64,000 bases of DNA from Cubamyces lactineus. Lineage: Eukaryota > Basidiomycota > Agaricomycetes > Polyporales > Polyporaceae. The notes below the pieces were generated by a model that made no database searches, had not been told where the DNA came from, and was given only the letters and a program-made list of their open reading frames with translations. Position numbers and translations under genes: made by a program. Positions 1 through 64,000 of this stretch are shown piece by piece. The DNA lies in NCBI GenBank assembly GCA_022376465.1, contig JACDTU010000024.1:310001-374000 (forward strand), in the 5' to 3' direction. How positions within the stretch are numbered: position 1 is the first letter of the stretch; every line of letters begins with the position of its first letter.

Positions 1-1640
1 CTTCTCGACCTCGTGTTTCCTCTCCTCCTTCTCCTTCTCGAGAAGTCTCTCGAGAAAACCTCTCACTAGATTGACCTCACGCTTCCTCTCCTCCTTCTCC
101 CTTGCGATCCGGCGCTCGTAGTATTCTCTATCAAGGGCTTGCTGCCTCAAAACGTCCGGCAGCAGGATCACAGGGACAGGCAGATTCGTGAAGCATCCCG
201 ACGCTGTAGGCGTTGCTTCAGCGACGTGCTCACAGAAAAGCGAAAGCAATGTGAACTCACATCCAGATGATCTGCGGCTTTCGTCGTGCGTCTTCGTCAT
301 GAGGGTCGACGTGGGCAATCCACCGCCTATCGCGCGCGCGCCATGCGAGCCGTGATGGCCGCGAGGCGACGAGGACCGAGAGCGCGCGGATTCGGGTGCG
401 CGGATACTCACCGATTTCTTAGAGGAGTCGGACGGATCACACTCCATGTTGGGAGCAGCGATAGGCTGCATCTCCTGGGTGGCGTGTGACGCGCCGCTAT
501 CGCCTACAAAGCAGGCGACGAGTCAGTCGCAAGTGCATGAGGAGCGCAAGTTGGAGCTACTCACCGGCTCGGCCTTGAGGGTTTGCATCTCTAGTCAACG
601 GCGCGTGGACTGTAGCTGCAGATGCAAGTTCTGTGAGTGTGTGGATTATCGAGCCGACAGTGACAACGTACAGCGTCCGCCAGCCAGTTCATTGGGATCA
701 GGTGCCGCATAGTCATCTGGCACGTATCGCACGTCAGAGAATGGTGTGCGTCGGATGACCCTGTCGACGATGCGCACCTTGTACTCCGCTGACCATACCC
801 CCAGCTCTCCCAGCTACATCTCCTGCATGTGCGCCTGATCCACCAGTAGTGGCATACTCGATGGAAGTAGAACCGTCACTGGCGTTGGCTACATATCCAT
901 GCTGCATCAGCACTGAGCAAGTGAGGATGCACACAAGATGCCAACATACCTTCGGGGTCGACGACGAGCGAGCTAGAGGATAAGTACGACAAATCACACA
1001 TATGGGCGAAATCGCTGAAGTCGCCTTCGTTGGCAATGTCTGCCAACTGTGAGAGGTGTGATGGCTCGACTCTGGGAAGTCCGTCGCTCAACTCTCTCTG
1101 CTGGCGCTCTAGACCCATCATGATACGCGCCATGAGGTTGTCCAGCTGCTTGAGTCGACCTTGTTGATCGGTGGGCATGGATCTTGCCAGTGACTTCAGA
1201 TTCTTCCGCGTGTTCTCGAGAGACTCGATGAGATTCACTAGTTCCTGGGCTTCCTTCGAGCCTGGGGCATAGGCGTCGCGGATTAATTGTACGTGTCTCG
1301 GTACCGCTTCCTCGATCCATCGGTCAAGGCTATCGTACGGATTCGCACCGGCGGCGTCCACGTGCGACACATGCGAAGGATTCGCGGCTTTGAAGGCTGC
1401 CTCGATTTTCTGCAGGAGTTCTTGCCAGCGCCGCTCAACATCCGCATCGTTGCGCTTGGTGGCAAGCAGATGGTGAGTCAGGATGCCAACCTGATAGCAG
1501 TCCAGCTGCCTCAACATCAATGGACGACGGGAATGCGGGGCATTGGGATTTCCCTGGCGTCCGTCGAGATTCTGCCCGACGAAGTCCATGATTATGCTCA
1601 ACTCGACTGTGCGGTTGTTGGTAGAGGCGGATTGGGGCAT
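1..1640 (-). CDS. Uncharacterised coiled-coil protein, C-terminus cut by window edge
   Basis: The gene reads leftward and runs off position 1. I take the ATG at 1638-1640 (MPQSASTNNR...), about 125 nt below a TATATA at 1765-1770. The first long exon (about 1640-956) encodes a soluble, Asp/Glu/Arg-rich protein with a helical stretch and ends at a clear donor (GAAG|GTATGT at about 950). Further short exons follow with good donors near 563 and 410. The last visible exon (below about 300) stays open to the edge and ends in a strongly charged repeat of the type REKEERKREV / KEKEERKHEV, which predicts a coiled coil. I recognise no domain, so function is unknown. The exact splicing between about 940 and 300 is uncertain. 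The reading frame is clean, so this is more likely a real gene than a shadow. Confidence 0.5.
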
Positions 1641-2187
1641 GATGGCAAGATTGCGTGGGCGGGAGGGGCGACGACGAGAGCTGAACAGATGGGGAACACG
1701 TAGCTTGAGGACGGTGAGGTGGATGTTGGGCGAGGGGTGGTCGGGATGGGTTGCGCATGCAGAGTATATATGGCCTCCGTTCATATCAATAGACGATATG
1801 CTGATGGTATCTGTGCACGAGCTGGGATGCGGTGGTGCGACTGGAACTTGTTCTGGGCGTTGTAGATCCACCAATATGGCAAGTGACTCAAAGCAACCAA
1901 CCATAAACGGATGCGTCGACGTGTCGACGTGGCTGTGCCAGTTCGTACGCGGTCACGTGATGCCACAATCTGGGACGCTCATCAGAATCAGGACGACTGT
2001 TACCGCGGCGTCGGCGAGGGACGATATGTATATTGGATACCGGATTTCATGCCGTAGTACAACCTCTGACATTACTATCGCTTCTGGTGCACATGCATCA
2101 ACGCAAGACGCAACTGATATCCTCCAGGGGCAGTCCATTGTTGCAGATCATTCTGATTTACGAAATGTCGGCCGTACACGACAGTGA
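1641..2187. other. Intergenic region, gene 1 upstream / GMC 3' end
   Basis: I see no convincing gene. The stretch holds the TATATA (1765-1770) of the leftward gene and the 3' flank of the GMC oxidoreductase. Open frames here have no recognisable domain. Confidence 0.5.
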
Positions 2188-5100
2188 TCACTTGAGCAAC
2201 ATGTCATGGTCCTTCTTGATAATGTCCGCAGCTGCAACAAGAATTTTATTAGCCAGAAAATGTCGAGAAAGGCGAGATGAGGCAAGTAGCACGAGGACAG
2301 ATAGCCGTACCTTGCTCGGCGATGGCGTACACAACAGCTGTGGGGAAAGCGAAACATAAAGGTGCGTGTATCCAGTGACGGTGTTTGTGTGGATGGTAAA
2401 TGTTGATGGCCCGAGTGTGAGTGTAAAATAGAATTGGCGGTCAGCGTTCAAATTTTCAAAGTACGCATGGGCGCACAGTGTTTGAGAAAGGAACATCAAC
2501 GAGACTTACATTGAGTATGCGTAGTGAGCTGCAACGGGAGGATAGAGAGGTCGACAACACGGATGTTCTGGGTGCCATAGACCTGAAAAGATGTGAGACA
2601 GTGCATCAATGCTCGGGCACTGTTTTCTTTTGAGGGTGAACGAACCTTGAGTTTGGGGTCGACAACACCACCCTTGTCTTTGGGCAGCATTGAGAGACTA
2701 CCGCAGGTATCTATAGTAGGTAATACACAGCATCAACTTCCTCATACGTTCGATCTACTGCAGAATTGCATGACGTACGCCAGACGGTCACAAAGTTGTT
2801 CTTCACATGCTCTACGATGCACAGGCATAAATACGTTAGCCGTTCATAATGCGTCAGTGCAGCCATCACACCTCGAATCTGCTCGTCGGTCTGCACGCCC
2901 GGCCCCGGAGAGACCTCGGCAACCATGAGCTCCTTGAACGCGCCCGTATGCGCCACTTTGCGCGCGAACTTCCAAGCCTCGACGAGGATGTCGAGGTCTG
3001 CGCTCTCTGCGAAGTATTGCGGGTCAATCGCCGGCGGCTCCTTCGGGTCAGTGGAGGCCGCGTGCTACAATGAGCAATGAGTGCATCGTCAGACGAGGGA
3101 GATGCCTGAGTATGAGCCGCGCCATCTGAAAGACTTACAATCGTCCCGCGCGAAAAGGGGCGGCAGACCGCCGAAAGTATCGCGACGATGGGTTTCTTCG
3201 CCGCTGAGTCGACACCAGTAGAATCATCGTAAGCGATGGCATCAGCACAGAGGAGATGGATGAGACACGCACGTTCCCCAGGCTTGAATGAGAACGGAGT
3301 CACCATGATCTCGACGTCAGGCACGGCGGGGTCTTTCAGCATCGCCATCTGCTGCTCATACTGCGCCTGCAACCCGGGCGGGATCGACCCGTCCGCGCGA
3401 CCCCGCGCGACCCTGGTTTCGATGTTGGAGATGATCTCGGTAGCGCGGGCGGGCGAGGTGAGCTTCTGAATCGGAAGGAAGTTGAGTCCGGTGAACGCGA
3501 GCCCGAGTGGTTCGGCGTAGTCGGGGCTGCGGGCACGGGGTGATGATTATGGGGTAAGCGGTAGGGCAAGAAGAGGTTACGCACGAGGATTCGACGAGCT
3601 TGGCGCGGAAATCGGGGTCGCGGAGGAGGTCGCTCGTGATGATGTTCTTCCCGTCCTGCATGACTAGCGAGACACCGCGCGGGCGCCGGACGTCAGCTTG
3701 TGCTCGGGTTCCTGGCGATACATCCAGTCGCGCAGTATGTACGGGATGCCATAATGACAGATATGAAGGTGTAGAAGGTGATAAAGATAGAGAGCGCGCA
3801 AGGAAGACGAGGGAAAGGAGGCTAGAAGTGAATGAATGGAAGAGGGGGGACTTACGATACGCCGTGGCGTTGTGGCAGCCATGCTCTTGGACATTCGTAC
3901 CGACGGCGGGAAGGTCGAGCTTCACGGGGATCTCAAGGCGCTCGAGCAGCGCGCGGTCGCCGATACCGCTTAGCTCGAGGATCTGGGGGGATTTGATCGC
4001 CCTGCAAGTTTGCGCGCGCACGTCGTCAGCTGCATTTAGAGAGAGACGAAACCGGCGTACGTACCCAGCGGAGAGGATGGCTTCCTTCCCGACGCACACG
4101 GAATGAGTCTTGCCGCCGTGCTCGAATTCGAGCGCTCGCGCGACGACCGTCCCGTCGTCCGTAGTTTCCGTGATGATCCTCGTCACGTAGGCCTCGGTAA
4201 GAACACGCAGGTTCGGCCGGTCGAGCGCTGGGAGCAGGTAGCCCTGTTGACTGGCGTAAGTACTGGTACAGGATCAGAGAGGAGGGAGATACACGTACAG
4301 TGGTCGAGTAGCTGCGCGTGTCCGTGGCGGGGTCGATAATTGAGACGGGCTTCCAGGCACCGAGTGTGTCCCCACTCAACTATGCAAGAGCGCGGTGGAT
4401 CAGTGCGAGGAGAGACCAGTGGAACGGGTGGGCGAGAATTATCAATCTATGCATACCGCGTCATTGCTGATGTTCACTCCGAGTTCTTCGAGACTCTGCG
4501 AAGGTTCGAATAAGCAACGGAGACAATGCGCGCACCACTACGGACATACCTTCCGGAAGGGTTGCTCCGCGTTAGAAACGGTGCGCGCGAAGGAAATTGG
4601 CAAGGGACCTATGCATCGCAGGGGTGCGTAGTAGGTTGGTGGGGGTGCGAGTGGTCAGCCACGGGTGACTGGGGCGTGCGAGAGCGAAGATGTCATACCG
4701 TTTGTGCCGACGGCATCCTTGCTGTAGAGGTCTTCTACGGTTGCCTTCTGCGGCGATACAAACCTGGGAAGGACGAACAAGGTTAATGGATGGTCTCCGA
4801 CGTGAGAACGGAAGGCAGTGTGACAATGGACACACCTTTCGGTCTTCTTCGAGTACTCGTAGAAGCGTTCCCAGTTCCAGCCAGAGTTGCCGAGCGCTTC
4901 GATGGCTGCGAGTGGGCGATGGGCAGGGTGCTCAGTGCGATGACGTTCGGTGCCTGAGAATGGAACTGACCGTCGATGTCCTGTCGCTGAGGTCTGGTCC
5001 ACATGAGGAAGTTCATGCCGGAGCTGCCTCCGAGGCCTTTGCCACTGCACAGAGGACATGTCAGTCAAGGTTGGCTCTTGTCAACACGGGCGTCCTCAGT

Positions 5101-5774
5101 GGAGAGCCTCTCTGATAGAACATGGTATTGCATCTTTGGGGTGCGTGGCACGCTCAGAAGTGCCGCGGTTTGATATTCCGTGACTGTTAACTGCATACGC
5201 GACACCGCCGAAAGGACTCACCGGCTCCAGAGGGTGGGTTTGCCATTCGCGTGCACTTGGGGGAGCGTGAAGAACCTCCAGTCGTACTCTGGGTTCATGA
5301 ACTGGCGCATCCAGCCCTGGACGCCCACTGCAATAAGCAAGGTGGATTATTCATAGCGCAGGTATTACAAGGTCAGCAACAATAGTGGATGCATGAACGT
5401 TCGTACGAGAGCACGCACGGACGAGCTCGTCGTTGAAGTGAGCTTTACCGGCCTCGAGGACGGCGACGGAGACGCTCGGGTCCTCGCTCAGGCGGGCGGC
5501 AAGAGCCAATCCGGCCGTCTATGTGACCATCGCGATACATTTGCAAGCCTTGTCAGGAAGCAGTCATATTTAACAGGATGGGTGGTCTTACGCCTCCTCC
5601 TGTACAATGTGTCGCGACCAGGACGATTGCGCATCATAGTGTGCCACAAAAAGCGTAGTGAGTGATGTGAGCGCTGAGAACAATAGACGAGTGATGTTCG
5701 TACTGACCGATGATAACAAAGTCGAAGGTGCGGTCAGCAATATCGGCGACCGTGGCGAGTTTCTGCTCAGACAT
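2188..5774 (-). CDS. GMC-family FAD oxidoreductase (alcohol oxidase type)
   Basis: This predicts a complete glucose-methanol-choline oxidoreductase of roughly 600 residues in more than ten exons. The start is the ATG at 5772-5774 (MSEQKLATVADIADRTFDF). The Rossmann FAD motif IGGGTAGLALAARL is assembled from exon 1 (5708-5774), an 8-nt microexon (5592-5599) and exon 3 (starting at 5518). The GMC signature follows (GKGLGGSSGMNFLMW, near 5050-4990), then WNWERFYEYSKKTERF and the substrate-domain segment KSPQILELSGIGDRALLE. Near the C-terminus, splicing restores the catalytic motif WHTCGSLSMLPKDKGG and then IRVVDLSILPLQLTTHTQ and VVYAIAEQ|AADIIKKDH. It ends at TGA 2188-2190. Family members oxidise primary alcohols, producing H2O2 or acting as dehydrogenases; the substrate here cannot be told. 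There is no obvious signal peptide, so it is probably intracellular or peroxisomal. A TATATAA lies about 115 nt upstream of the start. It could serve the nearby PKS pathway (inference). Confidence 0.9.
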
Positions 5775-8700
5775 GCTTGAAGATGTGGTTAGCAGGCAAA
5801 GGTGCTGGGGTGTCAACTACTCTCAGAGACGCTGTGCCGCAAAGGACGATAGAGTCTGGAGAGAAACGGGGATAGGGCGATGAACCTTGTTATATAGCGT
5901 TCGGTGCTTCCTCTCCCGCTTCTGCTGCGATGGGCGCGGAGGGCGATTGGATGAGCACGATTATTGATCATCCTCAGCCAGATTATCTTCCACATCCCCC
6001 GGTCCCGGAAGCAAGCCTACTATCGCAAAGGTCTGGCATATTCAGTTCGAAAAGGGTACTTTTGGGGCCCCCACAGGAAGAGCGACGAGGACGCCGGCTT
6101 ACATGTTACCCGGTCTTCCTGGTGTGTCATCAAGCTCGTGTATTCAGGAAAGCTCCTGTCGTACGAAACGCAAAGCAACACAAGCCCGTGCCTTTGAGGA
6201 GTGCGTCGCACGAGTCGGCGGCGCTGAGTCCTCAACCTCAAACTCGTGAGAACGATCATCCGTGGGCGGCATCACCACTACCTCGACCCTTCAGCCAATC
6301 GGTCACCCGGCGCGAGGCTGTCCACCCTCAGGCTCGCTCGGATGCAGAAACGACAAGGACAAGACTCAGAGTTAGGGAGCTCCTTGGTCAAGAACAGAAC
6401 TTCAACAGAACTCCACACCGCAGCATCAGCACCTCGGTCATGTGACCGCGCTCAGGGGAACGAACTCGTCAAGTCGGCAATCGTGCAAAGCACAGCGCGT
6501 ACTTACGGGTAGAGTCCTTTAGATCAGCATCGTCTTCTTAGCCCCGACTAGAACACAGCCTGTGGACAGATGCAGATGGGGTGTGACGCCCAATGCAGCT
6601 ATGACCATGCGTATGTTGCAATCCAGACTGATCTTCCCATGTCCCCACGGAACGCACCCAGCTGGTCACGGAATACACCCGGTCGGCCTCTGCAAACAGC
6701 AAAAGGCCCCCTTGTCCTCATTTAGATCAGCTTCGAATTCGTCCTCGACCTTGAGAGCTTCGCCGTTGACAGGCTTCTGTGATACTGTAAGTAGATGGGA
6801 TCAACAGTGAGCCGCGTCGCAGCTTGCCAGTGGAGGGAGGTACGGTTACAGGCTTGCACAGCGGCGATATCGTCACGGCGGAGTTCATTCAGTCCTGTTC
6901 TTCTATCATTGCACTTGCCGTAGTCGACGCGGAACAACAGCAGCAGTAGGGGTAGCGTCTGGATGGCACTCGGCTATGTTTTCGAGCCTGCACACAGCAG
7001 ATCGATAGAGCACCTAGTCTCGTCGCCCGTATGACATACGCCCTGGTTGTGGTCTTCTCCCGACTGCGCTCGCCCGCCGAGACCAACCGGAGCTCTCCCA
7101 TTCGGGGTCGGCTCCCATGGAGCAATCGGTGTGCGCACGATGCCGCCGGCTCGGTAGTCTCGAATCTGACCGCTGTCCACAAAGAAGTTCGGCAAGCCTC
7201 TCTCCATATTTGCGCGGGTCGCTATGGTTTGTCGGTCATTCGCATCTCTGCTGTGGTTCTAATTTGGTTCTCCACAAGACTCGGCGCGAGCTAGATGTCA
7301 GGGTGTCCGAGGGCGCGTAGCAGACTCAAGCTCCCAATGTCGTCGGCGAGATCGCACTGCCGGCGAGCAAGAAGTGCCGCTGCGCCTGTGTCTGCGCGAC
7401 ATCGCATCATGTTCGTGGTATGGTGTCGGAGAGAGTTGGGGCTGGTTCGCGATATCGGTGTCTTGTCAAGACATTGCTTGTGCAGCAGCCTATGTCGGAG
7501 ACGCGTGTCTCGCGTTACATCTTTCTCTGTAAAGAAGGGTCTAGATCCTGTAGAGAAGATGGAAGGGTGATTTGTTCACGACTGACCAGCGCGAGAGGAG
7601 CGCTTGGAAAGGATCACAGACCGGGCAGCGTGGGCTCGCGGATCGGTTTGGACGCTCAGTTTGGCAGATAGATCGTGGATACTGCGCGTATATCGGTGCG
7701 TGAGCCGTGATATTTTGTGTACCTCTGCGATAAGGATTGTGGAGGCTACCATTCTTCGACCGGGCGACCCGTCACGGGCAGTATCAGTATTGATCGTTGT
7801 ATGAGCGATTGCCGACTAGCGGTTAGCAGACGATGGACAGCGAAGGCGCTATGTGTGGTCGGCGTGCGAAATAGTCTATGGGGGCTGACGTCGGAGAGAT
7901 TGCCCCACGACATTTGTTGAAATCGCCGAGCTTGAAGTAGACGACCACAATTCAGCTATGACGCCGTGGCAGTTGGCCGAGGCGGCCTCGGAGCCAGTAG
8001 TGGTCGGGGCAGCGTTTCAGGGTCGTTGGCGCTGCGCTGCCTAGTATTGAATGTGCACCGTAGGGTATCGGAGGCGGAAGATGTTCGGGACAAGGACGAG
8101 TGATATCATCATGCCCTTGTATTGTCAAGCACTTCGTGACGGGTGAGCTGTGGCCTGCCATAGAAGGGTGAACCAAGGGTGTTCCGAATAATGAGAGATT
8201 GACAGTATAAGCTGTACGGGAAGTTTACGTTGCTTCAACAGGAGTGGGTACTTGCTGGACGCGGAGTCTGCATCCCTTGAATTGCAGAGGCTTGGGGGTG
8301 GATATATCCCTGTCAAGGCGGCACCGCCGTTAGTAGCTGGGATAGTCATGATTTGGCAACGTCCGTACGAAACACGAGCGCTGCGAACCAGGGTACGCTG
8401 GCCAAAGATAGACCCAGGCCTTGTTGGCGGGAAGTAGCGGCGACTGAACGCAATCTATGTCGCTGCCCTAGCCAACACGTCACAAGGTAGCTGTGAGTCG
8501 TGTAATTTTTGATCACCACGCAGATTGTGTCTCTGGTATGGCCATTGAACGACCTCAGAGCGAGGACTGAGTACTGATCATGGACGAGGATGAGGCGAAC
8601 CAAGAAAAGCCCGGCGATCGACCGCTAGCCCTTTCCTGGAAACAAAATTGCCTTTTCTGGCTGGCGAGACCGGGCAAATCCTCCGTCTCGCTAAAGCTCT

Positions 8701-9100
8701 CGGAGCGGAGTGCGAATTGATAGAAAGGGAGGTAATGCGTTCTGTTCCCACGGCTACTTGAAAGCCCTAGGGGTTGCTACTCGTTCGCAACGACGAGGAC
8801 GGAACAGACGTTGGGCACGGACTACCACCATAGCTCTCAGATTATGATCAGCCCCACGCGCTGCACGTCGTCGACGTGGAGGCTAGCGTATTCCAATCAC
8901 GCTTGGTCCGTTATTCAATTGTCGTACGTTGCTGCGCCGGGCATTGCTCCCTCCTAGCCCTGCCACTCCAAGAACATTCAACATTCTGCCGAACGAGCGT
9001 CCACATTCCCGATGGAGGCGCACCATCTCTTCGCAATTTCATATCTCTCCCAAGTGCGGCCATAGCACGGCAATGTACTCATTTACGCCAACGGAGGAAC
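5775..9100. other. Gene-poor interval between GMC oxidase and PKS region
   Basis: About 3.3 kb with only short overlapping frames on both strands and no recognisable domain. The first 130 nt hold the GMC promoter (TATA about 5890-5896). Short frames at 6974-7207 and 8125-8349 (minus) look vaguely protein-like but cannot be assigned; they could be decayed gene fragments. Confidence 0.4.
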
Positions 9101-9842
9101 ATGCCAATAGCGACGTCCAACGAACCCGGTGCCGCCGCTCCCGTCGATGGATGGTTATCACGGGTGAGCAAATGATACCGTCTGTCTCCCTCTGTCTGAT
9201 ATAGCAGGTCTGACACGTTCGTGCCATACCAGATACTCAGTGCAGTAGGGTGCCTTGCAGGAGATGGTGCGCCCGTGGTCTGTATCGTCATCCCGCCACG
9301 AGATAGCCTGGTTTCAAGATGCGAGATCTACAGCAGCGAGTACCACCGCCATCGTGTCCACCCCAACCCGCAGCTGGATCCAAGATCATCATGAGCCTCG
9401 TCTTTCTCGTTCTCCCGCACAGAACTCCCATCAGCTTCCCAAATTCAGACGCGCTCTCCACACATGGCATGTCGCACGCACTGCGCTAACTTGACATATT
9501 CTCCGTAGAGTTTTGTGATGAGCTCGAGTCTCCCTCGCTGCTCCTCCCACAAGTCTGGTCCGTCGAGGCCCCGGACACCCCGCTCGCGGCTAAGCGTATC
9601 TCTCTCCTCCGAGGCCATGGACCGCTCACAGACAAACAAATCCCTTGTGCCTGCCTTTCTCCATGTTCATTCTGATTGTCGGTCTTCTACTTCCTCGCCT
9701 GCCGCCTGGTTTTTCCACACAGGGTACTGTCACTTCCGTGATTCACCAGCGTCTTCCGGTCGTTTGGAATACGACAAGCCAAGTCCTGCGACTGCCCAGG
9801 CGAGACGAAGAGTACACTCCGACAACAGTCACGCCGGCCTGA
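9101..9842 (+). pseudogene. Gene-like stretch upstream of PKS, possibly decayed
   Basis: An ATG at 9101 opens MPIATSNEPGAAAPVDGWL and meets a plausible donor near 9164. A later frame near 9510-9640 reads like protein (DELESPSLLLPQVWSVEAPD then RISLLRGHGPLTD), and another frame at 9645-9842 follows. These pieces sit in different frames and I cannot connect them into one ORF. It may be a real multi-exon gene with missed junctions, or a remnant. I assign no family. Confidence 0.2.
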
Positions 9843-10021
9843 TCTCATTTAGGGCGCGCTCATAGCCCCAGCTGGGCCGATATATGAGTCCTTGGGCAGC
9901 CGACGAAAATCCTCAAAACTCATCCCTGGGTCTCAGTGCCCATCGTCTGGGTTGAACCGGAAGTACCCCTACCTACTTCAGACGATCACCTCTGTACCTA
10001 TACCCATATCCCTCTTCCACG

Positions 10022-13000
10022 ATGTCATCCTCATCGATGCCGTCTCCTTCTCCTGCAGAAATCGCCATTGTTAGTACCTGACCGTCCCTCTCACACTCAC
10101 CATCGTCAGAGGGTGCTAAGACTTGGCTTGCTTTGCCTCGCTTCACAGGTGGGCATCGCTGCGGAACTCCCTAGCGGCTCGTACAGCGACACGAACCTCG
10201 ATCACCGCTCCTTCTTCCGCTTCCTCCTAGACCGGGGCGAGGCGTACGAGCGCATTCCCCTCGAACGGTTCAATATCCACACGTAAGGACTAGTTTGACG
10301 TGTTCCCGGGTTCCCGTAATGCTGACTAGGGCATCTCACCTCCCGCAGGCTAGTCGGAAGCGGCCTCGGTAAGGTCGCTACCGACACCGGCTCCTTTCTC
10401 AAGGATGTCCACCTGTTCGACCACCTTGAGTTTGGGGTAACGAACAAGGATGCGCGCATGATGCCGCTCAGCACGCGCAGGCTCATCGAGACCGCCTTTC
10501 TCAGCCTCGTCGATTCTGGGATCGACTACCGTGGGAGGAACATCGGCTGCTACACTGCGGGTGTCGCGTTTGACATGTTCTCTGTCTCTGGCCATGTGAG
10601 TGCTGCATCCGTGCTCCTCTTATCGAACTAGTCGGAGGAGAACGTACTTACTGACTGAGTGTTGGGATCTGATGTGATGCGTTTGGCGGATCGGCGCTGT
10701 GCTCTACCCCTGGCGTCACGCAGGACGATGACGAGGCGCGCGGGTCGTTCGCCTCGGGGCCATCCATGATCGCGAACAGGGTATCATACTACCTCGACCT
10801 CCGTGGCCCGTCGATTCCCATCGACACCGCTTGCAGCTCTAGTCTGTCTGCGACCCATCTCGCAGTGCAGGCGATGATGCACGGCGAGTGCGAGGCGGCC
10901 GTCGTGGGAGGCTCGCAGATCAATCACAGGTGCGTCCGCAGTGGCTGTGTCTGCGTTTGAACGGAGTCTGATCGGCGCACGCGCCGTCGTCCTCCGCGCG
11001 CGCTGCACAGGTTTTCGGAGTGGCTCGCGTACTCGCAGGGTGGTGTCTTGTCTCCCGATGGAAAGTGTAAGCCTTTTGACGCTTCGGCGAATGGGTGAGT
11101 GCCTGCAGCAACTATCCTAAGTGTCTTGCATGGGGATTCTGATTACGTTTGGTGCAGGTTCGGGCGAGGTGAGGGTGTGGTGTGTATGGTTCTCAAGCCA
11201 CTGGAGGCCGCGCTTCGTGACGGAGACAAAGTTTATGCCACCGTAAGTCCCGGTCTCCACAGCGTTCAAATGAAGTGAATGAAACTCATCCTGCTGTATC
11301 CGGGTGGCGTAGATTCTGGGCACGGGGATCAACTCGTGCGGATCTCTCGCACCTGTCAATGCACCTGTAGCCTCTGCTCAGCGGGAGGCGATGATACGGG
11401 CATTTGCGCAAGCGCGCCGCAACCCGCGCGAGGTCGACTTCCTTGAGCTTCACTCGACGGGAACCGCCATGGGCGACCCCACCGAAGCGAACTGGGTCGG
11501 AAAAGAGTTTTGTAGAGACGACGAGCTCATCGTCGGTAGCGTGAAGGGGAATATTGGGTACGCGCCTCTTTCTCTTGGCACAACAGAACCTTCGCTGACA
11601 GACGACGCTCGCATCACAGTCATCTTGAGATCGCCGCGTTTCTAGCGTCGCTGTGCAAGGTTTGCTCCATGTTCGAGACGGGAGTTATTCCGCCGAATGC
11701 CAACTTCAACACTCCCAATCCCGCCATCAAGTGGAAGGAGTACAAGCTCCGGGTCCCGGTCAAGCCGGAGCCTCTCCCGGTGCGCGCAGCGTCGGGACGC
11801 GCACTTGTGGCCTTCACGAGCTCCGGCATCGGAGGGTCGAACGCGAGCGCAGTCATCCAGGGTCCTCCTGCGGTCCAGCCCAAGCCGAGCGCGTTCTGGC
11901 GCAAGGGTCTGGCAGAGATGCCCCTGCTCTTCGTTGCTGGAGGCCTCTCGCCGAGGTCTACCGCAGCCGTGGGCAGCGATATTGCTGAGAAGGTGCAGTC
12001 CTGGACCGGAGCTGCTGTCGAGGAGTTGGAGATGCAGATCGCGCGCGCGTATGGTCGGCGGGCGCGCTCGATGACTTGGCGGTCGTTTGCGGTCAAGAAG
12101 GGCGAGACGGTGACGAAGTTCACGGAGCCCGTCCTGGCACCGAGGATCGCACCCCCGGTCGTATTCGTGTTCAGCGGTCAGGGCCCGCAGCATTACGCTA
12201 GTGAGTGCTGCCGTATCTGTGGGTTGCGTGGGTAGCGTTGCTGACTGACGTACCCCTGTATCAGTGGGCCGTGAGATGTTCAAGTCGTCCGCGGTCTTCC
12301 GGGAGAGCATCCTGCAGCTCGACAAGATCTACAAGAGCGTCATGGGCCAGTCGCTCATAGAGACCACTGGCATCTTCGACGGCGCGCGCCCCGCCGACCC
12401 GCTCGGCGAGATCTGGCCCATATCGGTCACACTCGTGTCGCTGACTATGCTTCAGATCGCCTTGTTCGACACCCTCGCTGCGGTTGGCGTCTCGCCCGAC
12501 GTCATCGTCGGCCATTCTGCAGGCGAGACACCGCTGCTGTACGCTTCAGCATCTGGGTCACGTGCGCTCGCGATGGAGCTTGCGATCGCGCGGGGGAAGG
12601 CGATGTCTTTGCTCGAGAAGGAGAAGGGCACCATGGCCGCGCTGTCGTGCTCGCCCGAGCGCGCCGAGGAGGTGATCGCGGAGGTCGTTGCAGAGCTTGG
12701 ACCGGGTGTTCTGGAGCTCGGATGCTATAATGCGCCGGTAGCGATTACCCTCTCGGGACATGAGGATTATATCGAGCTTGCGGTCAAGAAGGCATCCGAC
12801 GCTGGGATCTTTGCTCGACGACTGCGCACCCGGATCCCAGTGCACTCAGCAATGATGGACATCTGTGCTGAGGAGTACCAGAGGCTGGTTGGCGATGTGT
12901 TCTCGCGTTATGAGGTCAGCGCAGCGACTGTGGAGACGTGGTCGACGAAGACCGGGACTCTCCTCGACTCAGTCCTCGACGCGCAGTACTACTGGGACAA

Positions 13001-16000
13001 CACCCGCGGCGCGGTCAGGTTCACTGAGGCCCTGCAATCTATCGCACAGAAGCATCCGCATGCGATCTACGTCGAACTGGGCCCTCACCCTGTGCTGACG
13101 AGTTATGTCGCGTCGATGGCCGGCAAGAACGCTGTAACCCTCTGCCCTCTGCGCCGGCCGCGCTCCACGGAGACGCACGCGGTCGAGGTTGCGGGTCTCA
13201 TGGACGCGCTTGGGAAGCTCGTGGTGTCGGGTTACACGCGTGTGGACTTTGACGTGCTCTACGGAACGGCGACAGCGCCTGCCGAGGCGCTCCCGCCCTT
13301 CCCGTTCGCGCGGAAAGACATCCCGTACACAGCGCCCACAACACAGATCGCAAAGCAGAAGCAGCGCCGAAATGGTCCACTCAATTACCCGCAGCTGCAC
13401 ATGAACGACAAGACGCACCCAGACTTAGCGGAGCACGTCATCAAGAACGAGCCGATTATGTCGACAGCTGGGTACATCGAGATGGTGAGTATTCTCTATT
13501 TTGCAATTGTTCTTAGTGCGCAGGCTAACGGAGAGGTGCGTATGCAAGGCTCTGGAGTACGGCGCGAGGAAGGTGTACAACATCGAGCTTGTGTCCATCC
13601 TCTCGCTCTCTGCCAAGCGGCCCACTCCAGTGGAGATCCAGCTCGAAGGTTCGCGTTGGAGCGTCCTCAGTGCAGCCAACGTGGACTACTACAAGACTTG
13701 GCCGATCAAAGTATGCATTCTACCGCATAGTTTGCATATGCATGACTGATTGTCCTGCAGTACAACCGCCTGCATGCCAAGGGCCTCCTCGCCATGCACT
13801 CTGAACCAGAAGATATTCGTGCGGGGCGCAATGTGCAAGAGATTTCTAGCCGTCTCAAGCCTGTGGATGTCAAGGGTACGAACAAGTCGATGTTTGTTGC
13901 ATAGTCTTATATTCAGATTGAACCAGGATTCTACGACGGCTTTCGCACCTTCGCTGACTACGGCCCGACATACCAGCGAGTAGTCGGATGCAGCTACGCT
14001 CGGGACCCAAATACCGGAAACGATGAATGGCTGGTCAAGCTACGAGGGGCTGACAAGGACCTCCCTGAGTGAGTGCATTCTGGATTTGAATCACGCCACA
14101 TGATAATGCTCACTTTGGTGCTCAGTATCGCAGACTACCGTATCCACCCCGCCATTCTGGACGCCTCCCTCCACATCCTCGTGCACCCCATCGTCACGGG
14201 TATCAATGACCCTGCGCGATATTATCTTCCCTCGAGAATCGGTGCTCTTGTTATCCACGATGCGCTCTTAGAGCATCCCTTCCCCTCTACGATATATACC
14301 CATGCTACGTTTAAGGCGTGGACCCCCGGTGTGTACTTTCTCTCGTAATATCCGAACTACTTGACTGAGGCCTGTACAGAAACGCTCGTTTACGACCTGC
14401 TCATCATGACGGAGGACGGTACCCCGCTGTACAGCGTCGACGAGCTCGAGATCTCGATGCATGGCCAGAATGTACCTCGTGTCGAAACGCGTTTCGAGGT
14501 TGCCTACCACAAGACTGGATATTCAATCACCTCAGACGGCGAGTTCGTCCAACCTGATGGAAACCCGACAACGCCTTCGTCTGGGCGTACGTCTCCTGGG
14601 ACCCAATCAACAGATTCTGGCTATGCCCCCACCGAGATTACCGTACCTGATGGCATTGAACGCCACAGGAGCAGCTCAGGATCCTCTACAGCGATCGTGC
14701 TCTCCTACAAGCGTGGATCGGAGATGAAGATCCAGGAGGTGGTGAAGCAGCTCGACGCCCTCGCTTTGGAGAGACTCTGGTTCTACGCGTCTGCAGGAGT
14801 GGACGGCGACGCTCTCGTTGGGTTTGCTAGGGCTCTTCGCAAGGAGTTCTTGACGTGGTCCATCCATACCGTCGTCTTTGACTGCGCGTGGACTGAAGGG
14901 GACGCTGCAGCAGCACTGAATACATTGTCCAACGACGTATCAATGGAGCCTGAGATCGTTGTTGAAGCCGACGGCTCTATCAGCGTTCCGCGGATCGTCG
15001 AAGCGGCCGCTCCCCCTACACACGCGGAGTTCAATGCTTTCTTGCCTTGGAAACAGGAGAAGGCTTCCGTCGTGCAGGTCACCGCACCCTACGTGCCTCC
15101 TGATCATGTGCTTGTGCATGTCACTGGAGCTGCGATGGGTACTGATCAGTTGTGGTCTTTCGTTGGACGAACAGGCCATGATTCGCCGCTTATCGCTGGC
15201 GTGGCGTCCGGACCTCTGGCGAACGTCGTGGTCGCGCACAGGTTCTCTCTACTCGAGCTTTCTGAGAAGTCCGAGAGCGACCCACTTCCGCAAGCTCTTC
15301 CCGCTGCCATTGCCCCGCTCGCTGTCGGTGTTGCTGCCTTCTCGAGGCCTGACTATCTCCGACAGAAGGTCATCCTCGTCACCCATTCTGACACGGCTGT
15401 CGGCGCGAAAGTTGCAGCAATTTACACCGCATTGGGCGCCGAGGTCGTTGTGCTTCCGTCGCAGTACTCTGTCGCGGAATTGAAGGCTGCCTACGCTCGC
15501 GGACCACAGGTCATTGTTTCGGGCTCGCAAGATGAATCAGAAGCGAAGACGTTCCGCGACATGGTCAGTCGCTATGGCCGTGTCTTCCTCTGGAACCACC
15601 CCGACAGCGGCATCGCCTACCTCTTGCAGACAGATCCCTGTTCGGTGGGCGACGCTCTGCGCGCCGCCTGGTCGTACCAGCCTTTCCCTTGCGCCCCTCT
15701 ATCCCCGCCCTTGAAGCTCGTGACATGCCCTCTTCCTGAGTCCGTTCCGCTCGCCACCGGGGTCTTCGACCCATCGAAATCTTACGTGCTTCTTGGTGGC
15801 ATTGGCAGTTTGGGCCTGCAGCAGGCATATTGGATGTATCAGAACGGCGCGCGAGAGCTTCTACTGACGTCTCGTTCGGCTCGCGAGGGCCTCCGTCGTC
15901 GACACGACTATACTGCGCTGCGTTACCTCGACTACCTGGAGAAGCTCCCCGGTCTGCGCATCGTTGTCGCGGCAACAGGCTCCGCGCCGACTGAGGAGCT

Positions 16001-16916
16001 AAAGAAGGCGGTCGGCGCGCTCAAGCTACCCGTTGGCGGCTGTTTCATTCTTTCCGGCGTCCTCGTAGACCGTTCCTTCGTCTCACAGACTGAAGAGACG
16101 TTCGAGGCGCCATTCCCGGCCAAGGTTGACGCATTCAAGTTGGTTGAAGAAGTGCTCCCTGTCGAGGACCTGGACTTCCTCGTCGCCTTCTCGTCGGTTT
16201 CGGGCATGTTCGGGAACGCCGGCCAGACCAACTACGCAAGGTATGAGCCCCTTAGGGCGAAATGATTGCATCATGAATCTGACAACTGTCACTCGCAGTG
16301 CGAACACGTCCCTTGCAGGTCTGACCAAGAAGTATCGCAACGCTGTGTGCATAGTTGCGCCAGCGATCTTGGACACGTCGACCATCAAGGGAGAGCTCGC
16401 CGGGTCTTCTCCCGCTCTGCGCCTCAGACATCTGAGTAACTGGGGTATGACAAGCACAGGTATGCACATGAATGATTGTCCGATCTGAGGCCATCCTGAG
16501 CAATCTATCTGTCCCCAGAGTTCTTCACCCACGTCGAGGATGCGATTCGGTGCCTCGGCGGCCGCTCCGTCTGGCAGTACATCCCTGCCTTTGACTGGGC
16601 ACTGGTTCAATCGAACATGGGTGCCTCTCCGCTGTTCGATGACCTCGTGCCTGTTCAGGATGCAGACGCAGAAGAGGCATCAGCGGACAAGTCGTCCTCT
16701 AGTCTCAAGGACGTCGTGTGCAAGATCCTCGATGTTGCCTCGGAGGATCTGTCGCCGGACGTGCCGTTCACGTCTTACGGACTCGACTCTCTCTCGGCCG
16801 CAGCGTTGTCTTATGCTCTTCGTCCATTCCTTACTATCTCTCAGCTCCAGCTCCTAGCCGACCTCAGTCTCAAAGAACTGCAGGCTCGGATGGAGGCGTC
16901 AGATCAGGACTCTTAG
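10022..16916 (+). CDS. Reducing iterative type I polyketide synthase (KS-AT-DH-pseudoER-KR-ACP)
   Basis: A large multi-exon gene encodes about 2,000 residues. The start is MSSSSMPSPSPAEIAI (ATG 10022), spliced to VGIAAELPSG. KS: catalytic Cys in DTACSSS, His in LELHSTGTAMGDP, and VKGNIG|HLE. AT: FSGQGPQ, nucleophile in GHSAGE, later PVHSAMMD. DH: His in LAEHVIKNEP, but the usual PGAGY is STAGY; Asp in IHPAILDASLH. The DH end RFEVAYHKTGY is followed by a Ser/Pro linker. A degenerate MDR/ER-like region (about 15090-15700) has HSDTAVG in place of the NADPH-binding glycine motif. KR: GGIGSLG, Ser in AFSSVSG, Tyr in QTNYA. ACP: GLDSLS. The stop is TAG 16914-16916. No SAT, product-template, methyltransferase or thioesterase domain is visible. 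Expected activity is condensation of malonyl units with keto-reduction and dehydration, giving an unmethylated polyene-like acyl chain; release must be by another enzyme or spontaneous (inference). Confidence 0.93.
15085..15715 (+). other. Degenerate enoylreductase-like segment inside the PKS
   Basis: Between DH and KR, the chain has MDR-like hallmarks: PPDHVLVHVTGAAMGTDQLW, then LPAAIAPLAVGVAAFSRP, then VILVTHSDTAVGAKVAAIY leading to GAEVVVLPSQ. The order matches an ER fold, but the dinucleotide-binding glycine cluster is replaced by HSDTAVG. It is probably a non-functional ER or the KR structural half. This predicts that double bonds are kept. Confidence 0.6.
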
Positions 16917-18160
16917 AGGGCTTCTTTGTTGTATTGTGGCTTGAAGTTCGTCATCGCTATGCTGTTGTAGAATTAACGTTATGTACTATCCCTGTCGATT
17001 ATACCACCATGTATCATCTGCTGTGCGTCGCTACTATTGATATGCTTGCGAGTGCGACACCTTCGTCGTCGCGTTTTGGGGAATTCAATGTCAAGGAGTG
17101 CAAAGGGATCTATGTCAGAGACGGATGGATACGTGATAGATAGGCGCCTAAGTGGCCACATGTCGAACGAGCTCTCCGAGTCGTTCGAGGGTTGGCAAGT
17201 ACTTGCTATCGACATCCCCGCTGTCGCCGTGAAAACCGGAAGGTATCACTGTCAATTACCCCATCCTCACGGGGCGCTGTGTCGAGACAAGCACTTGTTC
17301 TCAGTCGCCAGTGGAGTCCAATTTCCCGCTGATATCGCCAAGTTCAGAACGCCCTGTCCGACGTGGACACTAGCGTCCTCGCTCAGGACCCGAGCTAGTG
17401 ATTGCGGTACAAAGACGCCTGAAGATATGCAGAAAGTGACAAGGCCTTGTCGTCATGAGCCCACGATATGTAGCCGTGCTTCCCGACGCAGCTGCCATGG
17501 AAGGTCCGAGCCGACACCGCAGCACGTCGCCAGACTCGGTCAGTACACAAACGAGATATACCTTTCGCTGACAACAAAGGTCACGATATTTGCCGAAAGC
17601 CTCGTTGCTTCATGGGCGCATCGGGTGCGTCTGACGAAAAACCGATAGGGTGGGAAGAGTGAATAACGTTGCAAGGTAGTTGTCACCACTTATGCGTTTG
17701 ACCCCGTCTTATACGGATCCGTAGCTGAAGGTTTCGGCTTTGTCTACAGGCCGCGATTCCCTCGAAGCAGATCAAGCAACATCATCTCATACGACTGCGA
17801 TCAAGCACCCGGCGGTACACAGCTTGTCTGGGACGCGTCGAGGGTAGCAGGAATGTTTGGAGCAATTTCCAAACCCCTTCGAGGCCGGTGCAAAAGCATC
17901 TTCTCCTCCATATGCATCTTTCTCACCCCTCCTCCTCTATTTTAGGCCAGCCTGACTCCCGATCAGATTGAGAACTCGAGTTCATGAGACACAACCTAAA
18001 GAGAAGAAAGGTACAGTCGAGTCCTTGCGTGATCTGCCCACGATCCGACCAACATGTCTGACGGAGTCGGACGCCAACCGCCGGCACATGCTTCTCGCAC
18101 TTGTAAATCTATAAGGGTCGTCGACTGAAGCGCCATGAGCACTTAGTGACGCTCGCCACA
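16917..18160. other. Intergenic region after the PKS
   Basis: About 1.2 kb. One 203-codon plus frame (17037-17648) shows no domain, no splice signals and no protein-like composition. I see no gene here. The last few hundred bases should hold the promoter of the DUF6534 gene. Confidence 0.5.
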
Positions 18161-20367
18161 ATGCCCTCCGGCCCCAACGCCACGATACCCTCGGCTACGT
18201 CGCCTGCCCCACCCAAGGTCCCGGCCTTGGATAATACTTTCGGGGCTATCCAACTGGGCACCTTCGTTGGACTTATGTGCGTAGCAGGCATTTCATCGAC
18301 GACTTAAGCTGATTAGCCTCTTGTTCTGACGTGATCGTTTAGTGTCTACGGCATCACCCTCCATCAGTACTACCGCTACGTTCGCTCGTATCCTGGAGAT
18401 TCTAGAGTGTTGAAAGGCCTGGTGAGTCGGTCGACTCCAATATCAAGGATAGTTATACGATATTGACATCAGAATTGGTGTATATCTAGGTCCTTGTCAT
18501 CGTGTGAGATGAATCGTTACACTAGCCCCCTCGGAGTTGTATCTCATCAGTCCCGCAGTCTGCTGGAGACTTGGACGACGGTGCTAAGCATGCATACCTG
18601 GTGCGTGTTCCAATACATTGATTTGTCATTCACAGTAACGCTAATGTCTCGACCAGCTATTACTATCTGACGACCAACTACTTCCACCCCGAAGCCCTGG
18701 AGAACGGTGTCTGGTGCGCAGCATCTCTTATTAAGGACGAATCGATGGCTCAATATCGTGCACTACCATCGTCAGGTCTTTAAACGTGGGTCAAACATGA
18801 GTTACAGCCTTGTCTTCAGCTAAACCTAGCGTCTACCGCAGCTACTCCCAGTATCTTCGGTTCGTCCTCTTCCATTTCATCTCATAGTCTTCAAGTCCTT
18901 ATCGTTCGTATTACAACACAGGCAGTGGTCATGCTTGCAGCTCAGAGGTCCGTGTCACAAACGTTGTCTGTATGTCTTTGGCGCTGAAGCGCAAGGTGTA
19001 GTTTCTTCGCTCGACGTGTTTGGATACTGGGTCGGGGATTCCGGCCGCTCGTCGTTGTAGTGGTACGGCACTCTGTTCGACAGTGCTCGCGCACTGAGCT
19101 CATATATCTCATGATAATGCAGTCGGTCCTCTGCGTGGCAGAATTTGGTACGCATTCTCCATGCAGCTGGGCCTCGCTACATGCTGAATATGAACCTCCT
19201 GTGATGATAGCTTTCTTTGCAGGCAGGTGCCTTTCATCTAGTTCCTTTAATGTGACTGCAACTGAAGACCGCTATAGCTGCATCGACCGAAGCGTCAGTA
19301 CTCAAGTATTGCATTAATCGCACCGTACTAAACCACTGGACACCACAGATTCACCCAGTATAGTTTTGCGAAGTTTAGCCATTACACGGTGCGTCAACGA
19401 GTAACCTGGGCGCGCTCGCGCAGACTAAACTTGAGCTGACACACGCTTAGTGGCTTGTCTCCACTGGATTCACACTTGCCATGGCCGCCGATTGGGTGCT
19501 CATGTTTGTTCTGATATACATCTTGCATTCCAATCGTACGGGCTTCCAGAGGTATTTGGCACCATCTCCCGTCGTGTCTAGTTGACCGAGTATGATGATT
19601 GCAGCACGGACAGCATGATCGACCTCATGATCTTGTATACGGTCAACACAGGTCGGAATCCTTGAATTCATCGCACAGCACAGAGGAACATGCTGACCTG
19701 TCCTTATCCCGTAGGAGTCCTTACTGGGTATGTCGAAATTGTTACACGAACCACGGCCGGACATCGTCTCATTGGCCACTCTGTGCAGCATCGTTGACCT
19801 ACTGTCTGTGATCTTTGTGAGTCTTTTCAGACTCATCCGGGACTCCCTTACTGAAATAAAGTAGGCTTTCTACGCCCCGCAGCACTTGATCTACATCGCC
19901 TTGGGCATCGTTGGGAAGAAATGTGAGTCTCACGTTCCATGGGTACCACGTCTATCTGTGTCTCACACCATACATCCCATCGCTAGTATACGCTACGACC
20001 CTTTTGGCTGCGTAAGTCTTCTCTCGCGGTATTGTGCATTACTTCCCTAATGTCGATGGTCATCAACTCGAGGTAGATTAAATTCTCGCAACTCATTGAA
20101 GACACATGGGCAAAAGAAGTCGCCTTATGGTTATAGCATGAGTCGTGAGCCTGTGTCGACTAGGAACGGCCATCGGATCGGGTCCACAAGTGTGAGTTGT
20201 TCGTCACCTCTTGGTCCCAGCGCGCTGACAAGCTACTGCGGAATCAGTCAGATGAGGCTAGCCCAGCCGTGTTCCAGCTGCAGGTCGTCGGTTCTGGTGG
20301 CCGGCCTTCGGCTGGGAGTGCGCCAGATTACAAGGCAAAGGAGGACAATCTCCATGACGTTGTATAA
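18161..20367 (+). CDS. DUF6534-type seven-helix membrane protein
   Basis: A heavily split gene (ten or so exons) assembles well to the basidiomycete DUF6534 family. The start is MPSGPNATIPSATSPAPP (ATG 18161), then LDNTFGAIQLGTFVGL, the family's usual first helix, and VYGITLHQYYRYVRSYPGDS. Later exons give YYYLTTNYFHPEALENGVWS, AVVMLAAQR, TQYSFAKFSHYT, WLVSTGFTLAMAADWVLM (near 19450-19500), the hallmark LHSNRTGFQR|TDSMIDLMILYTVNTG, and AFYAPQHLIYIALGIVGKK|YATTLLAAL|NSRNSLKTH. A hydrophilic C-terminal tail ends at TAA 20365-20367. The family is greatly expanded in mushrooms, is predicted to be integral membrane, and has no established function. I could not fix every junction between about 18780 and 19330. 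Confidence 0.85.
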
Positions 20368-22092
20368 GCAGATGGATACGTGAGGCCATGGTGGACGAGG
20401 TTGACGAGGTGAGTTATCCACTTTGAGCTCACGAGCGTACGACCGCATCATTGACGGCGGTGCTGTTCGATGTGGGTCTGGATGGTAGACTGCATGTACT
20501 AGGGAGACTCGACATCAAAGGGTGTTTGCGCTGATATAATGTAGATTTACACTGGCACGAGTTTGTGTTATGATTCGTTGGTGTGTAGGTTTATGCCGAT
20601 GGCGTCCCGTGTACACGCTTCGCCAACGAAGGATCATAACGATGCCTCGTATTGAGATTGAATGCTAGGCGCCACATTTAGAGGTAGTATGCCATAGTTC
20701 ATTGTATGCATAGCCTCTTAATATTGCATCCTGAACGACGCACAGCGTTGAACTTGAAGTACTTCAGGTGCAGTATCTGGATGACAGCCAGTACCCGGTA
20801 TGCGATCGTCGCCTTCAAAGTAGGTGAACATGAAGTCTCCTCTTGCCTGTGATCAACTGTATGTCAGGCCGCATAGGGTCGGAATGGTCTGCCGCTTCGT
20901 ATGCTCGAGTCGCCATCCAATACGCTTCGAAATACGAGTCCTGTGATGCAGAACTATGTCTATTCAGACGGCATTACGCGCGGATAGAGCGCGTTGTCTC
21001 TACCCAGTGATTCGATGAGAAGCTATCTCCCGCGCTTTTGTGTATCGGGCTATCTGTGAGATGTATGGGCATGCAGGGCTTCTGAGGTAATGAGGTAAGT
21101 TTACACGTGAATGCATGTATGTCTATCAAGCCTTTCATCGTTCTGCAGGAGAACGGGCAAACAGGTATTCGCGAGGATCTAACCAATGGACGTTGTTGGT
21201 TGTTCCTCATCCTATCCTGAAGCTCACTACCGACGAAGGTGGTATATATCTCGCATCTCGTGAGATCTTTATACACGATACGGACAACTTACTCAAGCGG
21301 AAGGCAGTCTCCAGAGTTTGTGCGATCATCGCAGACTGGGTATGTCAAGTTTGGTCCGAACAGGGACACAGCTGAATCTTCCCCCGTCGAGATTAGATGG
21401 TGCATAGTCATTAAAATTTCCGTGACGATGATGACTGCTTTACCTATGACTAGCCCGCAGTTTTCTGAGACGGATGGTATTCCTCACCAGAAGTGCATAT
21501 CCACTACGGCTCTGAGGTAAGAGCTGAGCGCTGAGGATCGAGGTCTTCAGGTCACAACCCCTAACATGCTGAGATGGAAGAAGCTCAGTGCAATCTGGCT
21601 TGATAGTGTTCGGTGATCCATGTGTTACGTATCGCCGTCTCGATTTAGTGCAAGTAAAGAAACCGCCACCGGGGTCGAGACGCGAGAAATCGGTAGCATT
21701 CAATGGAATCATTGCACTGTGGGAACTTCAGTGGCACTTCCGGATGCAAGTAGCGGGGTAATCGTATACGAAAGGATCTGACGAGGGGCTCGGAAGACGG
21801 CGGAGTGATGAGGTCGGGATGTGAGGCTCGTGTATACCTTCCTGTTCCACAGCGAGGGTGACGAGAAGGAGAGAAAATCAATCAGAACGGACAAGTGGCC
21901 GTCGTTGATGCCTCACGTTCAGCGCCGACGCCCTCGACGCTGGTTGTTTGTTGGTATGGTAGTGGTACTTACTGGACTCGCCCACAGCATTCGTCCGATA
22001 TTACCCAACAGACGTACGTTTAACGCTGACATTAAAGTGCGACTGCACTTGCGGTGTGATATGATACAGGACTATGCATGGATCGTGAGGGC
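20368..22092. other. Intergenic, no gene seen
   Basis: About 1.7 kb between the convergent DUF6534 gene and J-protein gene. The longest frames are about 90-120 codons, without recognisable motifs or consistent splice signals. Confidence 0.5.
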
Positions 22093-23001
22093 TCATGCCG
22101 CGGCGCTGACTCCGTGTGCGATAGTTGCGATGAGGAGGACGAGAGCGGTCACAGTGACAGTTCGCATGAGCATCGACTCACGCGCGACGTGATCTGACTG
22201 ACTTGGCCCTCTGTCTGTTGGAAGTGGACCGCGCCTGCCGGTCGCGCGCTGGACGTTCGGGTTGGCAAACGGGTTCGGGCCCCCATGCGGAGGCGGTGGA
22301 TGGTGGGCGTAGTGAGAGTAGTGCGTCGAGCCAGGCGGAGGAGCGTAGGTGTAGCGCGGACCGGCGTTGGGGCGGCGAGAGTATTCGCCCCAGGCGTGCG
22401 TTGCGCCTCTTCGGCGACCCTCATACGAGAAATGGGGGTGGACGGACTCGGCGTGTGAAGTGGAGGCGTGGGCGTGTGACGCGGGCTCTCCTAGTGAGCG
22501 GTCATATGCTCGCCTGGGTCGGAGATGTGAGCGTGTGGGAGGGGGGCAAGAGAGGAGAAACTCAAGGCGATAGACGTACCGCTTGCGCTCGTCACCGAGG
22601 ACGGCGTATGCTTCACTGACTGCCTGGAACTTTTCCTTAGCGCCTGGGTCGTCGTTCACGTCTGGGTGGTACTTCTTGCTTAACTAGACATAGTCTGAGC
22701 AGGTAAGCGTCGTGGCCAGGTCGTACGGGGGTTGAACACGACGATACGTACCTTGTAGAAGCTCGCCTATAGAGCGCCTTCAGCGGGTGATGGGGATAGT
22801 CTAGGGAAGTGTACGTACCTTTATCTGATTGCGAGTAGCGTTCTTGGGTATGTCTAAGGTTTGGTAATGTCCGCTCAACGAACATGAAGAGGAGAAGAGT
22901 CGGGTGGGGATGGCCATTTGTCTTGGTTGAGAGAGACGTTGATGATTTGAGAGCCAAATTGAGGCAGAGATCCCGCAAGACGAGTTTCTAAAGCAATGCA
23001 T
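22093..23001 (-). CDS. J-domain (DnaJ-like) co-chaperone with mitochondrial-type presequence and C-terminal membrane anchor
   Basis: The start is ATG 22999-23001 ([10 protein letters not shown]...). The first exon looks like a mitochondrial presequence: basic, Ser-rich, ending [13 protein letters not shown]. The J-domain follows across three introns: [34 protein letters not shown]...[24 protein letters not shown]. The HPD tripeptide that stimulates Hsp70 ATPase is intact. After it comes a His/Pro/Gly-rich low-complexity linker ([18 protein letters not shown]) and a single C-terminal hydrophobic helix ([17 protein letters not shown]), ending at TGA 22093-22095. The likely role is a small Hsp70 partner at a mitochondrial membrane; client and topology are unknown. 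Total is about 240 residues. Donors GTACGTAC and GTACGTAT support the splicing. Confidence 0.88.
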
Positions 23002-24818
23002 GTTGATATTCGATAACTAATACAGCCGCATGCAGAGAAGGGTGCGAGGGCGAGCTCGTGGTCGTGGTCGTGGTCGAAAGCGAGGAGCAAGTCGGCGCAG
23101 GTTGGTGGAGTTGACGCCGCTTCATCTTATCTTATCAGATAATACTGCCTAGCCCTAGCTAACGTTGCACCTTCCGCACTTCCGACATCTCCTTTCTCTC
23201 CTCAGTCAGTAACCAGGTTGCACAGATTGTTACTGTCATCGTTGAGCGGCCTAGGTAGGTCCCGCACGTTGCATCGAACGTTGGTTCCATCTACTAGTGC
23301 TGACCAGCATACGCAATCAACACCGTTGACGTCCGAGCAGCCTCAGACGAGCACAGTGTGGCGACCTGCCAGCATCCCGCAGGCCGTGCAGAGATAGCAC
23401 GATACCTGGGACGTAACTCATAGGGCTCCCTCTGTAGCCTGAGCAAGTGCAGCGGTGATGCTCGTAGCTCAGCGTCCTGAACACGTCGTTGCTCACTGCC
23501 ACGCGATCGACTCGTACCGGCAGTGAGCGTGCCCGTCGCCAAACCTCAATACCACCGTGCTAAAGTGACCATGAAAAATGCTGTGGACAGCTGTTAACTC
23601 GCCTTGAACGCGCATGCACGGCGTCATCACACGCGTCTGGCACGGTGGGTTTAACTTGACTGGACTGGTGAGCGCATCGCCAGATCTTAGAGATGTATTG
23701 ACGAGCTGTACCAAGTAACATTCATCCACTGCCCAACGCACCTCACGCTGTCTTGACCTGGTTCGCGTTTGGTTCATGTCCATGCGCAAGATGGACACGG
23801 GATCAGTGGTCACGTCCAAGCCACTCTCAGTCCACGACACTACGAGCCCTGCGTTGGTTGTACTCATATGAAGATCGCGCAAGATGTGGCCATCTCCCCT
23901 GGCATCAACTGAACTCCATGTGTTGTTCCTATCAATATGTGTCGTGATTCCGAGTATCCGCCCGAACTGGGCGGCTTAGCAGACCGCTCTCAGACGCGGA
24001 CCGAGAAGGCGCCAGATTGCGGAACGGGTGCCTCCCTCCTACTCGGTGCAACTCCCCATCCTCCGGTATGCCGCAGCCTTTCTCGGAAGCAATGTTCGAC
24101 TTGATTCGCATGTAGGAGGTTGACCTGGCACGGGAGGCAAAGGGCCGGTGGCTTGCTAGAAACCCGATCGCCATTCTAGGCGTGGCGAACGGAAAACTGC
24201 CGTTCTATGCATTCTCTGACCGCAGAACCCTGAGCATAGCATCTCGGCGACTCATGAATCGTGCGCTGGTGCCCCGGGGAGGGGATACGGCGGAGGAGTC
24301 GGTCGCCATGAGGACTATCCTGAGAAATCCGAAGGCTGCACATGCTCGACGAGCTCCGTACCGCTCACACTATCGCGGAGCAGAAGTCAGATCCGAGGCA
24401 GAAGTCTACTTGTCCGTTGGCCGCCCAGGCGGCAGACACGGAACGTCAAACCAGACTCTCCATGTTCCCGTCCAGCATGCCTGTTCCGGTCGGCACGGGG
24501 CAGGCCAATTTCTATTTGGCGGAGAGGATATGTCCCCGACCAGACCGGCTACCTTCGATATCTTCCTCGCCTTCCCCTTCCCGTGCTTGTTCGCAGTCGT
24601 CCATTCTTCCATCTCTCATACCCCCCCTTCACATTATATTAACCGTACTCCGGCATTCAAACCGGCTCTCCTCCCTGTTCTCGCTCTCGTCTTCTCGCCG
24701 CCCCCCAACTGCCGTCTCTCCTTCACAGTTCGACTCTCGCCTCCTCTCAACCGTCGGGATCTTGTTCCTGTTCTCAAGCTCCCTCTCACCTCCTAGAATC
24801 TACCAGGCCTTGTTCAAC
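23002..24818. other. Intergenic between J-protein and MFS transporter
   Basis: Divergent promoter space of about 1.8 kb. A 129-codon minus frame (23493-23882) and an 80-codon minus frame (23932-24174) lack recognisable domains. Pyrimidine-rich sequence precedes the MFS start (24540-24800), as in many fungal 5' UTRs. Confidence 0.45.
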
Positions 24819-27492
24819 ATGTCTGACACTCGCGGAACAGGCACCACTCTTTCTGACAACAGCCGTAGTGACCTTGTCGAGAAGTCGGACGACAGCGCAC
24901 CGGTCACATTGCCCAATTTTTCACCCCCAGATGGTGGTCGCAATGCATGGCTCACTGTAGCTGGCGCGTAGGTACTTCCACTTGTATCCCTCATACGCTC
25001 ACACTCATTGCGCTCACAGGTGGATGGTACAATTCTCGACATTCGGGTGAGTAGATTCGGCGTCGAAAGCATTGCTCCTTCTGGACCAGCCGCTTCCGCA
25101 TTCGTGGATACTGCTCGGGGTGGTAAGCGAGCGCGAGTTTATACGATAGATCAAGTCAATTCGGCCGTACAAGACAATCTTTGGCTTCACTGCATCTCAT
25201 GAGACGCTAACATGCATTTATGGCAGATACTTGAATGCATTTGGGGTCTACCAAGGTATGCGTGGCGCGTAGTCTCTGATTGGGCCCCAATCCTCATACT
25301 ACAGTCGGTCAGATTTCTACACCCGCGACTTCCTCTCGAATTCGTCACCTTCCGACATCAGGTGCGCCTTGTAGGAAGGCGAATGCAAGCCAACGCTGAC
25401 GTCTCATGCATTCCACTAGTTGGATAGGCAGTGTCCAGCTGTTCTTGATGTATGCACCCGCCGTCTTCGTCGGGAGCGCCTTCGATTCAGGATACTTGTG
25501 AGTGGCCTATTCAAAGTTTGAGAGGATTTTGTTTGAACGCAAACATAGTCACCACGTTCAGACTTGTGGCTCCATCCTACTCGTCTTCTCCATCTTTATG
25601 CTGTCTCTGGTCCAGCAGAACCAATACTACCAAGTCTTCCTCGCACAAGGCCTCGGAATTGGCCTTGGCGTCGGTCTCCTTTTCCTCCCCTCTCTCAGCA
25701 TAGTTTCACATCACTTTCGCCGTCGTCGTGCCCTAGCCACCGGGCTCGTCGTGAGTGGCGCATCATCAGGCGGGCTGGTCTTCCCTATCCTGTTGAACCA
25801 CCTCTTCGCGAACGCCAAGGTCGGCTTTGCGAACGGCGTGCGTGTCAGCGGCGGGATCATTGCCTTGCTCTTGATTATTGCCAGCTGTATCATGCGCACG
25901 CGCCTCCCGCCGAAGAAGAGACGTGCGGTATTCACTCGCGACGGACTACTTCATATTGCGGGCGACGGGGCGTACACATCGTCAATCGCTGGGTATGCGG
26001 TTTGCGTCATCATTGCGCGCCGGGTGCTGAAAACAGCCTCATAGAGCGTTTTGCACAAACCTCGGCCTCTTCGTCCCGTGTGAGTGTGGTGTCTGCGATT
26101 ATCTTCGATTGAAAGAGCTGACATGACCAGAGCTAGTCTTCTATCTCCAGCTCTTCGCCGCCGACTACAATGTCTCGCCGGCAATCACAACGTACATCGT
26201 ACGTGGCTAATTCCTTCTCCCGTGCGCTGCCGCTGCTGCATCTCAATGTGCACAAACTCCTCTTTCAGCTCGCGATCCTCAATGCGGGCAGCACTCTCGG
26301 CCGGATCCTGCCAGTGGCGCTCGCGGACAGAGTGGGGGTGTACAACATGCTCCTCCCCGCGATCCTCGCCTCCGCCGTGCTCCTCTTCTCATTGTTCGCC
26401 GCGACGGATACCGCAGGCGTGGTCACTGTTGCCGCGCTCTTTGGATTCTCATCTGGTGCATGTGCGTGACATCCCACACTAGGAGTTCTTCGTGGAGGAT
26501 TTGACCTGACGTTTTCCTCATGTGGAACCGACGGCTACGTCTGGCTTCTCCTGCGCACTCGCGACCCTGCCTACATAGACGTATCGCTTATCCCTCCCCT
26601 TCTCGGAACGCTCTGCACGGACGTTAGCGAACTTGGGTGAGCGCATTCCCTTTCTCCTCCGCGGCGTTCCAGCGCGAGCGCGCCTTGGCTTATTGACATC
26701 GAATGGTGAACGCTAATTATTGGCATTTTCTCTTGCGCCGCCATCATCCCACATCACGCATGCTGGCTTCCCGCCGTTCCTTCATTTCCGCGACTCCTGA
26801 CGATCACTGCATGGTCACTTGGCGGCGTTCGTTACGTTCGTACGCTCGCATGTCCGCACGCTCCAAACCTACGTCGCCGACCGGCACCCGTCGCGCACGC
26901 CCGACCCATGTGCGCGGATGCAACGTATGGGAAGCCTTCGGATGGGCCTCGCGTTCTCGCTCGTGGGCACATCCATGCTCGTCGGCACACCGATCTTCGG
27001 TGCGCTGCTCGATACGGAGGGCGGCGCCGGTCGCACGCTCGTCTGGTGGAAGGCAATTGTCTTCGCCGGGGTACGTCCTCTTTCCGTTGTCTTCCCGCTT
27101 TCTCCGTGCCGCCCGTGCGGTGCTTCCAGTTCTCTTCGTCGAGCTCAGCGTGGTCGGTCTATTCTGGGCCACCCCAGCTGTGTCTGATCAAGCGGGTCGA
27201 GGGAGCGGAGGAGTGAGCTTGGCAGCTGACCGGCGCGTGCGACGAGGGGTGCCTTTCCGCTCAGCCCGATCTCTGTGTGTGTGTTCTTCCTCGCCCTGAC
27301 GGTTCTGCGTATTACATACGGCAGGTCTGCATCGTGGCCGGGTTCGCGTTCATGGCGCTCTCGTGGACGCTCTTTGAGCGGAGGCGGACGAGGACGAAGA
27401 GCTCAAGAAGCGGAAGCGCGCTTGGGGCGCAGAGGCTCAGCGGTGGCACTGGCGGCGGAGCCACGGCGGCCATGGCTCATGCGCACGTCTAG
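24819..27492 (+). CDS. MFS transporter, monocarboxylate-porter (MCT) type
   Basis: The start is MSDTRGTGTTLSDNS (ATG 24819). The cytosolic N-terminus leads into the family signature PPDGGRNAWLTVAGA|WMVQFSTFG|YLNAFGVYQ, then ISWIGSVQLFLMYAPAVFVG, LAQGLGIGLGVGLLFLPSLS, HHFRRRRALATGLVVSGASS (near 25700-25770, the loop 4-5 motif), AAITTYI-like and LAILNAGSTLGRILPVALAD, SGA|YVSLIPPLLGTLCTDVSEL, RMGLAFSLVGTSMLVGTPIF and a final helix. It ends after AAMAHAHV at 27492. Twelve helices are expected. Homologues move monocarboxylates, riboflavin or secondary metabolites across membranes. Its position 8 kb from the PKS makes a product exporter possible but unproven. One intron (about 26639-26930) is far longer than the others. 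Confidence 0.88.
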
Positions 27493-28080
27493 AATGACCT
27501 ACCTGGCCCGCGCGGGAGGGAGGGGGCCCTTCGATCTGGTGCGGTTTCTGCGTAGATGGCGCTGCGGCGTCTTGCGGGAAGAAGGAAAGGTCGGGCAAAA
27601 GCCTAGGACGTGTGCGAAGGACAGATAAAGTTGCCGAGCGGGGGAGACATCGGGCTCTTCGTACAGTGGATCGGGAAGGATGGAATAGGACAGCATACTG
27701 CTGCCTTCGTGGCTCAGCACAGGCCCATTCGTTAGTTACATTATCAGTCGGTTGATACCAGACCAATCCAGATGCTGTATTGTCCATAGATCGCAACCGG
27801 ATGTGGCCTATCTATCACAACGTACAAACCGAGAGCATGCAATATCACGATCACGGCACCGTGTCCGATCTGGCAGGAGAGTTGGGGGTGTGGCATATCT
27901 GCTGACCGCGCATCGTACAGTACAGGCAATCCACGATGTAGAACGGGAGCGTCTGAAGCGAGGCGCGGGGGAACTTCACCCGCGGAGGGGTCGTTGTTCG
28001 GTCGTGTATGATGTCCTAGCAAGTGGCGCACATCGTCCAAACGCTTCTTTCGCGAGAGCAGCGATGAAGCTACGGTGAGC
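27493..28080. other. Convergent intergenic region
   Basis: About 590 nt between the 3' ends of the MFS transporter (plus) and the F-box gene (minus). I see nothing coding. Confidence 0.5.
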
Positions 28081-30382
28081 TCAAGCTTCGGCTTCGGCCA
28101 GAGTGGTCATCGTAGCAGCTTCGGGTTGGGACTGCGCGGGGGCGGCGGTCGAGGATGGCGTCTCGACTTTGCTGACGACGAACGGACCCTCTATAGGGAC
28201 GGTGTGGATGCTTTCCGTGATGTGCCGCCAGGAACCGACGAGGTTCTCGCCCGCGACGATGTACCCGCGGAAGACGTAGGGCTGGAGCCGGGATGGGAAG
28301 GGACTGACGAAGTCAGGCGCGGGCGCTGGAAGACGTAAGAGAACGATGAGGCCGTCCCATGCACGGACGCGTCCGTAGATGCGATAGTCTCCCCACGACA
28401 GAGCATGCTGTCGAGGCGTCTGTAGAAACGAGTGTAAGGGGCGAGTTGAGGAATAGGTGAATGTGTGGAGAAGGACGTACATGGCCGGTGATGATGATAT
28501 CGCAGATGCCGGTACAGACACGAGGGACATCGGTTGTGGTCGTGCTCTCGTTGTCGACTTCGCGTTCGACGTGATCAATGAACTCGTCCACGTCCATCCC
28601 GATGGTGTCTCGGGCGAGCTCCCGCGCTTGCTCTGGGGATAGGTCTATGTCTTCGCTCTGGTCCGAGTCGTAGTCCGACATCTGTTCATCCTTGAGGCTG
28701 GCGACATCCTGCAGGCGTTCCTGCTCGTCGCGCCATCTTGCCTCGGTGCACATCCGGCACGTATCCTCGTTGTGCGAGTTCTCCTTGCCTTCCACATATG
28801 TTTCGTACACCCAGCTGTCCTTGCCGTGCCGCATAATCAGCTTCCCGTCGCGCTGCGTCATGGCGTAGGCCTGTGGAAACCCGCGCGGCAGATAGGCGTT
28901 CATGATGCCCTCGTCGAGCGGGTCTGGCTTGGGGGCAGTGAATGGGAGCGGAGTCGCGGGACTAATGCAGTAGTGTTCGCGGAGCGTGAAGAAGAGCGGA
29001 TACTCGGTAATATGAGGTGCATCCGGGTTCGAGAGGACCTCGTCGAACTCGCTCGCGCGGATCGCGTGTTCGTACTCGTCACCGCGAGGGTCCTACGGCT
29101 TCCGGTAAGTATGGGCGGGAGTGCACCGACGAGCAAGAGGGGACGCACCAACGAGCGACCTCCCCAAGACCCTGTGAGACTCCCGTAGGTGTATGGCACC
29201 CCGTGCGACCGAGGTCGAGCCCATGGATTGTAGCATCCTCTCCACCGCTCCCAATCATCGTCGTGCGCCGTACTCGCGCGTACTAAACCGCGCCGCAATA
29301 AGCAATTGTCCTCGCGCGTGTGGCTGTCCTGCGGTAAACGGTCCTGCCAATCCCAATCGATGCAGAGAGGGAACTTGACAGCACGGTGGAGCGCGAACTC
29401 GAGATACTCGGCGCGCGTAGGGCCGCGTTCACCAAGACGAATGGCCTCTTCGCGGTCGTCTGGTACGGGTTGGTTGATCTCGACAGGACAATGGTGCTCT
29501 TGGAAGGTGACGTAAAGCAATTTGGCGACGAGTCCTATAGGAGGCTCTACGAGCGTGATGCTGCAGCCGTAGTGGAGGAGATGATGCTGGCAGAGGTCGG
29601 GGTCGCGGTAGACGGGGTAGTAGCCATGAGGGGTGATGGTCGAGTGTTCGCGGTACATGTCAGGGTGGCCTGGGAGTGGTAGACGGGCATGATTGTCGGG
29701 GGCGAGGAAGGGAGGATAGCGGAAACTGTAGAGGGCGTAGGGGCGAAAGAGCGCCATGAGAACCGCGCGCTCTTCCGCAGTCTTGGAAGCGAGGCGCTCT
29801 GCGTTTGTGGTTTGGACGAGATGGGTTGGGAGGAAAGAGTAGGGACGGACCTTCAGATAAGGTGTACCAGTATAACCACAGGGCGAGAGAGTTTGTGATG
29901 TCTTCGGTGGGCCAGCCTGTACTCCTCTCCTCCCAAAGGTAATTGTAGATGTAGCTCTCGACGTAGTCGTGCAGGCGCACATGCTCGAGGTGGACCGCGT
30001 TCTTGCCATCGTTCTCGAGACAGAGAGTGAACGCGCGCCAGAGGTCGTGAAGAAGGGTGGGAGAGTCAATGTCACCGCGACGGATGTTGTTGAGAGCGAT
30101 AGAGTACGCGACGAGTTGATAGGCGAGACCAGCGGAGTACATGGCATCTTGGGGGAGACGTCGGCGAGCGGCGCGACAGTCAAACCGAGCACAGAAGATG
30201 CGAGCGTAGAGATGTGCGTTGTGTGTGACGGAGAGGACACTGTAGAGGTAGCGACATGTGCTGGATAGGGACAGGAGATCGCGAGGAGAGTTGAGGGGGT
30301 CAAAAGAAGCCAAATCCTCTGCGACGCCCTCGAGAACGTTGAACGGGAGAGCGCAGAAGTGGGAGCCCGAGACGGGGTACAT
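28081..30382 (-). CDS. F-box protein
   Basis: I start at MYPVSGSHFCALPFNVLE (ATG 30380-30382), directly before an F-box-like segment: LPFNVLEGVAEDLASFDP...DLLSLSSTCRYLYSVL...HLYARIFCARFD. The rest, about 550 residues, reads leftward through several exons. One intron near 29840-29880 joins LSE to RLASKTAEERAVLMALFRPY; another break lies near 29100-29200. Later segments include LPRGFPQAYAMTQRDGKLIM, an acidic Asp/Ser stretch (YDSDQSEDIDLSPEQAREL), CDIIITG and, after a last intron, WGDYRIYGRVRAWDGLIVLL. It ends at TGA 28081-28083. F-box proteins are substrate receptors of SCF ubiquitin ligases, docking on Skp1; the C-terminal part presumably binds the target. Large F-box families without known targets are common in mushrooms. 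Confidence 0.78.
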
Positions 30383-33300
30383 ATGGGAGAGGAGAGGAGA
30401 AGGAGGAGGAGGAGGGGGAGTCGGAGTTGGCCATGGCGCGAAGCAGGCGGTGTTTAAGAGAGGGAGGAGGGAGAGAAGAACTGCGCTGAGCACCGTCAGT
30501 ACGAAACGAAACGAAACGAAGAGAGATATCGGAGTCGGAGTTGCACAAACACTCTCTCGTCCGTTCGGACACGCCCTCCCTCCTCCCTCGTTCTCCCCCC
30601 GGCCTGGCCTTCCGACGCAGGCAATTGCTCGCACCAAGCACCCCCCGCGGCCCCGTACGCACCGCCGGGCGTGGACTGGGAATAAGGCGGAGGAAAGTGC
30701 TGGATGGAGGAGGAGGACAATGTCTCCCTCGCCCGCTTACGGCACATTTTGATCGGCGAACTACACTACCTGCCCGATTTGGAAGGACGGGCGATAGTTA
30801 CCAGAGTGCGGCCTCTCTCCTGCTCTCTTCCTCCTCCTCCGCCGGCTCCCAGTCCTCCCACTTCCCTCCCCCGCCCGAGCCGACCTCCCCCTCCAAGTCC
30901 CCGTGCTCGTTTTGGGTGCTGCACCATTCGCGGGAGCAATCTACCGTCCGATCTCCATTTCCCCTTTTCCGCCCGCACTCGCATCCGACTCCCTTCCTCG
31001 CTAATCTCCCTTTCCCTGCAAGCCCATCAGCCACAGCCCGAAACATGGCCACTTCCCGGGCCTTCCTCTCGGCAGCGCTCTCTTCTTCTCCTCGCTCAGC
31101 ACCTGCTTTTTCGCTATATCCTAATGTGCCTGGCCTCTTCTGCCATCTCCGCCCGCACTCCACGCCCACCTCTCTCGTATCATCGCTCTAGTATGCGTCC
31201 CACCGGTTCTATTTTCTCTCTGAGACATGCCTTTGTCGCGCCTCCGCCCTGGTCGTCCGCCTATACCTACAATTGTTCACCCATGACAGCTGTTCCGTAT
31301 GTTTGCCCGAAATGGCTATGCCGTCACTTTCGCGTTCGTAAATATCCATTTCCCACCCTCTTTGTCAATCACTCCCACAGCCGTAATCAACCTTCGACTC
31401 CCCGTATTTCTACTCCGGATATGACCGCCCAACCCACCCCTCTTGGCTTGTCGGTCAGCCACACAATATTTCTTCCTCTCTGCCGACGACTACTACGCCG
31501 CTTACGTGCATCTGAACCACTCGTTACCGGTAGGCAGCTCTCCTTTCCAGGGCCGCCTATCGCCTGAACGCCTCTCCTTCACAGACTCCCGCCACTGACG
31601 TAGATTTTTGGCCGCCGTTTACGATCGGTAGACGGCATCTCTGACAAACTGACTTGTTCCCTGTCAGGTACCTGCGCTCTCCTGCCGTACACCAATCTCT
31701 TATAACACTTCTTCAGAGCTCGAGCAGCCCAATTTACGGCACTCAACGCCCATAATCATCCTGCACCCTGCGCTGCGCCTTCTCAGCCCTGTCACCGATC
31801 CACCAAGAGAACCTCAGGGCTGAGAACTGCTCCACGCCGGTCTCACCCCCGACTCTCGCCCCTGACGAGAGGCATCACAGGCTGCGCTGCGTTCATGTAG
31901 CGAGGACGCTTCTAGCCGTGTCCGGGTCCTATCGCTGTCTCGACCTTACGACCTGCTGTTTCGCAAGAAGGCGGTTTATTCTGGCTCGAGGTCAGATGGA
32001 TAGTCCCATGCCGCAAGAAGTGCAAGATTTTTACGGCCGGGGAGGAGACAGTCGGATGGGGAGCCCTCAGCATCGTCTTCTAGGTTGGTTTCTCCCGGCC
32101 ACGCTCTCTAGCAAAGCGGCTGCGACCCGTCTTGTCAGACGGTGTCCGACAAGATTCGAGTGTCATACGTACACGCATTCTCTCGTCCCTGCATGAGACA
32201 GGCCGAAGCCAGAATAGTACGGTAGCAGGCGCAGAGGCGCATCTCCATATGCTATGCCCGTGTGCGATACTTCCGGGATCCCACCGTTTTCCGCGCAGGA
32301 AGCACATAGAGTGCGCCTCCCGCGCTGGTTGTGGCCCGGTATGAAAGACCTTCCAAAACGATTCATGGGCGACGTAAAAACACAGCTTCGAGAGGCGATC
32401 GAGATTGTCGGGTTCCAATCTCCGTCAGAGTTTTCCTTCGCCTGCAGTGTAGGCGAGATACTGGCCATGCACACGGTCCATGCTACCCCACCTGCGGGCC
32501 GGGCCCGTGCGCCTCGCCCAACACCAGTACGAGACGTTATGCAGACCAGATAATTGGAACCCTAGGTCAGTGGCGCTATCATGCTCCGGCCTATCTCTTG
32601 GCGCGCAGCTTGGGAGGATCGCGAGCCAGTCCGGTAGCCACGACGGAGCGCCCTATGAACCCTGACCGCTCTGAGCAATAGGCACTTGGATGGCCGTCCT
32701 GGATCGTGATGTTCGGCGAACAGTGTGGACGGGTGCGCGTTCGCGCCGCGTTCCTGGTCCTCTTGTCCTGCTCCCGCCACTCCCTCCCCATCCCAGCTAC
32801 GAGACAGGCAGAAACCAAGACTCGTTCGGGGCCTGCACCGCTTTTTACGTGCGTCCGCGCTTCGTGGTGGGCGTGTGCGGGTGACGCGACCCTGCCCATT
32901 ACGCGGACATGGGTACTCCAGCTCGGCGCTGACGCTGATTGTGCGTTTGGAAAGGGGGCATCGTTCGCCGGAATTGCATCTTCTGCAACTTTACGAACTT
33001 TTCTCTCTCCTCGCGTAAGTCAGTGTGGATACCGACAGCGTGGCGCCGTCCGGCTCGAGCGCACACCGCCGATGATAGGTAAGCGGTGAACGGATGTCCC
33101 TTTCTCGCCGGACTATTGTCTTAACGGGCATGGATTGCTTCCGGCAGGTTCTAAACGAGGCGCGCGGCTGCGGGTGTCGAGAGCCTGTCGAACGCCTGCC
33201 TAGCCGCAAGGTGCGCTATCAGACCGTGATTGAGGACGCAAGGACGATACACGCGCGCGAGCACCTCTTCCGCCACTGGCACCTGCAGCGTTGACCTAAG

Positions 33301-36218
33301 CGAGCTTGCGCTCAAGTCGTGCGGATGACGCGTTGAGTCCAGGCCTCTCAGTGCGTGTCACTTTCTTCCGTATTTCTTCCGCGGCGGAGTTTGTGCGTCT
33401 GCGCCCGTGCCGGACGCGTCGACGCGCGAAGATCAGGAGATTTAGGACACGGTCATGTGATCGTGTGCGTTCTGTCCCAAACAGGACGCCATCGCCCAAT
33501 CACTCCTCTCGATATAGCAACGGTCCAAGGGTCTCCCCCCGGGCCAGTCCGGTCAGGTACTCTACCTCCCCCACACAGGGCTGCATTCTCTTCTCAGATG
33601 ACCAGGTGCGCTGACCTCACCGGAACCCTCGCCTTTCCCCGCATTCTCGCGTCGTAATGCTCGTCACTGGCCAAAGGGTGGCGTCGAATACAACTCCGAG
33701 AACCGCGCAGGACGTGTAGAAGGGATACGGGGATGTCGCGTCTCCTGAGCGTGTATCGTGCTGGTTTTGAAATTCAGCCCTCTCTCTCGTTACGATGAGT
33801 CCAGACGATTCCGCGCAGGGAGCTCGCTGATAGGTTGTATTGGGGCGTCCGATGATACCGAAGCCGCGTTTTGGGGGTCTCCCCTTCATCCCGTCCGTCA
33901 CGCGACGTCTCTCCGCTGACATTTCGCAACAATTAGGACAACGTGCAGGCTCGTGCCCGTCCGTACGCGATCATCTTGGGAACCCATTGCCATGTCGGAC
34001 CAGAACACGCCCACACGAACAAACACGGCCAAACATTGGTTGCAACAGCAGCCGCGGCGAGGACCATGCGGTGGCGCAAGCCGTTTGTCTCTTCCTTTGT
34101 CCTCGTACAGCCCCTCGCTGTTCTCTTTCACCCTTTGGACCTCTGCGACTTGTCTCTTGGACCACTCTTTGAGCTCTTTGACCACAGCGGAAACGGATGT
34201 GCCGCGCGAAGCAGCCTGATTGACTCGCCCGTTGGAATGAGGCTTGGACTCTCGGCAATAGACCGCAAGCATCAGATGAAGAAGCGCATTGTGCAACTCA
34301 GCGACTCCGCCCCTTTTCTCGGCGGCCTGAGCGCAACCTACGGCACCGCTCGACTATCCATCCGCACCCTCCACGAGGGTGCAAGACACCCAGAGCAACG
34401 AGTCCCATTGTTCTTTATCTGATGACAAAGTGATGCGGTGCTCTCCTTGGGCCTGCGGAGTCTAAACCTTGGTAGCTCTCGCGTACTTAAGTCCCCCATC
34501 CTCTCGTCCTATCTCTCTCCCAGACCTATCGGATCCCCTCCAAGTACGTCCCCGTCCCCGTCCTCTTTCCCCTACTCATCGCTGACCTCCCCCGCCAGTG
34601 CCAGGAGAAAGTGGCACTTCGCCATCACCCAGCTGCCTGAGACCTGCACGAGCACCTTTGCCGGCACACCCTCAGAGCATCCGGTATGGCGAACAAAAAA
34701 GCTTGGGTCGGCTTCGCAGACAGTGCGTAGTTAAGCGTGCGTCCAGCGATTCAAGACGTCGGTGAAGATCAACAGGGCGACGTGACGCCGGCGCCGAAGA
34801 AGAGAGCCCCAAACGGGCGGCGACCAGCAAGTGCGCATGGCAGAGGGGCGGCTGGCTGGAAGGATCCCGGAGCGATGGCGCAGGCCTTCTCGCGGCCTCC
34901 GGGGTGAGTACTCGTCGCCGACCGAGGTCGATGGCGAGGAAACCAACGTGCGCCACATCGATCTTTGTGCGAGCGAGCTTGGTGAGTTCTCCCGTTGACT
35001 GTTGCTACCACGAGCCAAGGCTAATCCTAGCTTCTCGAAGCTGTCGATTGTAGCAGGAACTATCGATCTCTGGTTGGTGAGTTGGTCGTTCAGGTCCTCT
35101 TCTCTGCTTCTTCCGTGGCGATCTATTCCCCGATTGCGCGCCTTGCGTTCGCAGCCCTCAACCTCTGCGTGACACAACAGATTCTGTGCCAAGTATATAC
35201 TTCGTATATTCTGCGCCGTGTTCAGGTCTTGAATAGCCGTCGTCAGTAGTGGTAGAGAGTATCGTCTTGGATGTCGGCGTACTTAGTCTCAATACATGCA
35301 TTTGATATGCTGGATTACTGCGGCTATGGCCTTACGCAGTCAGCTATCGTTAGACTTTTGGTGGCTGTCTCTTCCTGTGTCACCTGAGAGTGTCTTCGAA
35401 GAGGCTTAACCGGAAGCTTGCCACCAAACGAGCAGCGTCTCCGAGGCCAATGCCATAACATGGGCGCTTAGATCGTAGTGGCACGGCGCCACAGGCCGGC
35501 CGTGTTGAACGATTCGCGAGTCATGACTCGGACCCCTGCTCGTTCACCACCACTTTGGCGTGCCATCTGCACGATAATTGTGCGTCTAAAAACATGAGCT
35601 ATGTGTTGCTGTGGTATATATGATACAGGTCAGATACTTCAAATCCTCACGATGGGAGTCTTGCTAGAATCGCCTCCGCTCCCATTGGTATGGGCCGCGT
35701 CAGGCTGTCACACAGGGCGGACATGAACATTAACTCGCCAGAGTGTACGCGAATTGTTGGAAGTTGGAACGACGACAATGGGTACACCTCACACGATAGT
35801 ATTTTGTGGAATACTGAGAGGACTGCATTCCATATACTGCGATTGAGATTCCCTCCCCGGAATGCTCGTTTCCCAGACTGGTATGTGCCAACATTCCAAG
35901 CACATAACGACGCAACATCCGCTCCAACTTACATTCTTCTTCATTCTCTCTCAGTTCCGATGTGTGTACACTATGGAGGCGTTTTTTGAAACCGTAATAC
36001 TTCCAATCGGGCGTGGTAACGTCGTTGACACAGGGAGGTCTCGTCTACTGGATGCCACTCCATCTCCTTGCATGCTCTTTATATCGAAGGTATTGGCCGC
36101 AAGACCCATGACGCAATTTCGGTTCGCCGCAGACGGCTGCTCCTGGACTATTGAGGTCATTACGGTCTGGAGGAACGACACCTCTCGTTCTGCATACGAG
36201 GGTGCTGCCCTGGCTCGA
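30383..36218. other. Gene-poor 5.8-kb interval
   Basis: The first 1.5 kb is strongly strand-biased: pyrimidine-rich on the plus strand from about 30550 to 31900. It creates long but low-complexity frames (for example 30704-31567). From 32 to 36 kb there are only short frames. A stretch at 34560-35010 has protein-like pieces (RKWHFAITQLPETCTS near 34610 and KKRAPNGRRPASAHGRG near 34800, followed by a good donor near 34900), but I cannot join them into a gene. I call no gene here. Confidence 0.4.
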
Positions 36219-36226
36219 TATATATA
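36219..36226 (+). promoter_or_regulatory. TATA element of the AA9 gene
   Basis: TATATATA lies 65-72 nt upstream of the LPMO start codon, a normal distance for a fungal core promoter. Confidence 0.6.
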
Positions 36227-36290
36227 CTCACAGAAATCCATGCCAGAGTGAATCGCTATTGCTGCTCGACCCCGCTCACATCGGCCAGCT

Positions 36291-37339
36291 ATGCTCCGCT
36301 CCGTTGTCCTCACTGCGGCGTTCGTCGCCCAAGCTTTCGCTCACTGTGAGTCATCTATTTCCAGCGCTCCTCAAGCTTCGAGCTGTTGCTTAGTACGCCG
36401 GCAGACACCTTCCCCAGTCTCATCATCGATGGCGTGAAGACTGAGCCTTGGGTCAACGTTCGCATGACGAACAATCACTACGACAGAGCTCCCGTAAGTA
36501 ACTCGTTGAGTCATCTGAGTGCATGTAGATAGCTCAAGCATCTGGTAGGTGACTAACGTGAACAGCACCGACCTCCGTTGCTACACCTCCAAGACCAACG
36601 CCAACGCAAAGACCATCGAGGTTAATGCCGGTTCGACCATCGGGATCGCGTGCGATCAGACCATCTACCACGCTGGCGTGGTGAACGTTTATATGGCCAA
36701 GTCTCCTGATGGGACTGACGTTGCCGACTGGGACGGTTCCGGAAGCGTCTGGTTCAAGGCATACGAGATCACGGCGAAGACGGATGGCGGCCACAGCATC
36801 ACATTCCCTGCGAAGGGGCTTCCGAGTGTGAACTTCACGCTCCCGGAAAGCCTGCCTAGCGGACAGTACCTCGTTCGGATGGAGGCCATTGCGCTGCACG
36901 ACGCGGAGCAGTATGGTGGAGCGCAGTTCTACGTGAGTTCAGTTACTTCCTCGAGCGCCCTCCACGGTTCTGACGTGACCGTCGCCGATGTAGATCTCGT
37001 GTGGGCAGGTGAACGTCAACGGCGGCGGAGATGGCAAACCTGGTCCTCTGGTACCGATTCCAGGAGTGTACACGGGCTATGTGAGTCGCGAGATGGTACC
37101 CGAGGAATGATCTGACGTGAATGCATTGTTCTGTAGGAGCCCGGCATCCTGATCGATATTAACGTAAGCCATGGATTCACATTTAGTGTTCGAGGGGAGG
37201 ATACTGACGTCGCACTGGCCTTTCTTACTAGTGGCCCATCCCGAAGAATTACACCCAACCTGGTCCCGTAAGTACACGTGAGACGTTCATCAGCACCGAC
37301 GATGCTTACCATGTCCTACAGGCCGTATGGTCGGGCTGA
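36291..37339 (+). CDS. AA9 lytic polysaccharide monooxygenase (secreted, copper-dependent)
   Basis: The signal peptide MLRSVVLTAAFVAQAFA is followed directly by His1 (AFA|HYTF; an intron splits the Tyr codon). His1 is the N-terminal copper 'histidine brace' residue. The second brace His is in CDQTIYHAGVVNVYM and the axial Tyr in YGGAQFY. Cysteines of the core (LRCY, IACDQ, ISCGQ) are present. Spliced order: HYTFPSLIIDGVKTEPWVNV, NNHYDRAP|VTNVNSTDLRCY, ...QFY|ISCGQVNVNGGGDGKPGP...VYTGY|EPGILIDIN|WPIPKNYTQPGP|AVWSG stop (TGA 37337-37339). The length is about 235 residues, the single-domain AA9 size, with no CBM1 or GPI tail. AA9 enzymes cleave cellulose oxidatively outside the cell using H2O2/O2 and an electron donor. 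The regioselectivity (C1/C4) cannot be judged by eye. All introns have GTNNGT donors. Confidence 0.95.
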
Positions 37340-37992
37340 GAATTGCCACCTTGATCTCCGGCGGCTCGTTTTTTTCATCTCCACTTCCCAATGCCCCTCC
37401 TGATACGATTAGTCTGCATCCTCCTCTGCGTTTTAGCACCACTGGGTTTACAGAATGAGACGGACGACCCGGATCCTTCGCTTCGAGTCCCAGCACATGA
37501 GTGCCAGCGTCTGAAGAAGTGGGATGTACGCGCGAGACCAACGGCGCAGGGCAGCGGCGGCATGACTTGCCACCATCATATCCCTCGCATCGCATTGAAG
37601 CCGTCTAGCATGCATCCGATTAGCACGTACTCCCGTCTTCATCCTTGCAGTCGAAACATTTGCAAGTGAACGTCAGATGCACAACAGCAGGTTGTGACGC
37701 AGGGCTTTCTCGTGAGCTGGATCCAAAGCACTCACAAACGCCATCATTGCTCCGCTTGACGCGCCTTCGCAGCATAGGAGGAATATGATGCGGGGTCGGA
37801 CATCGGCACTAGAACTCCATCCCAGGAACTGGCAAGGTCGAAGAAGCCGGGGCTAGGTAGTATTCGCAGTTGTTATCACGCATGCCGAGAACAATGATTC
37901 CAATATTTGGACGTCTACAGTACAATCTCGCGGGGAGTGTCCAAGGGTGATTCTAAGTCATGCATGGCCCGGAGTGGGACCAATGAATGAAG
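37340..37992. other. Convergent intergenic region
   Basis: About 650 nt between the stops of the AA9 gene (plus) and the Spo7 gene (minus). I see nothing coding. Confidence 0.5.
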
Positions 37993-39167
37993 TTATGGGC
38001 TCGAGCCTGGGCCCTTCTCTGCTGGGTGCTGCGCTGAGGATGCCAGTGATGACGATGATAGTCCGCCAGAGGCCTTGCGTGAGCTCCTCCCTGGAACGGG
38101 GCTTGATTTACGCGAGCCCGTGGGCGTGCCGCCCTGCGCTCTCCCCCTAAGAGAGGATGATCCGTGCCCCCCACTCCAGCTCCGCCCGCCTCCACTCACC
38201 GGTGTCGCCGTGTCAGAACCAGAGCCCGCATTCGCGGGCGGCACACCGGCGTTGCGCATCCAAGGCATCTTGAGGTGTATCCATCCAATCCATGTCTGTG
38301 CGTAAGCGGTCCGCTCGCGCTCTTGGCGGCGGCGCTCGAACTGGGCGCGGTAGCGGTCGTAGGCCTCGCGGAAGGAGCGGTCGACGCGGGAGGAGAAGAT
38401 GAGCTCGCCGCGGGGGTTGGAGGCGGGAGGGATGGGTGCGATTGGGACGGAAGAGGAGCGGCGAGTGGTGGAGGATGTGCGGGATGGAGAAGGGCTGCGG
38501 GTGCGCCGAGGGGAGGTGAGTGTAGGGGATGCGGGCGGGGAGGGGCGGGCGAAGAGGAAGGAAAAGGGGTTGAAGGGGAGTTTGGAGCGCAAGGGGGGTT
38601 GGCGCATGTTGAGGTACATGTTGAAGTTGCGCAGAGCGCGGTTGGCGTGCGGAACGTACCTGGAAGGTGTTATGATATGGAAGAGACGGATGGATATGGA
38701 GGAAGACGCACTTGTTCGCATAGCCGATCTTCTCAGAGTACATGCCGCTTGCGAAGAAGAGGACGAGGGTGGTAACGGACACGAAGAGCAGACCTGAGGC
38801 AAAGTATGGATGGACCCTCACTTCTGACCTTTCCGTGTAGATGTCAGGGAGGAGTTGATGGAGGACCCATTTGTAGGGCACACCGAGGAAGTTGGTGTTC
38901 AGGAGGACCTCGGCGAGGAGAAAGGCGATGATGAGGAGCAACTGAAGTAGAAACACTGGACAGAGAAGGATGAGCTGTGGAAGGAGGCGGGCGGGGAGTC
39001 GGAGGACTCACGGCTCACGCACGTTGGTAGCGTCGTTTGCGCCGGTGCAGCGACGCGGCGTTTGTCTTTAGTCGCTCCTCGAAGAGTAGCAAATCGCGGT
39101 ATGTCGCCGCATCGTTTGGTGGATGAAAGGATGGTGAGGCGGTCGGCGGTGATGGGCGTGGTGGCAT
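37993..39167 (-). CDS. SPO7: Spo7-like regulatory subunit of the Nem1-Spo7 phosphatase
   Basis: The start is ATG 39165-39167 (MPPRPSPPTASPSFHPP). The family N-terminal helix TYRDLLLFEERLKTNAASLH RRKRRYQ ends exon 1, with donor GTGCGTGAG. Exon 2 gives the first TM helix LFLLQLLLIIAFLLAEVLL and, after a loop, the second, GLLFVSVTTLVLFFASGMYS EKIGYANK. After another intron come the hallmark YVPHANRALRNFNMYLN and KLPFNPFSFLF. A roughly 190-residue Ser/Pro/Arg-rich tail follows, ending at TAA 37993-37995. Spo7 holds the Nem1 catalytic subunit in the nuclear/ER membrane; the complex dephosphorylates and activates the lipin Pah1, controlling phosphatidate to diacylglycerol flux and nuclear membrane growth. 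The core matches the family well; the long disordered tail is an extension relative to yeast Spo7. Confidence 0.87.
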
Positions 39168-39599
39168 ACGGTCGTGGTGGTGGTGGTGGTAGGATGGAGA
39201 GAGGGAGGAGCGCCGGTACTACACGTTTCGAGCTCGACGTTCCTTGTTACTTGCACCGCCGGGAGAAATCTGCGGGAGTAGACAAACCTTCGAGCCAGCG
39301 CACAGATCTTTGGACACGAGTCGCGACAACCATCGCGGCCCAGTCGGAATAACACCAATGTAGCCAGTGCATCCCAATCGCAAGTGAGTGGAAGTCGTGG
39401 TCCTCGCTTTCCTCAGCTTTCGACTATCCCCACAGTTGCTTGCTATCGTCTGGGTGTGCAGCAACTATACGGTTGGCTCGACCCTCTCGCCATCCGTCTG
39501 TGGCCTCGCATCACCCGGGTCTGCAGGTATTGTCGCTCTCTCAACGCCCACAGTGTCGACGCCGATTAAAACCGACGCTGGGTGATCAACGAGGACAAG

Positions 39600-40640
39600 A
39601 TGCATCTCGACGCGGGAATCCTGATCGCGTCCGAGGTGTTGTCCTACAATGAGCTCCTTCGAAGCCTTGTCCTGCAGCTTCATCAACCTCCTGTGGGGTT
39701 CCCTAGTCTACAAGACTCTGCAATATCTCAGGATGCGCGATATGGCATCACGGCTCACCATCGACAAAGTCCTGCAACTCCTCCGTTCGTGCCCACGTCT
39801 TGAGCACTTCTGCAACCGCCGCTCGGGATAACCTGGTGTCATCTCCCCCTCAAGAAACTGCGATCATATACCTGCCATGCATGAAGACTCTTTCTCAAGA
39901 CGGCGACCATATCGCACTCTGGCTTATATCTGCGGACGACTTTGCGTTCCCAGTTCGTGTGAGGTCCATGGCAAGGATAACCACCCCTCCGAGCAAGATC
40001 CCGGCACCAATTCTCATTTCCCCAGCAACGTGTTCTCCAGGAACTCATCCCCCACGCGTCAGTCCTCTCTTACCGTTCCGACACCCTAGGATTTTACCAG
40101 GAACCCATCACTGCCAAGCTCGCTCTTGGGACAGACGCGGCAGCTCCTGGAGCGTCATGCTATCGGTCAGGTTCGATTGCTCCCTGGAATCCGGTCCGCA
40201 CCCTTGGCGGATGCTCCTACATGTCTTCCGGCACGCCCCGCTCAACCGTCTCTCTATCATCCCCTCGACGAACGTGTTTCTGAATATGTGGCGAAGCCTC
40301 CTTCGACAGTTCTCTTCCATCTCGGCATCGGGTCGTCCCCAAGCCGCCCCTATGGCAACGCCGGTGATAGTATGCATGCATTTGTTCCCGCGATGGAAGC
40401 CTTGCAGACGGTAGATATGGGGAACCGGCAGCTCTACGCTCCCCGTCTGCGCGAGCTCGTCTTCACCCGACATTGCGCAGTCGATCTTGTTCGTCTACGC
40501 GCGTAAGTCCGGGGATGTGCCGCTAGAGAAACTCACTTTCTGTGACAAGCTTGGACGCGACGAGCTTGACCGCGATCTGTTCATGTTGCGGCTCCGAGCT
40601 TGTGTACAGAATGTCGACATGTGAGTTTCAATGTAGAGCG
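39600..40640 (+). pseudogene. F-box/LRR-like protein remnant or poorly resolved gene
   Basis: Successive plus-strand pieces resemble the LRR-like part of basidiomycete F-box proteins: LTIDKVLQLLRSCPRLEHF (about 39756-39810), then in another frame YLPCMKTLSQDGDHIALWLI (about 39870), then from 40280 PPSTVLFHLGIGSSPSRPYG...AFVPAMEALQTVDMGNRQL and LRELVFTRHCAVDLVRLRAR, continuing KSGDVPLEKLTF past 40510. Frame changes between pieces lack convincing introns, and no clean F-box or start is visible. It may be a pseudogene, or a real gene whose junctions I missed. Confidence 0.35.
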
Positions 40641-42134
40641 GGATAACTGCGGACTCATCGATCTTCGGTCCCACAGCGTTCTCACCTTGGGCCGTGGTGG
40701 CAATGAAGCTGTACCGACACTACCGTGCGTACTATCGATGGGACGGGCTGTAGACTATGAGATGAGAACTAATTGAACCGATACAGTTATCATCCTGAAC
40801 TACCCCGGCCAATTTCCATAGGAGATACCGGCAGGCCATGTATGGTACCACTAGACGCTTGTGAGGACTGTCGAGACTGCCCCGCCTGCGATTGAAAGGT
40901 TTCTGCCAAGCGAATGGTGTTAGGATTCAGTGGCTACTGCGCGGTCGTCGTATGGGTCCGCGTCCAGCTGGTGCGATACAAGACATTCCGTTCTGCATTT
41001 GTCGTATTAATCAATGTATCCAGAATCCACACACTGACGAGCTTGTACGGACACGCTCAAGTATTGTGGATACACGAACGTGCTCGCCACCACGACGTCG
41101 ATATGAACCTCTCACTGAGGCCGGAGGAGTCGTTCGATGGCAAGATGCACTCGGGATGCACCGCGGTCACGGCATTTCTGCTTTCGTACCTAGACTGCAC
41201 TTTATGCCCTGCGAAGCGCATGCGTCTTCTATATTCGTATTTGATCTTTTCTACGAGCTGCATACGCAAGAATGAAAGGTAGTGTTGCGGGGGAATGACG
41301 GTTGAGTTAGCGAACCCACGACTGTGTAGAGGGTAGTGGCGAGACAGCGGATATATGTTGCCATCCACGTATCAAATCGGTGCTATGCCCTCCGCACAAG
41401 GTCCTAGAACACATACAAACAGATCTCATCGAGGTCGACTATTGTGATACGGCGCCGCAATCGCTGTTCTGCAGCGCAGGAGGGCAGTCCGAGTCCACTA
41501 GGAGAGGCCGCATTAATAGTACTTACGATCGGTTGAGATCCTGCAGTGCCCTGCGCGCGGCCGAGGCGAACCCAGAACAGCAAAAATCATTCAAAACGGA
41601 CGAGATTTGGAAGGCGCGGAGCGTGCGGAGAAATCGCAACTCGCGCCTGCGACAAGCAGTGAACGTAGCAAGCCAAGTATATTCGCGCCATGTACGCTAC
41701 TACACGATTCCTCCAGAGAATCCTTTCCATCCGTCCGTCCAATGCAGCGACTAAGAACACGACTATGACGACTACGACGGCGCAAATCTAGCGATATCGA
41801 CCATCGGTACTAATGTCAAAGTCGAAATGAGGGAGTGAGTGAGTGCATATATGAAAATCCAGACTGTCCTCGGAGGACGAGCAATCCCAGCCGCCCATCG
41901 GTCTCAGGACCAAGCATGTAAACTAGATCCGTCCCGGGACTGCGCTCGGCAGCCGTCCACGAGTAAACGGGGAGAGAGCCATGCAGGATATCGGAGAAAA
42001 TAGAGGTTGTGTACAATGCGGATGAAATGCGATGACCAAATGTGTGTGCATGCGATGAGGGAACCCAAGTCGTCAAGTGCCAAATCCGGGTGCCGATGAG
42101 ACGATGCCATGTTCGGGGACGCGCTCTACGGTTG
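40641..42134. other. Intergenic, no gene seen
   Basis: Frames at 40892-41282 and 41380-41754 are about 120 codons long, with no domain and no consistent exon structure. I do not call them. Confidence 0.4.
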
Positions 42135-43703
42135 TCAGTAGCTAAGTGCACGTCGTCCGTTACCACTGCTTTCTTGTCTGCCGGCGCCGATGAGCACCGT
42201 CATCCAACCGAACATGGTCATCAAGAATCGGACGATCCACGCCGAGTCCGCGCCAAGCCCCAACCCGGGCCGCAGCTGCAGTGCAAACGCAATGTCCAGC
42301 GGCTGTCGCGGCGTACGTGTCCGAGGTCGTGGGACCTCGACCATGTTCAGCTCGGGCGCGTCGTCAGCGAAGAGCGCGCCCGGGAGTTGAGGTGCAGGCG
42401 AGGCGGTACGGACTTGGGCCGGGGTCGAAGGTGAAGATGAGGCAACCGTGAGGCCGAGCGCAGGTGCGTCGGCTGCGCGGAGAGACCAAAGCGGTTTGGA
42501 GGCGGTTGTGGGCGAGGACTGGAGCTCGCGCATCTGCGCCGTGCGCCGTGCAGGCGAACGTGTCGGACTCGCGAGCGGTCCTGTGCTGCCGAGGGGCGTG
42601 GAGAAGGGAGTTGATTGTCCGGATGCAGTGGGTACGTCGGGTAACGGGAGAAGGTCCGGGTCTGCGTGGTCTTCGATGACGATCCGGGGCACTTCAGGCT
42701 TGGGAGAGTACTGCGGGGGGAGATCGGTGTCGAGGAAGAGGAGCGAGTGCTCCTGGGCGTCTTCAAACTTCTCATCCAAGTCTTCCTCATCAGATGAGGG
42801 TTCGTCTGCGAGAAAACGATCGTCCTTCTCGTCCTGAAGCTCTGCGGGGGGAGGAAGCGGCGCGTTGGCCGGAAGCAGACGACGCTTCTCCGGCTGCTGG
42901 ATTGCAGTGCCGGTGTGAACATGAATGTGGTCAGGGCCGTCGAGGCCGACACGGCGCTCAAGTTTGGGGAGGATATCCCAAGCGAGGTTGGACTTGAGCA
43001 TGAACGACTGGAGATGAGTTAGAGCATAGAGGCCGACTCCGATGCAGAGCAGAGACAGAAAGGCAGCGAGACACGAGACGGCAATGACGATGAGCGGGGG
43101 TGAAGTGTAAAAGTTGGCCAAGCCGATGGAAGGATAGTCCTCTGGTGAGGGCTCCTGGGACGGATCAGCTTCAGCGTCGGTGGCGTCTACGGCGGTGGGG
43201 TGGTCCTCGGGGAGAGGGCGCTCGCCACCATCGAGGTCCTGAAGGGAAGAGCCAGAAGCAGAGTCCTTGAGACCGTTGAGGATGTCGTAGAGCTGCTTCT
43301 CGTCTTCGGAAGGATTGCCATCGACGTTGAGAGGGATGACGGCTTTCACGGCGTCGAGATCCTTGAGACGGGAGAGGACGGCGGATTGGTGTTCTGAGGA
43401 GGTGAGGGAGATGTGCACGTCTTCATCTTCTGCATGAGGCCAGAACTCGGGGCGTTGTCTGTAGGAGGATGTGTGAAATGAAGGACACGCCGATGGAACG
43501 TGGGGACGCACCCTGTGCGAGAAGCAAAGATGGCTTGAATGGCATTCTGAACCTCGAGCGACTTTCTCACCCTGCAGTCAGTGTTAGCGTCTACGCAGGG
43601 CAGGGAAAGACACGAGTACGCACGAGGGGGGCGCGTCCGGGATGGGACGAGCGGTGACGACCAGCGCGAGGAGGGAGAAGGAGACGAGGATGTTGAGAGT
43701 CAT
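42135..43703 (-). CDS. Uncharacterised membrane protein with signal peptide and two hydrophobic helices
   Basis: The start is ATG 43701-43703: MTLNILVSFSLLALVVTARP, a typical signal peptide. Two short introns join it to RVRKSLEVQNAIQAIFASRT and then to the long exon QRPEFWPHAEDEDVHISLTS... The ectodomain-like acidic stretch is followed by a TM helix (PLIVIAVSCLAAFLSLLCIG, near 43090-43030). A long, acidic, Ser/Pro-rich, probably cytosolic part follows, with proline-rich PPQYSP and SPTRSPARR. A last hydrophobic segment (WIVRFLMTMFGWMTVLIGA, near 42230-42180) precedes TGA 42135-42137. Length is about 490 residues. I recognise no named domain. The clean frame and splice sites argue for a real gene. 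It shares a 299-nt divergent promoter with the ferredoxin gene. Confidence 0.7.
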
Positions 43704-44002
43704 AGCGGCCGAAGCACGCGTTGGGAGTACTCTCAGAGCACGAGGGAAACGCTCGCCACGATGGGACGTGGAGAGAGAGGGATGAGGTGGAGGGGGTCGG
43801 CGCTGTTGGTGGCGATGAGCAAGACGGCCAGGACGTTGTTGGCGGCCGTCTTGAGTCGCCTCGCCCGATCCGCATGACGTGGAACAAGAGATAAGATAAG
43901 ATCCAGCACAGGTCACGTGCGCCATGACTGTGTCCCCCCGCAGACTCGCAGAACAAAACACAAGTACAGATACTACTTGTCTGCGCGCAACAACATACGA
44001 AC
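43704..44002. promoter_or_regulatory. Bidirectional promoter between membrane protein and ferredoxin genes
   Basis: Only 299 nt separate the two divergent start codons, so the promoters must be shared or abutting. I identify no specific binding motif. An A-rich stretch AAGAGATAAGATAAGATCC (near 43888-43905) carries two GATAAG sites, the GATA-factor core (observation; role inferred). Confidence 0.5.
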
Positions 44003-44861
44003 ATGTCGGGCAGGAAGATCGCACAGACATTCGCTCTTTGTTCATCTTCCGCCAGGTCCTGGTCCAGGCCGCAGCGCTTGCCCAGGCCGTTCTCCTCCTC
44101 GTCCGCATACCACTCCGCCGCCTCTGCTCCCTCTGCCTTCGGTCACAAGCCATTCGCTCGCACTTTCCACACCACAAATGGTCCGCTAGCTGTGTTTATC
44201 TTCCGCCGTCTCGTTCTCACCCCTCCACCTTCCAGTCGCCCGCCACTTTGGCATAGACCGCCCACAGCCTGGCACTGGGTTCGTCTCCGTAAAGCCGCCT
44301 TGCCCATCCTCGCGCTCATTCGCTCCTTTCAGCATCAAGGTGCACTTCAAAGACCACAAGGGCAACCTCATCAAAACAGTCGAAGCCAACGAAGGCGATG
44401 ACCTCCTCAGCATAGCTCACGAGTACGACATTGACCTCGAAGGTGCGCAATCACCCGTGCTCGTGCCCTAGTCTTTCCCTCAATGCACCACCCGTCTGCT
44501 GTCTTCATAGGCGCATGCGAGGCCTCCATGGCTTGCTCGACTTGTCACGTCATCCTCGATCCAGAAGTCTACGATCAGCTCCCCGAACCAGAGGTCCGTC
44601 GCACACATACACTGGCCCTTTCCTCAACCTCGCTAACGGCTATCCAGGATGACGAGAACGATATGCTCGACATGGCCTTCGGTCTCACAGATACCTCCCG
44701 CCTTGGCTGTCAGGTCAGAGTAACTAAAGCCTTTGACGGCATGAACGTCACTCTCCCTGCCGCCACCAGGAATATGTTCGTCGACGGTTCGTGCTCTTCT
44801 TCATTCCTTGCCGCTGTCATCTATAGCTTCATTCCCAGGCAAGAAGCCCGCCCGCCACTAG
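44003..44861 (+). CDS. YAH1: Mitochondrial [2Fe-2S] ferredoxin (adrenodoxin/Yah1 type)
   Basis: The start is [20 protein letters not shown], an Arg/Ser-rich mitochondrial presequence ending near [12 protein letters not shown]. After an intron comes the ferredoxin fold: [37 protein letters not shown]. The cluster-binding cysteines are in [15 protein letters not shown] (C-X5-C-X2-C), with the fourth in RLGCQVRV. The signature [20 protein letters not shown] is diagnostic of the adrenodoxin class. The last exon gives GKKPARH and TAG 44859-44861. In fungi this essential matrix protein passes electrons from ferredoxin reductase for Fe-S cluster assembly and heme A synthesis. All four cysteines are present, so it should be functional. 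Confidence 0.93.
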
Positions 44862-45027
44862 TATTGGTCCCGGAATTCAGGTCACCTCCACTGCTGTTAT
44901 CTTACATTCGCCCAGTAATGAATACGTGATCACGACCAACCGCTCACACTAGTCTTCCGCCGCGCACCCATCAGTCGTAAGCTACTGCTCCCCCGAGTCA
45001 AAGCTGCCGCGTCGTGCCTGTTCACCT

Positions 45028-46103
45028 TCATAGATTTACCCATTCGCCCCGCGTTCCTCGTCTCTTCGCTCGCGCAACCACGTGGCACAAGCGACAAAAC
45101 GTCATTCTCTGTGCCCCGCCTGCGCTCGCTGCTCCAGAGTCTTCTGTGTGGCGCACGAGGAAGCAGCTTGCAGGAAGTAAAAGCTCGCAGCTCGAACACG
45201 GGTATCCAGAGTTCTCGCTGTCGGCATCTTCCAAGAAGCCCATCGGTAGGAACCGCTTTAGGTCCATATCCTGGTGCTTCGCCAGCAGCCTCCTATTGGG
45301 GAACATGGCGACGTAGCGCTCCGACTTGGCTTTGAAGCTTTTGACCTTTTCGGGCTCCTTGTTCCACGGCTCTTGCATGAGGCGAGTGTATACTGCAGCG
45401 ATCAGGACGGCATCGTGCGCAGCATAGTCCAAGAGTCCTTGCGAGAGTGGGCGTCTCATCCAGATGTCGCTCCCTTGGGCCCGGTGCATTGCGACCACGA
45501 CCGCTGTCCCATTGTCAAGTTCTGGCCGCGCAACATCTCTGTTCAAAGCTCACGATCTTTCGCACCAGCAGCGTCTGCGAGTCCCAAGGTGCGCACGACG
45601 TGGGCTAGTCCGCCGAGGCGGTAGATGCCGTCGAACATGGCGGGCTTCGCTTGGATGTCTTGCTGTAGTGAGTTGAAATAGCCTCCCGGCCGTCTAAAGT
45701 CGTATAGTCGCATCGCGTCTGTTTGGCGCATGGAATGTTGACGTGATGCGACCTCGACCAGCTGCAGGTCGAGCACACCCGCGATGGATAGTCCGGGAAA
45801 GGCTTCGACGAGCTCGAGTACGTCGGCACGGCCGTCCCAGAAGACCTTGGTGATGCACGGGTCGGAGAAGAGGCGGTGCAGGGCGGTCAGGGAGGGATGT
45901 GCGGTGGAGATGAGTGCGAGAACGTCGATGAGATAGACGTGCGAGGCTAAAATATCGCTGAGGGTGAGGATGCTTAGGGCACCATCGGGCATGCCGATAT
46001 TGCGCCCTTCACAGTCGACGACGAGGACGGATGAAAGAGCCAGGGTAGAGGTGGCCGCGGCGAGGTCGTCGTAGGTGGTGCAGTACGTGACTTTAGGTGC
46101 CAT
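45028..46103 (-). CDS. 3'-5' exonuclease domain protein (RNase D/WRN-type), paralogue 1
   Basis: I choose ATG 46101-46103 (MAPKVTYCTTYDDLAAA) because the neighbouring paralogue starts the same way; an in-frame ATG at 46145 would add 14 residues. DEDD-type catalytic motifs are visible: LVVDCEGRNIG (motif I, D-x-E), VFWDGRADVLEL (motif II Asp) and LLDYAAHDAVLIA (motif III, Y-x3-D). One intron of about 50 nt (donor after AAAGATC, acceptor CAG) joins KD to VVVAMHRAQGSDIW. Beyond the exonuclease core, the C-terminus has two Cys pairs (YPCSSCELL...FCRLCHV), probably a zinc-binding knuckle. It ends WVNL. The length is about 350 residues. Such proteins trim RNA or DNA 3' ends; the substrate is unknown. 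Confidence 0.82.
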
Positions 46104-46296
46104 AGCGCAGATGAGCGTATACGATCGAAGGGTTTTGCTGAACATATACCAGGAGCTGCGGTAGGGTTTGACTGTTTGTCACGTCATCGGGGGGCTGCGG
46201 GGTTCTATCCGTCGCGTATGTACCAATGTTCTTGACTATTTGTACACTAGTGCAGCTCACGTTACATTGTTACGATCTTAGCCCATTGACGAGCAT

Positions 46297-47376
46297 TTAC
46301 AGGTCAACCCAACCACCTTCCATCTCTCCATTACGTAGTGAAATCGCCTTGCACAGGCGACACAACGTTGACCTCTGTGATACAAATCGAGAGCGACCCT
46401 TCTTACTCTTCCTCTCCTCCACCCTCTTTGTGTAACAGCTGCCGACAAGGCGTTGTTCACACTTCTGACAGGGGTAACGAGCCCCTTGCTTTCCTCCGTC
46501 GCCGCAGGTGAACTCGAGCGGCACGAAGCGCCGTAAATCTGCTTGACTGAATCGAACGTTCTGCTCGCGAGAGCGGATCATGCTGACATATCCCGCAGAC
46601 TTTTGCTTGATCTGCTCGAGCGAGGAACGCACCCAAGCTTTGCGCATATAGTGGGCATAGACGAGCGCGATCATCTGGAGGTCGTGGGCGGCGTACTGGA
46701 GAAGGTTTGCCGGGAGGGGGCGGACGAGCCACATCGCGGAACCCTCGTTATGATGCATGGCGACTACCGCAGCTATAGGAAAGCGGGTGAGTATCTGAAG
46801 CCACATCTTCTCAGAGGTCTACTTACGATCTTTCAGCGTTCCTGCTTCCTTGCTGCACAGGCGGAACAAGCCCACGACCAGATCGAGGCCACGGACCCTG
46901 CAGATGCCGTCGTAGGCTGCAGGGTTCTCGCGCAGGTCGTCTTTAAGGGGCTGGAAGAACTTGGCGAGGTCCTTCATGCGCCGCTCCTGAGCCTCCGGGC
47001 GATCGTCGCGTGTGCGTGCTAGGACGTCGACGAGCTGCATGTCGAGCACGCCGGCGACCTTGGTCCCAAACACGAGCAGCAGCTCGAGCGCATCGGATCG
47101 GCCGTCCCAGAAGACTTTGGTGATGCGCGGGTCCGCGAGGAGGGAGAGAAGGGCAGCGAGGGCAGGGTGCGATGGCGATGTGAGGGAGAGTACGTCGATG
47201 AGGAAGATGTGCGCGGCTCCGATGTCGGAGATGCTGAGGAGGCTGAGGGTGCCACCTGGTCTGCCGAGGTCGTGGGCTTCGCAGTCGATGATGAGGGTGG
47301 TAAAGCGGGAGAGCGTGTCGTATGCCCGTTTCGCGTCATCGTAGGTAGCGCAATATGTGATGATAGCAGGGGCCAT
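46297..47376 (-). CDS. 3'-5' exonuclease domain protein, paralogue 2
   Basis: A tandem paralogue of the preceding gene, same strand and only 193 nt away. The start is MAPAIITYCATYDDAKRAYD (ATG 47374-47376). Motifs: LIIDCEAHDLG (D-x-E), VFWDGRSDALEL, LLQYAAHDLQMIA (Y-x3-D). The intron sits at the same place and phase as in paralogue 1 (...LKD|PAVVAMHHNEGSAMW). The C-terminal Cys pairs are conserved (YPCQKCEQRL...LCRLCKA), and both proteins end in W-V-[ND]-L. The shared intron position and termini show a local duplication. The middle segment differs (here ARTRDDRPEAQERRMK). Function is as for paralogue 1. Confidence 0.84.
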
Positions 47377-48929
47377 TGTGTATGCCAGCCGTTGACCGTC
47401 CGTCGAAGGATATACGATCCGAGTTGTATTGCAGGCGAGGGTGCCCCCACGCTACCGCAGCACATAGGAAGTCGAGCCGTTTCCCAGGCCTGACCGTCGC
47501 GTGCGAACGTGACACCGCCAAGTGGCCACGAGTGGATGAGAAGCGGGACTCGGCCAAGTCTGCAACAGATTAACAAGACGCTCACAGAACGACTTCGAGG
47601 TGAACAGTAGCGCACAGGTGTGCTTGTAGCGGCATCTGCACATCGAGGTGTACAGGATCATGCCGGTATGGGCAACCTGGGCCTCGCGAGCTTCAGGCGG
47701 GAGCGAGGTTTGATACGTAAAACTTGAACCACGGAGGTATCTAGTAGTGCCAAGTTGGCAGGCCATGGCAGGTTTGGCTTGGATAGTGTTGCCGTCAAGC
47801 CAGCCAAACCAAGCCGGAGAGCTTGCGATAGCAGGCTGTAGCAAGCGGAGTTGCGGAGTAGCTGGCTAAGCTCGAACTTGCTAGCTGGCTTGATTTCGGA
47901 GTGGACGCGGACAAGCGACGTTCCCAACCCAACCAAGGTGTCCAAGGCTATTGAATGGATCGTAATGAACGTACGCCGAGCGCATTGAGTCAATGGGGTC
48001 TGGCAATTGGGCCAACAAAAACGTACCAGCGTCTAAGGATGGCCGAGGTGCCCGATGGACAGAGATAGTGTAGGCGCCGTCAGGGGTTGGCTTGAGTGAA
48101 TCCGGGATTATCCACGCATCCGTTCCCACGGTATCCGTAGATGCATCCATTTACAACCATACCCACGGTCCGGTCCTTGTCGTGACACGACATAAGGGAG
48201 CAATGTCAGCAGGCAAAAGTCACACTAGCATCGGCCCACCGCCGCCAGTGGCCGCCTGATGTAAACAAAGCTTCAGAAAGTATGAGTCCATTTATTAATT
48301 GTGTATTATGAAGGGCCCGGTGTGTAACTACTGTCCAGTATATACGTCGCATCATAAGTCATGAGTGACAAAGTCATGAGCGTGCAGGTTCACAGAACAT
48401 TAGTAAGTGCTAGAGGTTCAAAGTACTTCAGAAGTAAGCATATTGAACGAATGGTCAAAGGTAAGCTCAGGTCGGAAGTGGGGGCAGCATGGAGGGAAAG
48501 GGAGGTATCAGCAATGATCTGCCCATGCGGAGACACATGTCCTCATGCGGAACATCTGTGAAGGCATTCCTTCTTGATTCCAGTTGATCATGGTAGAGCA
48601 GCCTGAGGTGCCGTGGATGCTATGTCCAGCAGATCGCACATTCTGCACCAATTCTGGATTGCAAAGCTGCTAGAGCACATGTAGCTTTCTGTCTCGCGTC
48701 GTGCCTTGTGGCAGACTTATATGGTTGCGCTTCTGAGTGGCCTCAATGGATGCCAGTGGGCAGAGTGGCATCTGGCTCGAGGATTGCGTGGCCGAGCCAC
48801 CAGCTGTGGGAGGATTAAAGACTTGGGGACCCGGGAGTAGAGCTCAAAGATGAACAGCTTGAGCCATGAGATAGAATAGAGGACGAGGAATCCAAGGAAG
48901 GTGGCGGTTCAGTGTGGGGGGCACCAGTG
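47377..48929. other. Intergenic, with weak gene candidate at 47658-48150 (minus)
   Basis: A minus-strand frame starting at 48150 (MDASTDTVGTDAWIIPDSLK) reaches a good donor (GTACGT, near 48027). It could splice near 47950 into LVGLGTSLVRVHSEIKPASK. No domain is recognisable and the 3' part is simple (many CTGGCTTG-like words at 47740-47890). I list it as a doubtful gene only. The rest, 48160-48929, shows nothing coding. Confidence 0.25.
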
Positions 48930-49475
48930 TGATAACAACAGTTGTTACGCTTTTGAGCGTGACTCTTAAACTATCAAGCCTTAAGACATCAATGAATAGA
49001 GAGCTTGTTTCTATTCGATTACTAGCCCTAGCTTGTTGAAGATAAGCGTGTAGTAACTTGTTCAGTGAAAGCGAGTTAACAAGCAATCCGAGTTTGTAAT
49101 TTGCGAAGAGACTGAAAGCTGAGGGTCGCTCTGTGGTATCGCCTCTTATATACATGTACAGAAACCAAAGAGAGGAATGTTCTAGCGTATTCAGGGACTT
49201 TCTGGTATGTCGTAGTCAGCGCTAGTTGAACCTAGTACCACTGTGGCAGTGCTGCTGTGCACTGCGGGCGGATGCGCAGAAGCGACTGTGCACCCCTATA
49301 TGGTAAGTATAGAGTAAGTGCTAGAAAGTCCTAGCTAAGACAAGAACGTTCCTGTCCTAAAGAACCATAGCTACAATCCTAGGGTCCACCATATCCGTAT
49401 TATACAGGGAACATAGCACAAGTCCATAACAAATCGTAAAGTTTGTAAACCGCTTATCGTACATTTGTAACATCA
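48930..49475 (-). repeat. Element A 3' LTR (approximate)
   Basis: The inner edge is well placed: on the minus strand a purine tract (AGCGGAGGGGGAGC) is followed at once by TGATGTTAC, giving 49475. The outer edge is my best guess, TGATAACAAC at 48930, which would give TGAT...ATCA termini. Inside, TATATAAG on the minus strand (49144-49151) is a fitting promoter. The partner LTR is outside the window, so the length (about 546 bp) is unverified. Confidence 0.5.
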
Positions 49476-49489
49476 GCTCCCCCTCCGCT
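49476..49489 (-). other. Element A polypurine tract
   Basis: AGCGGAGGGGGAGC on the minus strand lies immediately before the 3' LTR, the plus-strand-primer position. Confidence 0.6.
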
Positions 49490-49506
49490 GAAGGTCGTTC
49501 TCGACC

Positions 49507-50802
49507 TTAGAGATCCACTATAGCATTAGGGTTTCTCTCAACAACCTCTGGGCGATAAATGTCCAAAGATATGTTAATGAGGTCAGCTTCATTGCCAACC
49601 ACCTGAATGCAATCCCACAACGTACACTCCATCATCGACATACCTAGAGTCTGGTGGTAAGTTGTTGGAATGCGCACTGCTTCGATCTTGAAGGCAGGAA
49701 AATTCCCTCGTTGAGTGATAACGTCATCAATGAGAAGAGAAGCTGCCTTAGTAGTCCTTACTGAAGCCTCTGGCCACCGAAGATGGTAGAAAGCCATGAT
49801 GTGAGTGACTGACGTGCCGAAGGACTCATTAGGGACCATGAAGATTTCACCATTGGAGTTGATGTAACCGAGTCGATCTCCTCTGGTTCCTCGAAAGAAA
49901 CCGCATCGTCCACGAGGGTCCTCGACATTCTTAATAAGAGTCATCGGAGAAGGGGGAGGAGGAGAGGGAGCCCTAACAGCAACCTTGAGGGCTTCATGGA
50001 ACTCCTCTTCCGAAAGTTCATCAACAGTGCTGAGCTCAAGATTGTTGAGCTCCGGGAGTAAGTCGAAAGACCCGACCTCAGAGCAAGGTGAGTCAGAACG
50101 AGAAGAGACAAGGGAGGGAGTGGACTCCTTGGCCGGAGTCAGACCCCACTTGATAGCCTCCTCCTCAGGGTCAGGGGTGGAGACCTTTCAAGGGTCCGTC
50201 AAGGGAGTGGACCATCCTCCAGAGTGCTCCTCGTCCTCATCTTCATCCTCATCCGAGGAATCTGCTCCGAAAGGCTTCTAGTAGTTGTCGAGACGCGTAG
50301 GCCAGAAAACATGTCCCCAGTTCTGAGTACTATGTTGGTTGCGAAGCGGCATGAGATCCGAGAGGACCCCTGTGACCTGGGGGTTAGCGAGCATAGACAT
50401 GACTTTCTCTGCCGCATGGATCACCGCTTGGTAGGCCTCGCTTGCGACTTAAATCACCTTCTTCTTCTCCGACTTGGGCGCCGGTGTTCTCTTGTTGTAC
50501 TTGAGGAGAACAGTGTACGAGGGAGTGGCCCTAGCCAGAGCGCGGTAGACGTCGATGAGGTCCTTAACCTTGGGGAGATGGGAGACCCTAGCCTCAACAT
50601 GGCTATAGAGGTCAGAGTGAATGATAAACCAGCCAATACAATCAGTGAGGGTACCTTTGTTGTGAATAGAAATCGTGTGTCGGGGAAGATGATTGTAGAA
50701 CACCATTCGCCGTTCACGAATGAAGTTGGGAGGGCGAGGGATATGACGTCTCGAGCCCTCAGTGAAGCGGTGTTCAGTGAGACAAGTACAAGTGTAGACC
50801 AT
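49507..50802 (-). pseudogene. Element A accessory ORF (between chromodomain and 3' LTR), broken
   Basis: After the chromodomain, the minus strand keeps one reading frame for about 430 codons, broken by three in-frame stops (at 50449, about 50278 and about 50188). The pieces begin MVYTCTCLTEHRFTEGSRRH, then PPNFIRERRMVFYNHLPRHT, and KVKDLIDVYRALARATPSYT. An acidic stretch (SSDEDEDEDEEHSGG) and a Ser/Pro linker follow. The last piece (49507-49944) contains GRCGFFRGTRGDRLGYI and YHLRWPEASVRTTKAASLLI. I recognise no domain. Because the frame is maintained between stops, it was once one protein of some 430 residues. It reads on from pol without an intervening stop in this copy. Confidence 0.6.
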
Positions 50803-51118
50803 TGTAAAGATATGAAAATTTGTTGAGAAATTTGAAGAAATATTTGAGAGGGGAGTGCGATGAGTTGTTCGCCGCAACTTGTGCCTCTTCTTATAGTTGC
50901 GCAGGATCGTCTGCGCATTCTTGAGATGCTGTTCTGGCTCCCAAGAATTTTCCGATGCGGGCCAACCCTTCCAAGCCACGAGATACTGCTTTTGGGTACC
51001 TCTAGTATAGTGACTTAGGATCGCCTCTACCTCCCATTCCTCCCCTTCAGTCGACTCTGGGGTTGGAACTGGTGGAGGGCGGATGTAGTCTGGGCTGTGC
51101 TCCTTTGTTGTGTGGTAC
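50803..51118 (-). pseudogene. Element A pol, 3' part with chromodomain
   Basis: Downstream of element B's left edge, the frame continues Y-HTTKEHSPDYIRPPPVPTPE, then the chromodomain WEVEAILSHYTRGTQKQYLV AWKGWPASENSWEPEQHL and KKRHKL. The canonical WKGW and SWEP residues are present. Chromodomains at the integrase C-terminus direct chromovirus insertion to marked chromatin (family knowledge). Confidence 0.85.
51114..51118 (+). repeat. Target-site duplication of element B, left copy (GGTAC)
   Basis: GGTAC immediately precedes the TG of the left LTR, and an identical GGTAC follows the right LTR at 61677-61681. A 5-bp duplication is the Ty3/gypsy integrase signature and fixes the element's borders exactly. 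Confidence 0.95.
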
Positions 51119-51396
51119 TGTAAGGATTCCGTGCAACTAGCACGGATCCACACTGGAATGTGCCACGAGCACATTCCGACATTCCGAAGGGGATGGCGCT
51201 AATTGCGCCATCCGCGTAGATTACAAACACTTGTACTAGATCTATGCGAGCGTACGGCGCCCTAGACGTTCGGGGTCTGGGCGCCTGGTGGGTAAGTCTT
51301 TCTTACCCACCATCCTCACGAGTACGCCGAGCCCAATACGAGCCCGGTCCAGAGTACTTGAGGATAGGGTGTGGAAGACACCCGTGAGTTTTAACA
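51119..51396 (+). repeat. Element B 5' LTR
   Basis: 278 bp, TGTAAGGATTCC...GAGTTTTAACA, repeated at 61398-61676. It contains at least five perfect inverted repeats with 5-nt loops: 51129-51145, 51155-51177, 51191-51213, 51287-51311 and 51367-51383. I see no canonical tRNA primer-binding TGG within the first bases after it. Confidence 0.95.
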
Positions 51397-51499
51397 CTTT
51401 TTTACTCTCCCGAGTAGCGAACAACAAGCCCGAATTGGGCCCGACGTCACACGTCATCAAGAATCCCCCATTCCACCAACTCAACTTCTATCTCTAGAC

Positions 51500-52255
51500 A
51501 TGGCGTCTAGAGATTCTCCCACAGGAGAGGGGCAACCATCACGGTTGTCCCCGAAGACAACTCGTCCTCCTCTCGCACCTCTTGCCACGTCGGCATCAGG
51601 TCCGAGCAGGTCCACCCCCTCGCAATTAGCGGGGGGTTCTTCACCTTTCGAATTGCTGCAAGCTGGCAGCGCGACGACCTCCAAGAAACCTTCACCTCTC
51701 GCTAGCAGAGCAGCTAGCAAGAGCCGGCCAAGCAGCAGATCATCAAACCGTTCAAACGCGAACAGTGACCGAGGTAAGCGAAGGGCTACCTCGCCCCGAG
51801 CATACAGAACTCCACCCGAGACAGAAGAGCCCGCCGAGCAATTAGTTCGCGCGGGTAACAAGCAATCACCTAGGTCGGATCACGAAGGACGATTGCAACA
51901 AGCAATCGAGTCGGGACAAGTGTCTAGACGTCAGTCAGAGCAAGGCAGCCAAGCGCTGCAGAAAGCCGCGATAGCCGGCTTACTTCGAGATGCGCGAGCA
52001 CGATATAGCCAGCTCGCACAACAAGTGCAGCAGGCTGAAGAGCAATTCACAGCTCAAATAGAAGCTGTAATGGCTGCTACTGGGTTGTCCTTGGACTGGG
52101 AAGACGAGCGAGAAAACGACAAGTCGTCATTTCATGAGGATGACGCCATGTCCTCCAGAGACGAACAGCAGGTGGACGATCTAGTCCAACCTGAAGAAAA
52201 CGACCAGTCAGGCCCCGAAGAAGAAGGACCTCAACGATTCGTGAGTGGAGTGTAA
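51500..52255 (+). CDS. Element B ORF1: N-terminal gag-like protein
   Basis: ATG 51500 lies 104 nt past the 5' LTR. It encodes 251 residues: a Ser/Pro/Arg-rich N-terminus (MASRDSPTGEGQPSRLSPKT), a basic low-complexity part, then a helical segment (AGLLRDARARYSQLAQQVQQ AEEQFTAQIEAVMAATGL) likely to form a coiled coil, and an acidic end. It stops at TAA 52253-52255. The next ORF continues in the same frame after only 30 nt, so this may be the front part of gag cut by a stop, or a separately made protein. Confidence 0.7.
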   Translation: MASRDSPTGEGQPSRLSPKTTRPPLAPLATSASGPSRSTPSQLAGGSSPFELLQAGSATTSKKPSPLASRAASKSRPSSRSSNRSNANSDRGKRRATSPRAYRTPPETEEPAEQLVRAGNKQSPRSDHEGRLQQAIESGQVSRRQSEQGSQALQKAAIAGLLRDARARYSQLAQQVQQAEEQFTAQIEAVMAATGLSLDWEDERENDKSSFHEDDAMSSRDEQQVDDLVQPEENDQSGPEEEGPQRFVSGV

Positions 52256-52285
52256 GAAGCTCTCCACCGTCTTGATGCAGGACGA

Positions 52286-54574
52286 ATGCATCGTCTGCGA
52301 AGTGCCGGATTGGCGGAAGAGGAGCACTTCATTAGTACTCCTCAAACAAGCCCGTCGTATCATTCGGCCAGTGCCCAATTTGGACGCACCGAGGAGCAAC
52401 GAGCCCCTCGGCGTAGTGTCGCGTTCGATGGGCTTGGTCCAAGTTCGATGCCGTCCGTTGAGGATTCGCTGGTTGCGGATCCCCAGCCTTCAGCATCGAG
52501 AGGTCCGGCATATAGGCAGACGGCGTGGACTTTGCCATTATCGGGACCGAGTGCCTGGGGTCCTCGTAGGACCTCGATGGCACCTACTATCACAGCGCCT
52601 ATCTCGGGTTCACGCGAACCACGAGAAGACTTAGCCTACGTTGGCCCCATAGCCAACGTACGCGATGGTATAGGAGTCCAAAGGCTCCTTACCATGATAG
52701 ATGAACAAGTGGGAAGTGATCCCACCGACGAGCCGCCTGCGTATTTGAAGCTGGCTAAATTGCCAGCTCCACCGCAATTCGAAGGCAAGGACGACGCCGA
52801 CAAGTTCGAGGTCTGGCTTCAAAGCCTACTCGAATATTTCAGTACCCTGCGCCTAACTGGCAAAGGGTTCGATAAGGATCGTCTGCGACTAGCAGGCAAT
52901 AGCCTAGGTGGCAACGCAGCCACCTGGTTCTACAACACCATCAAGTCCCCGACGCGCGAGAAGACGCACTGGACGTTCGAAGAAGCCATAGTAGGCTTAT
53001 ATCGACGGTTCATTCACCGCGATATGCATTTGGTAGCAGAGCAGCAATTCGCTGCTCTGAAATACGACTCCACTAAGGGTGGAGTCGCAGCTCTTTACGA
53101 ACAGATGCGCTTCCACGCCGACAAGATGTGGGAGAAGCCTACCGACTTCCAGATGCGCAAGAAACTGCTCGAAACATTACCCTACCAATTCGAGCAAACC
53201 CTCACTATATACAAAGGGCTATCTGCCCAGTATAACACATTCTGGGAGATTTACCAGGCCGCGCTCGAATATGAGCAAAGCCTCCGAATTCTGCAAAGCC
53301 GCCGAAACTCGCGTGAAACATCGGGTACACAGGCTAGTACCTCTAGTTCAGGCAAAGCATCACGAGACGCTAAGTCTGGACGATCGCATGGAACATCACA
53401 TCGTCAGCAACAACGAACCACTGCAAATAGCAGTGGCAAACCGGGATGGTCCTATCATAGACCATCCGACAATCGAAATTACCGTGCACCTCAAGCGAGT
53501 GCTTCAGGTACACGGCCCACTTCATCCACTAATGTACCCCGCAATGAGCGCGGTACGGGTCCGGTGAAGTGCTTCGCATGTGGCCAAATAGGCCATTACG
53601 CAAGTGATCCAACCTGTCCGAAGTATGGGAAGCAAAATACTTCCCATAACGCGAGGATGTTCGCGCAGCAAGTAGTGCCCGAACCTCCAGCGGACGAAGA
53701 AGAGCCGGTTCCACTAGAACCTGCTGAAGTCCCTTCTAAGGAGGAAGCGGAAGAGGAACATCCCTTTTCCGAAACAATCCCTGAACCCGAAGCGGATTAC
53801 CCCGAATCCGAATTCGGAGGTAATGGATCTCAATACGAATCGGATCGAGAAGACTTACCCTCGCCGATATTCGAAGAAGAGATCGAATTCAATGGCATGC
53901 GCGTAGCAGCAATAAAAGAGATCGAAACTGATCTCTTGCGAGCCCATGCGATGGCCGTTCAACCAGAACGGAACATCCGGCATGGGTGGCTATACGATGC
54001 TAAGGTCCGAAGGTTGACAAGGCCTGAAGACCAACCGAAGCGTAATGAGTACGCACAGCGCACACTATGTGCTGAGATACCCATCAATGGTATCAAAGCT
54101 CTGGCGTTATTCGATTCGGGTTGCACAACCGACTCGATGACACACGAGATGGCGTATCTGTGCAGAGCAGATCGCATCGACCTGAATGAACCCGTTGGGC
54201 TCCAACTAGGAACCAAGGGAAGTAGAACGCGCATCAATTTCGGTGCGCGTGCTACGGTACAGGTCGGCCCAGTCAAGGCTGACCACTACTTCGATGTAGT
54301 AGACATCGACAAATACGATGTCATCTTGGGTACCATGTTCTGTCGAGAGCACAAAGTAGTGCTCAACTTTGGCAACGACACGGTAACGGTAAAGGGACAA
54401 TCGATTAGATTGTTCGACCCGGCCGAGTACGAAACGCGAAGACGACGTCAGGAAAATGACGTCGCAAAAGGAATTGCACAAAGCAATATCCCGCCACCTA
54501 AGGCTAATCGGCCTATGGTGGACAAGGGAAAGAATACAACCCAGTATTCTACGCCCACAGCATCCGCAAAGTAG
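52286..54574 (+). CDS. gag: Element B gag-protease
   Basis: 762 codons, with the first in-frame ATG at 52286. The retrotransposon gag core lies at roughly residues 130-340 (FEVWLQSLLEYFSTLRLTGK, NAATWFYNTIKSP, FIHRDMHLVAEQQFAALKYD, RKKLLETLPYQFEQTLTIYK). A zinc knuckle CFACGQIGHYASDPTC follows; its spacing is C-X2-C-X4-H-X6-C, two residues longer than the usual X4. After an acidic stretch comes an aspartic protease-like domain with active site ALALFDSGCTTDSM and later DKYDVILGTMF. It ends at TAG 54572-54574, and pol follows in the same frame. Confidence 0.9.
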   Translation: MHRLRSAGLAEEEHFISTPQTSPSYHSASAQFGRTEEQRAPRRSVAFDGLGPSSMPSVEDSLVADPQPSASRGPAYRQTAWTLPLSGPSAWGPRRTSMAPTITAPISGSREPREDLAYVGPIANVRDGIGVQRLLTMIDEQVGSDPTDEPPAYLKLAKLPAPPQFEGKDDADKFEVWLQSLLEYFSTLRLTGKGFDKDRLRLAGNSLGGNAATWFYNTIKSPTREKTHWTFEEAIVGLYRRFIHRDMHLVAEQQFAALKYDSTKGGVAALYEQMRFHADKMWEKPTDFQMRKKLLETLPYQFEQTLTIYKGLSAQYNTFWEIYQAALEYEQSLRILQSRRNSRETSGTQASTSSSGKASRDAKSGRSHGTSHRQQQRTTANSSGKPGWSYHRPSDNRNYRAPQASASGTRPTSSTNVPRNERGTGPVKCFACGQIGHYASDPTCPKYGKQNTSHNARMFAQQVVPEPPADEEEPVPLEPAEVPSKEEAEEEHPFSETIPEPEADYPESEFGGNGSQYESDREDLPSPIFEEEIEFNGMRVAAIKEIETDLLRAHAMAVQPERNIRHGWLYDAKVRRLTRPEDQPKRNEYAQRTLCAEIPINGIKALALFDSGCTTDSMTHEMAYLCRADRIDLNEPVGLQLGTKGSRTRINFGARATVQVGPVKADHYFDVVDIDKYDVILGTMFCREHKVVLNFGNDTVTVKGQSIRLFDPAEYETRRRRQENDVAKGIAQSNIPPPKANRPMVDKGKNTTQYSTPTASAK

Positions 54575-54637
54575 AGGAGCGTGGTGCATTCCACGAAAGT
54601 GGAACCCTCCCGAACGCACCGCGCGACAAGCGACTTA

Positions 54638-57600
54638 ATGTCGTCAGGAGGGGGAGGGGACGGCAACTCAGCCGTTAAGATTCCTGTACGACATCAAGGT
54701 CGGGCCAAAACAGACTCAGCCCCAAATATCAATGAAAGATTTGTGCCAACTAGGCACTCATCTACGGAACCCAGAAGAGACCGATGGGGTCAAGAAGATC
54801 CCTACGGAATGAACGAGATGCTTGATCGGATTGCAAAAGAGCAATGGGAAGATGAGATAATACGACGAAGCCACGTTGGCTTCGTCATAGACGAAAAAGA
54901 GGAGGAGCTAATCAAGCTCCGCGAAAAGTGGTATGCGAAGACGGAGGACATCATGCGTCCTCCGCCAGATGAATTACCTCCTTATAGGGAGATAAATCAT
55001 CGCATTCCACTCATCGACGAACAGAAGAAGTACCGCTATCACCTACCTCGGTGTGCGGAAGTAGTCAAGCCCGCACTGATCGAGAAGATCAGGCGGTACG
55101 TTAAGGCAGGATGGTGGCGACATGCCACTGTGGAGCAAGCAGCTCCCCTGCTATGCGTAGCCAAGAAAGACGGCAAATTACGGACAGTTGTTGACGCACG
55201 TCAGCGTAACAACAATACGGTCCACGACCTCACGCCATTTCCGGACCAGGATCTGATCCGGATGGATGTCGCTCGAGCTAAGTATCGCTCGAAGATCGAC
55301 TTATCCGATGCGTATGAACAAATACGCATAATAGCTGAGGACGTGTGGAAGACAGCGTTTGCCACTCCTTGTGGCACGTTTGTGAGCGAGGTCATGCAAC
55401 AGGGTGACACGAACGCTCCATCAACGTTCCAACGCCTGATGACTTCCTTGTTCTGGGATTGCATTGGACGATTTGTCCATGTATATCTCGACGATATCTT
55501 TGTGTATTCGGACTCCATCGAGGAACACGAAAAGCACCTGGAGATCGTCTTCGAGAAGCTACGCAAAGCGCAGCTGTATTTAAGCCGCAAAAAATGCGAC
55601 TTATTCTCGAAGGACATGGACTGTCTCGGTCATCGAATAGATGATCGGGGACTTCACGCCGATATGGACAAGATGAGCAGAATCCGCAATTGGAGGACTC
55701 CTCGTTCGTACCAGGAAGTGCAACGCTTCCTGGGTCTAGTCAACTACCTCGCACACTTCATGCCTGATGTAACGGCGTACACCACGCCATTATCGGGTAT
55801 GATTAGGAACGACAGACCTTTCGTCTGGCGCGCATTGCACGACAAGTGCTTTGAGTCGATCAAAGCCTTGGCTTGCAAAGTTCCCATTCTCAAGCCGATC
55901 GACCCCAACAGGAATGAGCCTATTTGGCTCATTTGCGACGCTTCCGTATATGGGCTCGGTGCCCTATACGGCCAAGGACCTAACTGGCAAACCTGTCGTC
56001 CTGCTGGACTTCTATCTAAGAAGTTCACGAGTGCGCAACGAGCGTACCCCACTTATGAGCAGGAAGCTCTAGCAATTCTCGAAGGATTGATGAAGTGGGA
56101 GGACAAACTACTAGGACGACATGTCCACGTAGTAACAGACCACAAGGCCTTGGAATTCTTGCAAGGGATACCTCGGCCCAACAGCCGACAAATCCGGTGG
56201 TACGAGTTTTTAGCTCGTTTCCAGTACGACATCACGTACATCCCGGGCAAGTTGAACAAAGTAGCTGACTGCTTGTCACGCTACTATGAGAACGACAACT
56301 TCGATGAACCCGTCAACGAGTGGGACTACGTCAACGCAGACGTACGTCTTGATCCGAATGGGGATTTTCTTCCCTTTTCGCGAATGATCGAGTTGAAGGC
56401 TAGTCGTATTTTGCGACGATCTGCAAGGCTAGCGGAGAAGCAAGAAGCTTCTCTTGCTGCAAAAGCCAAACTTCCAGAAGTTGTCGAAGATCGCGTTCAG
56501 GAAGCCCAACAGCTTTCTGTAGCCCGTCCACAAACAGTGAACGAGGCTCCGAAGAAGGACGAAGATCCTACAGTAGGAGAACTCCTATCATCAGGACCTC
56601 CACTCAAGATTCGAGTGGAATCACAAGATGGATTCCATAACGCTATCCGAAAGGGATACGTTATGGACACGATGTTCAAGAAAATCGTCGAGGATCCGTC
56701 TCAGCACAAGGCCTTCACCATGCGTGAAGGTCTTCTCTACACTCAGAACCATAGCGGTAGCGAGGTACTATGTGTACCTCGCGTACTACTCAAGGCTAGG
56801 ATGCTGCCCGAGCTAGTTATCGACCGTGCTCACGGCACGCTTGGTCATCTCGGGCCTCAACGCACGTCTGACTACGTTAGGCGATGGTTCTGGTGGCCTA
56901 GCCTACGCAAGGACGTAGATAAATTCTGCACATCTTGCGGCACTTGTCAGACCATTAAGGCGAGCAATCAGCTCCCTATGGGTCTCTTACATAGTTTACC
57001 AATTCCACGAATGCCGTGGAATTCGATTTCGATGGATTTTGTGGGTCCTTTCCCGCCGTCGCACGGACACGATTATGTGTGGGTGATCGTCTGTCGATTA
57101 ACTTCACTGGTACACTTAGTACCTATCAATACTACTACTACCGCGGCCGAGTTGGCCATGGTCTATCTACGAGAAGTAGTGCGACTGCATGGACTGCCCG
57201 AGACTATTGTGTCTGACAGGGACAGCAAGTTCACGTCCAAATTTTGGCGCGAACTGCACCGGTTGATGGGGGCTAAATTGCTCATGTCGACCGCTTTTCA
57301 CCCACAGACAGATGGACTTAGCGAGCGAACTATTCGTTCGGTCACGCAAATTCTGAGAGCCATGGTAGCTCCGGACCAGAAAGACTGGTACGATAAGCTA
57401 CCCCTAGCCGAATTCGCCTTGAATTCAGCTACAAACGCATCTACTGGGTTTGCTCCATTCGAGTTGACCTACGGCTACTTGCCGAAGTCAATGAGTGGTA
57501 TCTCCACAGATACGCACTATCCCGGAGTGAAGGAGTACGCGCAACGAGCGCGTACTTATCTCGAGCAAGCACACGACGCATTGATCGATGCGCGAGTGTC

Positions 57601-58114
57601 GCAAACGTTCCACGCGAACAAACGAAGACGGCACGAGCCCGACTTCGAGGTGGGGGACAAGGTATACTTGTCCACCAAGAATTTAGCAATGCCGAAAGGA
57701 CGAGCAAGAAAGCTCGTTCCCAAGTATATAGGCCCCTACACGATAATAGGAGCCTTCCCGGAGTCGTCCAACTACTTGTTGGACTTACCCGCTGAATTGA
57801 AGGAACGTCGGATACATCCGAAATTCCATGTGTCGCTACTAAGGCGACACGAGCCGAACGATGATGACTTGTTCCCTGGTCGAGAAGCACAGGCCTACTA
57901 TGATGTAGGTCTAGACGACGAGCAAGAGTGGCTCGTCGACGAGATTATTGGACACGAGTGGGACGGCAAACGATGCCGTTTCCACGTACGATGGACGCTT
58001 GGTGACCATACATGGGAGCCATACGAGCATTGCAAAGAGCTCGTTGCTCTTGACAATTACTGTAACTTGATGGGGGTGAAGTCATGGCGGCAATTGCCTA
58101 GGCACAAGAGCTAG
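54638..58114 (+). CDS. pol: Element B pol: reverse transcriptase, RNase H, integrase, chromodomain
   Basis: The frame is open from 54575, directly after the gag amber stop, to TAG 58112-58114. The first ATG is 54638, so it is probably made as a gag-pol readthrough product or by reinitiation. RT: FATPCGTFVSEVMQQGDTNA PSTFQRL and the catalytic VYLDDIFVYS. RNase H: LICDAS, EQEALAILEG, VTDHKALEFL. Integrase: zinc motif HGTLGH...FCTSCGTC, DDE residues in SMDFVGPFP, VSDRDSKFTSKFW and HPQTDGLSERTIRSV. Module KYIGPYTII...RIHPKFHVSLLR precedes a chromodomain (EWLVDEIIGHEWDGKRCRFH VRWTLGDHTWEPYEHC). All catalytic residues are present with no frameshift, so this copy may be active. Confidence 0.93.
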   Translation: MSSGGGGDGNSAVKIPVRHQGRAKTDSAPNINERFVPTRHSSTEPRRDRWGQEDPYGMNEMLDRIAKEQWEDEIIRRSHVGFVIDEKEEELIKLREKWYAKTEDIMRPPPDELPPYREINHRIPLIDEQKKYRYHLPRCAEVVKPALIEKIRRYVKAGWWRHATVEQAAPLLCVAKKDGKLRTVVDARQRNNNTVHDLTPFPDQDLIRMDVARAKYRSKIDLSDAYEQIRIIAEDVWKTAFATPCGTFVSEVMQQGDTNAPSTFQRLMTSLFWDCIGRFVHVYLDDIFVYSDSIEEHEKHLEIVFEKLRKAQLYLSRKKCDLFSKDMDCLGHRIDDRGLHADMDKMSRIRNWRTPRSYQEVQRFLGLVNYLAHFMPDVTAYTTPLSGMIRNDRPFVWRALHDKCFESIKALACKVPILKPIDPNRNEPIWLICDASVYGLGALYGQGPNWQTCRPAGLLSKKFTSAQRAYPTYEQEALAILEGLMKWEDKLLGRHVHVVTDHKALEFLQGIPRPNSRQIRWYEFLARFQYDITYIPGKLNKVADCLSRYYENDNFDEPVNEWDYVNADVRLDPNGDFLPFSRMIELKASRILRRSARLAEKQEASLAAKAKLPEVVEDRVQEAQQLSVARPQTVNEAPKKDEDPTVGELLSSGPPLKIRVESQDGFHNAIRKGYVMDTMFKKIVEDPSQHKAFTMREGLLYTQNHSGSEVLCVPRVLLKARMLPELVIDRAHGTLGHLGPQRTSDYVRRWFWWPSLRKDVDKFCTSCGTCQTIKASNQLPMGLLHSLPIPRMPWNSISMDFVGPFPPSHGHDYVWVIVCRLTSLVHLVPINTTTTAAELAMVYLREVVRLHGLPETIVSDRDSKFTSKFWRELHRLMGAKLLMSTAFHPQTDGLSERTIRSVTQILRAMVAPDQKDWYDKLPLAEFALNSATNASTGFAPFELTYGYLPKSMSGISTDTHYPGVKEYAQRARTYLEQAHDALIDARVSQTFHANKRRRHEPDFEVGDKVYLSTKNLAMPKGRARKLVPKYIGPYTIIGAFPESSNYLLDLPAELKERRIHPKFHVSLLRRHEPNDDDLFPGREAQAYYDVGLDDEQEWLVDEIIGHEWDGKRCRFHVRWTLGDHTWEPYEHCKELVALDNYCNLMGVKSWRQLPRHKS

Positions 58115-58362
58115 TTGCTCTTGTGCCCTACCACTACTAGTCGTAGTGGGAGGCAAAGCCGAAGAAGCCAAGTCTTCGAAATGGTGATGTCCACCATTTC
58201 AATAAGCGCCGGATACGATCACGAGACGAGAGGACGCGACGCGTTACGCGTTAGCGCTGAATCTGGAGATTCAAACTCCACCAGCGCCAAACAGCGAGGA
58301 CACGCGTTTTCGCTAAGTCTCCGTCTCTCGTGCCAGCCCTTCGCCAGCACTACACCACCACC

Positions 58363-60861
58363 ATGTCCAGCAACCAGCAACACCGTTCACCTCGCGGGCG
58401 ACGACACTCGTCGCCGCCACTACCACCACCACTACCGTATGGGACTCCAGGGGGCGAAGACGTCATGGAACAAGACCCGGGGCATTCGCTAGTTGCGGAT
58501 GCCCCCCAGCTGCCGCCCAGCTACTTTGCTGGGCCACAGCCTTTGCCGATGTCGGAACGACCGACACGATACGATCAGCCACCTCCCCCAGGATACAACT
58601 CGTATCCTGGACAAGGAGTCCACCCTCAACGTCAAGCTGCGCTGCCACACGCAGCGTACTTTGGTCAAGGGTCGTCCACTCAGACGGCCCACTTCCCTCA
58701 ACTACCAACCGTGCCTGCGGGATCAAGTATGCCCCTGGGTATGCCTCCGCTAATGCCAATCCCGGGCATTCCCAACCTCATGTGGGAGGAGATCCCCGAC
58801 TACCCTTTGCTAGTCGCGCACCGGGAAGGCTGTGCTTGTTGCATGGACTTCCTGCGGCACTATGCCGCCGCGACGAACGAAATGTCGTTCAGAGACGCAC
58901 TCACGCGAGTCCAAACAGACTTGCAGAGGCGTTTCTGGGCGCATTTCGAGCAACACGCTCGGTCCTCAGGGGGAGGGGAGCGGGAACGAGAGCTCGAACG
59001 AGAACACGAGCGCGACGTCGGAAGGATCCGCGAGCTGCAACGAGCAGTTCGTGAATATGAAGAATTAGAACGAGCGAACGCCAGGCTGCGTGAAGAGCGG
59101 GATTGGCTCCAAGACGAGCTACGCGACGTCCGTTCAGACAATGAACGGCTTCGCGGTGAGCGCAATCGCATCCGCGAGACATTACAAAATTTATACCGCG
59201 AGCGCAATCAGCCTCGCGGCCCATATCAGACTCCAAGTTCCAATCCCGACCATCGTCATCGAGACCCACGCGAGGTCAGTCCACGACGACCAGCTCAGTC
59301 TCGAACCACCACAACGAGTGGTGTGCCTACGAGTCAAGCCACGACTGAGGCGGGGCCGTCGAGAAGAAGGTCGCCACCTCCGCAACGAGCGGAGGCGCAG
59401 CATACAGGACGAACAGCCTCGGCTGCTGGGTCTCACCGATCCAGTCAGCCGGAGGCCGCGATATCCCAGTCCAAAGGCAAGCAGCCTGTGGGCCGTGACG
59501 ACTTCGACAATTTGTCGGAATTGTCGTCAGACAGCGACGGCAATCCTGTCGACCGCGACAAGATCCAGAAGGCCATCATACGATCTCGTATGAGACGGGC
59601 GCGCACTGGTCGACCACCACCTGAGGTGGGACCAATGCCGTCCGAAGACCGACCAGCGATCCCTGGTTGGCCTTACGACCTTATGGCGCCCCCAGTCGAC
59701 ACGGATCCGCGGTTAGCCAGCAATTGGACGTCATACGTTCCAATAACCGCGTTGGAGGGCAATACGCTCATGCAGGCGGCCCGTGAGGGAAGTGGAGAGG
59801 CTCGTCATCGGTTGACGGATCTCCTACGCCAACTCACGGAGCGTCCAGAGATGAACGGAGTAGAAGGTCTGCATGTTTGCCAGATGAGCTGGCGCAATCA
59901 CAACAAGGATCGCGTCGCTTCCACCTCTACTGCCGTCAGCACCCGCGATCAGCGAGGCAACACGCCTCCTGATCTGGAGCATGCCTCCATCGACCATCTA
60001 CCGCGCCCATTGGGACGTGGACACCACCCCGGCAAGACGTCAAAGTCGAAAGGCAAGCCGAAAGGGCCGAGCATGCCTAACCACTCGGACGCCCCCGAGA
60101 TTTGGAGGCAATGGTATGTTGCCAATCCGGCACATACTCCTCGGTGGATGCTGGTGGATCGGGCAAATAGCCCGTCCGACACCAGCGTGGAATACCACCT
60201 CCTTGTTCGGCGCACACTTGGCCAAGGGGTGAGCATCCAGGACCGAGCAGTATGGATTCGCTTATCGCACGTCCTATTCTCGGTACCTGGCATGTATAAC
60301 TATATAGTCGCTAATGGCGGCTATCCTGTGCGCAATCACGTCGAGACCGTGCGTTACCCCGGCCCCGTAGCCGAGGTCAACATCTTCCGCCTTGCTTGGT
60401 GGTATGCCTACTGTGGCATTACCGTCCAGCAAGCCAATGCACTACAGCCCTTAGCTGTACGTGCACGCAACGAGCGCATTGGACGAATGTTGGACGAGCC
60501 CGCGCCGTTCAACGACGACGAGTACAACTCCATGGATGAGTTACCACTCATTCCTACGTCGCAGGACCTTGGCATGGAGCACCTCATCACGGGTGCTCCT
60601 CCTGTTCCCGTCATCGCTCCTACCACGGCTAACGCCGAACCCGTTGTGGTACGAGCTCCTGACGCTCCCGGCATGCCCGCCGCGCCTGTGCCTCACAACA
60701 CTAGTGACGGCAACGTACCTGCGCCCACGGTCACCATCGACAACCCGGTGGTCGACGAAGACCATGAGATGGCCGACCAAAGTGCGGTCGTACCACAGGA
60801 GGACGAAGGCATCCAATCGACGCCGCACCCGTCGCCGCTCAATACCCCGCCGTCGGCGTAG
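58363..60861 (+). CDS. Element B ORF3: extra protein downstream of pol, function unknown
   Basis: An intact ORF of 832 residues from the ATG at 58363 (MSSNQQHRSPRGRRHSS); an in-frame ATG at 58330 would add 11. It starts 250 nt after pol. The N-terminus is Pro/Gln/Tyr-rich. About residue 155 has a Cys-containing motif (HREGCACCMDFLRHYAAATN). Residues about 205-290 are a long charged coiled coil (ELEREHERDVGRIREL...NERLRGERNRIRETL). A basic, Ser-rich region (GPSRRRSPPPQ, KSKGKPKGPS) follows. A folded-looking C-terminal domain comes next (APEIWRQWYVANPAHTPRWM, VWIRLSHVLFSVPGMYNYIV, VNIFRLAWWYAYCGITVQQA). The acidic tail ends at TAG 60859-60861. There is no signal peptide or TM helix, so it is not a typical envelope protein. 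It may be a nucleic-acid-binding or second capsid-like protein (inference). Confidence 0.8.
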   Translation: MSSNQQHRSPRGRRHSSPPLPPPLPYGTPGGEDVMEQDPGHSLVADAPQLPPSYFAGPQPLPMSERPTRYDQPPPPGYNSYPGQGVHPQRQAALPHAAYFGQGSSTQTAHFPQLPTVPAGSSMPLGMPPLMPIPGIPNLMWEEIPDYPLLVAHREGCACCMDFLRHYAAATNEMSFRDALTRVQTDLQRRFWAHFEQHARSSGGGERERELEREHERDVGRIRELQRAVREYEELERANARLREERDWLQDELRDVRSDNERLRGERNRIRETLQNLYRERNQPRGPYQTPSSNPDHRHRDPREVSPRRPAQSRTTTTSGVPTSQATTEAGPSRRRSPPPQRAEAQHTGRTASAAGSHRSSQPEAAISQSKGKQPVGRDDFDNLSELSSDSDGNPVDRDKIQKAIIRSRMRRARTGRPPPEVGPMPSEDRPAIPGWPYDLMAPPVDTDPRLASNWTSYVPITALEGNTLMQAAREGSGEARHRLTDLLRQLTERPEMNGVEGLHVCQMSWRNHNKDRVASTSTAVSTRDQRGNTPPDLEHASIDHLPRPLGRGHHPGKTSKSKGKPKGPSMPNHSDAPEIWRQWYVANPAHTPRWMLVDRANSPSDTSVEYHLLVRRTLGQGVSIQDRAVWIRLSHVLFSVPGMYNYIVANGGYPVRNHVETVRYPGPVAEVNIFRLAWWYAYCGITVQQANALQPLAVRARNERIGRMLDEPAPFNDDEYNSMDELPLIPTSQDLGMEHLITGAPPVPVIAPTTANAEPVVVRAPDAPGMPAAPVPHNTSDGNVPAPTVTIDNPVVDEDHEMADQSAVVPQEDEGIQSTPHPSPLNTPPSA

Positions 60862-60956
60862 ACGTACTCGAGCACCGTGCGCTACTTCATACTTGTATGA
60901 TATTGCATCCCCGCGCGCGAGCTCCCCACTCGCGCGCGTCGAGAACTACGGGGAAA

Positions 60957-61344
60957 GCTCGTCGCTTCGATTCGCGACGAGCACAAGGGCACTCAGTGAT
61001 CGTCACACTGAGTGTCATCGCCTCATGACGATATAGCTGCTTCGATTCGCAGCCTTTCAATTATACACCCTCCGAGTTGCAACTAGCAACTCTATGGGAT
61101 AGTAAGACTCACCATCCTACTATTCCTTCTCTACTACAAGGTGAAAAGGGACGCTTCGTTTCGCGTCCCCAATGGATACTATTCCACGCTCACTTGGCGT
61201 GTAAACTCAAGTGACAAGCAGCTTCGATTCGCTGCATATTGTATATAATCGCGCTATCGCGCGTTTGACTCATATTACCACCGTTCCTGGCCTCGCCTAG
61301 CCATGAACGCAGTCAACAGGCGTATTGCCGCTTTGATTCGCGGC
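60957..61344 (+). repeat. Five same-loop hairpins in element B 3' UTR
   Basis: Five stem-loops share the loop TTCGATTC or a one-base variant, while the stems differ and compensate: GCTCGTCGC/GCGACGAGC (60957-60982), GCTGC/GCAGC (61036-61053), GGGACGC/GCGTCCC with loop TTCGTTTC (61148-61169), GCAGC/GCTGC (61218-61235), and GCCGC/GCGGC with loop TTTGATTC (61327-61344). Other hairpins lie between them (60912-60938; 60991-61013; GAGTTGC/GCAACTC 61074-61092). The fixed loop and changing paired arms point to a structure recognised as RNA or single-stranded DNA. Confidence 0.8.
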
Positions 61345-61385
61345 TGTAAATATTCACTTTATATTCGAGACCCGTACACGAGTCT

Positions 61386-61397
61386 GAAGGGGGAGAG
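61386..61397 (+). other. Element B polypurine tract
   Basis: GAAGGGGGAGAG ends exactly where the 3' LTR starts, the standard primer for plus-strand DNA synthesis. Confidence 0.85.
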
Positions 61398-61676
61398 TGT
61401 AAGGATTCCGTGCAACTAGCACGGGATCCACACTGGAATGTGCCACGAGCACATTCCGACATTCCGAAGGGGATGGCGCTAATCGCGCCATCCGCGTAGA
61501 TTACAAACACTTGTACTAGATCTATGCGAGCGTACGGCGCCCTAGACGTTCGGGGTCTGGGTGCCTGGTGGGTAAGTCTTTCTTACCCACCATCCTCACG
61601 AGTACGCCGAGCCCAATACGAGCCCGGTCCAGAGTACTTGAGGATAGGGTGTGGAAGACACCCGTGAGTTTTAACA
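61398..61676 (+). repeat. Element B 3' LTR
   Basis: 279 bp, near-identical to 51119-51396. The differences noted are one extra G (CACGGGATCC versus CACGGATCC), TAATC versus TAATT in a hairpin loop, and GGTGCC versus GGCGCC. Confidence 0.95.
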
Positions 61677-61681
61677 GGTAC
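61677..61681 (+). repeat. Target-site duplication of element B, right copy (GGTAC)
   Basis: Directly follows the 3' LTR and matches 51114-51118. Confidence 0.95.
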
Positions 61682-64000
61682 AGAGTGAGTAGCACTGTGT
61701 GGAAGACAGGGTGTATCTTCCATGTCTCCAGAAGTTCTAATTTGAATGTGACCGGTCCCAAGACCTTGACGATTGTGAATGGTCCCACTTGTTTTGGAAT
61801 TAACTTCCTGGAGGCATATGGGAGCCTGAGGTTCTTTGTGTCGAGAAGAACCTTGTCTTCTTGCTTCAGCGGTACTCGAGCAGCAGGGAGCCTTTTTGAC
61901 ATTGCTGTGGCCGCTTGAGCATGCACAGTGATTGTATTCTCCCTGGCTTCTTGAAGACTTTGAAGCCTCTGCTCTGTACTTGGATGCTTTGGGGTTGTTC
62001 TGACTGTCCCAACGGCCTCTGGCTGAAATCCGTAGAGGAGTTCAAAAGGGGATTTTCCTGTGACAGAGTGTGTCCTCTGATTATGCGCAAATTTGAATTG
62101 AGGCAGCAGTTTGGCCTAGGTATCCGGATTGTTAGCACAGTAGAGTCAAAGTGCTAAGTCAAGTTCTTGATTGACTTGTTCCATTTCCCCATCTATTTGC
62201 TGTTGTGTTATTCTTTGAATGCCTTGGAGATGAATTGTGGTCCTCAATCCGAAATAACCCTTGCGGGTAATCCAAACCTGCAATATACATCTCTTTGCAG
62301 AATATCCATGGCTCCTTCAGCCATAATATTCTCTGTGCAGGGAGAGAATACCGCTGCCTTGGATACATCATGATTGACTACCACTTGGATGGCATTGAAC
62401 CCATCCAACTCTGGTAGATCGGTGATATAATCCATGGTGATCGTCCGGAAAGGCCTAGTATCCCCACTGTGTTGTATAGGAATTAAACCTGGTTTGAGGG
62501 AATGTGTATTGACCTTGCATGTTTGACAAGCTGCGCAACCCTTGACATATTGCGTGATGAATTTTTGCATGCTGGGCCACATATATTCCCGTTTAACCAA
62601 GTTGTAAGTCTTCTGGACTCCTGGGTGTGCCATAATCAGCGCATCATGATACAACTTGACTATATCATGGTACAACTGATTATCTGGTGGAACGTATACT
62701 CTGTTCTTGTACAGAAGTATTCCATCATTGTCAGACCAATCTTCTGGTTTGCCAAACTCCGGGCATTTGGTAGCCTTTCCTTTTAGAGTAATGTACCCCA
62801 CTACTGAGGTATCCCGTAGTTTGCTATCCCTAATGCGCTCTTGAAGCTCAACATTAATAGCCTTAACAAACAATTCTGATCCCAGAACAACGACATCCTT
62901 GTTGTCATTTTCCCCCCATCATGCCCTGATCTCCGAGAAAGGGCGTCTGCTTGAGTGAGGGATTTTCCAGGTTGATGCTTGATTGCAATGTTGAATTCCG
63001 AGAGGAATAAATGCCATCGAGCTTGTCTACGATTTAACTTCTGCGCTGTATGGAAATATGTCAGATTTTTGTGATCTGAGAGAATTTCCACAGGATGAGG
63101 GAATCCCTGTAGAAAATGTCGCCATGCTTCGAGAGCTCGAACAATGGCTAGCAATTCTCTATCATAAATCTGATAGTTCCGCTCCGCAGGAGTGAAAGAT
63201 TTGGACAAATAGGCACATGGATGCCATCATCCATCTTCCCCTTGCTGTCGTAGTACAGCGCCTGTTGCGACCTTAGATGCATCGCACTCTATTTGAAACG
63301 GTTTATCCGGATCCGGGATTTGTAGGATCGGTTCTTCTGTAAACCGTTTCTTGAGTGTCTCGAATGCTTCTTGACAATCTTGAGACCACACAAAGGGCTT
63401 GTCCTTCTTCGTTAATTCCGTGAGGGGTCGAACTATCTTGGAATAATCCCGAATGAATCGTTGGTAAAAATTCCCGAACCCTAAGAATGCTTGGACTTGT
63501 TTGACCGTCTTTGGTGGCTCCCATTCAACAATTGCCTTGAGTTTAATGGGATCCATAGCGACTACTCCTGGCCGGATGATTGATCCTAAGAATTCGACTT
63601 CTTGCCTATTGAATTCACATTTTTCCGCCTTGAGGAATAAATCGCTGTCTTGGAGCCGTTGTAAGGCTCTCCTTGTCCTTTCGTGATGTTCTTCGACGTT
63701 GTTCGAGAATATTAGGATGTCATCCATGTAAATGACCATCCATCCTTCCTGGAGCATATCTCGAAAGATGTCGTTCATCATGTTTTGGAATGTTGCTGGT
63801 GCGTTGCACAATCCAAAAAACATGACCGTTGGTTCAAACAATCCACTTGGTGTAATAAACGTAGCTTTCCACTCATCACCCTCCTTGATGCGAACATTAT
63901 TGTATCCTGCTCGCACATCAAGTTTGGTGAATATTGTGGCCCCCTTCAGCCGGTCAATAATGTCACTAATGAGCGGCAAAGGGTATGTGTTTTTCACTGT
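61677..64000 (-). pseudogene. Element A pol, 5' part (RT, RNase H, integrase), decayed and cut by window edge
   Basis: Minus strand. RT: TKLDVRAGYNNVRIKEGDEW, LFEPTVMFFGLCNAPATFQN and active site VIYMDDILIFS (near 63740). RNase H: QIECDASKVATGAVL, then after a TGA (near 63227) [20 protein letters not shown] and [12 protein letters not shown]. Integrase: AHPGVQKTYNLVKREYMWPS, VKGCAACQTCK, TITMDYITDLPELDG and RVISD followed by TGA where GPQF normally follows an Arg. The core Glu region is deleted. The C-terminal module (RKLIPKQVGPFTIVKVLGPV, WKIHPVFHTVLL) leads into the B insertion point. It is not functional. Confidence 0.88.

Follow-up and report, generated by a model that had tools for sequence, protein, structure and literature searches.

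A Ty3/gypsy-type LTR retrotransposon of Cubamyces lactineus saturated with short perfect hairpins

RNA genomes with GORS carry several hundred consecutive stem-loops along their coding sequence, and it is the property that is conserved, not the positions or pairings, according to the available part of PMC7642675. The folding excess reported in that part is 15% for SARS-CoV-2 and 7.5-10.7% for HCV, with a maximum of 23.4%, all for 350-nt windows and a different shuffling procedure from the one used here. Dispersed packaging signals, described for MS2, picornaviruses and the HBV pregenome, consist of many stem-loops that differ from one another yet keep to one recognition motif (PMC6281560, in the portion available). 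The RNAs of Ty3 and Ty1 contain stable structured regions and dimerisation palindromes and are mosaics, up to 30% of which is stably structured, as far as the available text of PMC11381356 describes them. Template-switch mutations, as treated in the accessible sections of PMC8794818, create, correct and maintain RNA hairpins; they are presented there in the context of DNA replication, and the examples are rRNAs and microRNAs.

Element B of the fungus Cubamyces lactineus and a relative in the same genome, element D, resemble GORS genomes in having a folding-energy excess along the coding sequence (just 8% in ORF3 of D) and in sharing the trait without sharing its positions. Unlike the GORS viruses, B is an LTR retrotransposon, with short hairpins that are Watson-Crick-perfect, a peak at 5-nt loops and a loop grammar. 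The excess of 20-36% in B and the viral maximum of 23.4% in the available part of PMC7642675 are not strictly comparable, because windows and shuffling differ; by the measure used here, B ranks with the most structured RNA viruses. B is also like the dispersed packaging signals in having a shared loop motif on variable stems, a motif that D lacks, but it has two loop classes (5 nt in the body, 8 nt in the 3'UTR), and its stem-loops are putative protein-binding sites. With Ty3 and Ty1 the Ty3/gypsy-type B has a structured RNA in common, although the available text on those elements gives no case of saturation by short perfect hairpins. Its close, perfect reverse-complement arms and candidate multi-base compensatory changes are like the products of template switching, whereas saturation of one mobile element is not among the cases in the accessible sections of that source. 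A search of the open literature for retrotransposons rich in hairpins, palindromes or ordered structure found no report of this kind. In RNA viruses both genome-wide ordered structure and dispersed packaging signals are familiar; within the scope of that search, B would be the first LTR retrotransposon with a structure of the GORS type and a putative loop code.

Structure of the element

The window, which is the whole stretch of 64,000 nucleotides that was analysed, contains element B at positions 51119-61676 (C17:361119-371676 of a 36-Mb genome in 43 contigs). B is a Ty3/gypsy-type LTR retrotransposon flanked on both sides by the 5-bp TSD GGTAC, and its LTRs are 98.9% identical to each other. 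Comparison of the window with itself revealed only this LTR pair and one 72% repeat, and nothing that could be recognised as the element A of an earlier note. The domain order across gag and pol, which are in the same frame with one TAG between them, is PR-RT-RNaseH-IN by Pfam. Matches to RT, RNase H, the integrase zinc finger and a Tf2-1-like SH3 domain in pol score above the curated cut-offs; those to the capsid (21.7 against 29.1), zinc knuckle, protease and integrase core (30.9 against 32.6) score under them. The bases 3' of the 5' LTR (CTTTTTTACTC) have no initial TGG, and the ATG at 51500 is inside the loop of a hairpin at 51490-51514. The features are as follows.

51119..51396, + strand: 5' LTR, 278 nt, TG...CA ends; hairpins with a 5-nt loop at 51128, 51155, 51191, 51286 and 51367
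51397..52255, + strand: leader and N-terminal gag-like frame; 12 non-overlapping hairpins (arms of at least 5, loops 3-8)
52256..54574, + strand: gag, with Ty3-capsid-like, CCHC zinc knuckle and aspartyl protease domains (Pfam, all below curated cut-offs)
54575..58114, + strand: pol, with RT, RNase H, integrase zinc finger and core, and Tf2-1-like SH3 (Pfam)
58101..58127, + strand: 11-bp hairpin that covers the pol stop, as an earlier note on this DNA had stated; the stop (58112-58114) sits in its 5-nt loop, and the hairpin falls in a 29-nt gap of the copy on contig C12
58261..60861, + strand: ORF3, 866 aa, under protein-level constraint; hairpins mostly in its first half
60862..61397, + strand: 3'UTR, mostly a chain of hairpins; five 8-nt loops at 60966, 61041, 61155, 61223 and 61332
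61386..61397, + strand: purine-rich GAAGGGGGAGAG adjoining the 3' LTR, a probable polypurine tract, so named from its position
61398..61676, + strand: 3' LTR, 279 nt, TG...CA ends, carrying the same five hairpins as the 5' LTR

No Pfam family was found above cut-off in ORF3, and no homologue of it at E 0.001 among 7986 scored candidates; Rfam had no match in positions 51000-61800 of the window. Among the pol matches listed, the nearest named proteins belong to Trametes (T. sanguinea, 79%; T. pubescens, 74%); five matches that include these two span 64-79% pol identity.

The genome contains two more near-identical copies of B (on C6 and C21, 99.8%) and a broken copy on C12 (81% nucleotide identity). 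D, on C15, has open frames, 58% pol identity to B and LTRs of 190 nt that are 100% identical. Viral contigs yielded no confirmed relatives.

Hairpin excess and RNA folding

Twelve distinct hairpins with arms of 9-11 bp around a 5-nt loop had been reported in the earlier note, and all are present in B, at 51155, 51191, 51286, 51490, 53037, 53065, 56760, 57001, 57534, 58101, 58178 and 58588. Three of these repeat in the 3' LTR, giving 15 in total, and none of this size is found in the 51,118 bases 5' of B. B holds 29 hairpins with arms of at least 7 at loop 5, or 26 if a single LTR is counted, versus 2 in the same 51,118 bases and 0 in the 2.3 kb downstream. Perfect 8-bp arms at loop 5 occur 17 times; 20 dinucleotide shuffles average 0.05. 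When 30 synonymous-codon shuffles of each ORF were used as the reference (arms of at least 6, loops 4-8), gag had 23 hairpins versus 3.3 (maximum 7), pol 29 versus 3.6 (maximum 7) and ORF3 15 versus 3.8 (maximum 8). The excess over dinucleotide shuffles is present in the LTR, leader, gag, pol, ORF3 and 3'UTR of B and in gag, pol and ORF3 of D, and codon shuffles concur in all six ORFs; the density is thus higher than in shuffles or neighbouring sequence, the comparison on which the earlier note had staked its claim.

The earlier note had stressed loops of exactly 5 nt. The peak does lie there, but the enrichment extends to 6, 7 and 8 nt: with arms of at least 6 there are 40, 16, 14 and 11 hairpins at loops 5, 6, 7 and 8, and 1 to 7 each at loops 3, 4 and 9-12, where about 2 are expected. 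Hairpins do occur in the LTRs, gag, pol, ORF3 and UTR, as had been claimed, but not every few tens of bases throughout, since their density varies along the element (18 per kb in the LTR and 5.8 per kb in ORF3), with none of arm at least 6 and loop 3-9 between 59526 and 60443; their spacing shows no regularity (CV 1.04). In the cluster offered earlier as an example, the hairpin at 54864-54886 pairs over 10 bp around a loop of 3 nt.

Mean fold z values in 150-nt windows against dinucleotide shuffles were -3.32 for B (102 windows), -2.18 for D (109) and -2.45 for the C12 copy (62); those of three controls were -0.10, -0.73 and -0.28 (99 windows each). The 3'UTR of B reached -7.48. Relative to codon shuffles (200-nt windows for B), the folding-energy excess was 36% in gag, 30% in pol and 20% in ORF3 of B, 21%, 20% and 8% in the same frames of D, and 0.7-5.5% in five control ORFs. 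The antisense strand gave z values of -2.97 for B and -1.70 for D, and a control had a similar strand difference; since the antisense folds nearly as well, folding does not mark the strand.

In D, hairpins with arms of at least 7 and loops 4-8 number 12 in gag, 12 in pol and 7 in ORF3, versus codon-shuffle means of 1.5, 0.8 and 1.6. When the 31 pol hairpins of B are placed on D by codon alignment, one (57410) has every pair intact and three fall in gaps; the hairpin property is common to B and D, and the positions are not. Elements at 44-48% identity (L018-L023) and families at 33-41% (L024-L028) have no clear loop-5 peak, L020 having a weak excess at most (8 hairpins of arm at least 7, loops 3-8, in 10 kb), and no hairpin peak was found in a decayed fragment on C7 (L006, L017) with 71% pol identity. 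Other gypsy families sampled in the genome, one of them multi-copy, have little of the trait. Judged from these comparisons, hairpin saturation is restricted to the B/D lineage within the genome as sampled.

Loop grammar and the evolution of stems

On the sense strand, loops of B (n = 507) contain A 197, G 83 and T 112 times, versus null values of 133, 129 and 103, an A excess matched in 0 of 2000 null draws. In D (n = 308) the counts are 96, 65 and 52 versus 73, 86 and 55 (p 0.001 for A). Loops of both elements are A-rich and G-poor on the sense strand, and T is not raised. The B pentaloops with arms of at least 6 have a closing C-G pair (28 of 41), A at position 2 (28 of 41) and T or G at position 4 (32 of 41), a grammar of C[NANKN]G; C-G closes five of the seven pentaloops from the LTR, the start of gag and the 3'UTR. 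D pentaloops have no consensus. The earlier note had called the arms mutually unrelated, and they do lack a common sequence, but it missed the grammar by which the loops are related. Around the pentaloop motif C-N-A-N-N-N-G both strands show raised pairing (at the first stem position, 0.43 and 0.44), which suggested a purely strand-symmetric DNA motif; this was dropped, because the loops are A-biased but not T-biased.

A second loop class is found in the 3'UTR, where five hairpins, all in sense orientation, share the 8-nt loop TT[CT]G[AT]TTC on unrelated perfect stems (GCTCGTCGC, GCTGC, GGGACGC, GCAGC and GCCGC). A sixth match, in gag at 54110, is without a stem. Four of the five hairpins are traceable in the relatives L037, L040 and L050, with loops TTCTAGTC, CTCTATTC, TTCTATTT or TTATATTC. 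Base 4 of the loop is T in 7/7 fully covered relative instances versus G in 5/5 in B, a count that leaves out the partly covered L040 at 61223; the fifth hairpin (61148) has different loops in the two relatives that align there, both with G as the fourth base. The relatives are dead copies; strict stems are kept in four of the seven instances (11, 6, 5 and 5 bp), and the other three are broken or nearly so. The loop word seems to have changed jointly on separate hairpins while the stems persisted. Such a joint change could be what a change of reader produces; the instances are few, and homogenisation is a possible alternative.

T-loop and Pol III B-box motifs have a G-C closing pair. A tRNA T-loop or B-box reading of TTCGATTC was rejected, because its closing pair is C-G and the relatives have TTATATTC or CTCTATTC; ARAGORN found no tRNA, and Rfam no family.

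Stems in the 3'UTR are better conserved than their flanks between B and L037 (81 vs 63% identity, p 6e-5) and between B and L050 (57 vs 38%, p 5e-4), as are those of the leader in three relatives (86 vs 69%, p 2e-9); LTR stems are not above their flanks in six relatives (74 vs 78%). Across 11 LTRs, 92% of cells in three tested helices are paired, and none of 500 shuffles or of the slid versions attains either the number of paired cells or the covariation score; the shuffle control ignores relatedness. A-U/C-G and U-A/G-C exchanges occur in helix 1, where the row of L036 is non-homologous and adds noise. The number of LTR pairs changed on both sides is not unusual, being reached by 147 of 500 shuffles; the covariation score of four 3'UTRs is reached by 14 of 500.

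Between B and the C12 copy (hairpins with arms of at least 7 or a 5-nt loop), ten of 13 doubly changed pairs are still Watson-Crick, nine of the ten by paired transitions. Paired transitions between these two copies are partly imitable by decay. Single changes from B to C12 gave 18 G:U, 18 A:C and 19 others, and the comparison of D with its decayed relative E (on C8) gave 64 unchanged pairs, 4 compensated, 8 G:U, 7 A:C, 4 other and 17 in gaps. Likewise, single mismatches inside near-perfect arms are G:T and A:C in numbers of 13 and 12 in B, 7 and 7 in D, and 16 and 16 in a 141-kb control, and single changes in the 3'UTR are 4 G:U vs 4 A:C and 6 vs 6. G:U is favoured only in the leader (16 vs 3, arms of at least 6) and the LTR (27 vs 15), where the rows are not independent. 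As G:U is no better tolerated, the stems are either copied perfect or required to be Watson-Crick, and the scarcity of G:U is the strongest objection to plain selection on RNA.

Among the three near-identical B copies, 4 of 23 differences (C6) and 1 of 24 (C21) are in stems, which make up 13% of bases; there is no clear avoidance of stems, all the changes are single, and no multi-base reverse-complement copy event was found. The LTRs L035 and L037 have a hairpin with arms TGAGTA or TGAGTAC (6 bp with a 7-nt loop; 7 bp with a 5-nt loop), the 3' arm of which differs from L038-L040 by several clustered changes, as judged by eye without a statistical test. A neighbouring LTR hairpin of B differs from L038, also by eye, in the length of its 5' arm and in two adjacent changes.

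The idea that the hairpins are inserted mobile units was discarded, since only one clean presence/absence case, of 29 nt, was found between B and C12. One insertion-associated site in pol, at 56435-56458, has two overlapping hairpins.

The fit of the hairpins with coding was examined in an alignment of pol with members of less than 1400 aa among the best 120 of 577 homologues. Mean residue typicality of the less typical arm is 0.458 versus a null of 0.433 +- 0.043 (27 hairpins, arms of at least 6, loops 5-8), and damage to the protein on one arm, as from copying, was not seen in these 27 hairpins. Codon registers are used 18, 13 and 5 times (n = 36), the register that pairs two wobble bases being the rarest (5/36). 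The typical residues and the rarity of this register indicate that stems are mainly built where the protein leaves freedom. Third-position divergence is 0.25 in pol arms vs 0.40, and ORF3 shows little difference; the lower value in pol arms can result from the choice of hairpins that are intact in B and is not taken as proof.

Possible origin and role of the hairpins

The comparisons made here establish, at the level of sequence, the hairpin excess, its lineage restriction, the sense loop bias, the conservation of stems in the leader and 3'UTR, compensation, and the grammar of B. They suggest that the RNA of B folds into many small stem-loops that are recognised by something in the life cycle. 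The reading preferred here, to which about an even chance is given, is a selected, genome-wide stem-loop RNA structure with a probable role in Gag assembly, in which template switching by the RT helps to produce the stems and make them perfect. Under this proposed mechanism the whole sense transcript would be kept folded into short, mostly perfect stem-loops in close succession. The loops may be read by an RNA-binding protein encoded by the element, most likely Gag, which has a CCHC zinc knuckle, and the many scattered sites would tag the genomic RNA and compact it for assembly into particles. New stems would come from intramolecular template switching by the reverse transcriptase that the element encodes, which would also perfect them, and selection would retain those harmless to the proteins, such that single hairpins turn over while the property and, in the B family, the loop grammar persist. 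Because template switching makes perfect copies and G:U is not preferred, stems made by the RT and selection for RNA structure are both taken to be at work, in shares that are inseparable here. A packaging role of Gag is opposed by the finding, in the available text of PMC4974528, that nt 429-4979 of Ty3 are dispensable in cis. A stronger version is offered tentatively, as somewhat improbable: that in one lineage the entire RNA may be a dispersed stem-loop code, made up of about 80 short perfect hairpins whose loop word is particular to the lineage and read by its own Gag, the words shifting with the reader and the stems being re-made and perfected by the RT.

The interpretation in the earlier note, with its three possible causes (selection for a structured genomic RNA, recognition sites and template-switch correction), is supported in part. 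The structured genomic RNA is best supported, by the folding excess of B and D, the sense loop bias, the stem conservation in leader and 3'UTR, and covariation. Recognition sites agree with the loop grammar and the 3'UTR loop family of B but not with D, which has no loop consensus. Template-switch correction may contribute, as it accords with near-perfect stems without G:U preference and one LTR hairpin with clustered changes, but by itself it leaves the shared loops and the stem conservation unexplained.

Mutation pressure alone, in which the nascent strand folds back during reverse transcription, copies 7-11 nt of itself and returns, without selection, is an unlikely account, although the one that survives best among the alternatives. 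It agrees with the near-perfect stems lacking G:U preference, the nearly equal folding of both strands, the differing hairpin positions of B and D, and the clustered changes in the L035/L037 hairpin and the neighbouring hairpin of B; template switching with one-step compensatory changes is known for DNA replication, in the sections of PMC8794818 that are accessible. By itself, however, it predicts neither one loop on five unrelated stems nor a joint change of a loop letter, and neither sense A-rich loops nor stems conserved above flanks in the 3'UTR and leader. Moreover, pol arms are no less family-typical on one side, and the three near-identical B copies have single changes only.

The main functional rival to recognition by Gag is generic shielding from host silencing, an idea already put forward for GORS viruses, in which dense stems would hide the transcript from small-RNA silencing or nucleases and recognition of loops would not be needed. 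High folding excess with poorly conserved positions, as found in B and D, is the description of GORS itself in the available part of PMC7642675; but the loop grammar and the 3'UTR loop family of B go beyond what shielding requires, and other gypsy families of the genome, one of them multi-copy, show little of the trait. Shielding is considered slightly less probable than mutation pressure alone.

The hairpins may instead act as single-stranded DNA (cDNA) or as cruciforms, for instance where integrase or another DNA-binding protein attaches or where RT transfers strands. In keeping with this, the stems are purely Watson-Crick, with no preference for G:U, and pairing around C-N-A-N-N-N-G is elevated on the two strands alike, yet an excess of A without one of T in the loops points to one strand, changes in the leader and LTR favour G:U over A:C, and the arms have no common sequence, making this improbable. 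Chance or composition, by which biased words would give such hairpins, has next to no probability, as shuffles, sampled host sequence and other sampled retroelements all fall short of the degree reached in B.

If selection for a folded, loop-read RNA is real, B would offer a fungal system with a strong signal in which to ask if Gag assembly depends for its direction on scattered stem-loops that have a loop in common. It would also allow an origin of perfect stems by template switching to be weighed against one by stepwise selection. For annotation there is a warning: the coding sequence of such elements would have a second, strong layer of constraint.

Coding frames of B and its copies

The hairpin-rich Ty3/gypsy-type LTR retrotransposon B occupies positions 51119-61676 of the window and is laid out as follows.

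51119-51396, 5' LTR
51397-52255, leader and N-terminal gag-like frame
52256-54574, gag
54575-58114, pol
58261-60861, ORF3

The gag and pol of B share one frame and are separated by one stop (54572-54574), which is TAG in all three B copies. In D (L013/L014), a relative in the same genome with open frames and 58% pol identity, gag and pol likewise lie in one frame with one TAA between them, and a single in-frame TGA is the only separation between pol and ORF3. The occurrence of single in-frame stops between the frames of B and D suggests stop-codon readthrough or re-initiation.

The window copy of B has a further in-frame stop within the gag region (52253-52255), so this copy alone is probably unable to produce full Gag. 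The matching site is open in the two further near-identical copies, on contigs C6 and C21. The C21 copy (C21:263827-284437 of the host genome, G000) has its ORF3 interrupted by approximately 20 kb of other sequence.

Hairpins and the sequence following the 5' LTR

Among the hairpins of B with loops of 5 nucleotides, arms of 7, 9 and 11 bp (13, 9 and 2 hairpins, respectively) are far commoner than arms of 8 and 10 bp (one hairpin each), a pattern noticed post hoc and not present in D. A 10-bp hairpin (51490-51514), whose loop contains the probable first ATG of gag, is identical in the related locus L036 and nearly kept in two others, L041 and L049. A hairpin block of 29 nucleotides (58100-58128) is whole in B and absent from the C12 copy (L015/L016), which is broken and has 81% nucleotide identity. 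The first bases after the 5' LTR (from 51397 onward), CTTTTTTACTC, are kept in L036 and L041, and do not resemble a typical tRNA primer site.

Sequence outside B

In the host flank, frames with acyltransferase and ketoreductase domains were noted at 12249-16262, and therefore this is probably a polyketide synthase gene. A direct repeat of about 285 bases (45742-46026 and 47015-47296; 72% identical) also lies outside B.

ORF3

No homologue of the 866-residue ORF3 product of B was found at an E value of 0.001 among the scored candidates from a large protein set. The short motif HRxGCAxC is common to ORF3 of B and ORF3 of D. Between B and the C12 copy, ORF3 divergence at codon positions 1, 2 and 3 is 0.148, 0.130 and 0.301, respectively; by this comparison, ORF3 of B is constrained.
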